From Candidatus Acetothermia bacterium (lineage in GTDB: Bacteria > Bipolaricaulota > Bipolaricaulia > Bipolaricaulales > Bipolaricaulaceae), in assembly GCA_003566155.1 (NCBI GenBank), contig PXEP01000010.1, positions 1 to 48,345 on the forward strand: 48,345 nucleotides of DNA. Direction: 5' to 3'. Positions 1 to 48,345 of the stretch are shown here, piece by piece. The notes beneath the pieces are model-generated. The model was not told the DNA's origin and made no database searches. It worked only from the letters and a program-made list of their open reading frames with translations. The position numbers were made by a program, and so were the translations under genes. Numbering within the stretch: position 1 is the stretch's first letter; each line of letters begins with the position of its first letter.

Positions 1-2
1 AG

Positions 3-1448
3 GGCGCGGCGCAGCTGTTCACCGGTGGATGGAGCATGCCGTCGGTGTTCCCCACGGAGGTACACAGTTGGGATCAGTTCTACACGCACCGCGTGATGCC
101 CATTGGCCTGTGGACCCACCTGGAGGACGTGATCGCCGAGTTCCCCGAGTTCGACGAGGCACAACTGGCGCTCAAGTACGATGACTACAGCACGATGGAG
201 GAGCGCGAGGAGCTCGTGGAGATCGCCTCCTGGGGCGCCATGGAGATGTCAAGCTCGATCTGGATCGTCGAGCCCGCCGGGTTCATCCCGCACAGTGCCG
301 ACTTGGGCATCGTGCTTGATATGGCCGGCGGCGTCTCCTCACAGTGGCCGTTTACCATCCACTACCACGAGGAAGGCGAGCCGGTGATCGGCGGCACGGT
401 GCAGATGCAGGCCAACCGGATGTTCGTCGAACCGTGGAACCCGGTGGATGGATCGCCGTTTACCTACGACATGATGGTTACCCGCGACGCCCTCGGTGAG
501 GGCTACATGGGTCACATGTCCCATCCGGAGACCGGGCTTTATCAACCGCAGCTCTATGAGCGCGGCGAGGTGTTCGTGAAAGAGGGGTTGCCGGTAAACG
601 TCACTGAGGATCATGTTGACCTTTACTTCGAGGATGTGGATGAAGGCATACCGGTGCCTGACGACGCGTGGGCTGACTGGGACCACGAGGAGCAGAGGTT
701 CCTGACGGCTGCCGAGCGCGCCGAGTACGATGAGAACTACGATCAGGTAGCAGCCCGCAAGTCAATCGTCTACTACCCGGACGACCACTTCGACCGGCCG
801 CTGCACGATGGCAGCACGTACGCGTTGGCCGATCACATCCTGTCGTTCATCTTCTGGTTCGAGCGTGGCCGTGAGGACGGCCTCCTCTACGACCCGGCGG
901 TGGCGGCGGACTTCGACGCAGCGTTCCCGTCCTTCAAGGGCGTGGAGATCCTCGATGAGGATCCGCTGACCGTGGCCTACTACTCCGATACATGGACCCT
1001 GGATGCCGAGAACATGGTCACCCCGTTCGCTCCCACCTACGGGACGTACGAGTGGTTCGGCTTCTGGCATATGATCGCCCTCGGCAAGATGGCCACTGTG
1101 GACGGCGAGCTTGCGTTCACCGAGGACACGGCCGAGGACCTCGGCGTGGAGTGGATGGACTACACCCAGGGTCCGAGCCTGCCCATCCTCGAGGACAAGC
1201 TGCTTGAGGCTGTGGAGGCCAACTACATCCCCTACGAGCCGACCATGGGCCAGTACGTCACCGAGGACGAGGCGCTGGAGCGCTGGACGAACCTGCACTC
1301 GTTCTACGAGGAGTACGGCCACTTCTGGGTCGGCAGCGGTCCGTTCGTCCTTAAGGACCTGGACGGTGTGGCAGAGTTCGTCCACCTGATCCGGTTCGAG
1401 GATTATCCGGACTCCGCTAACAAGTGGATGTGGTTCCTGGACAGCTAA
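3..1448 (+). CDS. ABC transporter substrate-binding protein, oligopeptide type (5' truncated)
   Basis: This is the C-terminal 481 residues of a family 5 extracellular solute-binding protein, the peptide/nickel/oligosaccharide class. Such proteins capture ligand outside the membrane and deliver it to an ABC permease. The frame is open to the window edge, and residues before the first internal Met (AAQLFTGGWS) already look like the domain interior, so the true start lies upstream. The visible part is rich in Trp, Tyr, Asp and Glu, as expected for a carbohydrate- or peptide-binding lobe, and ends with a WFLDS tail. No permease or ATPase gene follows; a stem-loop ends the unit and the next gene is convergent. 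The substrate cannot be told from sequence. The family call is by overall resemblance. Confidence 0.8.
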   Translation, partial: GAAQLFTGGWSMPSVFPTEVHSWDQFYTHRVMPIGLWTHLEDVIAEFPEFDEAQLALKYDDYSTMEEREELVEIASWGAMEMSSSIWIVEPAGFIPHSADLGIVLDMAGGVSSQWPFTIHYHEEGEPVIGGTVQMQANRMFVEPWNPVDGSPFTYDMMVTRDALGEGYMGHMSHPETGLYQPQLYERGEVFVKEGLPVNVTEDHVDLYFEDVDEGIPVPDDAWADWDHEEQRFLTAAERAEYDENYDQVAARKSIVYYPDDHFDRPLHDGSTYALADHILSFIFWFERGREDGLLYDPAVAADFDAAFPSFKGVEILDEDPLTVAYYSDTWTLDAENMVTPFAPTYGTYEWFGFWHMIALGKMATVDGELAFTEDTAEDLGVEWMDYTQGPSLPILEDKLLEAVEANYIPYEPTMGQYVTEDEALERWTNLHSFYEEYGHFWVGSGPFVLKDLDGVAEFVHLIRFEDYPDSANKWMWFLDS

Positions 1449-1478
1449 ACTGCAACCACCGCAGTGCCAGAAGGGACA

Positions 1479-1512
1479 GGGCCGCCGGTGTTCAACGCTG
1501 GCGGCCCTTCTC
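1479..1512 (+). terminator. Intrinsic terminator after the solute-binding protein gene
   Basis: A perfect 8-bp GC stem (GGGCCGCC at 1479-1486 with GGCGGCCC at 1500-1507) with a 13-base loop is followed by TTCTCTCT. It lies 31 bases past the stop codon, between two convergent genes. The tail is pyrimidine-rich rather than a pure T run, so strength is uncertain. Confidence 0.7.
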
Positions 1513-1541
1513 TCTGTGAGGGTGCACTCTCCTCCCTGTTG

Positions 1542-4268
1542 CTAGACTGTCTTCGGTGGGGTGGGTCGCGATCCGTGGACGCCCAGCCTCTTGAGGACTT
1601 CATCGATCAGGAGTATCGAGGCCGCCACGGGCACTATGCGCAGCCAGTCGGCCCAGGTGAGCGACACCGTCCCGAACAGCTCATGGCCCAGCGGCGTGTA
1701 CACCACCAGAAGTTGAAGGGCCACTGCAACACCAATGCCGGCCCATAGCCAGCGGTTGGAGAACACCCCGACGGCCAGAACCGACAAGCGCGAGGAGCGC
1801 GCGTTCAGCGCCTGGAACCATTGAAAGGCAGCTAGTGTGGTGAATGCCATGGTCATTGCGTGCTCTACGGTGCCCGCGTTCAGCGCATAGGCGAACAGTC
1901 CCAGCGTACCTATCGCCATCACCGGCGCCAAGAGCAGCATGCGGCGGAGCACCGGCATGGTTACCACGCCCTCCCCGGGTGGGCGCGGTGGCTGGTCCAG
2001 CACATCACGGTGCATGGGTTCGATGCCAAGCGGAATTGTGCAGGCTCCATCGGTGACCAGGTTGATCCACAGGATCATAATCGCAGTTAGGGGAAGCGGC
2101 AGCCCGATGATCAGCGCTGCGGTCAGCGTGATGATCTCTCCGATATTCGTAGTGATGAGGAAAAACACGACCCGGCGCAGGTTGGAGAAGATCACGCGGC
2201 CTTCCTCCACCGCGTGGACAATGGTGGCGAAGTCGTCGTCGGTGAGGATCATATCGGCAGATTCCTTGGCCACCTCGGTCCCCGCCTCCCCCATGGCCAC
2301 TCCGATGTCGGCTCCTTTGAGGGCCGGGGCATCGTTTACGCCGTCCCCAGTCATGGAGACGACCTCTCCGTGGGCCTTGAGTGCCTGGAGGATACGGAGT
2401 TTGTGGGCCGGTGTCACCCTGGCGAACACGCCGGCGCTTCGCACCCTCCGGGAAAGCTCTTCATCGGGCATGTCATCGAGTTGACCGCCGGTAACTACTT
2501 CCTCGCCACGGCTTGTAATTCCCACCTCACGGGCAATGGCCGCCGCTGTGGTGGCGTGGTCTCCAGTGATCATCACCACCCGGATGCCTGCGTGTTGGGC
2601 ATCGGCGATGGCCTGAATAGCCTCGGGGCGGGGTGGATCCACCATGCCCCAGAGGCCGACGAAGGTGAGTCCTCCCTCTACGTCATCCTGCTGAAGCTCG
2701 GTCTGCTGGTTGCTGAACTCCCTGATCCCGCCGGCCACAACCCGCAGTGCCCGACTTGCGAACTCGTCGACCTTTGCCTCGATGTTGTCGCGGTCTTCTG
2801 CTGTGAGCTCACGGCGGGCCCCGTCCTCGTAGATGTGGGAGCAGAAATCGAGCACCCGGTCCGGGGCTCCCTTGACCAGGGCCGCGGATTGCTTGTCCGG
2901 GGTCGGTCTGTGCAGGGTGGCCATGTACTTCCTGTCGCTGGAGAAGGGGATCTCCGCCACGCGTGGTCGACTGTCCGTCAGACGCTTGTCGTCCACGCCA
3001 CCTTTTCGCGCCACGACCACCAATGCTCCCTCGGTAGGGGTTCCGCGGACACGCCATGTACCATCGTCGCTGATTAGCTCGGCGTTGTTATTCAGTACAC
3101 CTATTTCCAGCAAAAGTTGCGCCTCTGGACAGAGCTGTTCCGTTCTTTGCGACTCGGCGTTGCGCTGGATTTCCCCGGCCGGGCTGAAGCCAGAGCCGGT
3201 TACGCTGTAGGTGTGCCCGGGTGTCCAGATATCGGTCACTGTCATCTCGTTGCGGGTGATCGTGCCCGTCTTGTCTGAGCAGATCACTGTGGTGGATCCG
3301 AGGGTTTCCACGGCTGGAAGGCGCCGGATGATCGCGTTCCGGCCAGCCATACGCTGCACTCCTAGGGCCAGCGTGATGCTTATTACAGCGGGCAGGCCTT
3401 CGGGTATAGCCGAAACAGCTACGGCGACGGAGAATAGGATCATCTCCATCAGCTCGAATCCTCGTAACAGCCCGATCAAAAACACGATGACCGCAAGGCC
3501 GATGCCCGCGAGTCCGAGCACGGTTCCCAAGCGGGCGAGTCGTTTCTGCAAGGGTGTCTGATCGCGTCCTGTGCTCCTGACCTGTCCGGCGATCCGACCC
3601 AGAGCGGTGCTCATTCCCGTGGCCACCACCACAGCCTTACCGCGTCCGGAGGTGATCGCTGTTGAACTCCACAGCATGTTGGTGCGATCGGCAAGCGGTG
3701 TTTTCTCGTCCAGAGTGCCCGCACCCTTGCTCACGGGGTCACTCTCTCCGGTGAGGGCGGACTCGTCTACCGCAAGCTCAGTGCTCTCCAGCACTCGGGC
3801 ATCAGCCGCCACGCGGTCGCCCGTCTCCAACACCAGTACATCCCCGGGGACGACTTGGCTGGAGGTGATCTTCTCCGGTTTCCCATCGCGTAGCACACGG
3901 GCTTGAGGAGAAGCCATGCGCTTCAGGGCATCCAGGGCTCGATCTGCCTTCCACTCTTGCACAACGCCAAGGAGCGTGTTCAGTATGACGACTCCGCCGA
4001 TGACAAACGCGTCAACGGCATGCCCTGCTACGGCGGACACGACCGCTGCCCCGAGCAAGAGGTATATTAGGGGGTGGTGGAGTTGATGGGTGACCAACTT
4101 CAGGGTGCTCTTCTCTGCCTGCACTTCCAGACTGTTGTGTCCGAACTGCTCCAGCCGATGGGGGATCTCTGGGCTCTTGAGCCCGGTTTCTCCCGAGGAC
4201 ACTTGTTGCAGAAGCTTCTGCTCCGAAAGTGCATGCCACCCGTAATCAGTGTTGTCCCTCTCTGTCAT
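1542..4268 (-). CDS. P2-type cation-transporting ATPase (Ca2+-ATPase-like)
   Basis: This is a 908-residue P-type ATPase that couples ATP hydrolysis to cation movement across the cytoplasmic membrane. It has the N-terminal cation-ATPase domain (about 5-75), actuator TGES (173-176), PEGL in M4 (289-292), phosphorylation motif DKTGT (Asp332), then MITGDH and the hinge TGDGVNDAPALK, and six C-terminal membrane helices including LWINLVTDG in M6. M4 and M6 resemble the SERCA/PMR1 Ca2+ group, but bacterial P2A pumps for other cations look alike, so ion specificity is inferred. The open frame runs to 4598, but ATG at 4268 is chosen: it has a strong GGAGGAG just upstream and the extra 110 residues are Pro/Arg/Cys-rich with no family match. 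It stands alone and converges on the solute-binding gene. Confidence 0.92.
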   Translation of the reverse strand: MTERDNTDYGWHALSEQKLLQQVSSGETGLKSPEIPHRLEQFGHNSLEVQAEKSTLKLVTHQLHHPLIYLLLGAAVVSAVAGHAVDAFVIGGVVILNTLLGVVQEWKADRALDALKRMASPQARVLRDGKPEKITSSQVVPGDVLVLETGDRVAADARVLESTELAVDESALTGESDPVSKGAGTLDEKTPLADRTNMLWSSTAITSGRGKAVVVATGMSTALGRIAGQVRSTGRDQTPLQKRLARLGTVLGLAGIGLAVIVFLIGLLRGFELMEMILFSVAVAVSAIPEGLPAVISITLALGVQRMAGRNAIIRRLPAVETLGSTTVICSDKTGTITRNEMTVTDIWTPGHTYSVTGSGFSPAGEIQRNAESQRTEQLCPEAQLLLEIGVLNNNAELISDDGTWRVRGTPTEGALVVVARKGGVDDKRLTDSRPRVAEIPFSSDRKYMATLHRPTPDKQSAALVKGAPDRVLDFCSHIYEDGARRELTAEDRDNIEAKVDEFASRALRVVAGGIREFSNQQTELQQDDVEGGLTFVGLWGMVDPPRPEAIQAIADAQHAGIRVVMITGDHATTAAAIAREVGITSRGEEVVTGGQLDDMPDEELSRRVRSAGVFARVTPAHKLRILQALKAHGEVVSMTGDGVNDAPALKGADIGVAMGEAGTEVAKESADMILTDDDFATIVHAVEEGRVIFSNLRRVVFFLITTNIGEIITLTAALIIGLPLPLTAIMILWINLVTDGACTIPLGIEPMHRDVLDQPPRPPGEGVVTMPVLRRMLLLAPVMAIGTLGLFAYALNAGTVEHAMTMAFTTLAAFQWFQALNARSSRLSVLAVGVFSNRWLWAGIGVAVALQLLVVYTPLGHELFGTVSLTWADWLRIVPVAASILLIDEVLKRLGVHGSRPTPPKTV

Positions 4269-4607
4269 ATCCTCCTCCACTGCGCCCAGCATACACGGGG
4301 GAGGTTCGTCGAACCAATGGGACCTCCTACGGCGCTCGGGCGAAGCGTGCCCGGCAACAAGCTCTCTCTGGCTGGAACAAGAGCCGGGTTCGGGTTGCCC
4401 CTGTACACCACTCTGGGCTACGCTCAACGGGCGACTAAAGGGGGGTAGGCGTGAGCACAGCTTGGGGTGACCTGTGGGCTCGGGGAGGCGTACCCGATAT
4501 TCGAGTGGAGGAAGGCATGCATGCCAGGCGGTGAGGGGATTATGCCTGTGCGCCGTGGCCCTTATGAGGAAGCAGTGAATCCCCGGCCCATTGCGCAAAG
4601 ATCACGT
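4269..4607. other. Divergent intergenic region between P-type ATPase and fabF
   Basis: This 339-base spacer holds the upstream regions of two divergent genes. Open frames crossing it on either strand are out-of-family extensions of the flanking genes. Three upstream in-frame starts for the right-hand gene (ATG 4521, ATG 4542, GTG 4575) have purine-rich SD-like stretches just before them, so translation could begin up to 29 codons earlier than annotated. No clear -35/-10 pair was found. Confidence 0.5.
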
Positions 4608-5867
4608 ATGATGCCGCGACGCCGTGTGGTTGTTACGGGGATCGGTCTGGTGACGCCGATCGGTATAGGACGCTTTGATTTCTGGGAGAGTGCCCTAGCG
4701 GGAAGGAATGGTATCTCGCGTGTGTCAGCGTTTGATCCTACCGCGTTCCGCTCCCACATGGCTGGTGAGGTCAAGGATTTTTCTGCCCACAAGTGGATAG
4801 ATGGAAAGTCCGCACGTCGAATGGACCGGTTCACTCAATTTGCGATGGTGGCAGCGGACCATGCCATACGCGATGCGCACCTCGAGGAAGGTGCGTTCGA
4901 TTGCTGTCGGGCAGGGGTCATTGTAGGATCCGGAATCGGTGGCGCACAGACGATCGAAACCGAGCACTGTGAGCTTCTGGCCAAAGGCCCGCGGGCACTG
5001 GGGCCGTTCGTGGTCAGCAAAGTGCTAATCAACACCGCTGCTTGCATGGTCTCCATTAGATACGGCCTTAGGGGCCCGCTATCGGCTCCTTCGGTTGCCT
5101 GCTCCACCGGGGCCAATGCTATCGGCGACGCCTATCGAATCGTGGAGAGAGGAGATGCGGATGTTATGCTTGCCGGAGGGGCAGAGGCCAGCGTGACTCC
5201 AATGCCGTTTGCCAGTTTCTGTGCCACACGATCCATGTCCACCAGGAATCACGATGCCGAGCACGCAAGTCGTCCGTTCGACCAGGATCGTGACGGCTTT
5301 GTCATGGGAGAGGGAGCAGGCGTAGTGGTCCTGGAATCTTTGGATCATGCGCTTGGTCGAGGTGCCCCTGTCTATGCTGAGCTCGTGGGCTACGGGAATA
5401 CGGCGGACGCACATCATTTTACCGCTCCTGCCCCTGACGGGGACGGGATGGTACGCGTAATGAGGCAAGCGCTCTACGATGCTGACGCCGATCCAGGCAG
5501 CGTTGAGTACATTAACGCTCACGGCACGTCCACTGTGCTCAACGACAAAACGGAAAGTGCAGCGGTGATGAAGGTCTTTGGCGAGCGTGCATACAGCCTG
5601 AAGATCAGTTCTCTTAAATCCATGATTGGGCACCTCCTCGCCGCTGCCGGCGCAGTGGAATTTGCGGCCACTGTACTCAGCGTTGCCACCGGGTGGGTGC
5701 CTCCGACAATCAACTATGAGCACGCCGATCCGGACTGTCCCCTGGACTACGTTACGCATGGAGCGGAGGAGATAAGGCCGGAACTCGCCATGAGTCAGTC
5801 GTTCGGCTTCGGGGGAGGAAACGCGTGCCTGGTTGTGAAACGATACGTGCAGGAGGGGGAAACGTAA
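4608..5867 (+). CDS. fabF: 3-oxoacyl-ACP synthase II (KAS II)
   Basis: Condensing enzyme of type II fatty-acid synthesis: decarboxylative Claisen condensation of malonyl-ACP with acyl-ACP in the cytoplasm. The Cys-His-His triad is complete: Cys165 in SVACSTGAN, His305 in NAHGTST and His342 in SMIGHLLAAAG. The glycine-rich C-terminal SFGFGGGNA is also present. Length is 419 residues from the chosen start, close to the usual ~412. That start (MMPRRRVVVTG) fits the family N-terminus but has a weak SD; upstream in-frame ATGs at 4521 and 4542 have better SDs and would add a basic leader. The stop codon overlaps the start of the next gene (TAATG). No acpP, fabD or fabG is nearby, so this may be an extra or specialised KAS rather than the housekeeping cluster. 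Confidence 0.93.
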   Translation: MMPRRRVVVTGIGLVTPIGIGRFDFWESALAGRNGISRVSAFDPTAFRSHMAGEVKDFSAHKWIDGKSARRMDRFTQFAMVAADHAIRDAHLEEGAFDCCRAGVIVGSGIGGAQTIETEHCELLAKGPRALGPFVVSKVLINTAACMVSIRYGLRGPLSAPSVACSTGANAIGDAYRIVERGDADVMLAGGAEASVTPMPFASFCATRSMSTRNHDAEHASRPFDQDRDGFVMGEGAGVVVLESLDHALGRGAPVYAELVGYGNTADAHHFTAPAPDGDGMVRVMRQALYDADADPGSVEYINAHGTSTVLNDKTESAAVMKVFGERAYSLKISSLKSMIGHLLAAAGAVEFAATVLSVATGWVPPTINYEHADPDCPLDYVTHGAEEIRPELAMSQSFGFGGGNACLVVKRYVQEGET

Positions 5868-6949
5868 TGGAAGTTCCCAAGCTGCGCATCGGGGAACTGA
5901 CAGCTGATGTTCCCATAGTGCAAGGCGGGATGGGTGTACGTATCTCCATGGCTTCGCTGGCTGCGGCGGTGGCGAACGAAGGGGGGATAGGCACCATCTC
6001 CAGCGTGGGACTCGGGGATCTGGAACGGGGAGGGCAAGAGTACGAGCGTATCTCTAGGGAGGCGCTGCGGGAAGAGATCCGCAAAGCCCGCTCTATGACC
6101 GACGGGCTCCTGGCAGTGAACTTCATGGGGGCGTTGAGCAATGTGGAAGACCTGGTGGGCACAACAGTCGAAGAAGGAATTCGACTGGTGGTCTTCGGCG
6201 CTGGACTGCCTATGAGGTTGCCGGAAATGGTCCCCGATCCTTCTGTCTATCTTGTCCCCATAGTCAGCTCGCCGCGCGCCGCCGAGCTCATCCTCCGTGC
6301 TTGGGCAAAACGCTACAAGAGAACGGTTGATGCGCTCATCTTGGAAGGCCCCCTTGCGGGAGGGCATCTGGGCTTCTCCCCCGAGGAGCTTGACCACTCA
6401 GACGATTTTGCCCTGGAGAAGCTTCTTCCGGCTCTACTGGACACCGTGCGTCCGTACGAAGAGCGATTTGGTAGAAAAATCCCGGTCATCCCGGCGGGAG
6501 GCATCTTCGATGGTCGGGACATCGCTCGCCTGCTCAAGCTCGGCGCGGCAGGGGTGCAGATGGCGACGCGATTCGTCTGTACATGGGAATGCGACGCGGC
6601 CCAAGAGTTCAAACAGGCGTATGTAGAGGCCAAAGAGGACGACATCGTCATCATTAAGAGTCCGGTAGGGCTCCCTGGACGCGCAATCCGCAACAAGTTC
6701 CTGGCCGAACTGGAGCAAGAGGGGAACAAGCGGGTACAGTGCCCGTACCGTTGTCTCACAGTGTGCAAGGCGTCCGAGGCACGGTTCTGCATCGCGAAGG
6801 CTTTGCTCACATCCTACAGAGGGGATGTGGAAAACGGGCTTGTCTTCTGCGGCCAGAACGCACACCGTATACAACGCATCGTCTCTGTACACGAGCTTAT
6901 GAGCGAGCTCATGAGCGATCTTCGCACTGCGTTGGAGGAAGAACTGTAA
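5867..6949 (+). CDS. NAD(P)H-dependent flavin oxidoreductase, nitronate monooxygenase/FabK family
   Basis: A 360-residue TIM-barrel FMN enzyme of the 2-nitropropane dioxygenase/FabK superfamily. Visible features are the N-terminal PIVQGGMGV, GPLAGGHLGF with the conserved His167, and the phosphate-binding IPAGGIFDGRD and GAAGVQMATRF. A cysteine-rich C-terminal segment (Cys292, 296, 300, 308 and 328; CPYRCLTVC) marks the subgroup often seen in anaerobes. AGGAGGGGG lies 7 bases before the ATG, and the ATG shares one base with the fabF stop, so the two are translationally coupled. The pairing with KAS II makes an enoyl-ACP reductase (FabK-like) role attractive, but nitronate oxidation or another flavin reaction cannot be excluded. 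The Cys cluster might bind metal or Fe-S. Confidence 0.85.
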   Translation: MEVPKLRIGELTADVPIVQGGMGVRISMASLAAAVANEGGIGTISSVGLGDLERGGQEYERISREALREEIRKARSMTDGLLAVNFMGALSNVEDLVGTTVEEGIRLVVFGAGLPMRLPEMVPDPSVYLVPIVSSPRAAELILRAWAKRYKRTVDALILEGPLAGGHLGFSPEELDHSDDFALEKLLPALLDTVRPYEERFGRKIPVIPAGGIFDGRDIARLLKLGAAGVQMATRFVCTWECDAAQEFKQAYVEAKEDDIVIIKSPVGLPGRAIRNKFLAELEQEGNKRVQCPYRCLTVCKASEARFCIAKALLTSYRGDVENGLVFCGQNAHRIQRIVSVHELMSELMSDLRTALEEEL

Positions 6950-7050
6950 CCGCTGGCGTACCGTTGGGGAACGTGTAGTGGAGAGACTCATATTGTCCCT
7001 GGAGTTGCTGGGTAACGTAGCGTCTATAATTGGCGGAGGAGTGGCGACGG

Positions 7051-9339
7051 ATGTCTCAAACGGAGCGAAGGCTAGCAGCGATTATGGTCACTGACATCGC
7101 AGGCTACACTGCGATGGCTCAGAGAGACGAGAACCTGGCTCTGGAGATCTTGGAGGAGCACCGGTCGGTACTGCGCACCCAGTTTTCCCGCCATCGCGGC
7201 CGGGAGGTCAAGTCGATGGGAGACGGCTTCTTGGTCGAGTTCTCCAGCGCGCTGGACGCGGTGCAGTGTGCCGTTGACATTCAACAGGCCCTGCATTCGC
7301 GCAATGCGGGTCTGCCGGAAGATCGGCGGGTGCTGGTGCGGATCGGCGTTCATGTGGGCGATGTGCTCGACAGAGAGGGAGATCTATTTGGTGACGGGGT
7401 GAACGTGGCGTCGCGTATCGAGCCGCTCGCCCGACCCGGCGGTGTTTGTGTATCGCATCAGGTCTACGGCTACGTGCGCACCAACATGCGCGTTCCGTTC
7501 GTCAGCCTTGGAGAACAGGAACTGAAGAACGTCACCGGTTCAGTCGAAGTGTACCGTGTGGTCTTACCGTGGGAGGAGCAGCCTAAGGCCGAGGCGGAAC
7601 GTACTCGGGTTGCGGTGTTACCCTTGGCGAACATCAGCCCGAACTCGGAGGATGCCTACTTTGCAGAGGGTATGACCGGAGAGCTTATTTACACGCTGTC
7701 TCGTGTTCCTTCCCTGCGGGTCATAGCACAGACCTCCGTGATGAAGTACAAGGACAACCGCAAGAGCGTTGCCGAGATCGGCCATGAACTCAATGTGGGA
7801 ACGGTGATTGAAGGAAGCGTCCGCAAGTCCGGCCAGCGGGTGCGCATCATGCTTCAGCTGATCGATGCCCGCACCGAGGAACACCTGTGGTCGGAAGCCT
7901 TCGATCGCAATCTGGAAGATGTGTTCGACTTGCAAACCGAGGTCGCACAGCAGGTTGCGGAAGTACTGCAGGTTGAACTGCTAGGGCGGGGCCGTCCGCG
8001 GGCTTGTCACCATACCGCTCCGGATATGGAAGCGTACATGCTATATCTCCAGGGGCGGCACTTCTGGAACAGACGGTCGGAATACGGGGTCAGGCGTGCG
8101 ATCGAACTGTTCGAGCAGGCGATCGAAATCGACGGCTGCTATGCGGCTGCTTATGCCGGCCTGGCCGACACATATGTGGTGTTGGTGAACTGGGGCTACG
8201 CGTCGAAGAAGGATGCGTTGAAAGAAGCGCGTCGAGCAGCAGAGAAGGCCATTACGCTGGATCCCGAACTGGCCGAGGCGCACGCATCGCTCGGGCTCGT
8301 GTTATCGGAGGAAGACGAGGATCTCTCCCGGGCCGAGGAGGCGTTTCGCAAGTCCATCGAACTCAATCCCAGCTACGCTCCTGCTCACCACTGGTTGGCC
8401 AACGTCTTGTTCGCCACAGGCAGAACTGAGGAAGCACTGGAAGAGGCGCTTAAGGCACTCCGCCTTGACCCCTTGTCGCCGACGATCGCCACCGTGGCCG
8501 GGGACTATTTATACCACGTTGGCAGATATGACGAGGCGATTGCTCAGTGGCGCCGGGCGCTGGAGATCGCTCCGGGCTTTGTCCGTGCCAGGATGTCCTT
8601 GGCGAATGCTCACGAAGCTGTCGGAGACTGGGAGCTCGCCGAAGGAGAGCTCAAACAGGCGATCGCCACTGATCCTGAGAGCCCGCAGCCTCGGGCCGCG
8701 TACGGCGAGCATCTGCTCCGGTTGGGTCGTACAGAGGAGGCGTTGGCTGAGCTGCGCAAGGCAGCTGAGGATACCGGCGGCCCGTTTCCCACCTATCATT
8801 TCGGATTGGCCTTGGTGTTGGCGGGCGCTGAGGACGTGGCGCACTCCTTGCTGGACAGATTCACGGCCCGAGATGACGACTGGCCGGGGCTGCGCCTGGC
8901 GGTGTTGCTTGGCGACGCTCTCGCGGGCCACTATGATCGCGCCCTCGAGCGTTTTGATGAGCTCAAACGCGCATACAATCAGCAACGCCGGAGGCTTGTC
9001 TACGAGATTGATGCCCTCAGCGGCCTTGTGGAGGCGGTCGGGGGGTACCATGAGAAAGCCCGTGCCAGGCTAGAGGTTCTGGAACAGGCAAGCGATGATG
9101 TCGTGCCTAAGACCTTGGTGGGGCTGACGTACTGCTGGCTCGGCGAAATCGAGCGAGGCTTCTCCGAGCTATCCGAGGCGGTGCGAGCGCAGGAATCCCT
9201 GGTGCGGATGATCAAGGTGCTCCCGCTTCCGGCGCGAGCCCGAGATGACAAACGCTATAGCGAGCTTCTCCAGTCGCTGAATCTGCCGGCTGAAGAGTCC
9301 TCGCGTACCCCCTCCTCCAAACAGAGGGAAGATGAGTGA
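7051..9339 (+). CDS. Class III adenylate cyclase fused to TolB/FlgO-like domain and TPR repeats
   Basis: A 762-residue signalling protein. Residues 1-175 form a class III nucleotide cyclase: metal Asp15 (VTDIAGYT) and Asp58 (MGDGF), substrate-selecting Lys54 and Asp111, transition-state Asn118 and Arg122 (VNVASR). All catalytic residues are present, and the Lys/Asp pair predicts ATP as substrate and cAMP as product. Residues about 185-310 match the TolB N-terminal/FlgO-like fold (RVAVLPLANIS, VIEGSVRKSG). Residues about 330-760 are TPR-type helical repeats (for example PSYAPAHHWLANVLFATGR). No signal peptide or membrane segment is seen. ATG 7051 follows GGAGGA by 10 bases; a TATAAT at 7025-7030 lies just upstream without a good -35. 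It ends 15 bases from convergent fpg. No CRP-like receptor is in the window. Confidence 0.9.
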   Translation: MSQTERRLAAIMVTDIAGYTAMAQRDENLALEILEEHRSVLRTQFSRHRGREVKSMGDGFLVEFSSALDAVQCAVDIQQALHSRNAGLPEDRRVLVRIGVHVGDVLDREGDLFGDGVNVASRIEPLARPGGVCVSHQVYGYVRTNMRVPFVSLGEQELKNVTGSVEVYRVVLPWEEQPKAEAERTRVAVLPLANISPNSEDAYFAEGMTGELIYTLSRVPSLRVIAQTSVMKYKDNRKSVAEIGHELNVGTVIEGSVRKSGQRVRIMLQLIDARTEEHLWSEAFDRNLEDVFDLQTEVAQQVAEVLQVELLGRGRPRACHHTAPDMEAYMLYLQGRHFWNRRSEYGVRRAIELFEQAIEIDGCYAAAYAGLADTYVVLVNWGYASKKDALKEARRAAEKAITLDPELAEAHASLGLVLSEEDEDLSRAEEAFRKSIELNPSYAPAHHWLANVLFATGRTEEALEEALKALRLDPLSPTIATVAGDYLYHVGRYDEAIAQWRRALEIAPGFVRARMSLANAHEAVGDWELAEGELKQAIATDPESPQPRAAYGEHLLRLGRTEEALAELRKAAEDTGGPFPTYHFGLALVLAGAEDVAHSLLDRFTARDDDWPGLRLAVLLGDALAGHYDRALERFDELKRAYNQQRRRLVYEIDALSGLVEAVGGYHEKARARLEVLEQASDDVVPKTLVGLTYCWLGEIERGFSELSEAVRAQESLVRMIKVLPLPARARDDKRYSELLQSLNLPAEESSRTPSSKQREDE

Positions 9340-9354
9340 ACGACACCGACTCGG

Positions 9355-10143
9355 CTATCGTTGGCACTCGGGGCAGAACCAGCCACGCCGTCCGCCCAAC
9401 CGCAGCGCCTGTAGGGCCGCGCCACATCGTGGGCAATTGGTAGCCTGCGCCCGGTTGCGAAGCAGGTAACGCTCAGGCATGAGTAACGGGTCGGCATGCG
9501 CCTCAACCGCTGTCTGCAGCACCTCTCGGGACGATCTGTACAGCCGAGCGAGTTCCTCTTCCGTGAGCTCCTGTGCTTTTCTCTTGGGAGAAAGCCTCGC
9601 TTGAAACAGAATCTCGTCCGAATAGATGTTGCCGATGCCGGCAAGTGTGGATTGGTCCATCAGTGCGGACTTCAGCGTTCCCCGGTGCTCGGTGACTCGC
9701 TGGCAGAACACGTCATGGTCCAGCCTCGGATCCATGGCGTCCGGGCCGAGCGCCTTCGAGCGCAGGAAATCCTCCAAGTCCTCAATCCAGCGGATCCTTC
9801 CTAGCTGGCGTTGTGAGACGTATGCCAAGCGGTGCCCGCCTTCCAGACGAAACGAACACCGAGTGTACTCAGGCAGTGACTCGCCCTCCTCGAGGCATTC
9901 CAGGCGCCCGGACATCCCGAAGTGCATGGCCAGCAAATCTCCATTCAACAGGCCGGCGAACAGGTGCTTGCCGTGACGGAGCGCTGAGGAGAAGCGCTGT
10001 CCCGTGAGGCGTTGCTCTAACTCCAGTTCGGTGAGACCTTCGACTACCTTGGTGCTGTTAACCTCCACGCTGGCGATGCGGCGGCTCAAGGCACAGGTCT
10101 CTAGAACACGGCGGTACACTTCGACATCCGGAAGCTCTGGCAT
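9355..10143 (-). CDS. mutM: Formamidopyrimidine-DNA glycosylase (Fpg/MutM family)
   Basis: Base-excision repair glycosylase/AP lyase that removes oxidised purines. The start is fixed by the family: MPELPDVEV, where Pro2 becomes the catalytic N-terminal proline and Glu3 the general acid. GGGGAG directly precedes this ATG, so the 37-codon upstream extension of the frame is not used. HGKHLF (catalytic Lys), the H2TH region GIGNIYSDEILF and a C-terminal four-Cys zinc finger (CPRCG...FCPECQ) are all present. Length is 262 residues (family about 270). DVEVYRR places it among Fpg/Nei-like members; Fpg is the better fit. It is divergent from the feo operon, with its start 70 bases from that promoter. 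Confidence 0.92.
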   Translation of the reverse strand: MPELPDVEVYRRVLETCALSRRIASVEVNSTKVVEGLTELELEQRLTGQRFSSALRHGKHLFAGLLNGDLLAMHFGMSGRLECLEEGESLPEYTRCSFRLEGGHRLAYVSQRQLGRIRWIEDLEDFLRSKALGPDAMDPRLDHDVFCQRVTEHRGTLKSALMDQSTLAGIGNIYSDEILFQARLSPKRKAQELTEEELARLYRSSREVLQTAVEAHADPLLMPERYLLRNRAQATNCPRCGAALQALRLGGRRGWFCPECQR

Positions 10144-10213
10144 CTCCCCACACTTTGGAAGCCATGCGGCCAGTGTGCAACCCCTGCGATGTGAAGCCAG
10201 TATGTGTGGTCGG

Positions 10214-10242
10214 TTGACAGCGGGGAGCGGGCCGGGCACAAT
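10214..10242 (+). promoter_or_regulatory. Sigma70-type promoter of the feo/methyltransferase operon
   Basis: A perfect -35 TTGACA (10214-10219), a 17-base spacer and a -10 CACAAT (10237-10242) place the start of transcription near 10249, about 35 bases before the first small gene. The AT-rich stretch 10241-10266 immediately downstream (AATCAAAATTGACATTCAG) contrasts with its GC-rich surroundings and could be a metal-regulator operator, but it does not match a Fur, DtxR or MntR box I can recognise. Confidence 0.75.
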
Positions 10243-10283
10243 CAAAATTGACATTCAGTATCAAAGAGCGGGGGTACCGACCG

Positions 10284-10430
10284 ATGCAGACAAACGGGAA
10301 CTGTTGCGGGCGAACTAGAAGGTATATGTGGGCGGTTGTCGGGACCCTAGCCGTGGTGATCATCGTGGCCCGGGTACTCGCTGCTGCAGGGCCTACAGCC
10401 TGGGCCAGCCTCACCGGGGGGGTAACTTGA
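10284..10430 (+). CDS. Small single-pass membrane peptide at head of feo operon
   Basis: A 48-residue open frame with an N-terminal polar part containing a Cys-Cys pair (NCCGRTRR) and one hydrophobic helix at about 15-36 (MWAVVGTLAVVIIVARVL). It is the first frame after the promoter, and its TGA overlaps the TTG start of the next gene (TTGA), which suggests translational coupling. It resembles no named family I recognise. Small Cys-containing membrane peptides occur at some feo loci, but there the cysteines follow the helix and here they precede it. It could be an uncharacterised FeoB accessory subunit, or a leader whose translation opens the downstream start. Confidence 0.5.
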   Translation: MQTNGNCCGRTRRYMWAVVGTLAVVIIVARVLAAAGPTAWASLTGGVT

Positions 10431-11050
10431 ACCAAGGGGTACTGGAACGGTCCGCAGGTGGCCCGGGTCCGGTTGCTCGGGTTACTTCTTGCCTGGAGCA
10501 ATGGATTTCAAGCGTGCCCGTCTGTGTATCCGTGTATACTCGAATGTACCGGGGTGTGGTGGACAAGGAGATCGCACTGGCTGGAATAACCAGACGTGAT
10601 CGTGTCCTGAACGTGGGTTGTGGCGCTGCCCCGTTTACCGGGCTGCTCGTTGCCCGCAAGACGGGCGCGCGGGTGTTGTGCGTGGAGCGTGACGATGAGG
10701 TAGCCGCGCACGCTGAACGATCAGTAGCCGGGCAGAGCCTGGGGGGCGCTGTGGAAGTGCTCGTAGGCGATGCCATGGCTGGAGTGCCGGAGTTCGATGT
10801 GGCGGTCGTTGCTCTCCAAGCCACCCCAAAACTCGAAGTGTTGCGCACTCTGGCCAAATGCTCGGGACCGGAGGCGCGGTTGGTGGTCCGTGACTCGGCC
10901 AAGTGGTGCCAGGACATGTATGACCGGCTGCCCCCGGGCCTGACGCCTCGCGCTTCTGTGTATCACCACATGGGCGCGCTGCACAGTTCAGTGCTCTACT
11001 ACAGCAGCGACATCCGCCGGTTCTGTGAGGAGGGAGTTGGCCTTGGGTAG
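10427..11050 (+). CDS. Nicotianamine-synthase-like SAM-dependent methyltransferase fold protein (copy 1)
   Basis: A 207-residue Rossmann-fold protein with SAM motif I at 60-72 (VLNVGCGAAPFTG), an acidic residue ending strand 2 (CVERDD) and an upstream helix VYTRMYRGVVDKEIALAG. The GCGAxPFT loop and the Tyr/Glu-rich helix before it resemble nicotianamine-synthase-like enzymes, which transfer aminobutyrate rather than methyl from SAM; this is a distant match by eye. The start is TTG at 10427 after GGGGGG, overlapping the previous stop. It is a diverged paralogue of the next gene, shorter and without a FeoA domain, and overlaps that gene by 8 bases. A plain methyltransferase is the alternative. 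Confidence 0.65.
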   Translation: MNQGVLERSAGGPGPVARVTSCLEQWISSVPVCVSVYTRMYRGVVDKEIALAGITRRDRVLNVGCGAAPFTGLLVARKTGARVLCVERDDEVAAHAERSVAGQSLGGAVEVLVGDAMAGVPEFDVAVVALQATPKLEVLRTLAKCSGPEARLVVRDSAKWCQDMYDRLPPGLTPRASVYHHMGALHSSVLYYSSDIRRFCEEGVGLG

Positions 11051-11909
11051 GCATAGGCGACGCAGAGGCAGGTGCGCCGCGGCCGATCCTAGGGGATACT
11101 TGGGACAGGTCTTGGGTCGCGGTGCCCTGGCAGTCGAGCGGGCCAACTGCCGGTGGCCAAGGCTTTCCCGCCGGTACGGCAGGATGTTCTACGAGCGGTT
11201 GGTGCAGGAAGAGGTGGAACTGGCCGGAGTCAAGGCCGGCGATCGGGTGTTACACGTAGGTTGTGGGGCATTCCCGTTCACCACTTTGGCGCTTGCTGAG
11301 CGGGGATGTGTGGTGGTGGGGATTGACCGGGACGAGCAGGCAGTGGCAGCCGCGCGCAGAGTTGTCTCCCAGAAGGGGCTCGACGGCCATGTGGAGATCC
11401 GCCACGGAACCGGCGAGTCGGTCGACTGTGCCGATTTCAACGCGGTATGGGTCTCGCTCCATGTAACTCCCCGGGATGAAGTGATCCATAACTGCCTCAC
11501 TTCCCTAAGGCCTAAGGGGAAGCTTGTTCTGAGGAATGTCGCCGGTCCGCTCAAACTTCTGTACAACGCCACTTCGCCTGCCGCGGGTGCGACCCAAGCT
11601 CACGTGCGCACAGCGCGGTCCCAGGCAAGGAGCAATTTGGTGACCATGGTCGCCGAGAAGCTTCCCTCCACCGACAAGCAGCGGGTGGTCCTGAGCGGGC
11701 TTGCGGCGGGCTGCCGTGGCACGATCGCCGCCACCGGCAACGGGCATCCCTTGCTCGAGCCGTTGGGGATCAGACCGGGGAGGCAGATATGCTTGCGATG
11801 CATCCAGAAGCTCGGCGGATCGGTGGTAGCAGACCTTGACGGACGGCGAGTGGCGATCGATCGCCAGCTGGCCGAGCAAATCGTGGTGAATCCCGTTTCC
11901 GGTGACTGA
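11043..11909 (+). CDS. Nicotianamine-synthase-like methyltransferase fused to FeoA domain (copy 2)
   Basis: A 288-residue fusion. Residues 40-170 repeat the architecture of copy 1: RRYGRMFYERLVQEEVELAG, SAM motif VLHVGCGAFPFTT (69-81) and VGIDRDE (Asp95). Residues about 214-283 are a FeoA/SH3-like domain (LSGLAAGCRGTIAA, LLEPLGIRPGRQI, VAIDRQLAEQIVV), the small partner that activates FeoB. The start is TTG 11043, eight bases after AGGAGG; the frame is open upstream to a GTG at 11025 that has no SD. FeoB follows after 5 bases. Fusing a SAM enzyme to FeoA is unusual and links its product or activity to Fe2+ or other metal uptake. Nicotianamine-like metallophore synthesis is an inference. Confidence 0.75.
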   Translation: MGRHRRRRGRCAAADPRGYLGQVLGRGALAVERANCRWPRLSRRYGRMFYERLVQEEVELAGVKAGDRVLHVGCGAFPFTTLALAERGCVVVGIDRDEQAVAAARRVVSQKGLDGHVEIRHGTGESVDCADFNAVWVSLHVTPRDEVIHNCLTSLRPKGKLVLRNVAGPLKLLYNATSPAAGATQAHVRTARSQARSNLVTMVAEKLPSTDKQRVVLSGLAAGCRGTIAATGNGHPLLEPLGIRPGRQICLRCIQKLGGSVVADLDGRRVAIDRQLAEQIVVNPVSGD

Positions 11910-11914
11910 CCGTC

Positions 11915-13636
11915 GTGAGCGCTGAGCGTTCCCGCACTAAGCGTGTGGTGATGATCGGCCCGCCCAATGTGGGCAAGAGCGTGATATTCAACCGCCTCAC
12001 GCGGATGAATGTCGGTGTGGCGAACTACCCCGGAAGCACGGTGGAGTTCTCCGAAGGTGCCCTGCGCCTTGCCGATTCCCCAGTGAAATTGATCGACGCC
12101 CCCGGCATATACACCCTTCAGCCGGCAAGCGAGGCGGAGAGCGTGGCGGTTGCCTTGCTGGAAGACGCCCCGGACTTGGTACTGTGCGTGCTCGACGCGA
12201 CGAACCTGGAAAGCAGTTTGTATCTGCTTCTGCAGCTCATGGGTCTCGGCCTGCCGTTGATGGCGTGCATCAACCGCACGGACCTGGCCGAAGAACGTGG
12301 ATTGGCTGTGGACCATGAGTACCTGGCGCGGCAGCTGGGTGTACCGACAGTGGCTACTCGGGCAGTAACGGGGCAGGGCCTGGAGGAGCTTCGGTCGCGG
12401 TTGAACGGAGCCTTGTCCTCCGAGTTTTCACCCCCGGCAGTGCGGCCTGCCCCCTCGTGGGCGGAAGCCGAGCGCCTGACGCAACAGGCCAGAAGAAGTG
12501 CCGGGCGCAGCGAGGACACCCTGCGAGATAGGTTGGGCGATGCCCTTATCCGACCGTGGCCCGGCCTTCCGGCGGCTGTGTTGATTGTGGTGCTGGTATT
12601 CGGGTTTGTGATCGGCGTGGGAATGGGACTCAGACGGTGGGTGCTCCTTCCTTTCTTCGGGGAACTGATTATCCCTCAACTGGTGAACCTCGTGCAGGCG
12701 CTGCTGGAGCCAGGCCTGGGCCGCGAGGTGCTGGTAGGGGAATACGGGCTTCTGACCAAAGGGATCGAGTGGCCGTTCACGTTGGTCTTTCCCTATGTAC
12801 TGTCGTTTTATGCCGCATTGAGCGTGTTGGAGGACAGCGGGTACATGGCGCGCTTGGGAGCGTTGCTGGACGGATTGCTGAAGCGTATGGGACTATCTGG
12901 CACAGCGGTGATGCCGATTTTCTTGGGGTATGGATGCGGTATCCCAGCCCTGATGGCTACGAGAGCACTGAGCTCGCACAAGCAGCGGCTGACTGTCTGC
13001 GCCATGGTCTGCCTGTCGGTTCCATGCATCTCACAGACGGGCGCTTTCGTGTCTTTGCTCGCCGAGCGTTCGGTGGGGGCGCTGGCCGGGGTGGCGATGG
13101 TGTCGATCTTGGCGATGCTAACCACGGGCGTGTTGGCAAGTAGACTGCTTCCCGGCAGACCCAGTACGACCTTGATGGAGATCCCCGAACTCCTCCTTCC
13201 CCGGGCGGATGTGCTGGGAAAGAAGGTGTGGGCTCGGGCTCGTCACTATTTGGCCGACGGTGTCCCCGCTGTGATGGCAGGGGTGGCGTTTGCCGCGCTG
13301 CTCTATGAGACAGGCGCCATGGAAGCCGTCGGGCGCGCGCTGAGCCCCGTGATAACCCGGTGGTTACTGTTGCCTGAAGAGGCAGCGGTGCCGCTGCTAT
13401 TGGGGGTGTTCCGGCGCGAACTGGCGGTACTACCGCTCATGGATATGGCCCTCTCGCCCTCTCAACTGTTTACCGGTGCCATCGTTGCCTTGTTCTATGT
13501 CCCGTGTATCGCCATGGTGGCGCTGGTGGCGCGAGAATTCCACATCCGATTGGCGATCGTGGTGCTCGTGTTCACTACGGTGTTCGCACTGTTCGTGGGC
13601 GGACTGTTCGCGCGTCTGGGCCCCCTGGTCCTGTAA
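11915..13636 (+). CDS. feoB: Ferrous iron transport protein B (compact FeoB)
   Basis: A GTP-gated inner-membrane divalent-metal transporter of 573 residues. The N-terminal G domain has G1 GPPNVGKS (15-22), a switch I NYPGSTVE, G3 DAPG (61-64; usual DLPG) and G4 NRTD (120-123; usual NKxD). A helical spacer and about eight membrane helices with two Gate regions follow. The first Gate reads GYGCGIPALMATR (339-350) where typical FeoB has GCNVPA; Cys341 is kept but Asn-Val is replaced by Gly-Ile. The second Gate keeps YVPCIA. The GTG start comes 5 bases after the FeoA-fusion stop. The altered gate could change metal preference (for example Mn2+), but iron remains the default inference. Confidence 0.93.
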   Translation: MSAERSRTKRVVMIGPPNVGKSVIFNRLTRMNVGVANYPGSTVEFSEGALRLADSPVKLIDAPGIYTLQPASEAESVAVALLEDAPDLVLCVLDATNLESSLYLLLQLMGLGLPLMACINRTDLAEERGLAVDHEYLARQLGVPTVATRAVTGQGLEELRSRLNGALSSEFSPPAVRPAPSWAEAERLTQQARRSAGRSEDTLRDRLGDALIRPWPGLPAAVLIVVLVFGFVIGVGMGLRRWVLLPFFGELIIPQLVNLVQALLEPGLGREVLVGEYGLLTKGIEWPFTLVFPYVLSFYAALSVLEDSGYMARLGALLDGLLKRMGLSGTAVMPIFLGYGCGIPALMATRALSSHKQRLTVCAMVCLSVPCISQTGAFVSLLAERSVGALAGVAMVSILAMLTTGVLASRLLPGRPSTTLMEIPELLLPRADVLGKKVWARARHYLADGVPAVMAGVAFAALLYETGAMEAVGRALSPVITRWLLLPEEAAVPLLLGVFRRELAVLPLMDMALSPSQLFTGAIVALFYVPCIAMVALVAREFHIRLAIVVLVFTTVFALFVGGLFARLGPLVL

Positions 13637-13658
13637 GCGGGTCCGGCGTAGTACGGGC

Positions 13659-15035
13659 TCAGACGCCCGCCCTGGTCAGCAGCGTAGTAGCCAGCGTGAA
13701 GTAGATGATCAGCCCCGTGATGTCCTTGACGGTGGTGATCAGAGGATCGGAAGCCGCCGCCGGGTCGAACCCCATCCGGTGCAGCAGCCAGGGAAAGCCG
13801 AAGCCGACCAAGGAAGCAATCCCGCAGGTCAGGGTCAGTGCAAGGAACACGACCAACCCGATACGGATGTCCCCCTGCCACAGCGCAGCCACCGCCCCGG
13901 CGGCCACCCCGGTGATTCCCCCCATGGTCAATCCGGAAGCCATCTCCCGCAGAATGTAGCGCACGACCCGTTGAGGCTCGATATGTCCCAAGATGAGCCC
14001 CCGCACGAAGATGGTGGAAGCTTGGGTACCGACGTTCCCTCCCATATCCATTATTACCGGGATGAAGAACGCAAGACCCACCACCGCCTCCAGGGTGGCC
14101 TCGAACCTACCGATCACCATGCCGGCGACCAGTCCTCCCACCAGCACGAACAGAAGCCACGGGAATCTGACCCGAAGGACGTTCAGCAGTGAAGCTTGCA
14201 GCAGCCGTTCGCTCCGCACCATTTCAAGGTCGGAGATGGACAGACCGCCCTTGCGGTAGATATCTTCGGTGGCCTCTTCCTCCACCACATCCAGGATATC
14301 GTCGTGGGTGATGATTCCGACCATACGCCCTTCGGAGTCCACCACAGGCAGTGCGGCGAAATCGTATTCCTCCAGCAGTCTGGCTGCTTCTTCTTGGTCG
14401 GTGTCGGCCTCAACCGAGACCACACTGGTATGCATAAGCTCAGAAACGGGCGTTCGGCCATCGCTGAGCAGAAGATCGCGCAGCGAGGCAACGCCGGACA
14501 GACCTCCCTTGGAGTCGACAACGTAGGCGTAGTTCATGATGCCCGCCTCTTGTCCAACTTTGCGGAAATGCTCCAACACCTGTGACGCGGGCCAGTGGTC
14601 CCGCGCGCGCAGGTACGCCACGTTGGCCAAGGCCCCGGCGGAATCCTCCGGGTAGGAGAGCAGTTCGTGTATCTGGCCTCTAGCCTCACTCGACAGAAGG
14701 TTCAGCAGTATGTCCGCCTGCCGGCGGTGGAGCGACCGTATGAGATCCGATATCGCATCGCTGGGCATCGCGGCGAGGATTTCCTGGGCAATGGATTCGT
14801 CCACACGGCGCAGCAGGTGGTACTGATAATCGTGGTCGAGGTGCTCCAACACCTCCGCAGCGAACGGCCGAGGCAGGGAGGCCAATAGCTGAAGTTGTTC
14901 CTCTTCGAGCAGTTCCTCCAGCATTTCAGCCACATCGAAGGGTTGCAACTCGTGGAGGAGGGGCTCCCTCTCTTCCTTGGAGGTCGCCTGCAAGAAACTA
15001 CGCACAAGCTGGTCGACGTTTCGTCCGTATGTCAT
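13659..15035 (-). CDS. mgtE: Magnesium transporter MgtE
   Basis: A 458-residue Mg2+ channel/transporter with the full MgtE layout: N-terminal superhelical domain (about 10-130), two CBS domains (about 135-255, including ALPVVDSEGRMVGIITHDD), a plug helix and five membrane helices. Family signatures are GGNVGTQASTIFVRG in the pore region and DPLITTVKDITGLIIYF near the C-terminus. ATG 15035 is preceded by AGGAGGG at a 10-base distance; the in-frame ATG at 15065 lacks an SD. It ends 22 bases from convergent feoB. I searched its 5' region for an M-box-like leader and saw none. Confidence 0.95.
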   Translation of the reverse strand: MTYGRNVDQLVRSFLQATSKEEREPLLHELQPFDVAEMLEELLEEEQLQLLASLPRPFAAEVLEHLDHDYQYHLLRRVDESIAQEILAAMPSDAISDLIRSLHRRQADILLNLLSSEARGQIHELLSYPEDSAGALANVAYLRARDHWPASQVLEHFRKVGQEAGIMNYAYVVDSKGGLSGVASLRDLLLSDGRTPVSELMHTSVVSVEADTDQEEAARLLEEYDFAALPVVDSEGRMVGIITHDDILDVVEEEATEDIYRKGGLSISDLEMVRSERLLQASLLNVLRVRFPWLLFVLVGGLVAGMVIGRFEATLEAVVGLAFFIPVIMDMGGNVGTQASTIFVRGLILGHIEPQRVVRYILREMASGLTMGGITGVAAGAVAALWQGDIRIGLVVFLALTLTCGIASLVGFGFPWLLHRMGFDPAAASDPLITTVKDITGLIIYFTLATTLLTRAGV

Positions 15036-15208
15036 AGTCGGTACACCCTCCTGGGCAAGCCTCATTGCAGGGAGAAACTGCCCATCTCAGTCTAGGAAAC
15101 GTGCGGAAAGGTAACACAGGCGAGTGGTTTGCTCAATGCCCTGGTTAGTGTGCTTGTGTGAACATCACATTGAACATGTTCCTCAAGGTCGGGCTGCGCT
15201 GTATTCCC

Positions 15209-15237
15209 TTGCGAACGGAGTTTGGGCGCGTTATCAT
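15209..15237 (+). promoter_or_regulatory. Promoter of DEAD-box helicase gene
   Basis: TTGCGA (15209-15214), a 17-base spacer and TATCAT (15232-15237) predict transcription from about 15244, giving a leader of about 120 bases before the GTG start at 15365. This lies in the 329-base divergent spacer between mgtE and the helicase gene; the rest of that spacer shows no open frame of interest. Confidence 0.6.
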
Positions 15238-15333
15238 AGCTGCGTGCTTACGCCGCAGCGGGTCGCAACCTAGTTTCTTACGCTAGTCCCTGAAGGCATA
15301 AACAAACGAAGCACCCACGAGCTGAGAATGCGA

Positions 15334-15353
15334 CTTGGCTCGTACGAGCCAAG
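15334..15353 (+). promoter_or_regulatory. Perfect 20-bp palindrome abutting the helicase SD site
   Basis: CTTGGCTCGT joins ACGAGCCAAG without a gap. In RNA this folds as an 8-bp stem with a GUAC loop, and the AAG of its 3' arm is the first part of the AAGGAGG SD (15351-15357). Folding would therefore partly hide the SD of the DEAD-box helicase. It could instead be a dimeric repressor operator in DNA. The placement suggests translational or autoregulatory control. Confidence 0.6.
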
Positions 15354-15364
15354 GAGGCAACTCA

Positions 15365-16582
15365 GTGAGTTTTAACGACTTTGGGCTTAATAAGCATATC
15401 ATGTCCGGGATCAACGGTGCCGGTTTCACTCAACCTACCCCTATCCAGCGTGAGGCCATTCCGCTGGTGCTAGGTGGTCGTGACATCATCGGTACTGCCC
15501 AAACAGGCACTGGCAAAACGGCGGCGTTCGTGCTGCCCATTCTCCAACGACTTGGGCCGAACCCGTCGCGCGGGGTGAGGGCGTTGATCCTCGAGCCAAC
15601 CCGTGAGCTTGCCGAGCAGGTCAACGAGTCGATCAGGACCCTTGGCGCCCACACAAGCGTACGCAGTGTGTCTGTGTACGGAGGCGTCAGCAAGGGCCCG
15701 CAGCTTGAAGGGCTGCGGCGAGGAGCTCAGATTGTGGTGGCCTGCCCCGGCAGGCTGCTTGATCACGTGCAGGCGGGCGCGCTTGACCTGTCCGGTGTGG
15801 AGGTTGTGGTGCTCGATGAGGCTGACCGTATGTGTGACATGGGCTTTCTGCCGGACATCCGTCGGATCCTGCAGAAACTCCCCTCAAAACGGCAGACGCT
15901 GTTCTTCTCGGCCACAATGCCCGCTGAGATACGCCGGCTGGCGAGCACGATCCTCACAGAGCCGGCCGAGGTACAAGTCGACCGTATCGCCCCTGCGGAG
16001 ACAGTGAACCATGCACTCTATCCAGTGCCGGAGACCTTGAAAGCCCGATTGCTGACCACGCTGCTACAAGAAGTCGATGTCGAGCGAGCGCTTGTGTTCA
16101 CCCGCACCAAGCACGGAGCGGAGAGACTTGGGAAACAGCTCAGGCGTGAAGGCCACCGCGTAGGTGTGCTGCAGGGCAACATGTCCCAGACCCAGCGCCA
16201 GGCGGCGATGAAGAGGTTCCGTGAGGGAAAGCATCGCGTGCTCGTGGCCACCGACGTTGCCTCACGCGGCCTTGACGTCTCTGGCATCTCCCACGTCATC
16301 AACTACGACATGCCCGACACTGTGGACGCGTACACGCATCGCATCGGCCGCACCGGGCGCGTCGGCCGAACAGGCGAGGCGTTTACGTTCCCCACTACAT
16401 GGAGCGACGGGTCTCTGATTCGGCAAATCGAACAGGCCGTCGGCTCGCCTATCGAACGGAGGCGTCTGCCGGGATTTGATTACGGCGAGTTCAACCCCGA
16501 GCGGCAGTACGCCCATGTCGGCAAATCCCGAAGCGGAAGCTCCCTTCACCGAGGAAGCTCCCGCCGCCGGCGCTTCCGGTAG
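15365..16582 (+). CDS. DEAD-box ATP-dependent RNA helicase (RhlE-like)
   Basis: A 405-residue superfamily 2 RNA helicase that remodels RNA duplexes, probably in ribosome assembly, RNA decay or cold adaptation. Motifs in order: Q motif GFTQPTPIQ, I AQTGTGKT (45-52), Ia PTRELAEQ, II DEAD (151-154), III SAT (182-184), V ATDVASRGLDV, VI HRIGRTGRVG. The C-terminal tail is short and basic (Ser/Arg-rich), as in RhlE rather than DeaD/CsdA with an added RNA-binding domain. The start is GTG 15365, seven bases after AAGGAGG; the in-frame TTG at 15335 lies within the palindrome and is not used. The palindrome at its SD suggests autoregulation. Confidence 0.95.
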   Translation: MSFNDFGLNKHIMSGINGAGFTQPTPIQREAIPLVLGGRDIIGTAQTGTGKTAAFVLPILQRLGPNPSRGVRALILEPTRELAEQVNESIRTLGAHTSVRSVSVYGGVSKGPQLEGLRRGAQIVVACPGRLLDHVQAGALDLSGVEVVVLDEADRMCDMGFLPDIRRILQKLPSKRQTLFFSATMPAEIRRLASTILTEPAEVQVDRIAPAETVNHALYPVPETLKARLLTTLLQEVDVERALVFTRTKHGAERLGKQLRREGHRVGVLQGNMSQTQRQAAMKRFREGKHRVLVATDVASRGLDVSGISHVINYDMPDTVDAYTHRIGRTGRVGRTGEAFTFPTTWSDGSLIRQIEQAVGSPIERRRLPGFDYGEFNPERQYAHVGKSRSGSSLHRGSSRRRRFR

Positions 16583-16621
16583 CGCGCGACGCTGACCGAG
16601 CGAAGTCTTCTCGGCCGTGTA

Positions 16622-17626
16622 CTAGTCGGCGCTGGTTGCCTGAACCTCGATCCGGTTCACCGCTCTCGGCGAGCGGGCCGCAGCGAACCCAGGGGCGTCA
16701 GGACCCACTCTGACCATGCGTAGCGGACCTGCTTCGGCTCCGATGTAGGCGTTGCCCTCACGGAAGGCGAGAATCCACTGTCCGTTGCCATCGGCGAGCT
16801 CCTCGAATGAGTAGGTGATCCGGTAGCCGTCCTCCGCGACGACATCGACTCGAGCATCGTCCGGCCACTCCCCAATCAGTGCCTGCACCGGGAACCCTTC
16901 ATAGTGGGCGGTTTCCTGTCGGCCGGCGGCTGTGATGTAGGTGCCCGTTCCGCGCACGCTGGGCACGGTGATCATGAGTTCGTTCAGTGTGAACACGCGC
17001 TCTTCCCGTGCTGTGACGGTTAACTCGTATTCGTCAGCGGGCATGAGGTCAGGATGTTCAGGCAGCGAAGCGAGCCGTCCGTCCCAATTGGGGGTCAGCC
17101 AGGAAACCCCTCGTATCCGCAGCCCCGACGCAGAAGGCCTGTCGCCGAACATGTGCGCCAATGGGCCCAACGCCTCCACCATGCGTTCGTTGGATACGTC
17201 TCCGTCTTCGGGCAAGAAGATGAGGACAGGAAGAGGTGGCCAGTCGGGGCTTGGACTCCCGTCCACCTTCCAAGCAAGTATCGGAGTGCCCAATGGTGAT
17301 TCCCCCATTACTACGTCCCGCGGGAACTCCTTGGCATACCCATCGCCAGCGATTACGTAGAGGTGATCATCCTCCGACATTCCCCCGAGCTTCTCTAAGA
17401 TGGCGGGGATCGGCACGCCTGCGTACGTGCGTCGCTCGCTCCAGTTGGGTTCGTCTTCCGTGAACTCCGGCCCCTGATAGCGGGCTTTCCCTTCCACGAT
17501 CGGCCACAGATCGGCTGCCGGATCCACGACGATCGAGCGACTGTCCAAGCCTACCCATACCGGCTCAGCGAACGCGGCGGCAGAGACGGCCATCAAGGCC
17601 AACAGCAGTTGGATGGTTCTCCTCAT
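16622..17626 (-). CDS. Secreted protein with two molybdopterin-oxidoreductase-like folds, cysteine-free
   Basis: A 334-residue exported protein: signal peptide at about 1-20 (MRRTIQLLLALMAVSAAAFA), then two related segments (about 60-185 and 215-330), each with the order 'G-x-P-hydrophobic-x-x-L, VIAGDGY or VVAEDGY, basic/acidic turn, LAW or LAF'. This is the pattern of the sulfite-oxidase/YedY molybdopterin-binding fold. There is no cysteine anywhere, so the Mo-ligating Cys is absent and ordinary molybdoenzyme activity is unlikely. The start is set by the signal peptide and GGGAGG upstream of ATG 17626; the open frame continues to 17878 without family support. Function unknown; a binding role outside the membrane is possible. 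Confidence 0.65.
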   Translation of the reverse strand: MRRTIQLLLALMAVSAAAFAEPVWVGLDSRSIVVDPAADLWPIVEGKARYQGPEFTEDEPNWSERRTYAGVPIPAILEKLGGMSEDDHLYVIAGDGYAKEFPRDVVMGESPLGTPILAWKVDGSPSPDWPPLPVLIFLPEDGDVSNERMVEALGPLAHMFGDRPSASGLRIRGVSWLTPNWDGRLASLPEHPDLMPADEYELTVTAREERVFTLNELMITVPSVRGTGTYITAAGRQETAHYEGFPVQALIGEWPDDARVDVVAEDGYRITYSFEELADGNGQWILAFREGNAYIGAEAGPLRMVRVGPDAPGFAAARSPRAVNRIEVQATSAD

Positions 17627-18036
17627 TGGTCCTCCCGAGTCCACTCTGTGTTTCCCCTGTATGCAAGCACTGTCCGCCGTAGGGTCGGATGTGGACCGCA
17701 AGCCAATCCTATCGCCGTGTTGCCAAACGTCAACACCTTCTACCACGCCATCCCCGGGGGGCACGCATCGACGGTTCATTAGTGCCTGTGTGGGCTTCTC
17801 CGCACATGAGGATGTGGCTTTTCGGGTTACTGCGTAGAAGGCTATCCCAAGCCTGGAGAGCTTCGGCCTACCAGCCACCGCCTGGGCATCCGTGTCTTGT
17901 AGAGCGTGAACCCGTTCTGTTCTGCGTTACAATGTGGCGTGGTGGGAAAGACGCATGGTATTGCCACTGCGCTGATATTGTCTGGGGGGAGTGCGTTCCC
18001 AAATAGTCCAATGCTGGTGTGGCAGGGTAGTCGGAT
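17627..18036. other. Divergent intergenic region, 410 bases
   Basis: This separates the secreted protein gene (reverse) from the ABC exporter gene (forward). A 105-codon forward frame (17689-18006) has no SD or family resemblance and is judged spurious. TACAAT at 17927-17932 may be a -10 box for the exporter, but no convincing -35 was seen. No RNA gene or repeat was recognised. Confidence 0.4.
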
Positions 18037-19803
18037 ATGAGATCACTGCGGTTTGTCGTTCATCACGTTAAGCACTACAAGGTAGCGCTGACGCTGACCG
18101 TACTTAGCATGGTCGGGCTCGTTGGCGTACAACTCCTGGCGCCTCAGCTGATCAGGTCGATGGTGAACACCGTCACCGATGCCGACGCGGGGCCGGATGC
18201 CCTGGGCACGGTGGCCAGGCTAGCGCTCATCGCTCTGGCCGTGTACATCGCGCGTGCGTTCATGCAGTTCGCGCGCCGCTATGCCGCGCACGTTGCCGGC
18301 TGGCACGTAGTGGCCGAGGTGAGGAACAAAGTCTATCGCCACCTGCAGCGGCTCTCCCTGCGCTTCTACGAGGACAAGCAGACTGGGCAGCTCATGTCGC
18401 GGACAGTGAATGATTCCAATCTGCTCGAACAACTCGTGGCCCATGCCATCCCCGACGTCATGGTCAATGTGCTCATGCTTGTCGGGGTGGTTTCTGTGCT
18501 GGCCACGATGAGTTGGCGGTTGGCGCTGCTGTCCATGATTCCTGTTCCGTTCATCGTACTGGGCATGCGAGGTTTTGCCCGCTATGTGCGGCCCGCTTTC
18601 CGTCAGCGCCAGGTGGAGCTCGGGGAGCTGAACGCGGCGTTGAACGACAACATCTCCGGTATCCGGGAGATCAAGGCCTTTACCCGGGAAGAACCCGAGG
18701 CTGAACGTATCTGGTATCGAATTGTCCGGCATCGGGATTCTCTCCTGCGGGCGCTGAAGCTCATGGCGGTGTTCCACCCTTCGGTAGAGTTCTTTGCTTC
18801 CCTGGGGACGATCGTGCTCATTTACTTTGGCGGGCAGTTTGTACACGAGGGAGCGTTACCCATTGCCGACCTGGTAGCGTTCTTCCTGTACTTGGAGCTT
18901 CTGTACCAGCCGGTGCGGGCTCTGAGCAATATCTGGGAGAACATCCAGGAGGCGATCGCCGGGGCCGATCGGATTGCCGAGCTGTTGGAGGAGGATCCCG
19001 ACGTTATGCAAAGGCCGGGCGCTGTTGCGTTGCCCGGGCGGGCCAAAGGGCACATCCGCTTCCACAACGTAAGCTTCCATTACGATGCCGGCGATTGGGT
19101 ATTGCGTGACATCAACTTGGACATCGAACCGGGTTCGGTGGCGGCGCTGGTCGGTCCTACCGGAGTGGGAAAGACGACCCTGTCATTGCTGATCCCGCGG
19201 TTCTATGACGTGTGCGAGGGGAAGATCACCCTCGATGGATACGACATCCGCGATCTAACGTTGGAGAGCTTGCGCAGCCAGATCAGCCTGGTGCTGCAGG
19301 AGGTATTTCTGTTCCATGGCACTGTGCGGGACAACATCTTGTTTGGTCGGCCGGGGGCGTCGGACGAAGAGGTGGCCGATGCGGCACGCATAGCCAACGC
19401 CCACCCGTTCATCGAGGAACTGCCCGAAGGGTACGATACCTTGATCGGTGAACGCGGCGTCAAGCTCTCCGGGGGACAACGGCAACGCCTGGCCATCGCC
19501 CGGGCCGTGCTACGGGATGCCCCGATCTTGATCCTCGACGAGGCGACTTCCTCTGTAGACACGGAGACGGAACTGCTCATCCAACAGGCCCTGGAACGGC
19601 TGATGGTGGGCAAGACCACAATCCTGATCGCACATCGGTTGTCCACCATCAGGAACGCCGACCAAATCGTGGTCCTCGAGGACGGGCGGATCACCGAGCG
19701 CGGGACCCACGCACAGCTTATGGCCCAAGAGGGGCTCTACGCTCACCTGAGCCACGTTCAGTCGCAAGAGGACTCTGCACCAACCACATTCCGCAAGGGT
19801 TGA
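18037..19803 (+). CDS. ABC exporter, fused permease/ATPase (MsbA/BmrA type)
   Basis: A 588-residue half-transporter that would homodimerise and export lipids, drugs or peptides. The N-terminal six-helix transmembrane domain (about 15-310) contains the coupling-helix region DNISGIREIKAFTREE. The nucleotide-binding domain has Walker A GPTGVGKTT (373-381), Q-loop Gln421, signature LSGGQRQR (477-484), Walker B ILILDE with catalytic Glu502, and H-loop His533. All are intact, so an active exporter is predicted. No C39 peptidase domain is fused. ATG 18037 has only a weak SD. It is monocistronic and ends 22 bases from a convergent gene. The substrate is unknown. Confidence 0.95.
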   Translation: MRSLRFVVHHVKHYKVALTLTVLSMVGLVGVQLLAPQLIRSMVNTVTDADAGPDALGTVARLALIALAVYIARAFMQFARRYAAHVAGWHVVAEVRNKVYRHLQRLSLRFYEDKQTGQLMSRTVNDSNLLEQLVAHAIPDVMVNVLMLVGVVSVLATMSWRLALLSMIPVPFIVLGMRGFARYVRPAFRQRQVELGELNAALNDNISGIREIKAFTREEPEAERIWYRIVRHRDSLLRALKLMAVFHPSVEFFASLGTIVLIYFGGQFVHEGALPIADLVAFFLYLELLYQPVRALSNIWENIQEAIAGADRIAELLEEDPDVMQRPGAVALPGRAKGHIRFHNVSFHYDAGDWVLRDINLDIEPGSVAALVGPTGVGKTTLSLLIPRFYDVCEGKITLDGYDIRDLTLESLRSQISLVLQEVFLFHGTVRDNILFGRPGASDEEVADAARIANAHPFIEELPEGYDTLIGERGVKLSGGQRQRLAIARAVLRDAPILILDEATSSVDTETELLIQQALERLMVGKTTILIAHRLSTIRNADQIVVLEDGRITERGTHAQLMAQEGLYAHLSHVQSQEDSAPTTFRKG

Positions 19804-19825
19804 CCGGGCCGCCGGTGGCGCCGCG

Positions 19826-20383
19826 CTAGTAGTTGTATCCGGACGTCTCCTCGGGGGTCGCCTCCACCCCTAGTCCCAGAGCGATTCGGTTGACGAAGTT
19901 GAAGTAACTTGCTACCAGGTTGACAGCCAAGACGTCCTCGTCGGTCAGCCCGTGCCTGCGCAGCGCTTCGACGTCGGACTCGGACATTTCGCTTGGCCTG
20001 TGCGTAAGCTTCAATGCGTAGTCCACGAGCGCCTCCGCACGTGCCGAAAGCTGTGCTGAGTGTGGTTCGTCCACCAACGCCTGCAGACGATCTCTGTCCC
20101 TCCAGTAGTGATGCAGCGCCTGTGCATGGTGTGCTATACAGTAATCACAGCGGTTGGCCGACGATACTGCTACGGCAACCACCTCCCGTTCCTCGCGGGA
20201 CAGGCCCGAGCGGCTGAACATGATGGCCATGTACAGATCCATGTGGGCGGCCATCGCCTGAGGGCGCAGGCTGTGTACGGCCATGATGTTCGCGACCTTG
20301 CCCCGGCTTCCTCTTAAGCGTTCGTACACTGCTTGGAGTTCTTCCCCTGCTGCCTCTTGTTCGATCACGTCAATCCACGCCAT
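19826..20383 (-). CDS. AhpD-like peroxidase-related protein (carboxymuconolactone decarboxylase superfamily)
   Basis: A 185-residue all-helical protein with the redox motif CDYCIAHH (Cys79, Cys82, His86) typical of AhpD/CMD-type alkylhydroperoxidases. These reduce peroxides through a Cys pair and are recharged by lipoamide or thioredoxin-like donors. The N-terminal MAWIDVIEQEAAGEELQAVYERLR and C-terminal VASYFNFVNRIALGLGVE match the 'uncharacterised peroxidase-related enzyme' subgroup. GGGAGG lies 8 bases before ATG 20383. No AhpC is adjacent. The physiological substrate is inferred. Confidence 0.88.
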   Translation of the reverse strand: MAWIDVIEQEAAGEELQAVYERLRGSRGKVANIMAVHSLRPQAMAAHMDLYMAIMFSRSGLSREEREVVAVAVSSANRCDYCIAHHAQALHHYWRDRDRLQALVDEPHSAQLSARAEALVDYALKLTHRPSEMSESDVEALRRHGLTDEDVLAVNLVASYFNFVNRIALGLGVEATPEETSGYNY

Positions 20384-20511
20384 ACGAATTCCTCCCTTCG
20401 GCGTGCCGGGTTTCCGCCAGCGTAACCCATGGGCATTTCGTGTGCTATTGCAATTGGCTCGGCTGTCATGGATGGAGCCCCCCCCAGCCGAGCGTTGTCT
20501 TGCTCCTCGAG

Positions 20512-22791
20512 CTACCCGTTAGAAGGTGGCGAGGGGGCTGGCCGCACTCGGTCACCAATCTGAAACGTGAACACTTCGTCCACGATCCGGCAGACAGCGC
20601 GGTCAGTTCCCACCAGTTCGAACACCTCAAGCAGGCCTCGCTGTTCCTCGATCTCTGTGCCGTCGGCCATCCGGATCACGCCGTAGACCTTCAACCTATC
20701 CCCAGAAACTACCTCATGTTCAGGCTCCAGGGACACGATCACGACGCCCAGAGCGCGGTCTATGGCAGTAAGCGCAGCTGATGCCTGTGGAGGATCAGTG
20801 GGGAGGAATTCGCTGCTTTTGGAGGTCACCCGCAGACTGATACTGCCGACTTCCTCTCCGGCAGCCTCGATCAGCCCGTCCAGCGTCATCGCTGAGGTGT
20901 CCTCGATCGTTCTTCCGCTCGCCACGTCGATGAATTCTGTGAAGGATAACGTACCGCGTAAAAAGTACTCCATGAACCCAAATTCGACGTCCTCCTCAGA
21001 CGCATGGGCGGAGTATTCCCCTTCGATGTTCAGCACGGCGAGCGTCATCCCCGCACGCTCCTCCAGCCTATCGAATCGGGCCTCTCCACTGTACGTTCCA
21101 GTCCCACCGGGAAGCCCCAAATCCTCGGGATCCAGCTCTGCGCTATGATTCCAAGTATCCCCTACGGTGATCCAACGTGCCGGCCGAGACATACCGGGCA
21201 CCACGCCCTGAGCGATCGCATCGCCGTCGAGTTCTTCGTAGTCACCGAACCTGTACTCCCTGGTGAGGAAAATCAGGCCCTCGTCGCTGGGGTAATCATC
21301 CGGCATGCCCATCACGGTGGCGCTTCCGGTATCCTTCACTATCCTGCTTCGAACGTCGAAGTAGCTACCCGCACCGTATTGGCGAACAACTTCCTGTTCC
21401 ACGACCATTGATGATCGTAGCCGCATGGGGAAGCTCATGCCCAATATCTCCATCTCGAACTCGGTGTCGAGTTCCACCGCGCGCAGGAAGGTCTTCCCCA
21501 CACGATGCTCAAGCTGGAGCAGAACTGCCCCGTCTGGGGGTTCCACGCCCGCAAGCGGGGACGCAAGGGGGTAGCGGTCTATGGTCCACCCACCGGGCGC
21601 ATCCACTCCGGCGATCTCCCACGCCTCATCACCGATCCCGTCAGCGTTGTCGTCCAAGCCAGTGTAACCATCCCACCAGTTTCCTATCCGACCGTCGTCC
21701 CACGCGACCCCTCTGGCATCATCCACGACGTGGGCGCCGTTATTCTGGAAGCTATTCAGTGTGAACGTCACGTTTGTCATTCGTCCTTCGGCCCGTACAC
21801 CTACTTGGTTGTTCTCAAACACGCTGCGCACCACCCAGCCGTTTCGTACGTCTTCGAGCCAGAGTCCCGCGCCATCCGCTCCGTAAAACAGCGCGTCTTC
21901 GATCACAAAGTGGCGGCTTGTGCACCGGATGCGCAGCCCAAAGTCCTTCCCGGTTGCATCGAACTCGCCACTGATCACGTAGGGGTCGGCTGCAGAGCCG
22001 GTGCCTCTGATTCCTGGTATGTCTGCGAAGTCCTCATCTTCACCTACGGTTATCAGTCCGGTCAGCCCGTAGTCCTCAAGGGGTAGGCATTCGACCGGCA
22101 ACGCCCCTCTGATTGCGTTGCGGACAAGTGCCTTGCTCGCTAGGTTCCCCCCTTCGAAGAAGTCAAATCCGAGGATGACGATCTCTCCCCCTGCCCGCTC
22201 GAGCGCAAATACCACCGGTGCGCCGTCGTCTGTGGTCACTATAATCCGGGCATCGGCATCCACCGATGAAAAATCCGTTGTCAACGAAGGGGCACGGAAC
22301 GTCTCCGGGACGCCTTCCGCCAGCGGATCATCTGGAGCGACCACAACGAGCCTTTCGTTGGTCACGATTCGGGCATCCTCCGCCGTTGTGAGCCCGGCGG
22401 ATCTGAGGATATCCTCGCCACCGGACATGTAGGTCAACGCTACGATCGTGCCTCCTGCGCTTAAATGAGACCAAAACGCTGGTGCGAGGCTCTCTCCGAC
22501 CCTATCCATTTCCTCAGAGCCCCACCCGGCAAGGGCCTGCTCTGGGAGCAGAAGGGCTTCGTTTTGCCCTAGCAGCTCTAGCAGTCCGTCCGCTTCCAGC
22601 GTATCGGTCTCCGAAACCACCGCTCCGGCCTCGTACAGCACCTGCCGCAGGTTCGACCACTCTTGTTCGCCCACATAACCTGTCCAAGAAAGGACTCGGA
22701 CGCCGTCGAGATCGCTTCCCATTGCTGGCAGGAACAAGGCCAGCGCAATCCCCAAGACAACAGATGCTTTGGCTACCGTCATCCTATGCAT
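20512..22791 (-). CDS. Secreted NosD-like beta-helix protein with N-terminal amidotransferase-like domain
   Basis: A 759-residue exported protein. A signal peptide (about 1-27) is followed at 28-230 by a Rossmann-like region resembling the class I glutamine-amidotransferase/ThuA fold (VRVLSWTGYVGEQEW, ALLLPEQALAGW, GEIVILGFDFFEGG) without an obvious Cys-His-Glu triad. Residues about 255-420 form right-handed beta-helix turns ending in the NosD hallmark GNWWDGYTGLDDNADGIGD...DRYPLA. The last 340 residues are beta-rich and unrecognised. ATG 22791 has GGAGG 7 bases upstream; upstream in-frame codons lack support. Found as a lone gene. A role in cell-surface polysaccharide binding or periplasmic assembly is speculative. 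Confidence 0.7.
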   Translation of the reverse strand: MHRMTVAKASVVLGIALALFLPAMGSDLDGVRVLSWTGYVGEQEWSNLRQVLYEAGAVVSETDTLEADGLLELLGQNEALLLPEQALAGWGSEEMDRVGESLAPAFWSHLSAGGTIVALTYMSGGEDILRSAGLTTAEDARIVTNERLVVVAPDDPLAEGVPETFRAPSLTTDFSSVDADARIIVTTDDGAPVVFALERAGGEIVILGFDFFEGGNLASKALVRNAIRGALPVECLPLEDYGLTGLITVGEDEDFADIPGIRGTGSAADPYVISGEFDATGKDFGLRIRCTSRHFVIEDALFYGADGAGLWLEDVRNGWVVRSVFENNQVGVRAEGRMTNVTFTLNSFQNNGAHVVDDARGVAWDDGRIGNWWDGYTGLDDNADGIGDEAWEIAGVDAPGGWTIDRYPLASPLAGVEPPDGAVLLQLEHRVGKTFLRAVELDTEFEMEILGMSFPMRLRSSMVVEQEVVRQYGAGSYFDVRSRIVKDTGSATVMGMPDDYPSDEGLIFLTREYRFGDYEELDGDAIAQGVVPGMSRPARWITVGDTWNHSAELDPEDLGLPGGTGTYSGEARFDRLEERAGMTLAVLNIEGEYSAHASEEDVEFGFMEYFLRGTLSFTEFIDVASGRTIEDTSAMTLDGLIEAAGEEVGSISLRVTSKSSEFLPTDPPQASAALTAIDRALGVVIVSLEPEHEVVSGDRLKVYGVIRMADGTEIEEQRGLLEVFELVGTDRAVCRIVDEVFTFQIGDRVRPAPSPPSNG

Positions 22792-22878
22792 TTCTTGACC
22801 TCCGTCTGAGATGGCTCGCGTCAGCGCCATCCGCACCGCATAGTACTCCTTAGGAGACGGAAAAGCCGGAGGTATGAC

Positions 22879-25800
22879 TCAGGACGGCGTTCGAGCCAGT
22901 TCCAGATACCGGCAAAACGCGTTAGCCAGGTGCATCTGTCGGGGGGTGAGGCAGTCAGGCGCAAAAACCCGAGGGCTGCCGACCAACACGCATGCACACC
23001 GCGGCCTGGAAGTGGCCACGTTTAGTCGGCTCAGGTTGTACAGAAACTCCATCCCTCTTGGAGCATCCTCGGCGGATGAACTAGCCGTGGAATAGATGAC
23101 AAGCGGTGCCTGTTGCCCCTGAAACTTATCCACCGTTCCCACACGCGCTCCCCGAGGGAGTACCTCCAGCAGCGCTGCTACCTGTGCGTTGTACGGGGCG
23201 ACGATCAACACATCGTCCAATGTGAGCGGGTGTGTCAGGCCCTGTTTGTCCACCCATTGGACGACGTCGCGGGTCAGACGGTTGACCAAGCGCTCGATGG
23301 CCAACGCCTCCTCGGGGGCCTCGCTTCGGTTTCCTCGATGTTCCACAGGCAGGTACCAAAGCCCTGCGCCGGCGAACGGTGTGCTACCATGTATCACCTG
23401 TTTCTCCAGTCCTGGGCGGGCCTGAAGGCGCCCCTCGTAGAAAAGCTCCGAGGTAAACGTGCACAGCGCTGGGTTCAACCGCCAAGTGGTGGACAGAAAC
23501 AGTCCCCGGTGGGCGGGAAGTGTTTTGTGTGCTCCCAGGAGGTGCTCCAGAGCGCTTAGGTCGGTGCCTTCCGGGTGAGTGCCGCGCTTGGGTTGCTCCA
23601 GTTGTTGCGGGTCACCCAGCAGTACGACTGAAGTTGCTGCTTGGGAAACGGCCACAACGTTGGCCAGCGAGAATTGCCCTGCCTCATCGACGAACAGGAT
23701 GTCCACCGCCTGTGAAGCGTCCTCCCGTGCCCACAGCCACGCTGTGCCTGCTGCCACTTGCGCCCTGCCGTCCTCTAGCTCGCCGAGCACGCGGCCGTTA
23801 TCTTTGGTCTCGGTAATCTCTACGGGGAGGGCTTCCTCGCTTAGGTTACTTACTTTCTGGATGCAGCGGACCTCCAGGCCCTCCTGGTTTGCAGCGACCA
23901 CTGTCTCCTCCAGGAGGTTCCTGATCACCTTGTGGCTCACAGCGGTGATCCCTACCTTCTTGCCGGCGGCCACCGCCTCGCAGATCATCCTCGCCCCGGT
24001 GAAGGTTTTTCCGCTGCCCGGAGGACCCTGGATCGGAAGTACTCCTCCTTCAAGGCTCAAGGCCAGCTTGCGGGCCGCCTCGAGGGCACTGGGGGCTTCG
24101 CCTGCTAGCTCCTCCACCGAACCGGACTCCAATCGGGGAGGGTGGCGAAGCAGAAGGTCTCGGCCCGCGCGGAACGGCCCGGCGGAGTCGATCTCGTGCT
24201 TTGCTACCCACTGACCGGCCCTGAACAGGGCTTCCCTGAGCACTCCGGTGGGCACGAGCTCATGGGCGAACACCGCCTGGGGATGGAGTTCGGCCCAACT
24301 CGGTCCTTTCTTTAGGTCTACCGTGTGTTCGACGGGGTCGAGCCTCACTACGGTGGCAAACCTGGAAGTCCCCGTCTGTCGGCACAATAGGTTGTCGCCG
24401 GCGCGTAATCTTGTTTCCTGGGCGGGGAATGTGTACCGATCGACCACACTCCCCCGACCCACGACATCCAGGCGTACCGCGTGCTCCAAACCTCCTATCG
24501 CCACCGGTTCCTCTAGCAGAACCTCATCGCTCAGCTCCGTCAGCCGGAAGTACTCCCACCACATGGCCTTGTCCTCCCGCCTATGCCAGTCAAGTAGGTG
24601 GGCCATGATCCACTGTGCTTGCTGTTCACTGGACCTGTCGGTGCAATGCATCGGAAGCCCCGCGAGCAGTGCCGCCGCAAGGTCCCTCGTTTTGGTCAGC
24701 GCCTCGTCCAGTTCCTTGCTGGGATCGCCGGACTTGAGCTCCGGTCGTGAGAGCATTTGCCCGGCGTCCACCAACTCTTGCCGGCGGCTCTCCAGCCAAT
24801 CCCGCAAATACAGGGCGGCCAAGCAGTCGTCCTCGTTGTACGCTTGAACGATCCTCCTGTACTCGGGAGGAATTGTGTCCGGTGCTCCAAGCTCAAGGGC
24901 CAGCTCCACCGCCCGTAGGTGCTGGCTGGCCACCCGCAGGTCCACTTGGCGCCGGAAGTCGAAGAAAGGCTCCAGTTCTTTCAGAGAGTACGATTCCACA
25001 CTGGCCCGAACCGCCTGCCGAGCAACGGTGTACAGGTCAACGAACCGCTCGCCGCGAAGAAGCAGGTCGACTTCTTCTTCGCGCGTTGCATGCCTTCCCG
25101 CCAGACGTTTGATCGCCGAGGGTTCGTAAGGGGCATAGTGGTACATGTGGAAACCCTCGTCGGCGGCCCAGCGGGCCATGGCTTCGTCGATGTACCGCTC
25201 GAAGGCAGCCCTTTCCTCCTCGGGATTTGTGGCCCACAGGGCCTCGTAGCGGGGGCGACCCGACTCATCCAGCGACACCCATCCGAAAAGGTACTCCAGT
25301 CCCCCCTCCCCAACATAGCGTGCAGATTCAAGATCGAGGAACAAATCCTGCGGCGTCGGCTGGGGGAGCCGATACAATCCGTAGCCTTCCTCAAGTGGTA
25401 GGAGTTCATATACGGGATGCCCCTGTGTCCTCCCGGCGATCTGAATGCTGGCCTGGTGATGAAGGCGCTCGTAGGTCTCTGCTGAGCCGCGCTTGGGCTT
25501 GGTAGCCAAGGGCAAGGTGGCCGAGGCCAGCGCCTCCACCGTGTCAATACCTCGCTCCTCGAGTTCCGCTACCTGGGCCCGGCCAATCCCCGCCACCAAC
25601 GAGAGGTGGTCGTCTCGTCGGCGCCGATGCTCGCACCGACGCCACCAGCGGCAGATCGCACACTGTTCACAGGGCAGCGGGTATGTTTCTCCCCCCTGCC
25701 AATGGCCCCCGCGTACTGCCTCGGTCAATCGTCTGCGCACCAGGCGGTAGTAGGCCATGTAGTCGGTCGCTTTGTACTCCTCGGGCTCGTAGTCCCTTCC

Positions 25801-26316
25801 GGGAGGAACCACGTACATCCGTTGGGGCAGCAAGCCTTGGATCCCCTCTAAGAGATCAGCATAGAGGCATAGCTGCAAGATGGTCCGGCCACGGGTCTCC
25901 CGAGCGAGTTTGGTATCCAGGATTTCGTACGAGTAATCCCCCAGTTCGTCTGAGGGGCTCTCGACACGCCGGAGAATGTCGGCCCGGCCCATCCATCCCT
26001 CCCCGAGGAGCGTTGCCTGCACGATCACGTCCGGCCCCTGGCGCATCGCCTCGAGGGTGGCTTTGAACTCTGGTTCTGCAGCTCCCAGGTCTTCGAGCTC
26101 CACCACCGACATACCCTGGGAACGCAGATACTCTACATAGTCCCTTTCGTGCTCCCGGCCCCGGCGCTTGAGGAACTCCAACGAGACATCTACGTGCGCG
26201 GGAGGCTCCAGCTCGCCCCGCGCGACGCAGAGATCGAGATAAGTAAGGTGGCGACAGCCGAGGTAACTCGCCAGGTCGCTTGCCGAAAGCCTCAGTCCGT
26301 CTCTACTGGGCTTCAT
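22879..26316 (-). CDS. TM0106-family RecB-like nuclease / RNase H-like / superfamily 1 helicase fusion
   Basis: A 1145-residue multidomain DNA-processing protein. An N-terminal Cas4/RecB-type region (about 8-230) has a Cys cluster CEQCAICRWWRRC that likely binds Fe-S. A middle RNase H-like 3'-5' exonuclease domain (about 320-500) has DLFLDLESA and YNEDDCLAALYLRDW. A C-terminal Dna2/UPF1-type helicase has Walker A GPPGSGKT (about 763-770), DEAG in LFVDEAGQF (about 875), GDPQQLEQ and the late motif VGTVDKFQGQQ. The start ATG 26316 gives the family N-terminus SASDLASYLGCRHLTYLDL. The known family is annotated as a putative nuclease of unknown role; DNA repair or defence is inferred. Confidence 0.9.
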   Translation of the reverse strand: MKPSRDGLRLSASDLASYLGCRHLTYLDLCVARGELEPPAHVDVSLEFLKRRGREHERDYVEYLRSQGMSVVELEDLGAAEPEFKATLEAMRQGPDVIVQATLLGEGWMGRADILRRVESPSDELGDYSYEILDTKLARETRGRTILQLCLYADLLEGIQGLLPQRMYVVPPGRDYEPEEYKATDYMAYYRLVRRRLTEAVRGGHWQGGETYPLPCEQCAICRWWRRCEHRRRRDDHLSLVAGIGRAQVAELEERGIDTVEALASATLPLATKPKRGSAETYERLHHQASIQIAGRTQGHPVYELLPLEEGYGLYRLPQPTPQDLFLDLESARYVGEGGLEYLFGWVSLDESGRPRYEALWATNPEEERAAFERYIDEAMARWAADEGFHMYHYAPYEPSAIKRLAGRHATREEEVDLLLRGERFVDLYTVARQAVRASVESYSLKELEPFFDFRRQVDLRVASQHLRAVELALELGAPDTIPPEYRRIVQAYNEDDCLAALYLRDWLESRRQELVDAGQMLSRPELKSGDPSKELDEALTKTRDLAAALLAGLPMHCTDRSSEQQAQWIMAHLLDWHRREDKAMWWEYFRLTELSDEVLLEEPVAIGGLEHAVRLDVVGRGSVVDRYTFPAQETRLRAGDNLLCRQTGTSRFATVVRLDPVEHTVDLKKGPSWAELHPQAVFAHELVPTGVLREALFRAGQWVAKHEIDSAGPFRAGRDLLLRHPPRLESGSVEELAGEAPSALEAARKLALSLEGGVLPIQGPPGSGKTFTGARMICEAVAAGKKVGITAVSHKVIRNLLEETVVAANQEGLEVRCIQKVSNLSEEALPVEITETKDNGRVLGELEDGRAQVAAGTAWLWAREDASQAVDILFVDEAGQFSLANVVAVSQAATSVVLLGDPQQLEQPKRGTHPEGTDLSALEHLLGAHKTLPAHRGLFLSTTWRLNPALCTFTSELFYEGRLQARPGLEKQVIHGSTPFAGAGLWYLPVEHRGNRSEAPEEALAIERLVNRLTRDVVQWVDKQGLTHPLTLDDVLIVAPYNAQVAALLEVLPRGARVGTVDKFQGQQAPLVIYSTASSSAEDAPRGMEFLYNLSRLNVATSRPRCACVLVGSPRVFAPDCLTPRQMHLANAFCRYLELARTPS

Positions 26317-26392
26317 GCGTGAACCTCGTTCCAGTCAGATGTGCCATCGTCGAGAACTCTAACCGGTCTGGCCTTGTAGAGGAAGCCGCCAG

Positions 26393-26398
26393 TATAAT
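26393..26398 (+). promoter_or_regulatory. -10 box of the AAC(3)-family gene, likely leaderless
   Basis: TATAAT ends 11 bases before the ATG at 26410, with no SD between. Transcription would begin about 26404-26406, leaving a 4-6 base leader. The -35 region (around 26369-26376, TGGCCTTG) is poor. Confidence 0.5.
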
Positions 26399-26409
26399 GC
26401 CAAACCAAC

Positions 26410-27180
26410 ATGGGCAATCCTACCGTTTCAGAGTTGACGCAGGAGCTTCGTGAGCTGGGTGTGTCCGAGGGCGAAGTGCTGCTGGTACACTGCGCCTTCT
26501 CCCGGGTTGGGCCTGTCCAGGGCGGACCGCAAGGATTGATCAGTGCGCTGGAAAACGTCCTGGGGGCCGAGGGCACACTGGTGATGCCCAGTATGACCGA
26601 CGACGACGAACAGCCGTTTGATCCCTCGAGCACTCCGTGCTTGGGGATGGGCATTGTGGCCGACACTTTCTGGCGGCTCCCCGGTGTCATACGAAGTGAC
26701 AGTCCCCATGCGTTTGCCGCCACAGGATCCCGCGCTCCTTTGATCACTGCCCCCCACCCGGTGGACATCCCCCACGGCCCGGACAGCCCGGTAGGACGGG
26801 TGCATGAACTTGATGGATCTATCCTGCTCCTCGGCGTGGGGCATGACGGCAACACGACCATCCATCTGGCCGAGTTCCTGGGCGGGGTTCGTTACCGACG
26901 AAAAAAGGAACTGGTGGCGATAGACGGCGGACAACCGGTCCGCATCTCCTACGAAGAGATAGACCACTGCTGCGAGAACTTCCGTCTGGTAGACGAATGG
27001 CTCGAAAAGCGAGGTTTGCAGAAGAAGGGGAACGTGGGCCATGCTGAGGCACGTCTTGTCCGTTCCCGTGCGCTTGTGGCCGCGGTCGTCGAGGAGCTTA
27101 CGAGGGATCCTACAGTGTTTCTGCATCCGTTCGGAGTGGATGACCAATGCGACGAAGCACGCGCCAGCCTCGAACGGTGA
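26410..27180 (+). CDS. AAC(3)-family N-acetyltransferase
   Basis: A 256-residue member of the aminoglycoside 3-N-acetyltransferase family (Antibiotic_NAT fold), which uses acetyl-CoA to acetylate an amine. Visible landmarks are [25 protein letters not shown] near 57-64, [26 protein letters not shown] and [20 protein letters not shown]. Those patches carry the CoA-binding and catalytic His/Asp positions of the family. Chromosomal members often act on other amines, so resistance should not be assumed. The start has no SD and a TATAAT 11 bases upstream, suggesting a leaderless message. It is divergent from the nuclease-helicase gene. Confidence 0.85.
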
Positions 27181-27215
27181 ACGTTACTTTGGGCTGTCTT
27201 GGTGACAGTCTGCCA

Positions 27216-28202
27216 CTATGGGGCCGGCGGGGTGCCGCTGCATTCGTTAAGTCCATGCCGACAGAGGAACTCCTCAACAGCCGCGAGGACGAGGTACGGG
27301 TGCTCCTCGTGGGCCACATGGCCGCAATCCGGTATTACAAGGAGCTCGGACTGAGGAAGCTCCGCGGCCAGCGCTGCGCTCAAAGCCGGCGCGATGATAC
27401 GGTCGTCTTCCCCGGTGATCACGAGTACGGGAAGTTCCACCTCGTGTAGTCGGTCTTCCACGCCGGTAGGACCAGCAGCCAGGAACAGCTCCCACAGTGC
27501 CCGGTCCCAGTTCTCTGCCGCAAAGGGTCGCTCGTAACCGGTGATGATTTCGTGTGTGACCCTGTCCGGGTCGTGCCACGCCTGACGCAGCATATCCGCA
27601 AAATCGTCCCGCACGCCTCGAAGGAACAGCGGTGCCAGCCGTCGGACCTGGGGGGTGCCCAGCACATGACGTGCGAGCGGGGGGAGGCTCGCGGCCGGCC
27701 CCACGCCGGGGCTCACGAGTACGAGAGCGTGTACGAGGTCGGGGTGTTCTTGCGCCAACCGAAGGGCCACAGAGCCGCCGGCAGAATGCCCTAGTAGTAC
27801 CGCTTTGTCAATCCCCAGCGCGTCCATCAGCTCAACCGTTAACCTTACCTGGGATTCCGTGGTGTAGGGGTTCGGGCCGTGCCAGTAGAGCGGTCGTTCG
27901 CTTAGACCGAACGGCGGTCGATCGAACGCTACCGCGGTCCCCTGCTGGCCCAGCGGTTGCATGAGTTCTCGCCAGGAGAACACGCTTCCTCCGAACCCGT
28001 GGAGCATCATGAACGTCGGTTCTCCACGGCCTTCCGAAATGTAATGGACTACGATATCGTTCACTTGGGAAAACCGGCTCTGTGGAACTGCAAGTTCCCA
28101 TGGAGGGACAGCGTCCTCAAGCGGGGGGACAGGAACCAAAAACGGGCCCGCCGTGATGAGCACTACCAGCCCGAGCGCAATGCATCCTAGAACCCTCAAC
28201 AT
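27216..28202 (-). CDS. Membrane-anchored alpha/beta hydrolase
   Basis: A 328-residue serine hydrolase with an N-terminal hydrophobic anchor or signal (about 3-26, MLRVLGCIALGLVVLITAG). The oxyanion strand is MMLHGFGGS (65-73), nucleophile elbow GHSAGG (Ser140), acid GEDD (Asp266/267) and His295 in PDCGHVAHEE, so the triad is complete. A cap region is inserted at about 165-250. The fold fits esterases, haloalkane dehalogenases and C-C hydrolases; specificity is unknown. ATG 28202 follows GGAGGTG; the frame is open to 28382, but the extension is Arg-rich and would bury the signal sequence. Confidence 0.88.
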   Translation of the reverse strand: MLRVLGCIALGLVVLITAGPFLVPVPPLEDAVPPWELAVPQSRFSQVNDIVVHYISEGRGEPTFMMLHGFGGSVFSWRELMQPLGQQGTAVAFDRPPFGLSERPLYWHGPNPYTTESQVRLTVELMDALGIDKAVLLGHSAGGSVALRLAQEHPDLVHALVLVSPGVGPAASLPPLARHVLGTPQVRRLAPLFLRGVRDDFADMLRQAWHDPDRVTHEIITGYERPFAAENWDRALWELFLAAGPTGVEDRLHEVELPVLVITGEDDRIIAPALSAALAAELPQSELLVIPDCGHVAHEEHPYLVLAAVEEFLCRHGLNECSGTPPAP

Positions 28203-28621
28203 ATCCCTACACCTCCATCGCCTGCCGGTGGGCGCTTGCCTCCGGTACATGCGGCCTGTCATGGTAAGGTCTCTTGCTCGCCCAGGCAGGTCGACTCGGC
28301 GCGAGCCGTACCTCAACGCGCAACGAATGCCTCCGAAGACTACTCGAGTGTAACGTACACAACTTTGTACGCTAAGGGCCAATGAAGCTTCAGCGGATAC
28401 GGTTACTGTTGGTGGCGGTAGGATACCTCGGTCTAGAGTGCGGCCGGCCGCGGGAGCCCAGTGCCCCCAAACGCTTCAAGGACACTCAGAACGACCGGCC
28501 GCAGGGTAGGTTAGCATGCCGAAGCGGTCCTAGCCAGGTATGCCGGCGCGCCGGCGATGCTATCGGTAGGAACGTGTTCCCGGGCGTCTGCGTGTAGACT
28601 CGATGCGCCCTACCGAATGGG
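28203..28621. other. Intergenic region, 419 bases, with short inverted repeats
   Basis: This separates two reverse-strand genes. It contains overlapping small inverted repeats at 28348-28371 (GTGTA-ACG-TACAC and CGTACA-6 bases-TGTACG), possibly an operator for the hydrolase gene, and the 12-bp palindrome GCGGCCGGCCGC at about 28440. No credible open frame, RNA gene or terminator with a T run was found. Confidence 0.35.
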
Positions 28622-29146
28622 TCAATCCATCGGGCGGTACCAGTTCTCGGGAAAGCCATCACCGTACGTGGGCCCGTACAGGACTTCGATTCCTTCAAGC
28701 TCTGTCACAAACAGCTGAAACACCCCTTTCACGATGGAGCCTTCTATCAGATGGCCCCCGATCGTGGGCACATTCCACGCGCCGCCAGCAACGAAGTGAA
28801 TCGCGGGGAACGGTTCCTCGTGCCCGTTTTTCTCTCTCACGTGGATGATCCCTCCCAGGGACAGGATCATGCTTAGGTTCTGTATTTCCATTGGCGCCTC
28901 GTGATGCCAGTTCTCCGGCTTTGTGGAGTCCGGAGCCCACACAAGAAAGCGCAACGGCTGAAAACCGCCCATAAACGCTGCGTGCAGCTTGGCGAAGCGG
29001 ATCTCGTTTTCCACAGCGAATTGCTGGATTGCCAGCCATGCATCGGCGCCGGTGGTCATTCGGAGGATGAACGCGCGCCCGGGGCGATAACTCACGCTAT
29101 GGTACTCCCGAGGATGCTGGGCATCGGAGAGCCAAGATTCGGCCAT
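28622..29146 (-). CDS. PPC/DUF296-domain protein
   Basis: A 174-residue protein made of one PPC (DUF296) domain, the fold shared with plant AT-hook proteins and small bacterial proteins. FILRMTTGADAWLAIQQFAVEN, MEIQNLSMILSLGG, PAIHFVAGG and the GGHLIEGSIVKGVFQLFV signature are all in register. In bacteria these form trimers and their function is unclear; the His in the HF/GGHL positions may bind metal. AAGGAG lies 9 bases upstream of ATG 29146. It is monocistronic. Confidence 0.8.
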   Translation of the reverse strand: MAESWLSDAQHPREYHSVSYRPGRAFILRMTTGADAWLAIQQFAVENEIRFAKLHAAFMGGFQPLRFLVWAPDSTKPENWHHEAPMEIQNLSMILSLGGIIHVREKNGHEEPFPAIHFVAGGAWNVPTIGGHLIEGSIVKGVFQLFVTELEGIEVLYGPTYGDGFPENWYRPMD

Positions 29147-29293
29147 TGTTCCACACTCCTTGTGCTCGCTGTGCGCTGGTTGTGCCTCGAAACGGACGAG
29201 CGGCTGCCCCGGCGGTCAACGCGAGCGTTTGTCAAGGGTGTAGCTGATAGAGATGCCGAGGTCAATAGTCCCCCATAGCTATCTGACAGTTAC

Positions 29294-29322
29294 CTGACGG
29301 ACGGCGGGATGTGCGCTATCCT
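29294..29322 (+). promoter_or_regulatory. Promoter giving a leaderless message for the molybdopterin-fold enzyme gene
   Basis: CTGACG (29294-29299), a 17-base spacer and TATCCT (29317-29322) are followed five bases later by ATG 29328. Transcription is predicted at the A of the ATG itself. No SD is present. Confidence 0.5.
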
Positions 29323-29327
29323 GGGTC

Positions 29328-29885
29328 ATGGACAGTAGGCTCCCGCCCGGCCAGCGATGGGTCGACCGCCCCCTCGTCTACGACATCGGTCCCGTTCCAC
29401 CAGCCAAGGGGTATGATTACCGACTGTGCATCTGGGGTTCCGTGGACGAGCCTCGTGAGCTCGATTGGGAAGCTATACTTGATTTGCCCCAGGAAAGCGT
29501 AGTTGCCGATTTCCATTGTGTGACTAGGTGGAGCGTGGCCGATGTACGCTGGGAGGGAGTGCCGGCAAGGAGCCTATTGGAGCTTGTGCGCCTCCTGCCG
29601 GGGACGTTGTGGGTGATGGCACACGGGCGCGAGGGGTACTCGACTGATGTTCCACTGGCCTTCTTCTCCCGCTCGGATACCTTGCTCGCTCATTCGATGA
29701 ACGGAAAGCCATTGGCCCAAGAGCATGGAGCGCCCCTGCGGCTTGTGGTCCCTTCCCTATATGCATGGAAGAGTGCCAAATATCTCACCGGGCTGGAGTT
29801 TCTTCAGCACCGACGGCCCGGCTTCTGGGAGGCGCGGGGGTATCATCCGCGGGGAGACCCGTGGCGAGAGGAACGCTTTCGCTGA
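29328..29885 (+). CDS. Sulfite-oxidase-fold molybdopterin-dependent oxidoreductase
   Basis: A 185-residue cytoplasmic enzyme of the YedY/sulfite-oxidase fold. Cys64 in DFHCVTRWS is at the position that ligates Mo. W-x-G-V-P-x-R-S-L-L, HGREGYSTDVPL, LLAHSMNGKPL and HGAPLRLVVPSLYAWKSAKYL are the conserved Mo-cofactor-binding stretches. There is no signal peptide, no Tat motif and no heme or dimerisation domain, so this is the minimal single-domain form. The electron acceptor and substrate are unknown. It appears to be transcribed from its own leaderless promoter. Compare the cysteine-free relative at 16622-17626. Confidence 0.88.
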   Translation: MDSRLPPGQRWVDRPLVYDIGPVPPAKGYDYRLCIWGSVDEPRELDWEAILDLPQESVVADFHCVTRWSVADVRWEGVPARSLLELVRLLPGTLWVMAHGREGYSTDVPLAFFSRSDTLLAHSMNGKPLAQEHGAPLRLVVPSLYAWKSAKYLTGLEFLQHRRPGFWEARGYHPRGDPWREERFR

Positions 29886-29958
29886 ACCACTGTAGACGGC
29901 AGCGACACTTATCCTATGGGGGGCAGGGCACATATAATGTAGGCGGCTAGGAGGTGGT

Positions 29959-30375
29959 ATGGAAATGCGGTTGGTATTCAAGCTTATACGACACGGGGAC
30001 TTGGCGGCGTTCTTCTTCTTCTCCTGGATCATTATGATGCTGTGGAACAGCATTATCGCCCGACACCTGGGTCTGTTCCCTACCCTTTCGTATCTTCAGG
30101 CATGTGGTCTTTGGTTTCTCGTGATGATCTTGTTCTCCTGGGTGGGCGTGGCCAGCGTTGCCGGTGGGTGGCCGTTCCGTGCTTGGCGAAAAGCCCGTCA
30201 AGGGGAAGAAGTTGCACGTGATGTCGAGCACAGGATCAAGCGTGGCTTCGCCCGCTGGGTGGGAACGTCCGAGGATGCCGACTGGGACGAACTGGGGCCT
30301 ATGATCGAGCGACGGATAAAGTCTAAGCTCCGCCGATGGCTGGAGGAAGAAGGCGAAGAGGACCAAGAAGAGTGA
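29959..30375 (+). CDS. Small two-helix membrane protein with charged C-terminal tail
   Basis: A 138-residue protein with two hydrophobic helices (about 15-36 and 45-70). The joining sequence IIMMLWNSIIARHLGLFPTL and the YLQACGLWFLVMILF segment match a widespread uncharacterised bacterial family (LWNW...FGL...QALGLLLL pattern). It then has a long highly charged helix ending in an acidic EEEGEEDQEE. ATG 29959 follows AGGAGGTGG. TATAAT at 29933-29938 is a likely -10 box. Function unknown. The adjacent molybdopterin enzyme ends 73 bases upstream, but the promoter suggests separate transcription. Confidence 0.75.
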   Translation: MEMRLVFKLIRHGDLAAFFFFSWIIMMLWNSIIARHLGLFPTLSYLQACGLWFLVMILFSWVGVASVAGGWPFRAWRKARQGEEVARDVEHRIKRGFARWVGTSEDADWDELGPMIERRIKSKLRRWLEEEGEEDQEE

Positions 30376-30774
30376 GCAAGGCCGCTAGCTGTTGCGCGGC
30401 TTTGAGTGGGGGGCGGGCAGCCAGTCAACAAAACTAGAGGCTGTCCGTCCTTTTTCCCTTCGTCCGTTCCCGGCAAGCTTCCTTGAAACCCAAGGATACC
30501 CAATGAGGGGAACCGCTCCGGTCGAAAAGCGTTCCGTACAAGCAAATCATGGCAGGGGAAGCGATGTGCTCACAAGAATCCCTAGCCGGTAAGCTCCCAA
30601 CCTATTCCGTGCCGCGCCCGGCGCAACCCCACAATAGTGGAAGGGGGCGCGGTCTAAGAAGCGATGCAGCTGGGGTACCTGTGCGTTGTCCCTATGAATC
30701 GCCTTGGGACCAAGCATGAGCAGGGAAACAGAGCCTGACGGATGACGTTCTTTGGGGCAACCGTAGACGGAGGC
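30376..30774. other. Intergenic region between convergent genes, 399 bases
   Basis: After the possible terminator the stretch has a T5 tract near 30452-30456 and several GC-rich inverted pieces (around 30610-30655), but no open frame with an SD or family match. Its length between two convergent genes suggests decayed sequence. No recognisable transposase remnant was found. Confidence 0.35.
30378..30403 (+). terminator. Possible terminator after the small membrane protein gene
   Basis: AAGGCCGC (30378-30385) pairs with GCGGCTTT (30396-30403) over 8 bp with one G-U pair and a 10-base loop, three bases after the stop codon. The T tract is only three long, so the call is tentative. Confidence 0.4.
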
Positions 30775-31593
30775 TCACTCCTCGTCCCACGGCAATCCGG
30801 ACATGGAGACGATCAACCGCTCGCCGCGGGCCAACGAGTTGATCCGGTTCATCTCCTCCTCGGACAGCGCGAAATCGAAGATGTTGAAGTTCTCCCGGAT
30901 CCGTTCAGGGCGCCCGGACTTGGGGATCGCCGCGACGTCGCTCTGCTGGATGAGCCAGCGCAAGGCCACCTGAGCGGGCGTCTTGTCATACTTCGCCCCG
31001 ATCTCCTTTAACACCGGATCGTCCTGCACATTCCCTCGCGCGATGGGCGCATAGGCCGTGACGAACGCTCCATGCTCCCGCGCGGCGGCGAGCACGTTCC
31101 GCTGTGAAAGGTAGGGATGGTACTCCACCTGGTTACAGACGACGGGCGCCAGCGAAGCCGCCTGCCGGAACAGGTTGCTGGGAAAGTTGCTTACGCCCAG
31201 CGACCTGACTTTGCCTTCCTGTTGCAGCTGGCGCATTGTGGCTAGAGACTCCTGAAGCGGGTATGCAGGATTCGGCCAGTGGATCAGCCAAAGATCGACA
31301 TAGTCGGTGTCCAACCGCTCCAGGCTCCCGTCGAGGCTCCGGCGAAGCCCGTCGGGGGACAAATTGTCCATCCAAACCTTGGTGGTGATGAAGAGGTCGC
31401 CCCGGTCAACTCCAGCGCGTCGCAGCCCCGTCGCCACAGCCTCTTCGTTTTTGTACATCTCCGCTGTGTCCAAATGGCGGTAGCCGACGAAGATCGCCTC
31501 CTCTACAGCATCGGCGCATTGGTCCCCGGTGAGCTTGTAGGTTCCAAAGCCTAGCCTGGGGACCTGCGTATTGTTCGTCGTTATGTAATCCAT
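30775..31593 (-). CDS. Aldo/keto reductase
   Basis: A 272-residue NADPH-dependent TIM-barrel reductase of AKR type. The catalytic tetrad is Asp42, Tyr47, Lys72 and His105 (LDTAEMY, TTKVW, LIHWP). The cofactor loop VAAIPKSGRPERIRENF near the C-terminus is intact. It resembles the 2,5-diketo-gluconate reductase/methylglyoxal reductase subgroup. GGAGG lies 6 bases before ATG 31593; the frame's nine extra upstream codons are not needed. The substrate is unknown; detoxification of aldehydes is the usual role. Confidence 0.93.
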   Translation of the reverse strand: MDYITTNNTQVPRLGFGTYKLTGDQCADAVEEAIFVGYRHLDTAEMYKNEEAVATGLRRAGVDRGDLFITTKVWMDNLSPDGLRRSLDGSLERLDTDYVDLWLIHWPNPAYPLQESLATMRQLQQEGKVRSLGVSNFPSNLFRQAASLAPVVCNQVEYHPYLSQRNVLAAAREHGAFVTAYAPIARGNVQDDPVLKEIGAKYDKTPAQVALRWLIQQSDVAAIPKSGRPERIRENFNIFDFALSEEEMNRINSLARGERLIVSMSGLPWDEE

Positions 31594-31739
31594 CTCTCGC
31601 CTCCATGGCTTGTGCAACATTCGCTTTGACCCACCTAGATTGTAGCTCCTATCCGTCGCCGGTCTCCTTCGGCGGCCGGGGCAGACGAGCCGCGCGTAGA
31701 GGGAGTTGTCTCCTCATCTCAATGGGCAAAAGGGGCTCT

Positions 31740-32936
31740 CTATGTGCGGCGCTTGCGCAGGCGTATGTGGGGTTTGGTCTGTTGCGTGCCCAGGCGCTCG
31801 ACTTCCGCACGCAACCGATCGGGCAGCCTTCCGTCGGCCAACGCCCTACGCAGCTTGGCAAGGTCGAGGTTAGAGAGCTCGTCCCACAACCCCGCGGCAC
31901 GAACGCTTTCCTCCAGTTCAGTTCTGTCGGGGTGGTCGGCCTTCGGGAATTGCACCTTCTCCTGATCCTCCACCACCGCTTCCATATCGCTTCCCACGAC
32001 CACGCTGTAGCCGTGTTGGTGAGCGTACTCGTGCAGCGCCTCTTCCACTTGGGCGATCTCGCGTTCTTTCCTCTGGGTGAATTCCTTGAGTTCATCCTTC
32101 AGAGCTGCCAACCGATTCACCAGCGCAACGCCGGGCTCGCCTAGGTAGGTGTTGTCGGGGATCGACTCGACTGCCAACCGATGTCCTTTGGCCGGACAGA
32201 TGGTGAAGTACTCGCACCAGTCACAGAGCGCTGACTCCTGCGGCGGGAACGAACGGGCAAGCTCGACCTCCTTGATTCGCCTGCGGATGTCTTCCTTCAG
32301 TCTCTCGGTCTGCTCGGGGCTGCGTGTGGTGACCAGCCGTTCATCGAAGCGAAGGTAGTGCCACACCAGCCGGATTTCGCTCGCATGGCGAAAACGTTCG
32401 CGCACAGCGAGGGCATACCAACCGGCCTGCTGATCCTGCTCGGCCTCTTCCGGCGTAGGGAGGCGTGCGCTTGTCTTGTAGTCGTGGACTTCGTACACAT
32501 CACCGTCTTGCCTGGTAAGCCGGTCCAAATAGCCGTTTAGGACAACGTCGTCATCCAGCCTGATCGCAAACGGGTCCTCCAGCCCAAGCACGATCCCCTC
32601 GTCGAACGGAGCATGTCGGTTGTAGTAGAGTTCGAGGCATCTCTCTCCCACGCGCCGAAGCCCCTCCGGCGTTACCTCCGGCCGGATAACACGTACATCG
32701 TCGGTCCATTCAGCCTCCCACAAGAAGTGATAGCGCTCGCGTACCTCCGACAGAGTAGGGAGCGTCCCGTTGTTCACCAGACGATACAGCCACTCCAGGG
32801 TGTCGTGGACGCGCGACCCCAAGAAAGACTCGATGGTCGGGCCCAGGTCCATCCGCACGCGGTCTATGTATCGGTATTTGTACTGCAGCGGACAGGTAGC
32901 ATAAGTCTCGAGCTTAGAGTAAGAGTAGCGCGCCAT
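31740..32936 (-). CDS. RecB-family PD-(D/E)XK nuclease with Fe-S cluster motif
   Basis: A 398-residue Cas4/AddB-like nuclease. The N-terminal SYSKLETYATCPLQYKYRYI supplies Cys15. Motif FLGSRVHDTLEWLY has His44, the active site is GYLDRL (Asp138) with HDYKT (Asp152, Lys154), and QAGWYALAV follows. Cys238, 241 and 247 (CDWCEYFTIC) with Cys15 should bind a 4Fe-4S cluster that closes the domain. The last 150 residues are helical and charged, perhaps a partner-binding arm. No helicase is adjacent; the TM0106 fusion 5.4 kb away is a possible partner. The start lacks an SD and has a promoter-like -10 eight bases upstream, so it may be leaderless. Confidence 0.85.
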   Translation of the reverse strand: MARYSYSKLETYATCPLQYKYRYIDRVRMDLGPTIESFLGSRVHDTLEWLYRLVNNGTLPTLSEVRERYHFLWEAEWTDDVRVIRPEVTPEGLRRVGERCLELYYNRHAPFDEGIVLGLEDPFAIRLDDDVVLNGYLDRLTRQDGDVYEVHDYKTSARLPTPEEAEQDQQAGWYALAVRERFRHASEIRLVWHYLRFDERLVTTRSPEQTERLKEDIRRRIKEVELARSFPPQESALCDWCEYFTICPAKGHRLAVESIPDNTYLGEPGVALVNRLAALKDELKEFTQRKEREIAQVEEALHEYAHQHGYSVVVGSDMEAVVEDQEKVQFPKADHPDRTELEESVRAAGLWDELSNLDLAKLRRALADGRLPDRLRAEVERLGTQQTKPHIRLRKRRT

Positions 32937-32944
32937 AACGCGCT

Positions 32945-32974
32945 ATTGTGCCCCCTTCATGATGAGCTCCGCAA
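32945..32974 (-). promoter_or_regulatory. Promoter of the RecB-family nuclease gene
   Basis: On the minus strand TTGCGG (32974-32969), an 18-base spacer and CACAAT (32950-32945) end eight bases before the ATG at 32936. Predicted transcripts would carry only a 1-2 base leader. Confidence 0.4.
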
Positions 32975-32980
32975 CAAGAA

Positions 32981-32995
32981 TGGGGACAGTCCCCA
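32981..32995. repeat. TGGGGAC-A-GTCCCCA palindromic element
   Basis: A perfect 7-bp inverted repeat around one base, with a half copy (TGGGGACAGG) at 33008-33017. The GGGGACAGTCCCC word resembles REP-like palindromes scattered through many bacterial genomes. It could also act as a weak bidirectional terminator behind prs. Confidence 0.45.
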
Positions 32996-33024
32996 CTCTG
33001 CTTGACCTGGGGACAGGCCTCGCA

Positions 33025-33966
33025 CTATGGAGCCGAGAACAGACTGCTCACCGAGGTGCCCTCGTGAATAGCCCGAATGGCCTCTGCAAATAGCTCCGCC
33101 ACCGAGCAGACGGTGATCTGCTTCGTCCGCGCTCGCAGGGGGATGGTATCGGTGGTCACAATCTCCTCCAGCCCCGCGGATCGCATGGCTCGTACCGCTC
33201 CCGTGGCCAGTACCCCGTGCACGCAAGCGGCGAGGTACTTCTGTGCGCCGCGGTCTCTGAGGGCCTTGATGGCCGATACAATGCTTCCTCCGGTGAGAAT
33301 CTCGTCATCCAAGAAGATCACGTTCTTGTTCTCTACATCTCCGATCACCCTTCGGATCTCGATCTTTCCCGAGCCAGGGTCCCTCCGCTTGTCTACAACC
33401 GCAACGGGAAGGTCGAGCCGTCGCGCATAGGCCTCGGTGAGCTTCGCTCGGCCGATGTCGGGGGCTACGGCGACGAAGTCGGTGAGATCGTTTGCGGCGA
33501 GGTGATTGCAGATGATGGGGATGCCGTCAAGCTGGTCTACAGGTATGCGGGAGAAGGCCATGATCTGCATGGCGTGGAGGTTCATCGTCAGGACCCGATC
33601 CGCTCCGGCAGTCTCCAGAAGGTCCGCCACCAACCTTGCCGTTACCGAAATCCTTGGCTGGTCTTTCTTGTCGGAGCGCACATAAGGATAGTACGGCAGG
33701 ACCACTGTGATCCGCGCCGCTGAGGCGTATTTCAGCGCATCGACCATGATCAGAAGTTCCATCAGGTGCTTGTTCACGTCCGGGCACGAGGTCTGGACAA
33801 CGAATACGTCCCGGCCGCGCACGTTCTCCTCGAACTTGACCATGATGTTTTGGTTGGGGAAGTCCTTGAAATCGACCGCGCCCAGTGCAACACCGAGATG
33901 ACTTGCAACGGCCTTAGCGAAGGACTTGTGACTTCTCCCCGAAAACAGCTTCAGCTCACCGTTCAT
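33025..33966 (-). CDS. prs: Ribose-phosphate pyrophosphokinase (PRPP synthetase)
   Basis: A 313-residue enzyme that makes PRPP from ribose-5-phosphate and ATP, feeding nucleotide, His and Trp synthesis. Typical stretches are ELKLFSGRSHKSFAKAVASHLG, YYPYVRSDKK, and the PRPP-binding loop VIFLDDEILTGGSIV. TTDTIPL and the final SVSSLF are also class I features. The start MNGELKLFSG follows AAGGAGGAG; 16 upstream codons of the frame are excluded. It is transcribed towards the RecB-like nuclease gene with 88 bases between. Confidence 0.93.
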   Translation of the reverse strand: MNGELKLFSGRSHKSFAKAVASHLGVALGAVDFKDFPNQNIMVKFEENVRGRDVFVVQTSCPDVNKHLMELLIMVDALKYASAARITVVLPYYPYVRSDKKDQPRISVTARLVADLLETAGADRVLTMNLHAMQIMAFSRIPVDQLDGIPIICNHLAANDLTDFVAVAPDIGRAKLTEAYARRLDLPVAVVDKRRDPGSGKIEIRRVIGDVENKNVIFLDDEILTGGSIVSAIKALRDRGAQKYLAACVHGVLATGAVRAMRSAGLEEIVTTDTIPLRARTKQITVCSVAELFAEAIRAIHEGTSVSSLFSAP

Positions 33967-34332
33967 CCATCTCCTCCTTGCGCTTCCTTGCAAATCCTGC
34001 CCCCAGAGCTGCACGGGCGCTACCCGGACAGAAACGCCTACGATCTATCCTACCATTCCCTTCGCTGCTCCAGCCACTATATGGGGACCGGGTTGTCCCA
34101 TTGTGAAAGTCCGGACTGCTTCGGGTCGACGTGCACAAGATCAGTTGGCGGTCTGTGTGCTAGGTGTATGCCTTTGGCGGACAGTGCCTTCCGGTCGACA
34201 AGTTGTCTCACTTTGCGCTTCAACGACTGTGTGGGTGAAGACGCAGGAGACACAGGTTTTCGACATGGCCCTTCGGCAGTGCTAGGATTGTTCAAGGCAG
34301 CGGATGTGCGATATGCGGTGTGAGGAGGGACC
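33967..34332. other. Divergent intergenic region, 366 bases
   Basis: This contains the upstream regions of prs (reverse) and the unrecognised gene at 34333 (forward). Open frames crossing it on both strands have no SD or family match. No clear promoter hexamer pair or RNA fold was picked out by eye. Confidence 0.35.
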
Positions 34333-35361
34333 ATGTGCAGATTCCACAGCTTTGTCATGACCCAGGCGCTGGATTTCCTGGAAAAGCCCGGCGAGGTTCA
34401 TCACTCGTGTATCGCATCCCGGCAGGTGGTCGACCGGTCGCTGCTCCCCGAATTCGACGTGGTGCGGCGCCAGGTGCACTTCGATCACGTTCCGCTGCTG
34501 AACGCACTGACCGAGCGGCCCGAGCGCGCCGTGTCTCCGCTCTCCAGGAGGGGCGGTGCGCGCATCTACAGCGGAGTCGACCGCTTTCTGAGCCAAGAAG
34601 CCTTGGATGCGCTGGAGAACTACCTGTGGAAACGGTTCGGTACGCGGGAGAGGTTCGTGGAGTTTGTTGAACCCTGGTGGGAAGCCGGAAAGGACGAGCT
34701 GAGCGCGCTCACTCCTAGCGCCAGATTCCGAAGCAATCCAGGAAGCTTTCGCCTTCCCCCGCCGGCCGAGGGTGCACCCAGCATCTGGGTCGGAAGTGAC
34801 CAGATCGAGCGGGCCGAGGCCGAGCTGACCACCTTGGGCGGAACCAGGTGGCTAAGTGTGCGTGACGAGCGGCGCCGGGGCAGCGTTCACCTGCGCATTG
34901 TGTTCGCCCAATCGCTGTTAGAGGGTCTTGGACTCAGTTCCGGCGCTTACGAGCTCCTCCAGAAGCTCATGGATCGACGGGCGGCAATGCCGGCGGGCTC
35001 AGAACGCTGCCTGGTGATGGCCCTGCATGTCAACCCGTCCCGGTGCCCGCTCCTTTGGGCCGGACCGCTTCGGATAAGCGAAAGCCACCACGCGGAGAAC
35101 CTCGGGCCACACATCGAGTTGGCAGGCCCCGGTGTGCTGGCGTCCCAGGGGAGCGTGAGAGGACTGACGAAGGATGTGTCCGCGCAGATATATGAAGCTG
35201 ACCGTGATGTTGTGGACAGCTTGCTCGGCGGATTTACCTACGAGAAGTGGTCCAGCGCCATGCTAAACGGAGCGTGTATTCAGGAGTGGAAACGTGACCT
35301 CGACCTTGACTACGCACTTGGGTTCAGGGACGAGCACGTTTACGCACGTTCTGCCCGTTGA
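34333..35361 (+). CDS. Hypothetical protein, 342 residues
   Basis: I do not recognise this protein. It is soluble, with no signal peptide or membrane helix, mildly basic and without low complexity. Notable pieces are the N-terminal MCRFHSFVMTQALDF, a Trp-rich helical part (about 95-125, LWKRFG...FVEPWWEAG), and a C-terminal stretch containing AENLGPHIELAGPG and QEWKRDLDLDYALGF. The SD GAGGAGGG lies 5 bases before ATG 34333, and codon use is strongly GC3-biased, so it is a real gene. It stands alone between prs and a convergent secreted protein. Confidence 0.7.
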   Translation: MCRFHSFVMTQALDFLEKPGEVHHSCIASRQVVDRSLLPEFDVVRRQVHFDHVPLLNALTERPERAVSPLSRRGGARIYSGVDRFLSQEALDALENYLWKRFGTRERFVEFVEPWWEAGKDELSALTPSARFRSNPGSFRLPPPAEGAPSIWVGSDQIERAEAELTTLGGTRWLSVRDERRRGSVHLRIVFAQSLLEGLGLSSGAYELLQKLMDRRAAMPAGSERCLVMALHVNPSRCPLLWAGPLRISESHHAENLGPHIELAGPGVLASQGSVRGLTKDVSAQIYEADRDVVDSLLGGFTYEKWSSAMLNGACIQEWKRDLDLDYALGFRDEHVYARSAR

Positions 35362-35427
35362 CCGGCTCCTTTCCCCAGTGAACGCGCTCGCCGGACCTGC
35401 GCCAGCCAATACCTGTTCAAACGCTAC

Positions 35428-36216
35428 TTAGGGGACACCGATCTCCAACTCCACCCACTCCAGTTCTCCGAGCGACCAGGCCAAGTTGCTGCCGGGCCAT
35501 TGTGGGGTTGACCAGGTCTCCAGCTCCAACCCGAGGACATATGTCCCCTCTTCCTCAGCTGTGAACGCTAGCTCAACTGGTTGCAGCCTTAGGTAACCTA
35601 GCTGGGACAGTGCGTTATGCAGCAAGACCAGCGCAAGCTCCTGTTCCAGCGCCTGGAGAAGCTCGGCGAACGCCTGGCCTAGCTCATCTTCAGGGGCCTC
35701 AGCGAGCGTCGCTGCTGCCTCCCACGCCTTCTCGGGCACCCACCTCAAGCCGTCCAACGTATCCAAAGCCTGGAGTATGTGCGTTACCGCTTGGCCTAGC
35801 GGTATCCCCTCCAGTCGGGTGGCTGCGCCTTCCAGGCGCTCCCCGGCTGGCGTAATCACGTAGGGTGTGGCCACCGCGTTACAGCACAGCTGGCCCCACC
35901 ACTCGATCCCTTGAGCTCCGGTGGTATGGACGAGCTGGAATGCAGCACGTGCCCGACCCTCGCTGGACACCTGAGCAGTTGTCTCCCAGACGGCTGTCGC
36001 AACTGCCTGGTCTCCTTCGTCATAGGAAGCGGCGTGCAGGGCATAAGAACCCAGGATGAAGACAGTCGCTTGGGCGATCCCGCCCCCTTGGGTGAACACC
36101 GCGCCATCTGCTGTCTCGACCGGAAGCTGATAGCGTTCCGCCTCCGCCCCCTGCAGTGTGGTGGCCCACATAAGCACTGCTACCGACGCACAGACAACCA
36201 GCAGCCCCCTGTTCAT
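35428..36216 (-). CDS. Hypothetical secreted protein, 262 residues
   Basis: Residues 1-27 form a clear signal peptide (MNRGLLVVCASVAVLMW...GAEA). The mature part is acidic, beta-rich at both ends (QATVFILGSYALHAASYDEGDQ; YVLGLELETWSTPQWPG) with a helical, Ala/Leu/Glu-rich middle (about 140-215). A Cys-Cys pair (QLCCNAV) lies near 112-113. It belongs to no family I recognise. ATG 36216 follows AGGAGGT at a 7-base distance and is preferred over the in-frame ATG at 36237. Confidence 0.65.
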   Translation of the reverse strand: MNRGLLVVCASVAVLMWATTLQGAEAERYQLPVETADGAVFTQGGGIAQATVFILGSYALHAASYDEGDQAVATAVWETTAQVSSEGRARAAFQLVHTTGAQGIEWWGQLCCNAVATPYVITPAGERLEGAATRLEGIPLGQAVTHILQALDTLDGLRWVPEKAWEAAATLAEAPEDELGQAFAELLQALEQELALVLLHNALSQLGYLRLQPVELAFTAEEEGTYVLGLELETWSTPQWPGSNLAWSLGELEWVELEIGVP

Positions 36217-36473
36217 AACCGTACCTCCTATATTCAATTTCCAGTGTAGGGCGAAGGATATCCTGGGTCAACAGCTTCCTGCACGAGTTCAATTTGTGCG
36301 CTGCCCGACAGCTCCTATGGAGGCGCTGCGATCTTGCCCTCTCCGCGGCCGGTTACGCTACGACCGCGCCCCCACCACCATCGGCGCAGTTTGCGTATCG
36401 CTTCGCCCGGGAGTTGCCCCGCATTCATCCCAGGGCATAATCGCCCCCATGCACAGAGACGAAAGGGGAACGT

Positions 36474-36971
36474 TTGCCGTTTGCCGAGTACAGGGCGCCT
36501 GCGATGGCTGAAGGACGCCTTGAGGCCGTCCGCGAGCGTGTGGATGCGGACTTGGAGAAACTGCCCAACCTGTGGGCGCGCCGGTGTGGGTACGTCCACC
36601 TGTACGGGGTTTCGGAGACGGCCGTTCTCCTCGCCGCTCGCCGTGGGCTCGACACAGAGCTTGCTGCCGTGGCCGGGATGCTGCACGACCTCGCGACCTA
36701 CAAGACGGGCGACCCGACAGGGCATGCCCAGGCAAGCAGCCACTTGGCTCGGGAGCTCCTCGCCGAGATCGGATCATTCAGCCAAAACGAGATCGAGCTC
36801 ATCGCCACTGCCATCGCCCACCACAGCACCAAGGAGAAGCTACACGGGCCGTTCGATGAGCTTCTCAAGGATGCAGACGTCCTCCAGCATCGCCTCCACC
36901 AAGCCCGCACCGACGCACCGAGCACCGCATCCAGATTCCATGCCTTGGTGGACGAGCTGGCGTTCCAATGA
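36474..36971 (+). CDS. HD-domain phosphohydrolase-like protein
   Basis: A 165-residue protein with metal-binding His42 (YVHLYGVSETA), the His71-Asp72 doublet (GMLHDLATYK) and a later His pair AIAHHSTKE, followed by LLKDADVLQH. This is the HD-type layout used for nucleotide or phosphate-ester hydrolysis. The start TTG 36474 follows AAAGGGGAACG; ATG 36504 is an alternative. A promoter-like TTGCCC-16-CATAAT (36414-36441) sits upstream, with an out-of-frame 20-codon ATG frame (36449-36511) starting right at the predicted transcript start. The substrate is unknown. The phosphotransferase remnant follows after 61 bases. Confidence 0.8.
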   Translation: MPFAEYRAPAMAEGRLEAVRERVDADLEKLPNLWARRCGYVHLYGVSETAVLLAARRGLDTELAAVAGMLHDLATYKTGDPTGHAQASSHLARELLAEIGSFSQNEIELIATAIAHHSTKEKLHGPFDELLKDADVLQHRLHQARTDAPSTASRFHALVDELAFQ

Positions 36972-37032
36972 CCCCGTGTGGTGAGGCCCCATCCTTTAAG
37001 CCGACAGGCTTGCCCCCGTGTTCTCGTCTAGG

Positions 37033-37632
37033 ATGACCACCGTGAACCAACGCCGGCAGCTCCATTCCCTCGGGCCCCCCATCGCCCAAGGCCGCACCGC
37101 GGAGATCGTCCCGTGGAAGGAAGGACAGGTGCTCAAGCTCTTTCGGCCGGCCTGGGACGAGCGGGCGGCCACAAGCGAGGCCGAGAAGGCACGAGCGGTA
37201 CATGCCGCCGGGCTCCCCTGCCCCGCTGTGTACGAAGAAGTCCGCCTGAACGAGCGTCTCGGCATCGTCTACGAGAAGGTGCAAGGAACCTCCCTCATGC
37301 AGGTCCTCCAAGAACGTCCCTGGCGGCTTCGCTACGTGGCCCGGCTACTGGCCGACCTCCACCGAGAGGTTCACGAGGCTCGGGTTCCGTCCCTTCCTGC
37401 GTTGCATGATCGGCTGGCCCGGGGCATCGAGCGGGCTTCCGCGCTCACCCCGGCAGAACGAGACGCGCTCCTCAGCATGCTTGCCGGGCTCCCTCGCGGC
37501 GAGGCCGTGTGCCACGGCGATTTCCATCCGGAGAACGTGTTCCTCACCGACTCGCCGTCTCAGTATTTGGCATCCTCGCCACCGTACCGTTGGGAGCGGG
37601 GCCATCTCCACTGTAGGGCGCCGCGTCCTTAA
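37033..37632 (+). pseudogene. Truncated aminoglycoside/choline-kinase-type phosphotransferase (APH family)
   Basis: The frame matches the APH/kinase fold up to the catalytic loop: nucleotide-binding start GRTAEIVPW, KLFRPAW, EKVQGTSLMQVL, and CHGDFHPENVF (161-170) with the catalytic Asp. It then leaves the family: the expected DFG-like metal motif (usually IDW) and the C-terminal helices are missing, replaced by a Pro/Ser/Arg-rich tail, and the frame ends at 199 residues against the usual 260-300. A deletion or insertion just after 37545 is likely. It could be a still-expressed fragment, but kinase activity is not expected. Confidence 0.65.
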
Positions 37633-37836
37633 CCAACCTTCCCAGGTGGTCGAAGAGTCTGCAGGGCGCGCGGAAGGCACCCCCTAACCGGCCCGCTGAC
37701 GAGCGCCTTTCGCGCGACGAGCCAAACACCTGGCGCCAGTTCAATCCCAACGCATCCACGTCAAGCAGCGCAGGATCTCAGCGATAGCTATCGTATTGTG
37801 CGTCGCCCTACTTTCCGGTCTGCCCCTTCTGTTGAG

Positions 37837-38946
37837 TTACAGTTCCTCGGTACCTTCCGGAAGCTCCATCAGCTCCAGAAGTTCCTGTTCGCTGAACTCT
37901 TCAAGAACCACCAGCTCTCCGGCAGCTATCTTGTCGGTGAGTTCAAGGACTTCCGCTTGTACTTCGTCTGAGACGAACTCCCCCATCGGGCTGATGATGA
38001 CGCGTGGAACCTCTCCGATGGTCGCCCACGTGCTCCCGGGTTCCCAGGTGCTTTCGGCCACGGCCAGTATCTGTTTTGCGTAGTAGTCCTCCCAGTTCCC
38101 GTATGTGAAGCCGACCGCCACGTCCGGTCCTTGGTCGCGGTAATCGCGTTTGGCGCCCGAGACATAAAGGGGCCACCCGGCGTCGTCGTTCTTCTGTTCT
38201 TGAACTTCCCACACCGGAGCCGGGCTGTCGAGGTACGTATGGATGGCGACCGCACCGTCGTCAATCAATTTCTGGGTCAGCGCGCGCTCCTCATCCGGGT
38301 TATACCAGGGGTTCTCCGGGCTGACCGAAGCAAGCCATAGCACACGAGCGGGAATGTCCCAACCCAGCCCGTCACGCACGCCCTGGATAACGGCATACGC
38401 GTTGCGGATGGCAAGAGGAAAGGGAGTAGAGGATACAAGGCCCACGTTCGCTTCGCTTAGATCCCGGCCGGCCACCTCGTCCAGTGCCAGTTGGCGGCCC
38501 ATGGCGTATCCGACAACGTAGTTTCCTTGGTAGAAGCGCCCGTAGTAACTGCGCAAGTTGTCCACTGGGTCGACGACCTGAGCGTCGGTGAACTCGAACT
38601 TGACGTCCGGAAACCTCAGGGCCAGTTCAGCCAGGAATGTCTGGAATGTGGCGGAGGCCGCGAAGATGATGTCCGCACCTTGGGCAATCTGGGAACGCAC
38701 GGCCCGCTCGAAAAGGTCAGCATCTTCGCCTACGTCGTCTATGATGGGCAGCAGCTTCGCATCAGCAACCTCGGCAGCAGTCGAGATGTCCTCAGCGTGT
38801 TGCTGGCTGTATCCTGCATCCGACCTCGACCCCACCAGAATGATGCCGACGGTAACGTCTTCCGTTGCAGCTGCACCCATTCCCAATACGGAAGAGAGGC
38901 ACAAAGCGCCCAACACCACAGCCGCGAACGAGCGGCACAACGACAT
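37837..38946 (-). CDS. BMP-family ABC transporter substrate-binding protein (PnrA-like)
   Basis: A 369-residue exported binding protein of the basic membrane protein family, often for nucleosides. The signal peptide is 1-27. The mature part begins VTVGIILVGSRSDAGYSQQH, then has GADIIFAASATFQTFLAELA, YYGRFYQGNYVVGYAMG and NVGLVSSTPFPLAIRNAYAV, which are standard BMP landmarks. No lipobox Cys is at the expected place, so it is secreted or periplasmic rather than a lipoprotein. The C-terminus is acidic. ATG 38946 follows AAAGGAGGG. No permease or ATPase gene is adjacent, so it is an orphan component. Confidence 0.88.
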   Translation of the reverse strand: MSLCRSFAAVVLGALCLSSVLGMGAAATEDVTVGIILVGSRSDAGYSQQHAEDISTAAEVADAKLLPIIDDVGEDADLFERAVRSQIAQGADIIFAASATFQTFLAELALRFPDVKFEFTDAQVVDPVDNLRSYYGRFYQGNYVVGYAMGRQLALDEVAGRDLSEANVGLVSSTPFPLAIRNAYAVIQGVRDGLGWDIPARVLWLASVSPENPWYNPDEERALTQKLIDDGAVAIHTYLDSPAPVWEVQEQKNDDAGWPLYVSGAKRDYRDQGPDVAVGFTYGNWEDYYAKQILAVAESTWEPGSTWATIGEVPRVIISPMGEFVSDEVQAEVLELTDKIAAGELVVLEEFSEQELLELMELPEGTEEL

Positions 38947-39465
38947 GCTCCCTCCTTTACGACTATGCCCCGGGGCCATACGGCAGCCCTTGGCTCACGA
39001 GCGCGCACCTCGGCCGCTTGCAGTCCCGGTGTGCTCCGTCCCGCACCAAGCATGCACGGTCGCTGGAGGTGCGGGTTCATGGGCAAGTATACAGCCGCTT
39101 TCCGACTGCCGCCTAGTTAATTCACGCTCCGCCCGCCCAGGGCGAACCGACGCGCAGTCATCTTGTTGCCCGACAGGACAGCGGAGGCGTAGGGTGCTCT
39201 TTGAGCGCCCCATCAGTGCAACTCCGCGAACTCCTCAGCCCTAACGGCAACGGTTTCCCATTTGCCTTCAGCCAGTGCCTCGCCCACGAGGTTGATCCTT
39301 ACCTGGACGCTGGCGGCCGCGCAAGCCTACTGCCGCTCAACTCAGCAAGCAACCCGTTTCCGTGGGCGTGCGGTTAAGCCCAGCACAGAGCCTGTCAGTC
39401 TTGGCCGTTAGTCCATGAAGCGTGGTATCCTACGGAAGCTGTCGAGGAGGGAGAGTGATGCGCCT
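38947..39465. other. Intergenic region, 519 bases, carrying a maturase remnant
   Basis: The segment 39201-39377 is a decayed copy of the C-terminus of the radical SAM gene at 41600-43105 (annotated separately). The rest shows no open frame with an SD. A weak promoter for the next gene (TTGGCC-19-TATCCT, -10 at 39425-39430) lies near its end. Confidence 0.5.
39201..39377 (+). pseudogene. C-terminal fragment of a second radical SAM/SPASM maturase
   Basis: Read in the frame ending at TAA 39375-39377, this gives a segment starting SPNGNGFPFAFSQCLAHEV that aligns without gaps to the last 45 residues of the intact maturase; 33 of 45 are identical by eye. It shares the terminal ASNPFPWA motif and a run of identical DNA (CCATTTGCCTTCAGCCAG). 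The two SPASM-like cysteine positions before it are lost or out of register. No start or upstream domain remains, so this is a relic of a duplicated or rearranged peptide-maturation locus. Confidence 0.8.
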
Positions 39466-40317
39466 ATGAATGGCAGTAGGAAGCACCTGGCGATGTGGGC
39501 AACGGTTGTTGCCTTAGTGAGCGTCGGAGGCATCGCGATGGCTGAGGACCGGCCGGGGGGCACGATCACCGTGCAGCCGGGCGAGTCGATCCAGGCAGCC
39601 ATTGATGCGGCGAGTCCTGGTGATGTGATCTGTCTGAGCCCCGGCGAATGGGAAGAGAACCTGGTCATCGAAAAGAGCCTCACCCTCAGGGCGGCTGAAA
39701 TAGAGTCCGAGCCACAGGCGGTCATCAGCTCTGCTAGAGAGGGCTGGCCGGTGATCCGGATCGAAAGCGAGGAGCCCATCGATGTGACCATCCAAGGGCT
39801 TAAGATCACGGGGGCTTTCGGAGACTGTTACCAGCGGAGACCTGTGCCGATCTGTGCAGATGGCATTTCCGTCCACGGCAAGGCAACGGCAGAGATCGAC
39901 ACCAACACCGTCAACGGCAACCGCTGGCATGGCATCGTGCTGTGGGACTCCGCCCAGGCCACGATTGGGAACAACACCATCAGCGCTAACATGGATGGCA
40001 TCGTGATGGTGGACCTCTCCCAGGCCGCGATCGCGAGCAACATCATCAGCGGCAACAAGCGTGATGGCATCTCGATGGGGGGCTTCCCCATGTGGGGCGT
40101 CCCCCAGGCCAGGATCACCGGAAACGTATTCCGAGACAACGAACGCTACGTTGTTGCCCTCCACAAGTGGCCGTGCTTTGACACAGACGCTGTGTTCACC
40201 GGCTACGTGGCCGGCAGTCAGAACACAGGAGGAGGAAACGCCGAGGGCGACTACTGTCCAGAGGCTCTGGATTTCCTGTTCACCCAGGAGGGCGGCGAGC
40301 TCGACCGGCGGGAGTGA
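39466..40317 (+). CDS. Secreted right-handed beta-helix protein (NosD/pectate-lyase-like)
   Basis: A 283-residue exported protein with a signal peptide at about 1-28 (ending GGIAMA). The mature start GTITVQPGESIQAAIDAASPGDVICLSPG is the standard opening of bacterial parallel beta-helix/NosD proteins. It is followed by repeated coils (ITGAFGD, NTVNGNRWHGIVLW, NTISANMDGIVMV, NIISGNKRDGISM). The C-terminal cap has Cys residues that may form a disulfide. ATG 39466 gives a compact signal peptide; the frame also opens at ATG 39415, which lacks an SD, while the AGGAGGG at about 39443 is rather far from 39466. The ligand is unknown; surface carbohydrate binding is the usual guess. Confidence 0.82.
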   Translation: MNGSRKHLAMWATVVALVSVGGIAMAEDRPGGTITVQPGESIQAAIDAASPGDVICLSPGEWEENLVIEKSLTLRAAEIESEPQAVISSAREGWPVIRIESEEPIDVTIQGLKITGAFGDCYQRRPVPICADGISVHGKATAEIDTNTVNGNRWHGIVLWDSAQATIGNNTISANMDGIVMVDLSQAAIASNIISGNKRDGISMGGFPMWGVPQARITGNVFRDNERYVVALHKWPCFDTDAVFTGYVAGSQNTGGGNAEGDYCPEALDFLFTQEGGELDRRE

Positions 40318-40625
40318 TTATCTGGAACTTGCTCGCTTCAATCTGCCGTATGTGGGTCTCCGGCGAGGGTGAGCCGTACTAAGCATGAGTCGGTTTGGTG
40401 GCCCTGGCTTCCACTTCCCATGTTCCCCGAGCTTGTGCGTTCGGTCTGTTGGACCACAGGCGCGCCTTGCGCTCCATCCGCCCGCGTAACTCCCATGAGC
40501 AACGCAGGCATCCTTCATGCTCATCTTGCGCGGCACAATTCTAGCATATCTATATACCGCCGTTATCCCTGCTGCTTCCCGAAGAAGCCAAGTCCTTTAG
40601 GATTATCTTTGAGGAGCGACACTTT
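40318..40625. other. Intergenic region, 308 bases
   Basis: Nothing convincing is coded here. The stretch 40535-40620 is more AT-rich than its surroundings (TCTAGCATATCTATATACC), as expected for a promoter region, but no clear -35/-10 pair stands out. GAGGAG at 40611-40616 is the SD of the following small gene. Confidence 0.35.
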
Positions 40626-40985
40626 TTGAAACGCTGTCTTCTCAAGATCAACGAGTGTTCGCGGGACGAACTCCTGCGGTGTGCAGAGTTTCTCGAGCGA
40701 ATACCGTTGTCGTCGGGTAGGTCGCTCTCCAACCTGACGGACACGCGGTTCACCGCGCGGCCGCTATTCCCGGAGCTGGGGATGGAGCATATTCTGTTGT
40801 ATCTCTACGGTCGCGCTCGGGAATTTAGGAAGGCCCGGAGATACCTGGAGGAGTACCTGGCACAACAGCCTGGCCTTCTTCAGTCGGAGCTCGGACAGGT
40901 CTTGGTCAAGGACATCCAAAGTGCGGCGACTGCGCCACATGCCCGGCCGGAGATCAATGCTCGTACGAGACATGGCGTGACGTGA
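40626..40985 (+). CDS. Small hypothetical protein upstream of the RiPP precursor
   Basis: A 119-residue frame starting at TTG 40626, nine bases after GAGGAG, with strongly GC-rich third codon positions, which supports real coding. It is soluble and mostly helical; residues 45-95 (MEHILLYLYGRAREFRKARRYLEEYLAQQ) look like a single helical hairpin of TPR type. It has no family I can name. It lies 358 bases before the candidate precursor gene and may or may not belong to that locus. Confidence 0.45.
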   Translation: MKRCLLKINECSRDELLRCAEFLERIPLSSGRSLSNLTDTRFTARPLFPELGMEHILLYLYGRAREFRKARRYLEEYLAQQPGLLQSELGQVLVKDIQSAATAPHARPEINARTRHGVT

Positions 40986-41343
40986 ACACCAAACTACAAC
41001 GAAGGATGGAGAGCAATCCGCTTGATCAAGCGCACCTGGGGCGGCTGTTCTAGGGCACTCGCGGCACGGCTGGTGTCCGTGTTACCCAGTTGCCCCCTCT
41101 CAGAGGTCTCCCTCTCGATCATCACGGCTTTTCCTCCATTGGGCCAGCTCCCCGAAACCCAAGCGGCCCCTAACCCGGCCGAGTCAAGCCGCATGTTCTG
41201 TGCGCATTCGCCGATCGAAGCTTGTAAAGTCCGTCGAGAAGAAAATGAGCATGCTGTCTTGATCGCGCGGGAGAGGAGATATTGGCTCGCCGAGCGCGAC
41301 CAACTATAATCCATCATCTTAAGTACGCGGAGGCGGTGGGTCT
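40986..41343. other. Intergenic region before the RiPP precursor, 358 bases
   Basis: This holds the precursor promoter (annotated separately) near its right end. A 95-codon forward frame (41022-41309) has an unusual composition, no SD, and overlaps the promoter, so it is judged spurious. Confidence 0.4.
41282..41310 (+). promoter_or_regulatory. Promoter of the RiPP precursor gene
   Basis: TTGGCT (41282-41287), exactly 17 bases, then a perfect TATAAT (41305-41310). Transcription is predicted from about 41317, giving a 27-base leader that contains GGAGG before ATG 41344. This is among the best promoter matches in the window. Confidence 0.7.
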
Positions 41344-41562
41344 ATGGCAACGGAGAAGGAGTTCTACGAGTTGATAGGGCGTGCGATCGCGGATGGCGAA
41401 TTTCGCGGGCAGATGAAGGAGGACCCGCAAGCTGCTGCAGCCTCTGTTGGCGTCGAACTCTCTCCAGAACAGGAAGAGCAACTCAGACGTGCCGACCTGG
41501 GAACGCTGGCCACGGAGTTAGAGCAACGCGCCTCAAAGTTCTGCTCCCCGATGATCGGCTGA
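41344..41562 (+). CDS. Candidate RiPP precursor peptide with nitrile-hydratase/Nif11-like leader
   Basis: A 72-residue peptide. Residues 1-58 form a helical acidic leader: FYELIGRAIADGEFRGQM, DPQAAAASVGVELSPEQEEQLRRADL. This pattern (D-x-x-F-R, D-P-x-A, G-x-x-L-[ST]-x-x-E) is that of NHLP/Nif11-like and Franean1_4349-type RiPP leaders. The tail RASKFCSPMIG is the likely core, with one cysteine (Cys67) available for a thioether. The gene has its own strong promoter and lies 37 bases before a radical SAM/SPASM gene. No GG cleavage site is seen. The precursor call is an inference from leader type and context. Confidence 0.75.
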   Translation: MATEKEFYELIGRAIADGEFRGQMKEDPQAAAASVGVELSPEQEEQLRRADLGTLATELEQRASKFCSPMIG

Positions 41563-41599
41563 TGCTGCGCAGCCTGCGCTGACCCGGGCTCTTGCCCCG

Positions 41600-43105
41600 A
41601 TGCGTGTCAGCTCCTTTACCGTGGTTTCGACAGAGCTTTCCAATGGCAGCCATGTGCTGGCCAATGCCATCACGGGGGCTGTGGACGTGGTCTCCCCTGA
41701 GGTGGGCGCGCCACTGTGGGAGGCGCTAAGCGAGAGTGCTACAACCGGACCCTGGCAGGTCTCGCCCGAGCAGGCGGCCCATGTCGTAGCATCCCTGGGA
41801 AGTAGCAAACGCTCCCAGCTCTCGGCCCGCGGGCATCTCACCACCCTCCCGGTAGTCTCGGAGCAGCACCTCATGAGCGCGATTGCGCACGGAACGCACA
41901 AGATCCAGGCGAGGCAACCTGTAGTGGCCATTCTTCCCAGTCTTGAGTGCAACTACCGTTGTACGTATTGCTTCGAGCGCCCCCTTCAGCACGATCTCGA
42001 AGCTCGCTCTGGAAACGACAAGTTCGACGGTGTCCTCATGACACAGGACCACCTCGAACCTTTGTACGGAGCGATCGACGCCATCCTGGCGGACGGAGAT
42101 GCGAGACAGGGTCGCATACTGATGCTCTACGGCGGGGAGCCGCTTGACCGACGCAATGCGAGGCTCGTTACCGCCCTCGTCGAAAAAGGCCTACAGAGAG
42201 GCTACACGTTCCACGCCATGACCAACGGCCACGATCTGGACCACTACCTGCCACTACTGGGGAAGCGAGGAATCGGTAGGGTATACGTCACCCTCGACGG
42301 CCCGAAGCATATCCACGATGGGCGGCGCGTGGTCACGAGCGGCGAGTCCTCGTTCGACGCGATCACGCGCAACATCCAATTGCTCATTGACGCAACCGAC
42401 GCTGAAATCGACCTAAGCATGCGCCTTGACCCAAGCAACACCCCCTGGGCCAGCGAAGCGCTAAGGCTGTACGATACCTGGGACTGGACGGCGAACCCGC
42501 GCGTCACCATCGGGGCACGTCCGGTCCACGTCACGGGGGCCAATGGCGCGGTTCACCCGGCGCTCAACGAGTCGGACCTACTTGCGCACCTTCGCCAGGC
42601 CACAGCTCCGTACGCCCGGGTGGTTCCCAGCCGCATTGCCGGGCTTGTCGTGCGGATGCTGAAGCCTGTGCTGGAATCGGGCGCCCGCCTGCAGGCCGAT
42701 GGGACGCATTGCTCAGCAAACAGCGGGAGCTACTTGTTCGCTCCGGACGGGGCAATCTATGCTTGCTGGGGAGCTCCCTGCGAGAGAGAATGCAAGGTGG
42801 GTACGTACATGGGACCAGACGGGCTGAGCTTCGACACGGAGACTGCCAACCGTTGGTTCACGAGAAAGGTCGCCGACATCCCTGCCTGTCGTAGCTGTGC
42901 GTACGCCCTCTTCTGCGGTGGGGGTTGCGCCCTTCATGCAGAGCGCAACAACGGCGAACTGTTCAGCCCTAACTGCAACGACTTCCCATTTGCCTTCAGC
43001 CAGTGCCTCGCCGATGAGGTGGATGCCTACCTGGACGTCGGCAGCCGCGCAGGTCTACGGTCACTTAACGCAGCGAGCAACCCGTTCCCGTGGGCGCACC
43101 GTTAG
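41600..43105 (+). CDS. Radical SAM/SPASM peptide maturase
   Basis: A 501-residue enzyme. The N-terminal ~105 residues are a possible leader-recognition region. The radical SAM cluster motif is CNYRCTYC (Cys117, 121, 124), followed by LMLYGGEP (175-181) and VTLDGPKHIHDGRR (230-243). The C-terminal SPASM region has Cys371, 389, 394, 398, 430, 433, 439, 443, 459 and 469, enough for two auxiliary 4Fe-4S clusters. Enzymes of this build install thioether, C-C or epimer modifications on peptides. The ATG has no clear SD and lies 37 bases after the precursor stop, so the two are likely cotranscribed. A relic of a close paralogue lies at 39201-39377. Confidence 0.92.
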   Translation: MRVSSFTVVSTELSNGSHVLANAITGAVDVVSPEVGAPLWEALSESATTGPWQVSPEQAAHVVASLGSSKRSQLSARGHLTTLPVVSEQHLMSAIAHGTHKIQARQPVVAILPSLECNYRCTYCFERPLQHDLEARSGNDKFDGVLMTQDHLEPLYGAIDAILADGDARQGRILMLYGGEPLDRRNARLVTALVEKGLQRGYTFHAMTNGHDLDHYLPLLGKRGIGRVYVTLDGPKHIHDGRRVVTSGESSFDAITRNIQLLIDATDAEIDLSMRLDPSNTPWASEALRLYDTWDWTANPRVTIGARPVHVTGANGAVHPALNESDLLAHLRQATAPYARVVPSRIAGLVVRMLKPVLESGARLQADGTHCSANSGSYLFAPDGAIYACWGAPCERECKVGTYMGPDGLSFDTETANRWFTRKVADIPACRSCAYALFCGGGCALHAERNNGELFSPNCNDFPFAFSQCLADEVDAYLDVGSRAGLRSLNAASNPFPWAHR

Positions 43106-43499
43106 CACCAGTACGTGCCCGACGGCCGCACAGCAGGGTAGCCTGAGGAAGGGAATCTGCGTGATTGCGAGAGGGTTCGCACAAGGCACAGACCGAAGCG
43201 GAGGAACCGGCCAAGTATGGCACATTGGACCCACGGAACGGTTTCCACCGCGAGCCATGAACGGCTAAGCGGGCAACACAAACATCGCCGATCTTGTCCT
43301 CTATGTGCCGACGAAAAGCCTGCACTATGTTCTGCTCTCAGCATGGCCTCCACTGTAGCTCATGCCAAGCGGCCCGTAGACACGCGGACAGGTGGCAGCA
43401 AGACCGAAGAGGGCGACTTGCGTGGCATATGACCCCAGAGGAGGTTGTGGTCAGGGTGAGAAGGCGTGTAGGCGTGGCTGACGGTTGCGCAGGCACCTC
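43106..43499. other. Intergenic region after the maturase, 394 bases
   Basis: Two overlapping forward frames (43217-43432 and 43294-43518) lack SDs and look spurious, although 43290-43400 encodes clustered Cys/His codons in one frame (CRRKACTMFCSQHGLHCSSC). That could be a decayed zinc-finger piece or chance. No terminator with a T run was seen. Confidence 0.35.
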
Positions 43500-44003
43500 T
43501 CAGCCCTCGCCCTCCTGAGTGATCTGCGCAAGTAGGATGCTCTCCATGACGTAGATCCGGGCGAGCTTGATCCGGTAGGGCCACTCCTCCTCGAGTTCGT
43601 AGACGCCGACTATCGGAAACTCGACCTTGCTGCCGGTGCCCGGAATCCCTGCATAGTCGCCGATATGTGTTCCCACCACGGTCCACTCCATGACTGCCTT
43701 TCCGTCGCCCACAAAGAGTTCTACGTCACTCTTTTGGGCTTCGAAGGACACGTTGTAATTACGATGGATAACGCGCTCAAGCTCTTCCCGTCCCGTGGCC
43801 ATGGGCTCGCCCCTGGCCATGTCCATGAACACAACATCTTCGGTCACATAACGGTAATCGTACAGTGCCTCAGGATCCTCGGGCGAGATGTAGCCGAGCA
43901 TGACCTGGTTTGTGATCTCCGGTCCCGGGCCTGCCTGCAGGGTCAGCCCTAGCCCCATGACTGTAACCAACGCTATCAGCGCCGCTCTGCGCTCGTTTCG
44001 CAC
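43500..44003 (-). CDS. Secreted SnoaL-like (NTF2-fold) protein
   Basis: A 167-residue exported protein: signal peptide about 1-24, then an NTF2/SnoaL-like cone (YRYVTEDVVFMDMARGEPMATGREELERVI; WTVVGTHIGDYAGIPGTGSKVEFPIVGVYELEE). The GTHxGDxxGIPxTG segment is typical of the SnoaL-like polyketide-cyclase/limonene-hydrolase superfamily, which includes many non-enzymatic ligand-binding members. GTG 44003 follows AAAGGAGGG. It is transcribed opposite to the maturase; a link to peptide processing is not shown. Confidence 0.8.
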   Translation of the reverse strand: MRNERRAALIALVTVMGLGLTLQAGPGPEITNQVMLGYISPEDPEALYDYRYVTEDVVFMDMARGEPMATGREELERVIHRNYNVSFEAQKSDVELFVGDGKAVMEWTVVGTHIGDYAGIPGTGSKVEFPIVGVYELEEEWPYRIKLARIYVMESILLAQITQEGEG

Positions 44004-44311
44004 AACGCCCTCCTTTGAATCCTAACACCCCCCAAGGTCCGTGCCGCCACCCAAACGGGGGGGGGGATCCTCCACGTCAGGCAACTCATCATCCGACCAC
44101 AACGGACCTTCCTCTTACAGATCCTTAACTTGATCGTGCTCTCCTTGAGCACTCTTGCCTCTCAAAAGGTGTGAGCGCTACGCATTATCGCAGTCCATTG
44201 TCGACCGACGCAAGGCATGGCCGGCGATCAGCGACAGGGTCTTCTCACGTGTCATCCAGGCCGTTGACTTCATCGCCCCGAGCGCCAAGGTAGCTTCGGC
44301 ATTGGGCCGTG
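44004..44311. other. Intergenic region with a G10 homopolymer
   Basis: Ten consecutive G (44057-44066) follow CCCAAAC just upstream of the secreted protein gene; this could be slippage-prone or an assembly weak point. A 62-codon forward frame at 44155-44343 has no SD or recognised match. No HicA-like toxin frame was found upstream of the HicB remnant. Confidence 0.35.
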
Positions 44312-44569
44312 ATGCCCCAGGAGGAGTGGTCGTTGATCGCTGAGCATGTTCAAGCAGCGCTCACCCAAGTCAGCTATGAGATCATCGAGGGCGGGGAGCA
44401 TCTCTATGGAGAGTTGCCTGCGGTTTGCGGTGACTGGGCCACCGGCAAGAGTGTAGACAAGTGCTGATGTTGTTTGCACGAGGTTCTGGAAGGATGGACA
44501 ACCGTTTGGCTGCCAGGAGGTCAAGAAAACCCTGTGGTTGGCGGTTTCACCATCGGCCCTGTCGAGTAG
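44312..44569 (+). pseudogene. HicB-like antitoxin remnant with in-frame TGA
   Basis: From ATG 44312 the frame reads SYEIIEGGEHLYGELPAVCG, then DWATGKSVDKC, stops at TGA 44465-44467, and continues in the same frame with CCLHEVLEGWTTVWL and QENPVVGGFTIGPVE to TAG 44567. Across the stop this follows the HicB/DUF1902 pattern (YEI-GE-YYGEIP-GxWA-GKT-EEC-R-LxEVLExW-L-G-PIPxIxG); the TGA stands where Arg (CGA) is usual. No HicA toxin lies beside it. It is a single-nonsense pseudogene or a sequencing error in an orphan antitoxin-like gene. Confidence 0.7.
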
Positions 44570-44581
44570 CTGGAGATGCTC

Positions 44582-45928
44582 TTAACTGCTGGTGTCAGCG
44601 TCATAAGATGTGTTGCGCAACCGGTCGGCCTGGCGGCGGAGCGACTGGAAATAGTCGGTCTCAGTGATCTCCTCGACCTGGCGCTGTTTCTCCGTCTCGT
44701 CGATCTGGATTTGGAGTTCCTCGATGGTTCGCCGCAGGGCAGTCTCGCGGGCCTCGACCTGTCGGGCGTTGTGGGCGGCCACCGCGGCCTGAGGGGCGAT
44801 GGTTTCGAGAAGACGAAGCGAGTGCGCGTCGAAAGCGTTCTTCTGTTTGGCAAGCACTTCCAGCACACCCACGCACCTGTCCCCGAAGAAGAGAGGAGCC
44901 CCAACCAGGCTTCCGAAGTAGGCGCTGTCCCGCTCGTTCCCAACCGCACAAACTGTCAAGGGAGATGTGGTGGCCTCTTCGAGGAGGAGGCCCTGGCGGT
45001 GCTCCCAGATCCAACGGACTGCGTCGGAAGGCAGAGTTGAAGACGAGGCGTCGGAGGATGCAAAGACGCCACGCTGGTCACCGAGCTCCAACTGCTGTGT
45101 GCTGGGCGAGCATAGATACAGTCTAACGCCGGAGGCTGCAAGCATCTCCTGCACGTGTGTGGTGATGGAACAAAGCGTGGTCGCAAGGTCGATGCTGCTG
45201 GCATTCATGCTCTGGGAAATGTGAAACACCGAACGTAGCTCGAGGTTCCGCTGCTCCACCTCCTTGTAGTACCGGTTCCGTTCCCTGAACGTGCTGAGTT
45301 CCCGGCGATAGAGCCCGAAAACGGCCATGAACATGGCCACGCCCAGCGAATTGGCGAGGATCATCGGCAGGGCGGCAGGACGGCCCACCTCTATCCATGC
45401 CGTCTGGATGGTGCTGAGTCTGAGCATTTCGGTCGGGTGGCCCGCAAACACCACCGCCAACATGATGTGACCGGCCTCCAGAAGGGCTCCACCTAAGCCG
45501 GCATGCAGCGGGCGTAGGAGTCCCCTCCTGCGGTAGATCAACCCCGCCGCAAGGCCGATGAGCAACGTACTCAACGCGCAAGGAATCGCTGTAAGGCCGT
45601 AAGCTTCCCAATCGGCGATACCCATGAGCAGACGCTGGGTCCCGCCCATAGTCCCCGCAACCACCCCCGGCACGACGCCCCCCACGAGTCCGGCGATCAT
45701 CGGCCCCATGTCGCGGATGTTGATCACACCCCCGAGCACCGGCAGGCCGGAAAGCGTTCCGTAAATGCTGAACAGGCCGAAGACCACACCCAGGAGGATT
45801 TTGGCGCGACGCGATGAGGTGCGTTGCTCTGCAAACGGGCGTAGCAGGGGAACCCGGAATAGGACATACGCAAACAGGACGATAATGGCGGCCTTCTCGA
45901 GGAACGAGACGACAACGCCCCAGTTCAT
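44582..45928 (-). CDS. LytS-type 5TM sensor with GAF domain and coiled coil, no kinase
   Basis: A 448-residue membrane sensor. Residues about 1-210 are the 5TMR-LYT module (LSGLPVLGGVINIRDMGPMIAGLVGGVVPGVVAG is its hallmark; split here as GGVINIRDMGPMIAGL and GGVVPGVVAG). Residues about 235-395 form a GAF domain (SMNASSIDLATTLCSITTHV; SAYFGSLVGAPLFFGDRCVGVLEVLAKQ). Residues 398-435 are a charged coiled coil. The protein then stops: there is no HisKA/HATPase, GGDEF or PP2C domain. It must signal through a partner or regulate by binding. It is divergent from the M50 protease gene, with 168 bases between. Confidence 0.85.
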   Translation of the reverse strand: MNWGVVVSFLEKAAIIVLFAYVLFRVPLLRPFAEQRTSSRRAKILLGVVFGLFSIYGTLSGLPVLGGVINIRDMGPMIAGLVGGVVPGVVAGTMGGTQRLLMGIADWEAYGLTAIPCALSTLLIGLAAGLIYRRRGLLRPLHAGLGGALLEAGHIMLAVVFAGHPTEMLRLSTIQTAWIEVGRPAALPMILANSLGVAMFMAVFGLYRRELSTFRERNRYYKEVEQRNLELRSVFHISQSMNASSIDLATTLCSITTHVQEMLAASGVRLYLCSPSTQQLELGDQRGVFASSDASSSTLPSDAVRWIWEHRQGLLLEEATTSPLTVCAVGNERDSAYFGSLVGAPLFFGDRCVGVLEVLAKQKNAFDAHSLRLLETIAPQAAVAAHNARQVEARETALRRTIEELQIQIDETEKQRQVEEITETDYFQSLRRQADRLRNTSYDADTSS

Positions 45929-45997
45929 TGCCCGCTAACCCACCCAGTATCCACGTGTCATTTCCCCGTCCGTAAAGGGCCGCTCGTTGACCGCCAA

Positions 45998-46009
45998 CAT
46001 GGTACCATG
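45998..46009. promoter_or_regulatory. CATGGTACCATG palindrome in the sensor/protease divergent region
   Basis: A perfect 12-bp palindrome flanked by imperfectly matching CCGCC and GGCGG arms. Its position in the 168-base divergent spacer suggests an operator for a dimeric regulator of one or both genes. Confidence 0.35.
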
Positions 46010-46048
46010 GCGGCAGATGAGGGCAATGTGAAACTAAGGTAAAACGGC

Positions 46049-46074
46049 TGGCCGTCCTCTAGCGGCGACGGCCA
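46049..46074 (+). promoter_or_regulatory. Hairpin in the leader of the M50 protease gene
   Basis: TGGCCGTC (46049-46056) pairs perfectly with GACGGCCA (46067-46074) around a 10-base loop, 22 bases before ATG 46097. There is no T tract, so it is not a standard terminator; it may be an RNA regulatory element. Confidence 0.4.
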
Positions 46075-46096
46075 CCGGGTTAGGGCGTAGCGCACA

Positions 46097-47497
46097 ATGA
46101 CAGAACAGCAAGATGATAAGAAAGCTTTGGGGATTTGGAGCACGCTTAGCGCCAGTGTGACGGAAGAGGCGCCTGCGGGCACCGACATATGGACGGTCGT
46201 TCGAGACCGACTGGATAGGTCAAAACGACGGCCCCGGCAGAGCCCAGTCGTCGAAGTGGCAAAGCACACAACTTCCAAAGGGGAGACACAGTACGTGCTG
46301 CGGAACACATGCTCCGACACCTATCTCATGCTGGACCAGCACGACTTCTTCTTGTGGGAGCTGATGGATGGCAGGCACTCGCTAAGGGACATGGCCGTGG
46401 CCTACTTTGCAGCCCACGGAGCGTTTCCCTTCGAGCGGCTGAGCAGTCTCGTCGACCGCCTGAGAGCCAACGGCCTCCTGGACGAACGATCCGTAAACAT
46501 CTTCTCGGCCGTCGGGGGCCACGTCCATCTCCCGCAGCCTCTGCAGCGCCTGAAGCATCTAGCCGATGTGCTCTTCCGTGGCGAGTTCGTCCTTCCCAAT
46601 GCGGACCGCTTGTTTGGCGCGCTGTACCGGCGAGGTGGCTGGATTGGCTTTGCCCCACCGGCCATGATCGTGCAGGTGATGCTCGTTGCAACGGGGGCTG
46701 TGCTGCTCAGCTGGCAGTGGGCCACCGGAGCCCATGCCGCCGGACAGGTGGCCGAATCGGATGGTATCGGCTTGCTATCCCTGCTCCTCTTCCTGGGCTT
46801 TGGGTTCCTTGTGCATGAGCTGGGGCATGCATTGGCGGTAAAGCACTACGGCAGAAAAGTCCGTCGCTGTGGCGCGCTGTTGCACTATGGCCGCCCCGTT
46901 CCGTTTGTCGACACCTCCGACATGTGGATGGCGCCGCGTGGGGCGAGGATCGTCGTATCGTTCGCCGGACCGTGGGTAACCGCAGTGCTAGGAGGCATCA
47001 GCGCTGTGGTGGTTGCCACCTCGTCGAATCCCTTGGTGGAGGGCGTCTTCTTCCAAAGCGCAGTCGTCTGCTACCTCGCGTTCCTGGTCAATTTAGTCCC
47101 GTTCCTCGAACTCGACGGTTACTACATCCTCATGGACTGGCTGGAGATTCCCTCGCTGCGGACCAAAGCGCTCGCCTTCCTGAGGGCCGGCATGTGGAAG
47201 CAAGCGCTGCGCGGATGGTCTGAAGCAGGGCGTGCTGAGCGGATCTACGCTACATACGGAGCCATGTCCGTGCTAGCGATGGTATTGTTCCTGATGGTAG
47301 GCGTCCACGTGTGGCAAACGAACGTGGTCCAACTTGTGGGGACCCTGCAGGCTGGAGAGGACATCCTCGCTGCGGTGTTGACCGGAGGCATCGGTGTCCT
47401 TGCGGGAGTCCCTCTTGCGGTCGGGCTAGCGGTGCGCGGTTTCCTGTTTGCAGAGCGGGTGCTGTCGTACCTCAGGCGGCGCCAGCAAGCGGCGTAA
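46097..47497 (+). CDS. M50-family membrane zinc metalloprotease with PqqD-like N-terminal domain
   Basis: A 466-residue site-2-protease-like enzyme. Residues about 55-135 form a PqqD-like winged-helix region (VLRNTCSDTYLMLDQHDFFLWELMDG is its core; then SLRDMAVAYF, LVDRLRANGLLDE), the fold that grips RiPP leader peptides. Five or six membrane helices follow, with HELGH (240-244) as zinc site and LELDGYY (Asp340) as third ligand. Architecture matches 'putative peptide zinc metalloproteases' found with radical SAM RiPP genes, which cut and export the modified peptide. It sits 3 kb from the maturase on the same strand. The start has only a weak SD. Confidence 0.88.
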   Translation: MTEQQDDKKALGIWSTLSASVTEEAPAGTDIWTVVRDRLDRSKRRPRQSPVVEVAKHTTSKGETQYVLRNTCSDTYLMLDQHDFFLWELMDGRHSLRDMAVAYFAAHGAFPFERLSSLVDRLRANGLLDERSVNIFSAVGGHVHLPQPLQRLKHLADVLFRGEFVLPNADRLFGALYRRGGWIGFAPPAMIVQVMLVATGAVLLSWQWATGAHAAGQVAESDGIGLLSLLLFLGFGFLVHELGHALAVKHYGRKVRRCGALLHYGRPVPFVDTSDMWMAPRGARIVVSFAGPWVTAVLGGISAVVVATSSNPLVEGVFFQSAVVCYLAFLVNLVPFLELDGYYILMDWLEIPSLRTKALAFLRAGMWKQALRGWSEAGRAERIYATYGAMSVLAMVLFLMVGVHVWQTNVVQLVGTLQAGEDILAAVLTGGIGVLAGVPLAVGLAVRGFLFAERVLSYLRRRQQAA

Positions 47498-47554
47498 GGC
47501 ACCAGTACCCATTTCTTGGGTTTGCTCAGCCACAGCGCGGCCTCGTGTCTCCCT

Positions 47555-47905
47555 TCAGGAACCGCCCTCGCCCAAGCGATCAGCAAGCGAACTCCACATC
47601 CCCTCGGGAAGCTTCCGAGCGCGCCGCCTGCCCAGGGTTGCTCGGTAGCGCACCGGCGAGGTCCCCGGCACAGTTGCCAGAAAACTCCTGTTCGCAAGCT
47701 GCGTCAGCAACGCGCCGGCCTGCTCGACCTCCATACCGAGCGCTTCGGCCAGCTCCTGTGCAGAAGTCGGGCCGCGCCGCATGATGTGCCGGAGCAAGTC
47801 GTGGAGTTCATCCGAGAGCTCTAGAAGATCCAGGGGGCTCAAGAACTCGCCGAGCTCGCGATCGTTGATCTGGTCCTGCAAGCGCTCGAACAGCCCCTCG
47901 TTCAC
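47555..47905 (-). CDS. Winged-helix-type small protein of the MinD-linked trio
   Basis: A 116-residue protein whose middle (about 25-92) reads as a winged helix-turn-helix: LLELSDELHDLLRHIMRRG, SAQELAEALGMEVEQAGALL, LANRSFLATVPGTSPVRYRATLG. This resembles the DprA/MarR-like wing that ends in a beta-hairpin. The C-terminus is basic. GTG 47905 follows GAGGGGTG. It is separated by 16 bases from the zinc-ribbon gene and belongs to the same reverse operon. DNA binding or protein interaction is inferred. Confidence 0.65.
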   Translation of the reverse strand: MNEGLFERLQDQINDRELGEFLSPLDLLELSDELHDLLRHIMRRGPTSAQELAEALGMEVEQAGALLTQLANRSFLATVPGTSPVRYRATLGRRRARKLPEGMWSSLADRLGEGGS

Positions 47906-47921
47906 AGTTCACCCCTCACCT

Positions 47922-48134
47922 TCAGTAGAGCTCCGGCATGGCGATCGGCTCCGGTTGCGGTTTACACTCCCCACAGAAGAGCACATCGGCTACCACAACT
48001 GCCTTGGGCGTCTGGTGTTCGCCAATATACACCGTCAACACAAACGGCATCTGCTGCGCGTGCTCCCGACATAGCGCCCGGCCGCAGAATCGACATACCC
48101 CCCGCGCTGTAGCCTCGCATTGCCAACAGAGCAT
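47922..48134 (-). CDS. Small B-box-like zinc-binding protein
   Basis: A 70-residue protein with CWQC (Cys3, Cys6), CRFCGRALCREH (Cys14, 17, 22, His25) and CGEC (Cys54, 57), arranged as two zinc sites in the style of B-box/LIM-like fingers. The hydrophobic strand PFVLTVYIGEH and VVVADVLFCGEC complete the fold. GAGGGGTG lies 7 bases before ATG 48134. It sits 4 bases after the MinD-like stop, so the three genes form one transcription unit. Function unknown. Confidence 0.7.
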   Translation of the reverse strand: MLCWQCEATARGVCRFCGRALCREHAQQMPFVLTVYIGEHQTPKAVVVADVLFCGECKPQPEPIAMPELY

Positions 48135-48138
48135 GCCT

Positions 48139-48345
48139 TCACCCCTCGCAGATCCGGCCGCTGATCGCCCGGATCCCTTGGGAGAACGGGTGATCGGGAT
48201 AACGAAGGGCGAAGATCTCCCTGCTCCCGAGTTCGATCATGTCTTCGGAAAGCGGCAGCACTTCGACGTGGTCGCACCCGTAGGCGGCGGTGACCTTCTG
48301 GCCTACAGCCTCGGAGCTAAGCGAGCGCGGCACCTTGTTCACCAC
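48139..48345 (-). CDS. MinD/ParA-family ATPase, C-terminal part (cut by window end)
   Basis: Only the last 68 residues are visible, reading VNKVPRSLSSEAVGQKVTAA, then CDHVEVLPLSEDMIELGSREIFALRYPDHPFSQ. This is the C-terminal third of a MinD-like P-loop ATPase: the VNKV strand holds the adenine-specifying Asn-Lys, and VLPLSEDM matches the later beta-strand and switch area. The Walker A part lies beyond the window. GTG 48345 is simply the first codon seen, not a start. The likely role is membrane-associated positioning or partitioning of an unknown cargo with its two small partners. Confidence 0.65.
   Translation of the reverse strand: MVNKVPRSLSSEAVGQKVTAAYGCDHVEVLPLSEDMIELGSREIFALRYPDHPFSQGIRAISGRICEG

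Follow-up and report, generated by a model that had tools for sequence, protein, structure and literature searches.

Does a short reading frame followed by a radical SAM gene and, farther downstream, a gene for an M50 protease make up a system for a modified peptide and, if so, what would its product be? In the window analysed here, a stretch of 48,345 nucleotides, we assign a probability of about 0.72 to a small RiPP cluster in which an Os1348-led precursor undergoes radical modification of its core and the M50 protease removes the leader. The locus appears to represent a widespread arrangement of radical SAM maturase and RRE-fused M50 protease in a form with an Os1348 leader; none of the curated families scanned names this arrangement. 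Its features are as follows.

39226–39376, + strand: decayed, non-functional remnant of another copy of the 3' end of the maturase gene (83% DNA identity over 151 bp)
41282–41310, + strand: weak sigma-70-like promoter, TTGGCT-17 bp-TATAAT (consensus scan, 10/12 matches)
41329–41333, + strand: ribosome-binding site GGAGG, read from the sequence 10 nt upstream of the ATG
41344–41562, + strand: precursor peptide gene, 72 aa, with an Os1348-family NHLP-clan leader (NF038399 match)
41344–41538, + strand: leader, residues 1–65, ending LEQRASK (family leader-end motif)
41539–41559, + strand: predicted core FCSPMIG, residues 66–72, with a single Cys (leader-end motif of relatives)
41600–43105, + strand: radical SAM/SPASM maturase, 501 aa (PF04055, 2e-10; TIGR04085; CteB nearest solved structure)
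41600–41839, + strand: N-terminal RRE-like domain of the maturase, residues 1–80 (AlphaFold2 model)
41948–41971, + strand: radical SAM cluster motif C117-x3-C121-x2-C124, invariant in 40 homologues
42710–42976, + strand: SPASM domain with seven conserved Cys (homologue alignments)
46097–47497, + strand: RRE-M50 site-2 protease, 466 aa, probable leader peptidase (Pfam PF02163)
46232–46471, + strand: N-terminal RRE/PqqD-like domain of the M50 protease, residues 46–125 (model, beta3-alpha3)
46814–46828, + strand: HELGH zinc motif, residues 240–244 (homologue alignment)
47111–47119, + strand: LDG motif, residues 339–341, with D340 and G341 invariant

The precursor and maturase genes run in the same direction and are separated by 37 bp. 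An earlier note had treated them and the M50 gene as one three-gene locus; all three genes are intact at these coordinates, but the M50 gene lies about 3 kb from the maturase and outside the precursor–maturase operon, because two opposite-strand genes (43500–44003 and 44582–45928) intervene. The promoter that had been called strong is present, and is the sole + strand sigma-70-like site within 6.8 kb, but the two such sites found by the consensus scan compare with 1.3 in shuffles, a number not above chance. Two small + strand ORFs, 43217–43518 (Cys-containing) and 41022–41309, gave no matches and are not counted as parts. A reading as recent foreign DNA on grounds of composition was rejected, the GC3 of the three genes being that of their neighbours.

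Residues 6–62 of the precursor match the NCBIfam Os1348 model NF038399 at 58.5 bits (curated cut-off 40, E 5e-16), and since the leader lies above the cut-off, the intact short ORF cannot be put down to chance. The proposed 72-residue, NHLP-clan precursor is thereby upheld; the description of it as Nif11-like is not, with no Nif11 leader model among its Pfam and NCBIfam matches at E up to 1. The classical NHLP leader model TIGR03793 scores 17 bits, below the 50.9 required, and no double-Gly (GG) precedes the core. Of 59 Os1348 precursors, 26 carry [RN]x[ST][KR] after the leader, where shuffles give 2.8 ± 1.6, and 22 have a tighter leader-end motif, (L/I)(D/E)xRxS(K/R). The present precursor shares this common end motif and short core, reading LEQRASK and then FCSPMIG; a short core after the motif is a feature observed here and lies outside the NF038399 model itself. 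Judged by this leader end of its relatives, the core is better placed at seven residues than at the tail of about ten suggested earlier, of which the single Cys stands.

The maturase call holds: PF04055 and TIGR04085 are matched above cut-off (43 bits against 27 for the SPASM domain), and the CxxxCxxC motif and seven cluster Cys are invariant. The SPASM region does contain the ten Cys counted before (371, 389, 394, 398, 430, 433, 439, 443, 459 and 469), but only seven of them (371, 389, 430, 433, 439, 443 and 459) are invariant among 38–40 homologues. In the AlphaFold2 model, for which two rows from plasmid records were left out of the alignment, the RRE-like domain comprises three strands followed by three helices (residues 7–77, pLDDT ~60–95). 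The closest solved structure is CteB of the SCIFF system (TIGR03974; PDB 5wgg), which shares the RRE–radical SAM–SPASM architecture; in contrast to CteB, the maturase scores 58 bits against a cut-off of 425 and is not a member of that family, and its precursor differs. The best-scoring sequence models are TIGR04463 and CefB (NF038107), at 103 and 86 bits, yet both fall far below their cut-offs of 525 and 600, and the protein reaches none of the curated maturase models. Substrates of TIGR04463 and CefB maturases are long Cys-rich proteins. Such a TIGR04463/CefB-like SPASM partner distinguishes the locus from the other Os1348 family members examined, none of which has one. Our literature search found no characterised example of the maturase subfamily or of an Os1348 system.

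We propose that the Os1348-type leader docks on the maturase RRE through its end motif ELEQRASK and that the maturase then places a radical modification on FCSPMIG, most likely one intramolecular bond from the sole Cys with a loss of 2 Da. The thioether of the earlier note, which had also allowed another single-site radical change, becomes one option among several; with CteB as the nearest solved structure it is plausible, at somewhat under even odds. Slightly less probable, taken together, are changes of the core other than a thioether: epimerisation, a C–C bond at Phe66 or Lys65, or oxidation of Cys67 towards formylglycine. These would fit the shortfall of the maturase against the ranthipeptide and sactipeptide equivalog models (PapB 58/340, SCIFF 58/425, nif11-rSAM 54/519 bits), the first two being the thioether maturase models concerned, and the presence of anSMEcpe among its closest folds. 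Anaerobic sulfatase maturases oxidise Cys to formylglycine at C-x-P motifs, which the C-S-P of the core resembles, but the following Arg needed by the sulfatase motif is absent from the core. More generally, CteB ranks top in both sequence and fold, and related maturases adjoin Cys-rich precursors, both of which count against these alternatives.

The M50 protein was correctly described as being of the leader-binding (PqqD) type, with a predicted N-terminal RRE fold and both the HELGH and LDG motifs. Foldseek pairs its AlphaFold2 model (pLDDT 87) with MjS2P (3b4r) and with the RRE of TbiB1, the RRE domain aligning to the latter with a TM-score of 0.74 by target length. In an alignment of 33 homologues, H240, E241 and H244 each reach 90% conservation or more. 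The closest named family is MpaP (NF041824, 156 bits), an RRE-fused site-2 protease described as the daptide leader remover (PMC10036551). Unlike MpaP, the protein lies below the cut-off of 300 and has no daptide enzymes identified at its locus; daptide proteases branch outside its clade (tree, 92/92), and the precursor, ending PMIG, lacks the daptide-type C-terminal Thr. The epipeptide YydH/LiaK protease model NF058609 is likewise missed, at 50.5 bits against 225. We regard the protein as the probable leader peptidase. With its RRE bound to the same leader, it would cut at or near RASK|FCSPMIG and free the modified heptapeptide into the membrane or to its far side, with export by the protease itself or by a general exporter. 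For the docking site, the cleavage site, the order of steps and the bond formed, this is the course that we infer.

Whether the three components belong together was addressed in other genomes. The exact pair of maturase subfamily and Os1348 leader was not found in 99 other genomes of the phylum or at 80 maturase loci, a profile search finding no Os1348 leader near any of the 80 maturase homologues. The precursor–maturase co-occurrence expected by the earlier note was thus, for the exact pair, found only at this locus, but an Os1348 precursor followed by another SPASM maturase occurs in two unrelated genomes, one of Chloroflexota (L137) and one of Theionarchaea (L138). Homologues of the M50 adjoin Os1348 precursors at 10 loci and further ones in Chloroflexota, where 27 of the 34 genomes with an M50 homologue also have Os1348 (Fisher p 9e-16). 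Among the maturases of the collection, the 15 closest include 10 with a co-directional RRE-M50 within 4 kb, and about a dozen of the 15 adjoin a small precursor whose leader reads ELExRLE and whose core contains Cys. Acidobacteriota Os1348 loci had neither a radical SAM gene nor an M50 beside the precursor, and single-Cys cores elsewhere are paired with different enzymes, one of them an MNIO. A tblastn search of plasmids with the precursor gave no match; a single-sequence maturase search of the genome contigs also gave none, an alignment-based search being needed.

An unlikely alternative is that only precursor and maturase are paired and that the M50 acts elsewhere, perhaps together with the neighbouring GAF/5TM sensor, another protease removing the leader. 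The two intervening opposite-strand genes would agree with this, as would the two C39 peptidases of the genome and a sister-genus genome (G004) in which the M50 adjoins a remnant of the same sensor and neither precursor nor maturase is detectable. However, that genome is 58% complete and its contig stops inside the M50. The double-Gly site that C39 peptidases usually require is lacking in this leader, and the M50 is independently linked both to Os1348 precursors and to the maturase subfamily. A decaying or inactive locus, recently acquired and being lost, is very improbable: the degraded maturase 3' end upstream (codon changes non-synonymous in 13 cases and synonymous in 6, with Cys459 replaced by Gly) and the absence of the cluster from the same-genus genome G001 would suit it, but none of the three genes is truncated, no catalytic residue is missing, and the codon make-up of the cluster genes matches that of the host.

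The RiPP cluster that we favour has close counterparts in unnamed radical SAM/SPASM and RRE-M50 clusters, such as those of Paraprevotella (L023), Balneola (L088) and Ktedonosporobacter (L016). They share full-length maturase homology (23–31% identity), a co-located M50 and a Cys-containing core after an ELExR element; in contrast, their leaders are short and not of the Os1348 type and their cores mostly hold several Cys, whereas the locus here has an NHLP-clan leader and one Cys in seven residues. Maturase–M50 pairs of this kind spread over many phyla, from Bacteroidota to Chloroflexota, and are unnamed in the libraries scanned. We tentatively suggest, at clearly less than even odds, that the locus belongs to a widespread unnamed RiPP class in which an RRE-bearing SPASM maturase and an RRE-M50 read a common (E)LExR-type signal at the leader end. 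Under such shared reading, that signal would be all that either enzyme requires, so that the module could have been transferred to an Os1348 leader, and the seven-residue, single-Cys product would rank with the smallest cores of radical SAM RiPPs.

Three elements that are mostly treated separately come together in this locus: a leader of the NHLP clan, a SPASM maturase and a site-2 protease with a fused RRE. The combination of maturase, RRE-M50 and ELExR precursor provides a search handle for the cluster type. The leader-end signal may serve both enzymes; if so, the seven-residue core would be a minimal substrate for radical chemistry, and leader swapping between RiPP classes would become a testable evolutionary route.

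The precursor, the radical SAM/SPASM maturase and the RRE-M50 protease form, with a probability of roughly 85%, a radical SAM RiPP locus. The window is contig C168 of a 1.93-Mb genome that is 83% complete, and the relevant features are as follows.

39226-39376, + strand, what is left of a duplicate maturase 3' end (151 bp at 83% identity)
41282-41310, promoter-like site TTGGCT-17-TATAAT
41344-41562, + strand, precursor gene (72 codons; GGAGG 10 nt upstream of the ATG)
41600-43105, + strand, radical SAM gene (501 codons; starts 37 bp past the precursor gene)
43500-44003, - strand, SnoaL-like protein gene
44582-45928, - strand, 5TM-LYT/GAF sensor gene
46097-47497, + strand, M50 gene (466 codons)

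Two minus-strand genes separate the maturase from the M50 gene, which is therefore a transcription unit of its own. The site that the earlier note read as a strong promoter is present, but promoter-like sites are no more numerous than in shuffles (2 versus 1.3), so that a promoter at this position is plausible, not proven. In the upstream remnant, 13 codon changes are non-synonymous and 6 synonymous, and the last SPASM cysteine, Cys459, is replaced by glycine; this remnant is a decayed trace of a past tandem duplication of the maturase. Base composition gave no sign of a foreign origin of the cluster. None of the three genes occurs in the same-genus genome G001; in G004, from a sister genus of the same family, an M50 homologue with 67% identity (locus L207, contig C62) has an oligopeptide ABC operon and a relic of the 5TM-LYT/GAF sensor gene as neighbours, on a contig that stops within the M50 gene.

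The precursor leader matches the Os1348 model of the NHLP clan, NF038399, at 58.5 bits (curated cut-off 40, E 5e-16). No Nif11 model was among its matches, and the Nif11-like label given earlier is replaced by Os1348; in the NCBIfam scan the precursor also fell under the cut-off of the classical NHLP model. It is the sole NF038399 member above cut-off among 100 genomes of its phylum, and core placement by tails used Os1348 precursors gathered from 251 Chloroflexota genomes (52 with matches). Of 59 precursors, 26 carry the motif [RN]x[ST][KR] past the end of the leader, where shuffling the region gives 2.8 ± 1.6, and 22 carry the tighter (L/I/V)(D/E/G)xRx(S/T)(K/R). Here the leader-end motif is LEQRASK, leaving FCSPMIG, and we infer the exact cut to lie between the two. 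Similarly short tails, 7-13 residues long, are seen elsewhere among Os1348 members (SAGRGFI, RPGWFYWPS, MGFARAGCH, LPIVPIFCAAY).

Both the radical SAM core and the SPASM domain of the maturase score above cut-off, but the protein reached no equivalog cut-off in the NCBIfam scan (best TIGR04463, 103 of 525 bits). Ten cysteines are indeed present in the SPASM region, as first counted, but only seven are invariant across 38-40 aligned homologues, residues 394, 398 and 469 being variable. Its AlphaFold2 model (pLDDT 88) places three strands and three helices at the N-terminus, a predicted RRE topology. CteB, a thioether-forming enzyme, ranked first by both Foldseek and phmmer, followed in Foldseek by an anaerobic sulfatase maturase, TigE and ChlB. 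Among the possible products, a Cys-linked thioether is tentatively ranked first, ahead of epimerisation, C-C bond formation and formylglycine-type oxidation at C-S-P.

The M50 protein has HELGH and LDG intact, and its model (pLDDT 87) puts an RRE-like domain (residues 52-124) ahead of a site-2 protease fold. Foldseek matched its membrane part to MjS2P and SpoIVFB and its N-terminus to the TbiB1 leader-binding domain, in each case at high probability but with E-values >0.001. The nearest named family, the daptide protease, scored 156 of 300 bits, under cut-off, and in the tree falls outside the group joining the window's M50 to Chloroflexota proteins (support 92/92; long branches nearby). The M50 is probably the leader peptidase of the cluster.

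Of the 251 Chloroflexota genomes, 34 have an M50 homologue, 52 an Os1348 precursor and 27 both (Fisher p 9e-16, optimistic because the genomes share ancestry). Physical adjacency is firmer support: an M50 adjoins an Os1348 precursor at 10 loci, nine with the leader-end motif (the match at L136 sits within the leader), and five more (L270, L274, L277, L279 and L280) came from a profile search. The M50s at the 10 loci are fusions with cyclic-nucleotide-binding domains. At one of the 10, L135 (G303:C231, about 3189-10428), the tail ELEQRVSR-MGFARAGCH lies beside an MNIO enzyme (PF05114), an M50-cNMP-AhpC/TSA fusion and a cytochrome P450; this is a Chloroflexota MNIO RiPP with an NHLP-clan leader, apparently absent from the 2025 MNIO survey (PMC12452194). 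Among the 59 precursors, ELExR recurs only there besides the window.

Four loci (L139, L141, L154, L270) carry an Os1348 leader fused in frame to a low-complexity tail of 130 to >1000 residues, adjoining RRE-M50-cNMP proteins; the leader may be a tag for release of large proteins. The Os1348 peptide ...TLDPRLSK(S/T)xGRGFI is well conserved in L155, L156 and about ten further Chloroflexota genomes, where it adjoins a very large adenylate/guanylate cyclase-AAA-TPR protein. This neighbour and the cNMP domains on the M50s together hint at cyclic-nucleotide control.

Elsewhere in the genome, L287 (contig C65, 336-4357) is a second RiPP-like cluster encoding a B12-binding-type radical SAM protein, a PqqD-SPASM enzyme, a PqqD-like protein and a C39 peptidase. 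At 11025-11909 (+) of the window, a methyltransferase-FeoA fusion with a weak nicotianamine synthase match lies directly 5' of the FeoB gene (11915-13636), possibly forming a metal-chelator and iron uptake unit.

The co-occurrence sought by the earlier note, of the precursor with this maturase, was not found elsewhere. This maturase subfamily with an Os1348 leader has no second locus among 100 phylum genomes, the Chloroflexota Os1348 loci and 80 maturase loci, but SPASM enzymes of another subfamily lie downstream of Os1348 precursors at L137 (Chloroflexota) and L138 (Theionarchaeon). L138 (4703-7847) comprises the precursor, with core LPIVPIFCAAY, the SPASM maturase and a divergent B12-radical SAM gene. 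Every part of the window's cluster is of a known kind; neither its combination nor the multi-phylum rSAM and RRE-M50 arrangement has a name in the libraries or open (non-subscription) papers searched, and an earlier description of either is possible.

Of the 15 nearest maturases, 10 have an RRE-M50 homologue (12 of the nearest 25, 15 of 80), in every case co-directional and no more than 4 kb away. At about a dozen of these loci, a small gene encodes a Cys-containing core behind a leader with the pattern ..SLN....(F)SIEELExRLE(T/M)... The window's ELEQRAS resembles the ELExRLE element, whereas its remaining leader is of Os1348 type. Precursors with this leader (L016-L021, L023, L027, L035, L076, L088) form an unnamed family beside SPASM maturases, many with RRE-M50, in several phyla; no NCBIfam model matched them, and three maturases and three proteases scanned from their loci reached no curated cut-off. 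Linked in this way to RRE-M50 proteins and Cys precursors, the window's maturase is therefore a member of a recurrent rSAM and RRE-M50 arrangement.
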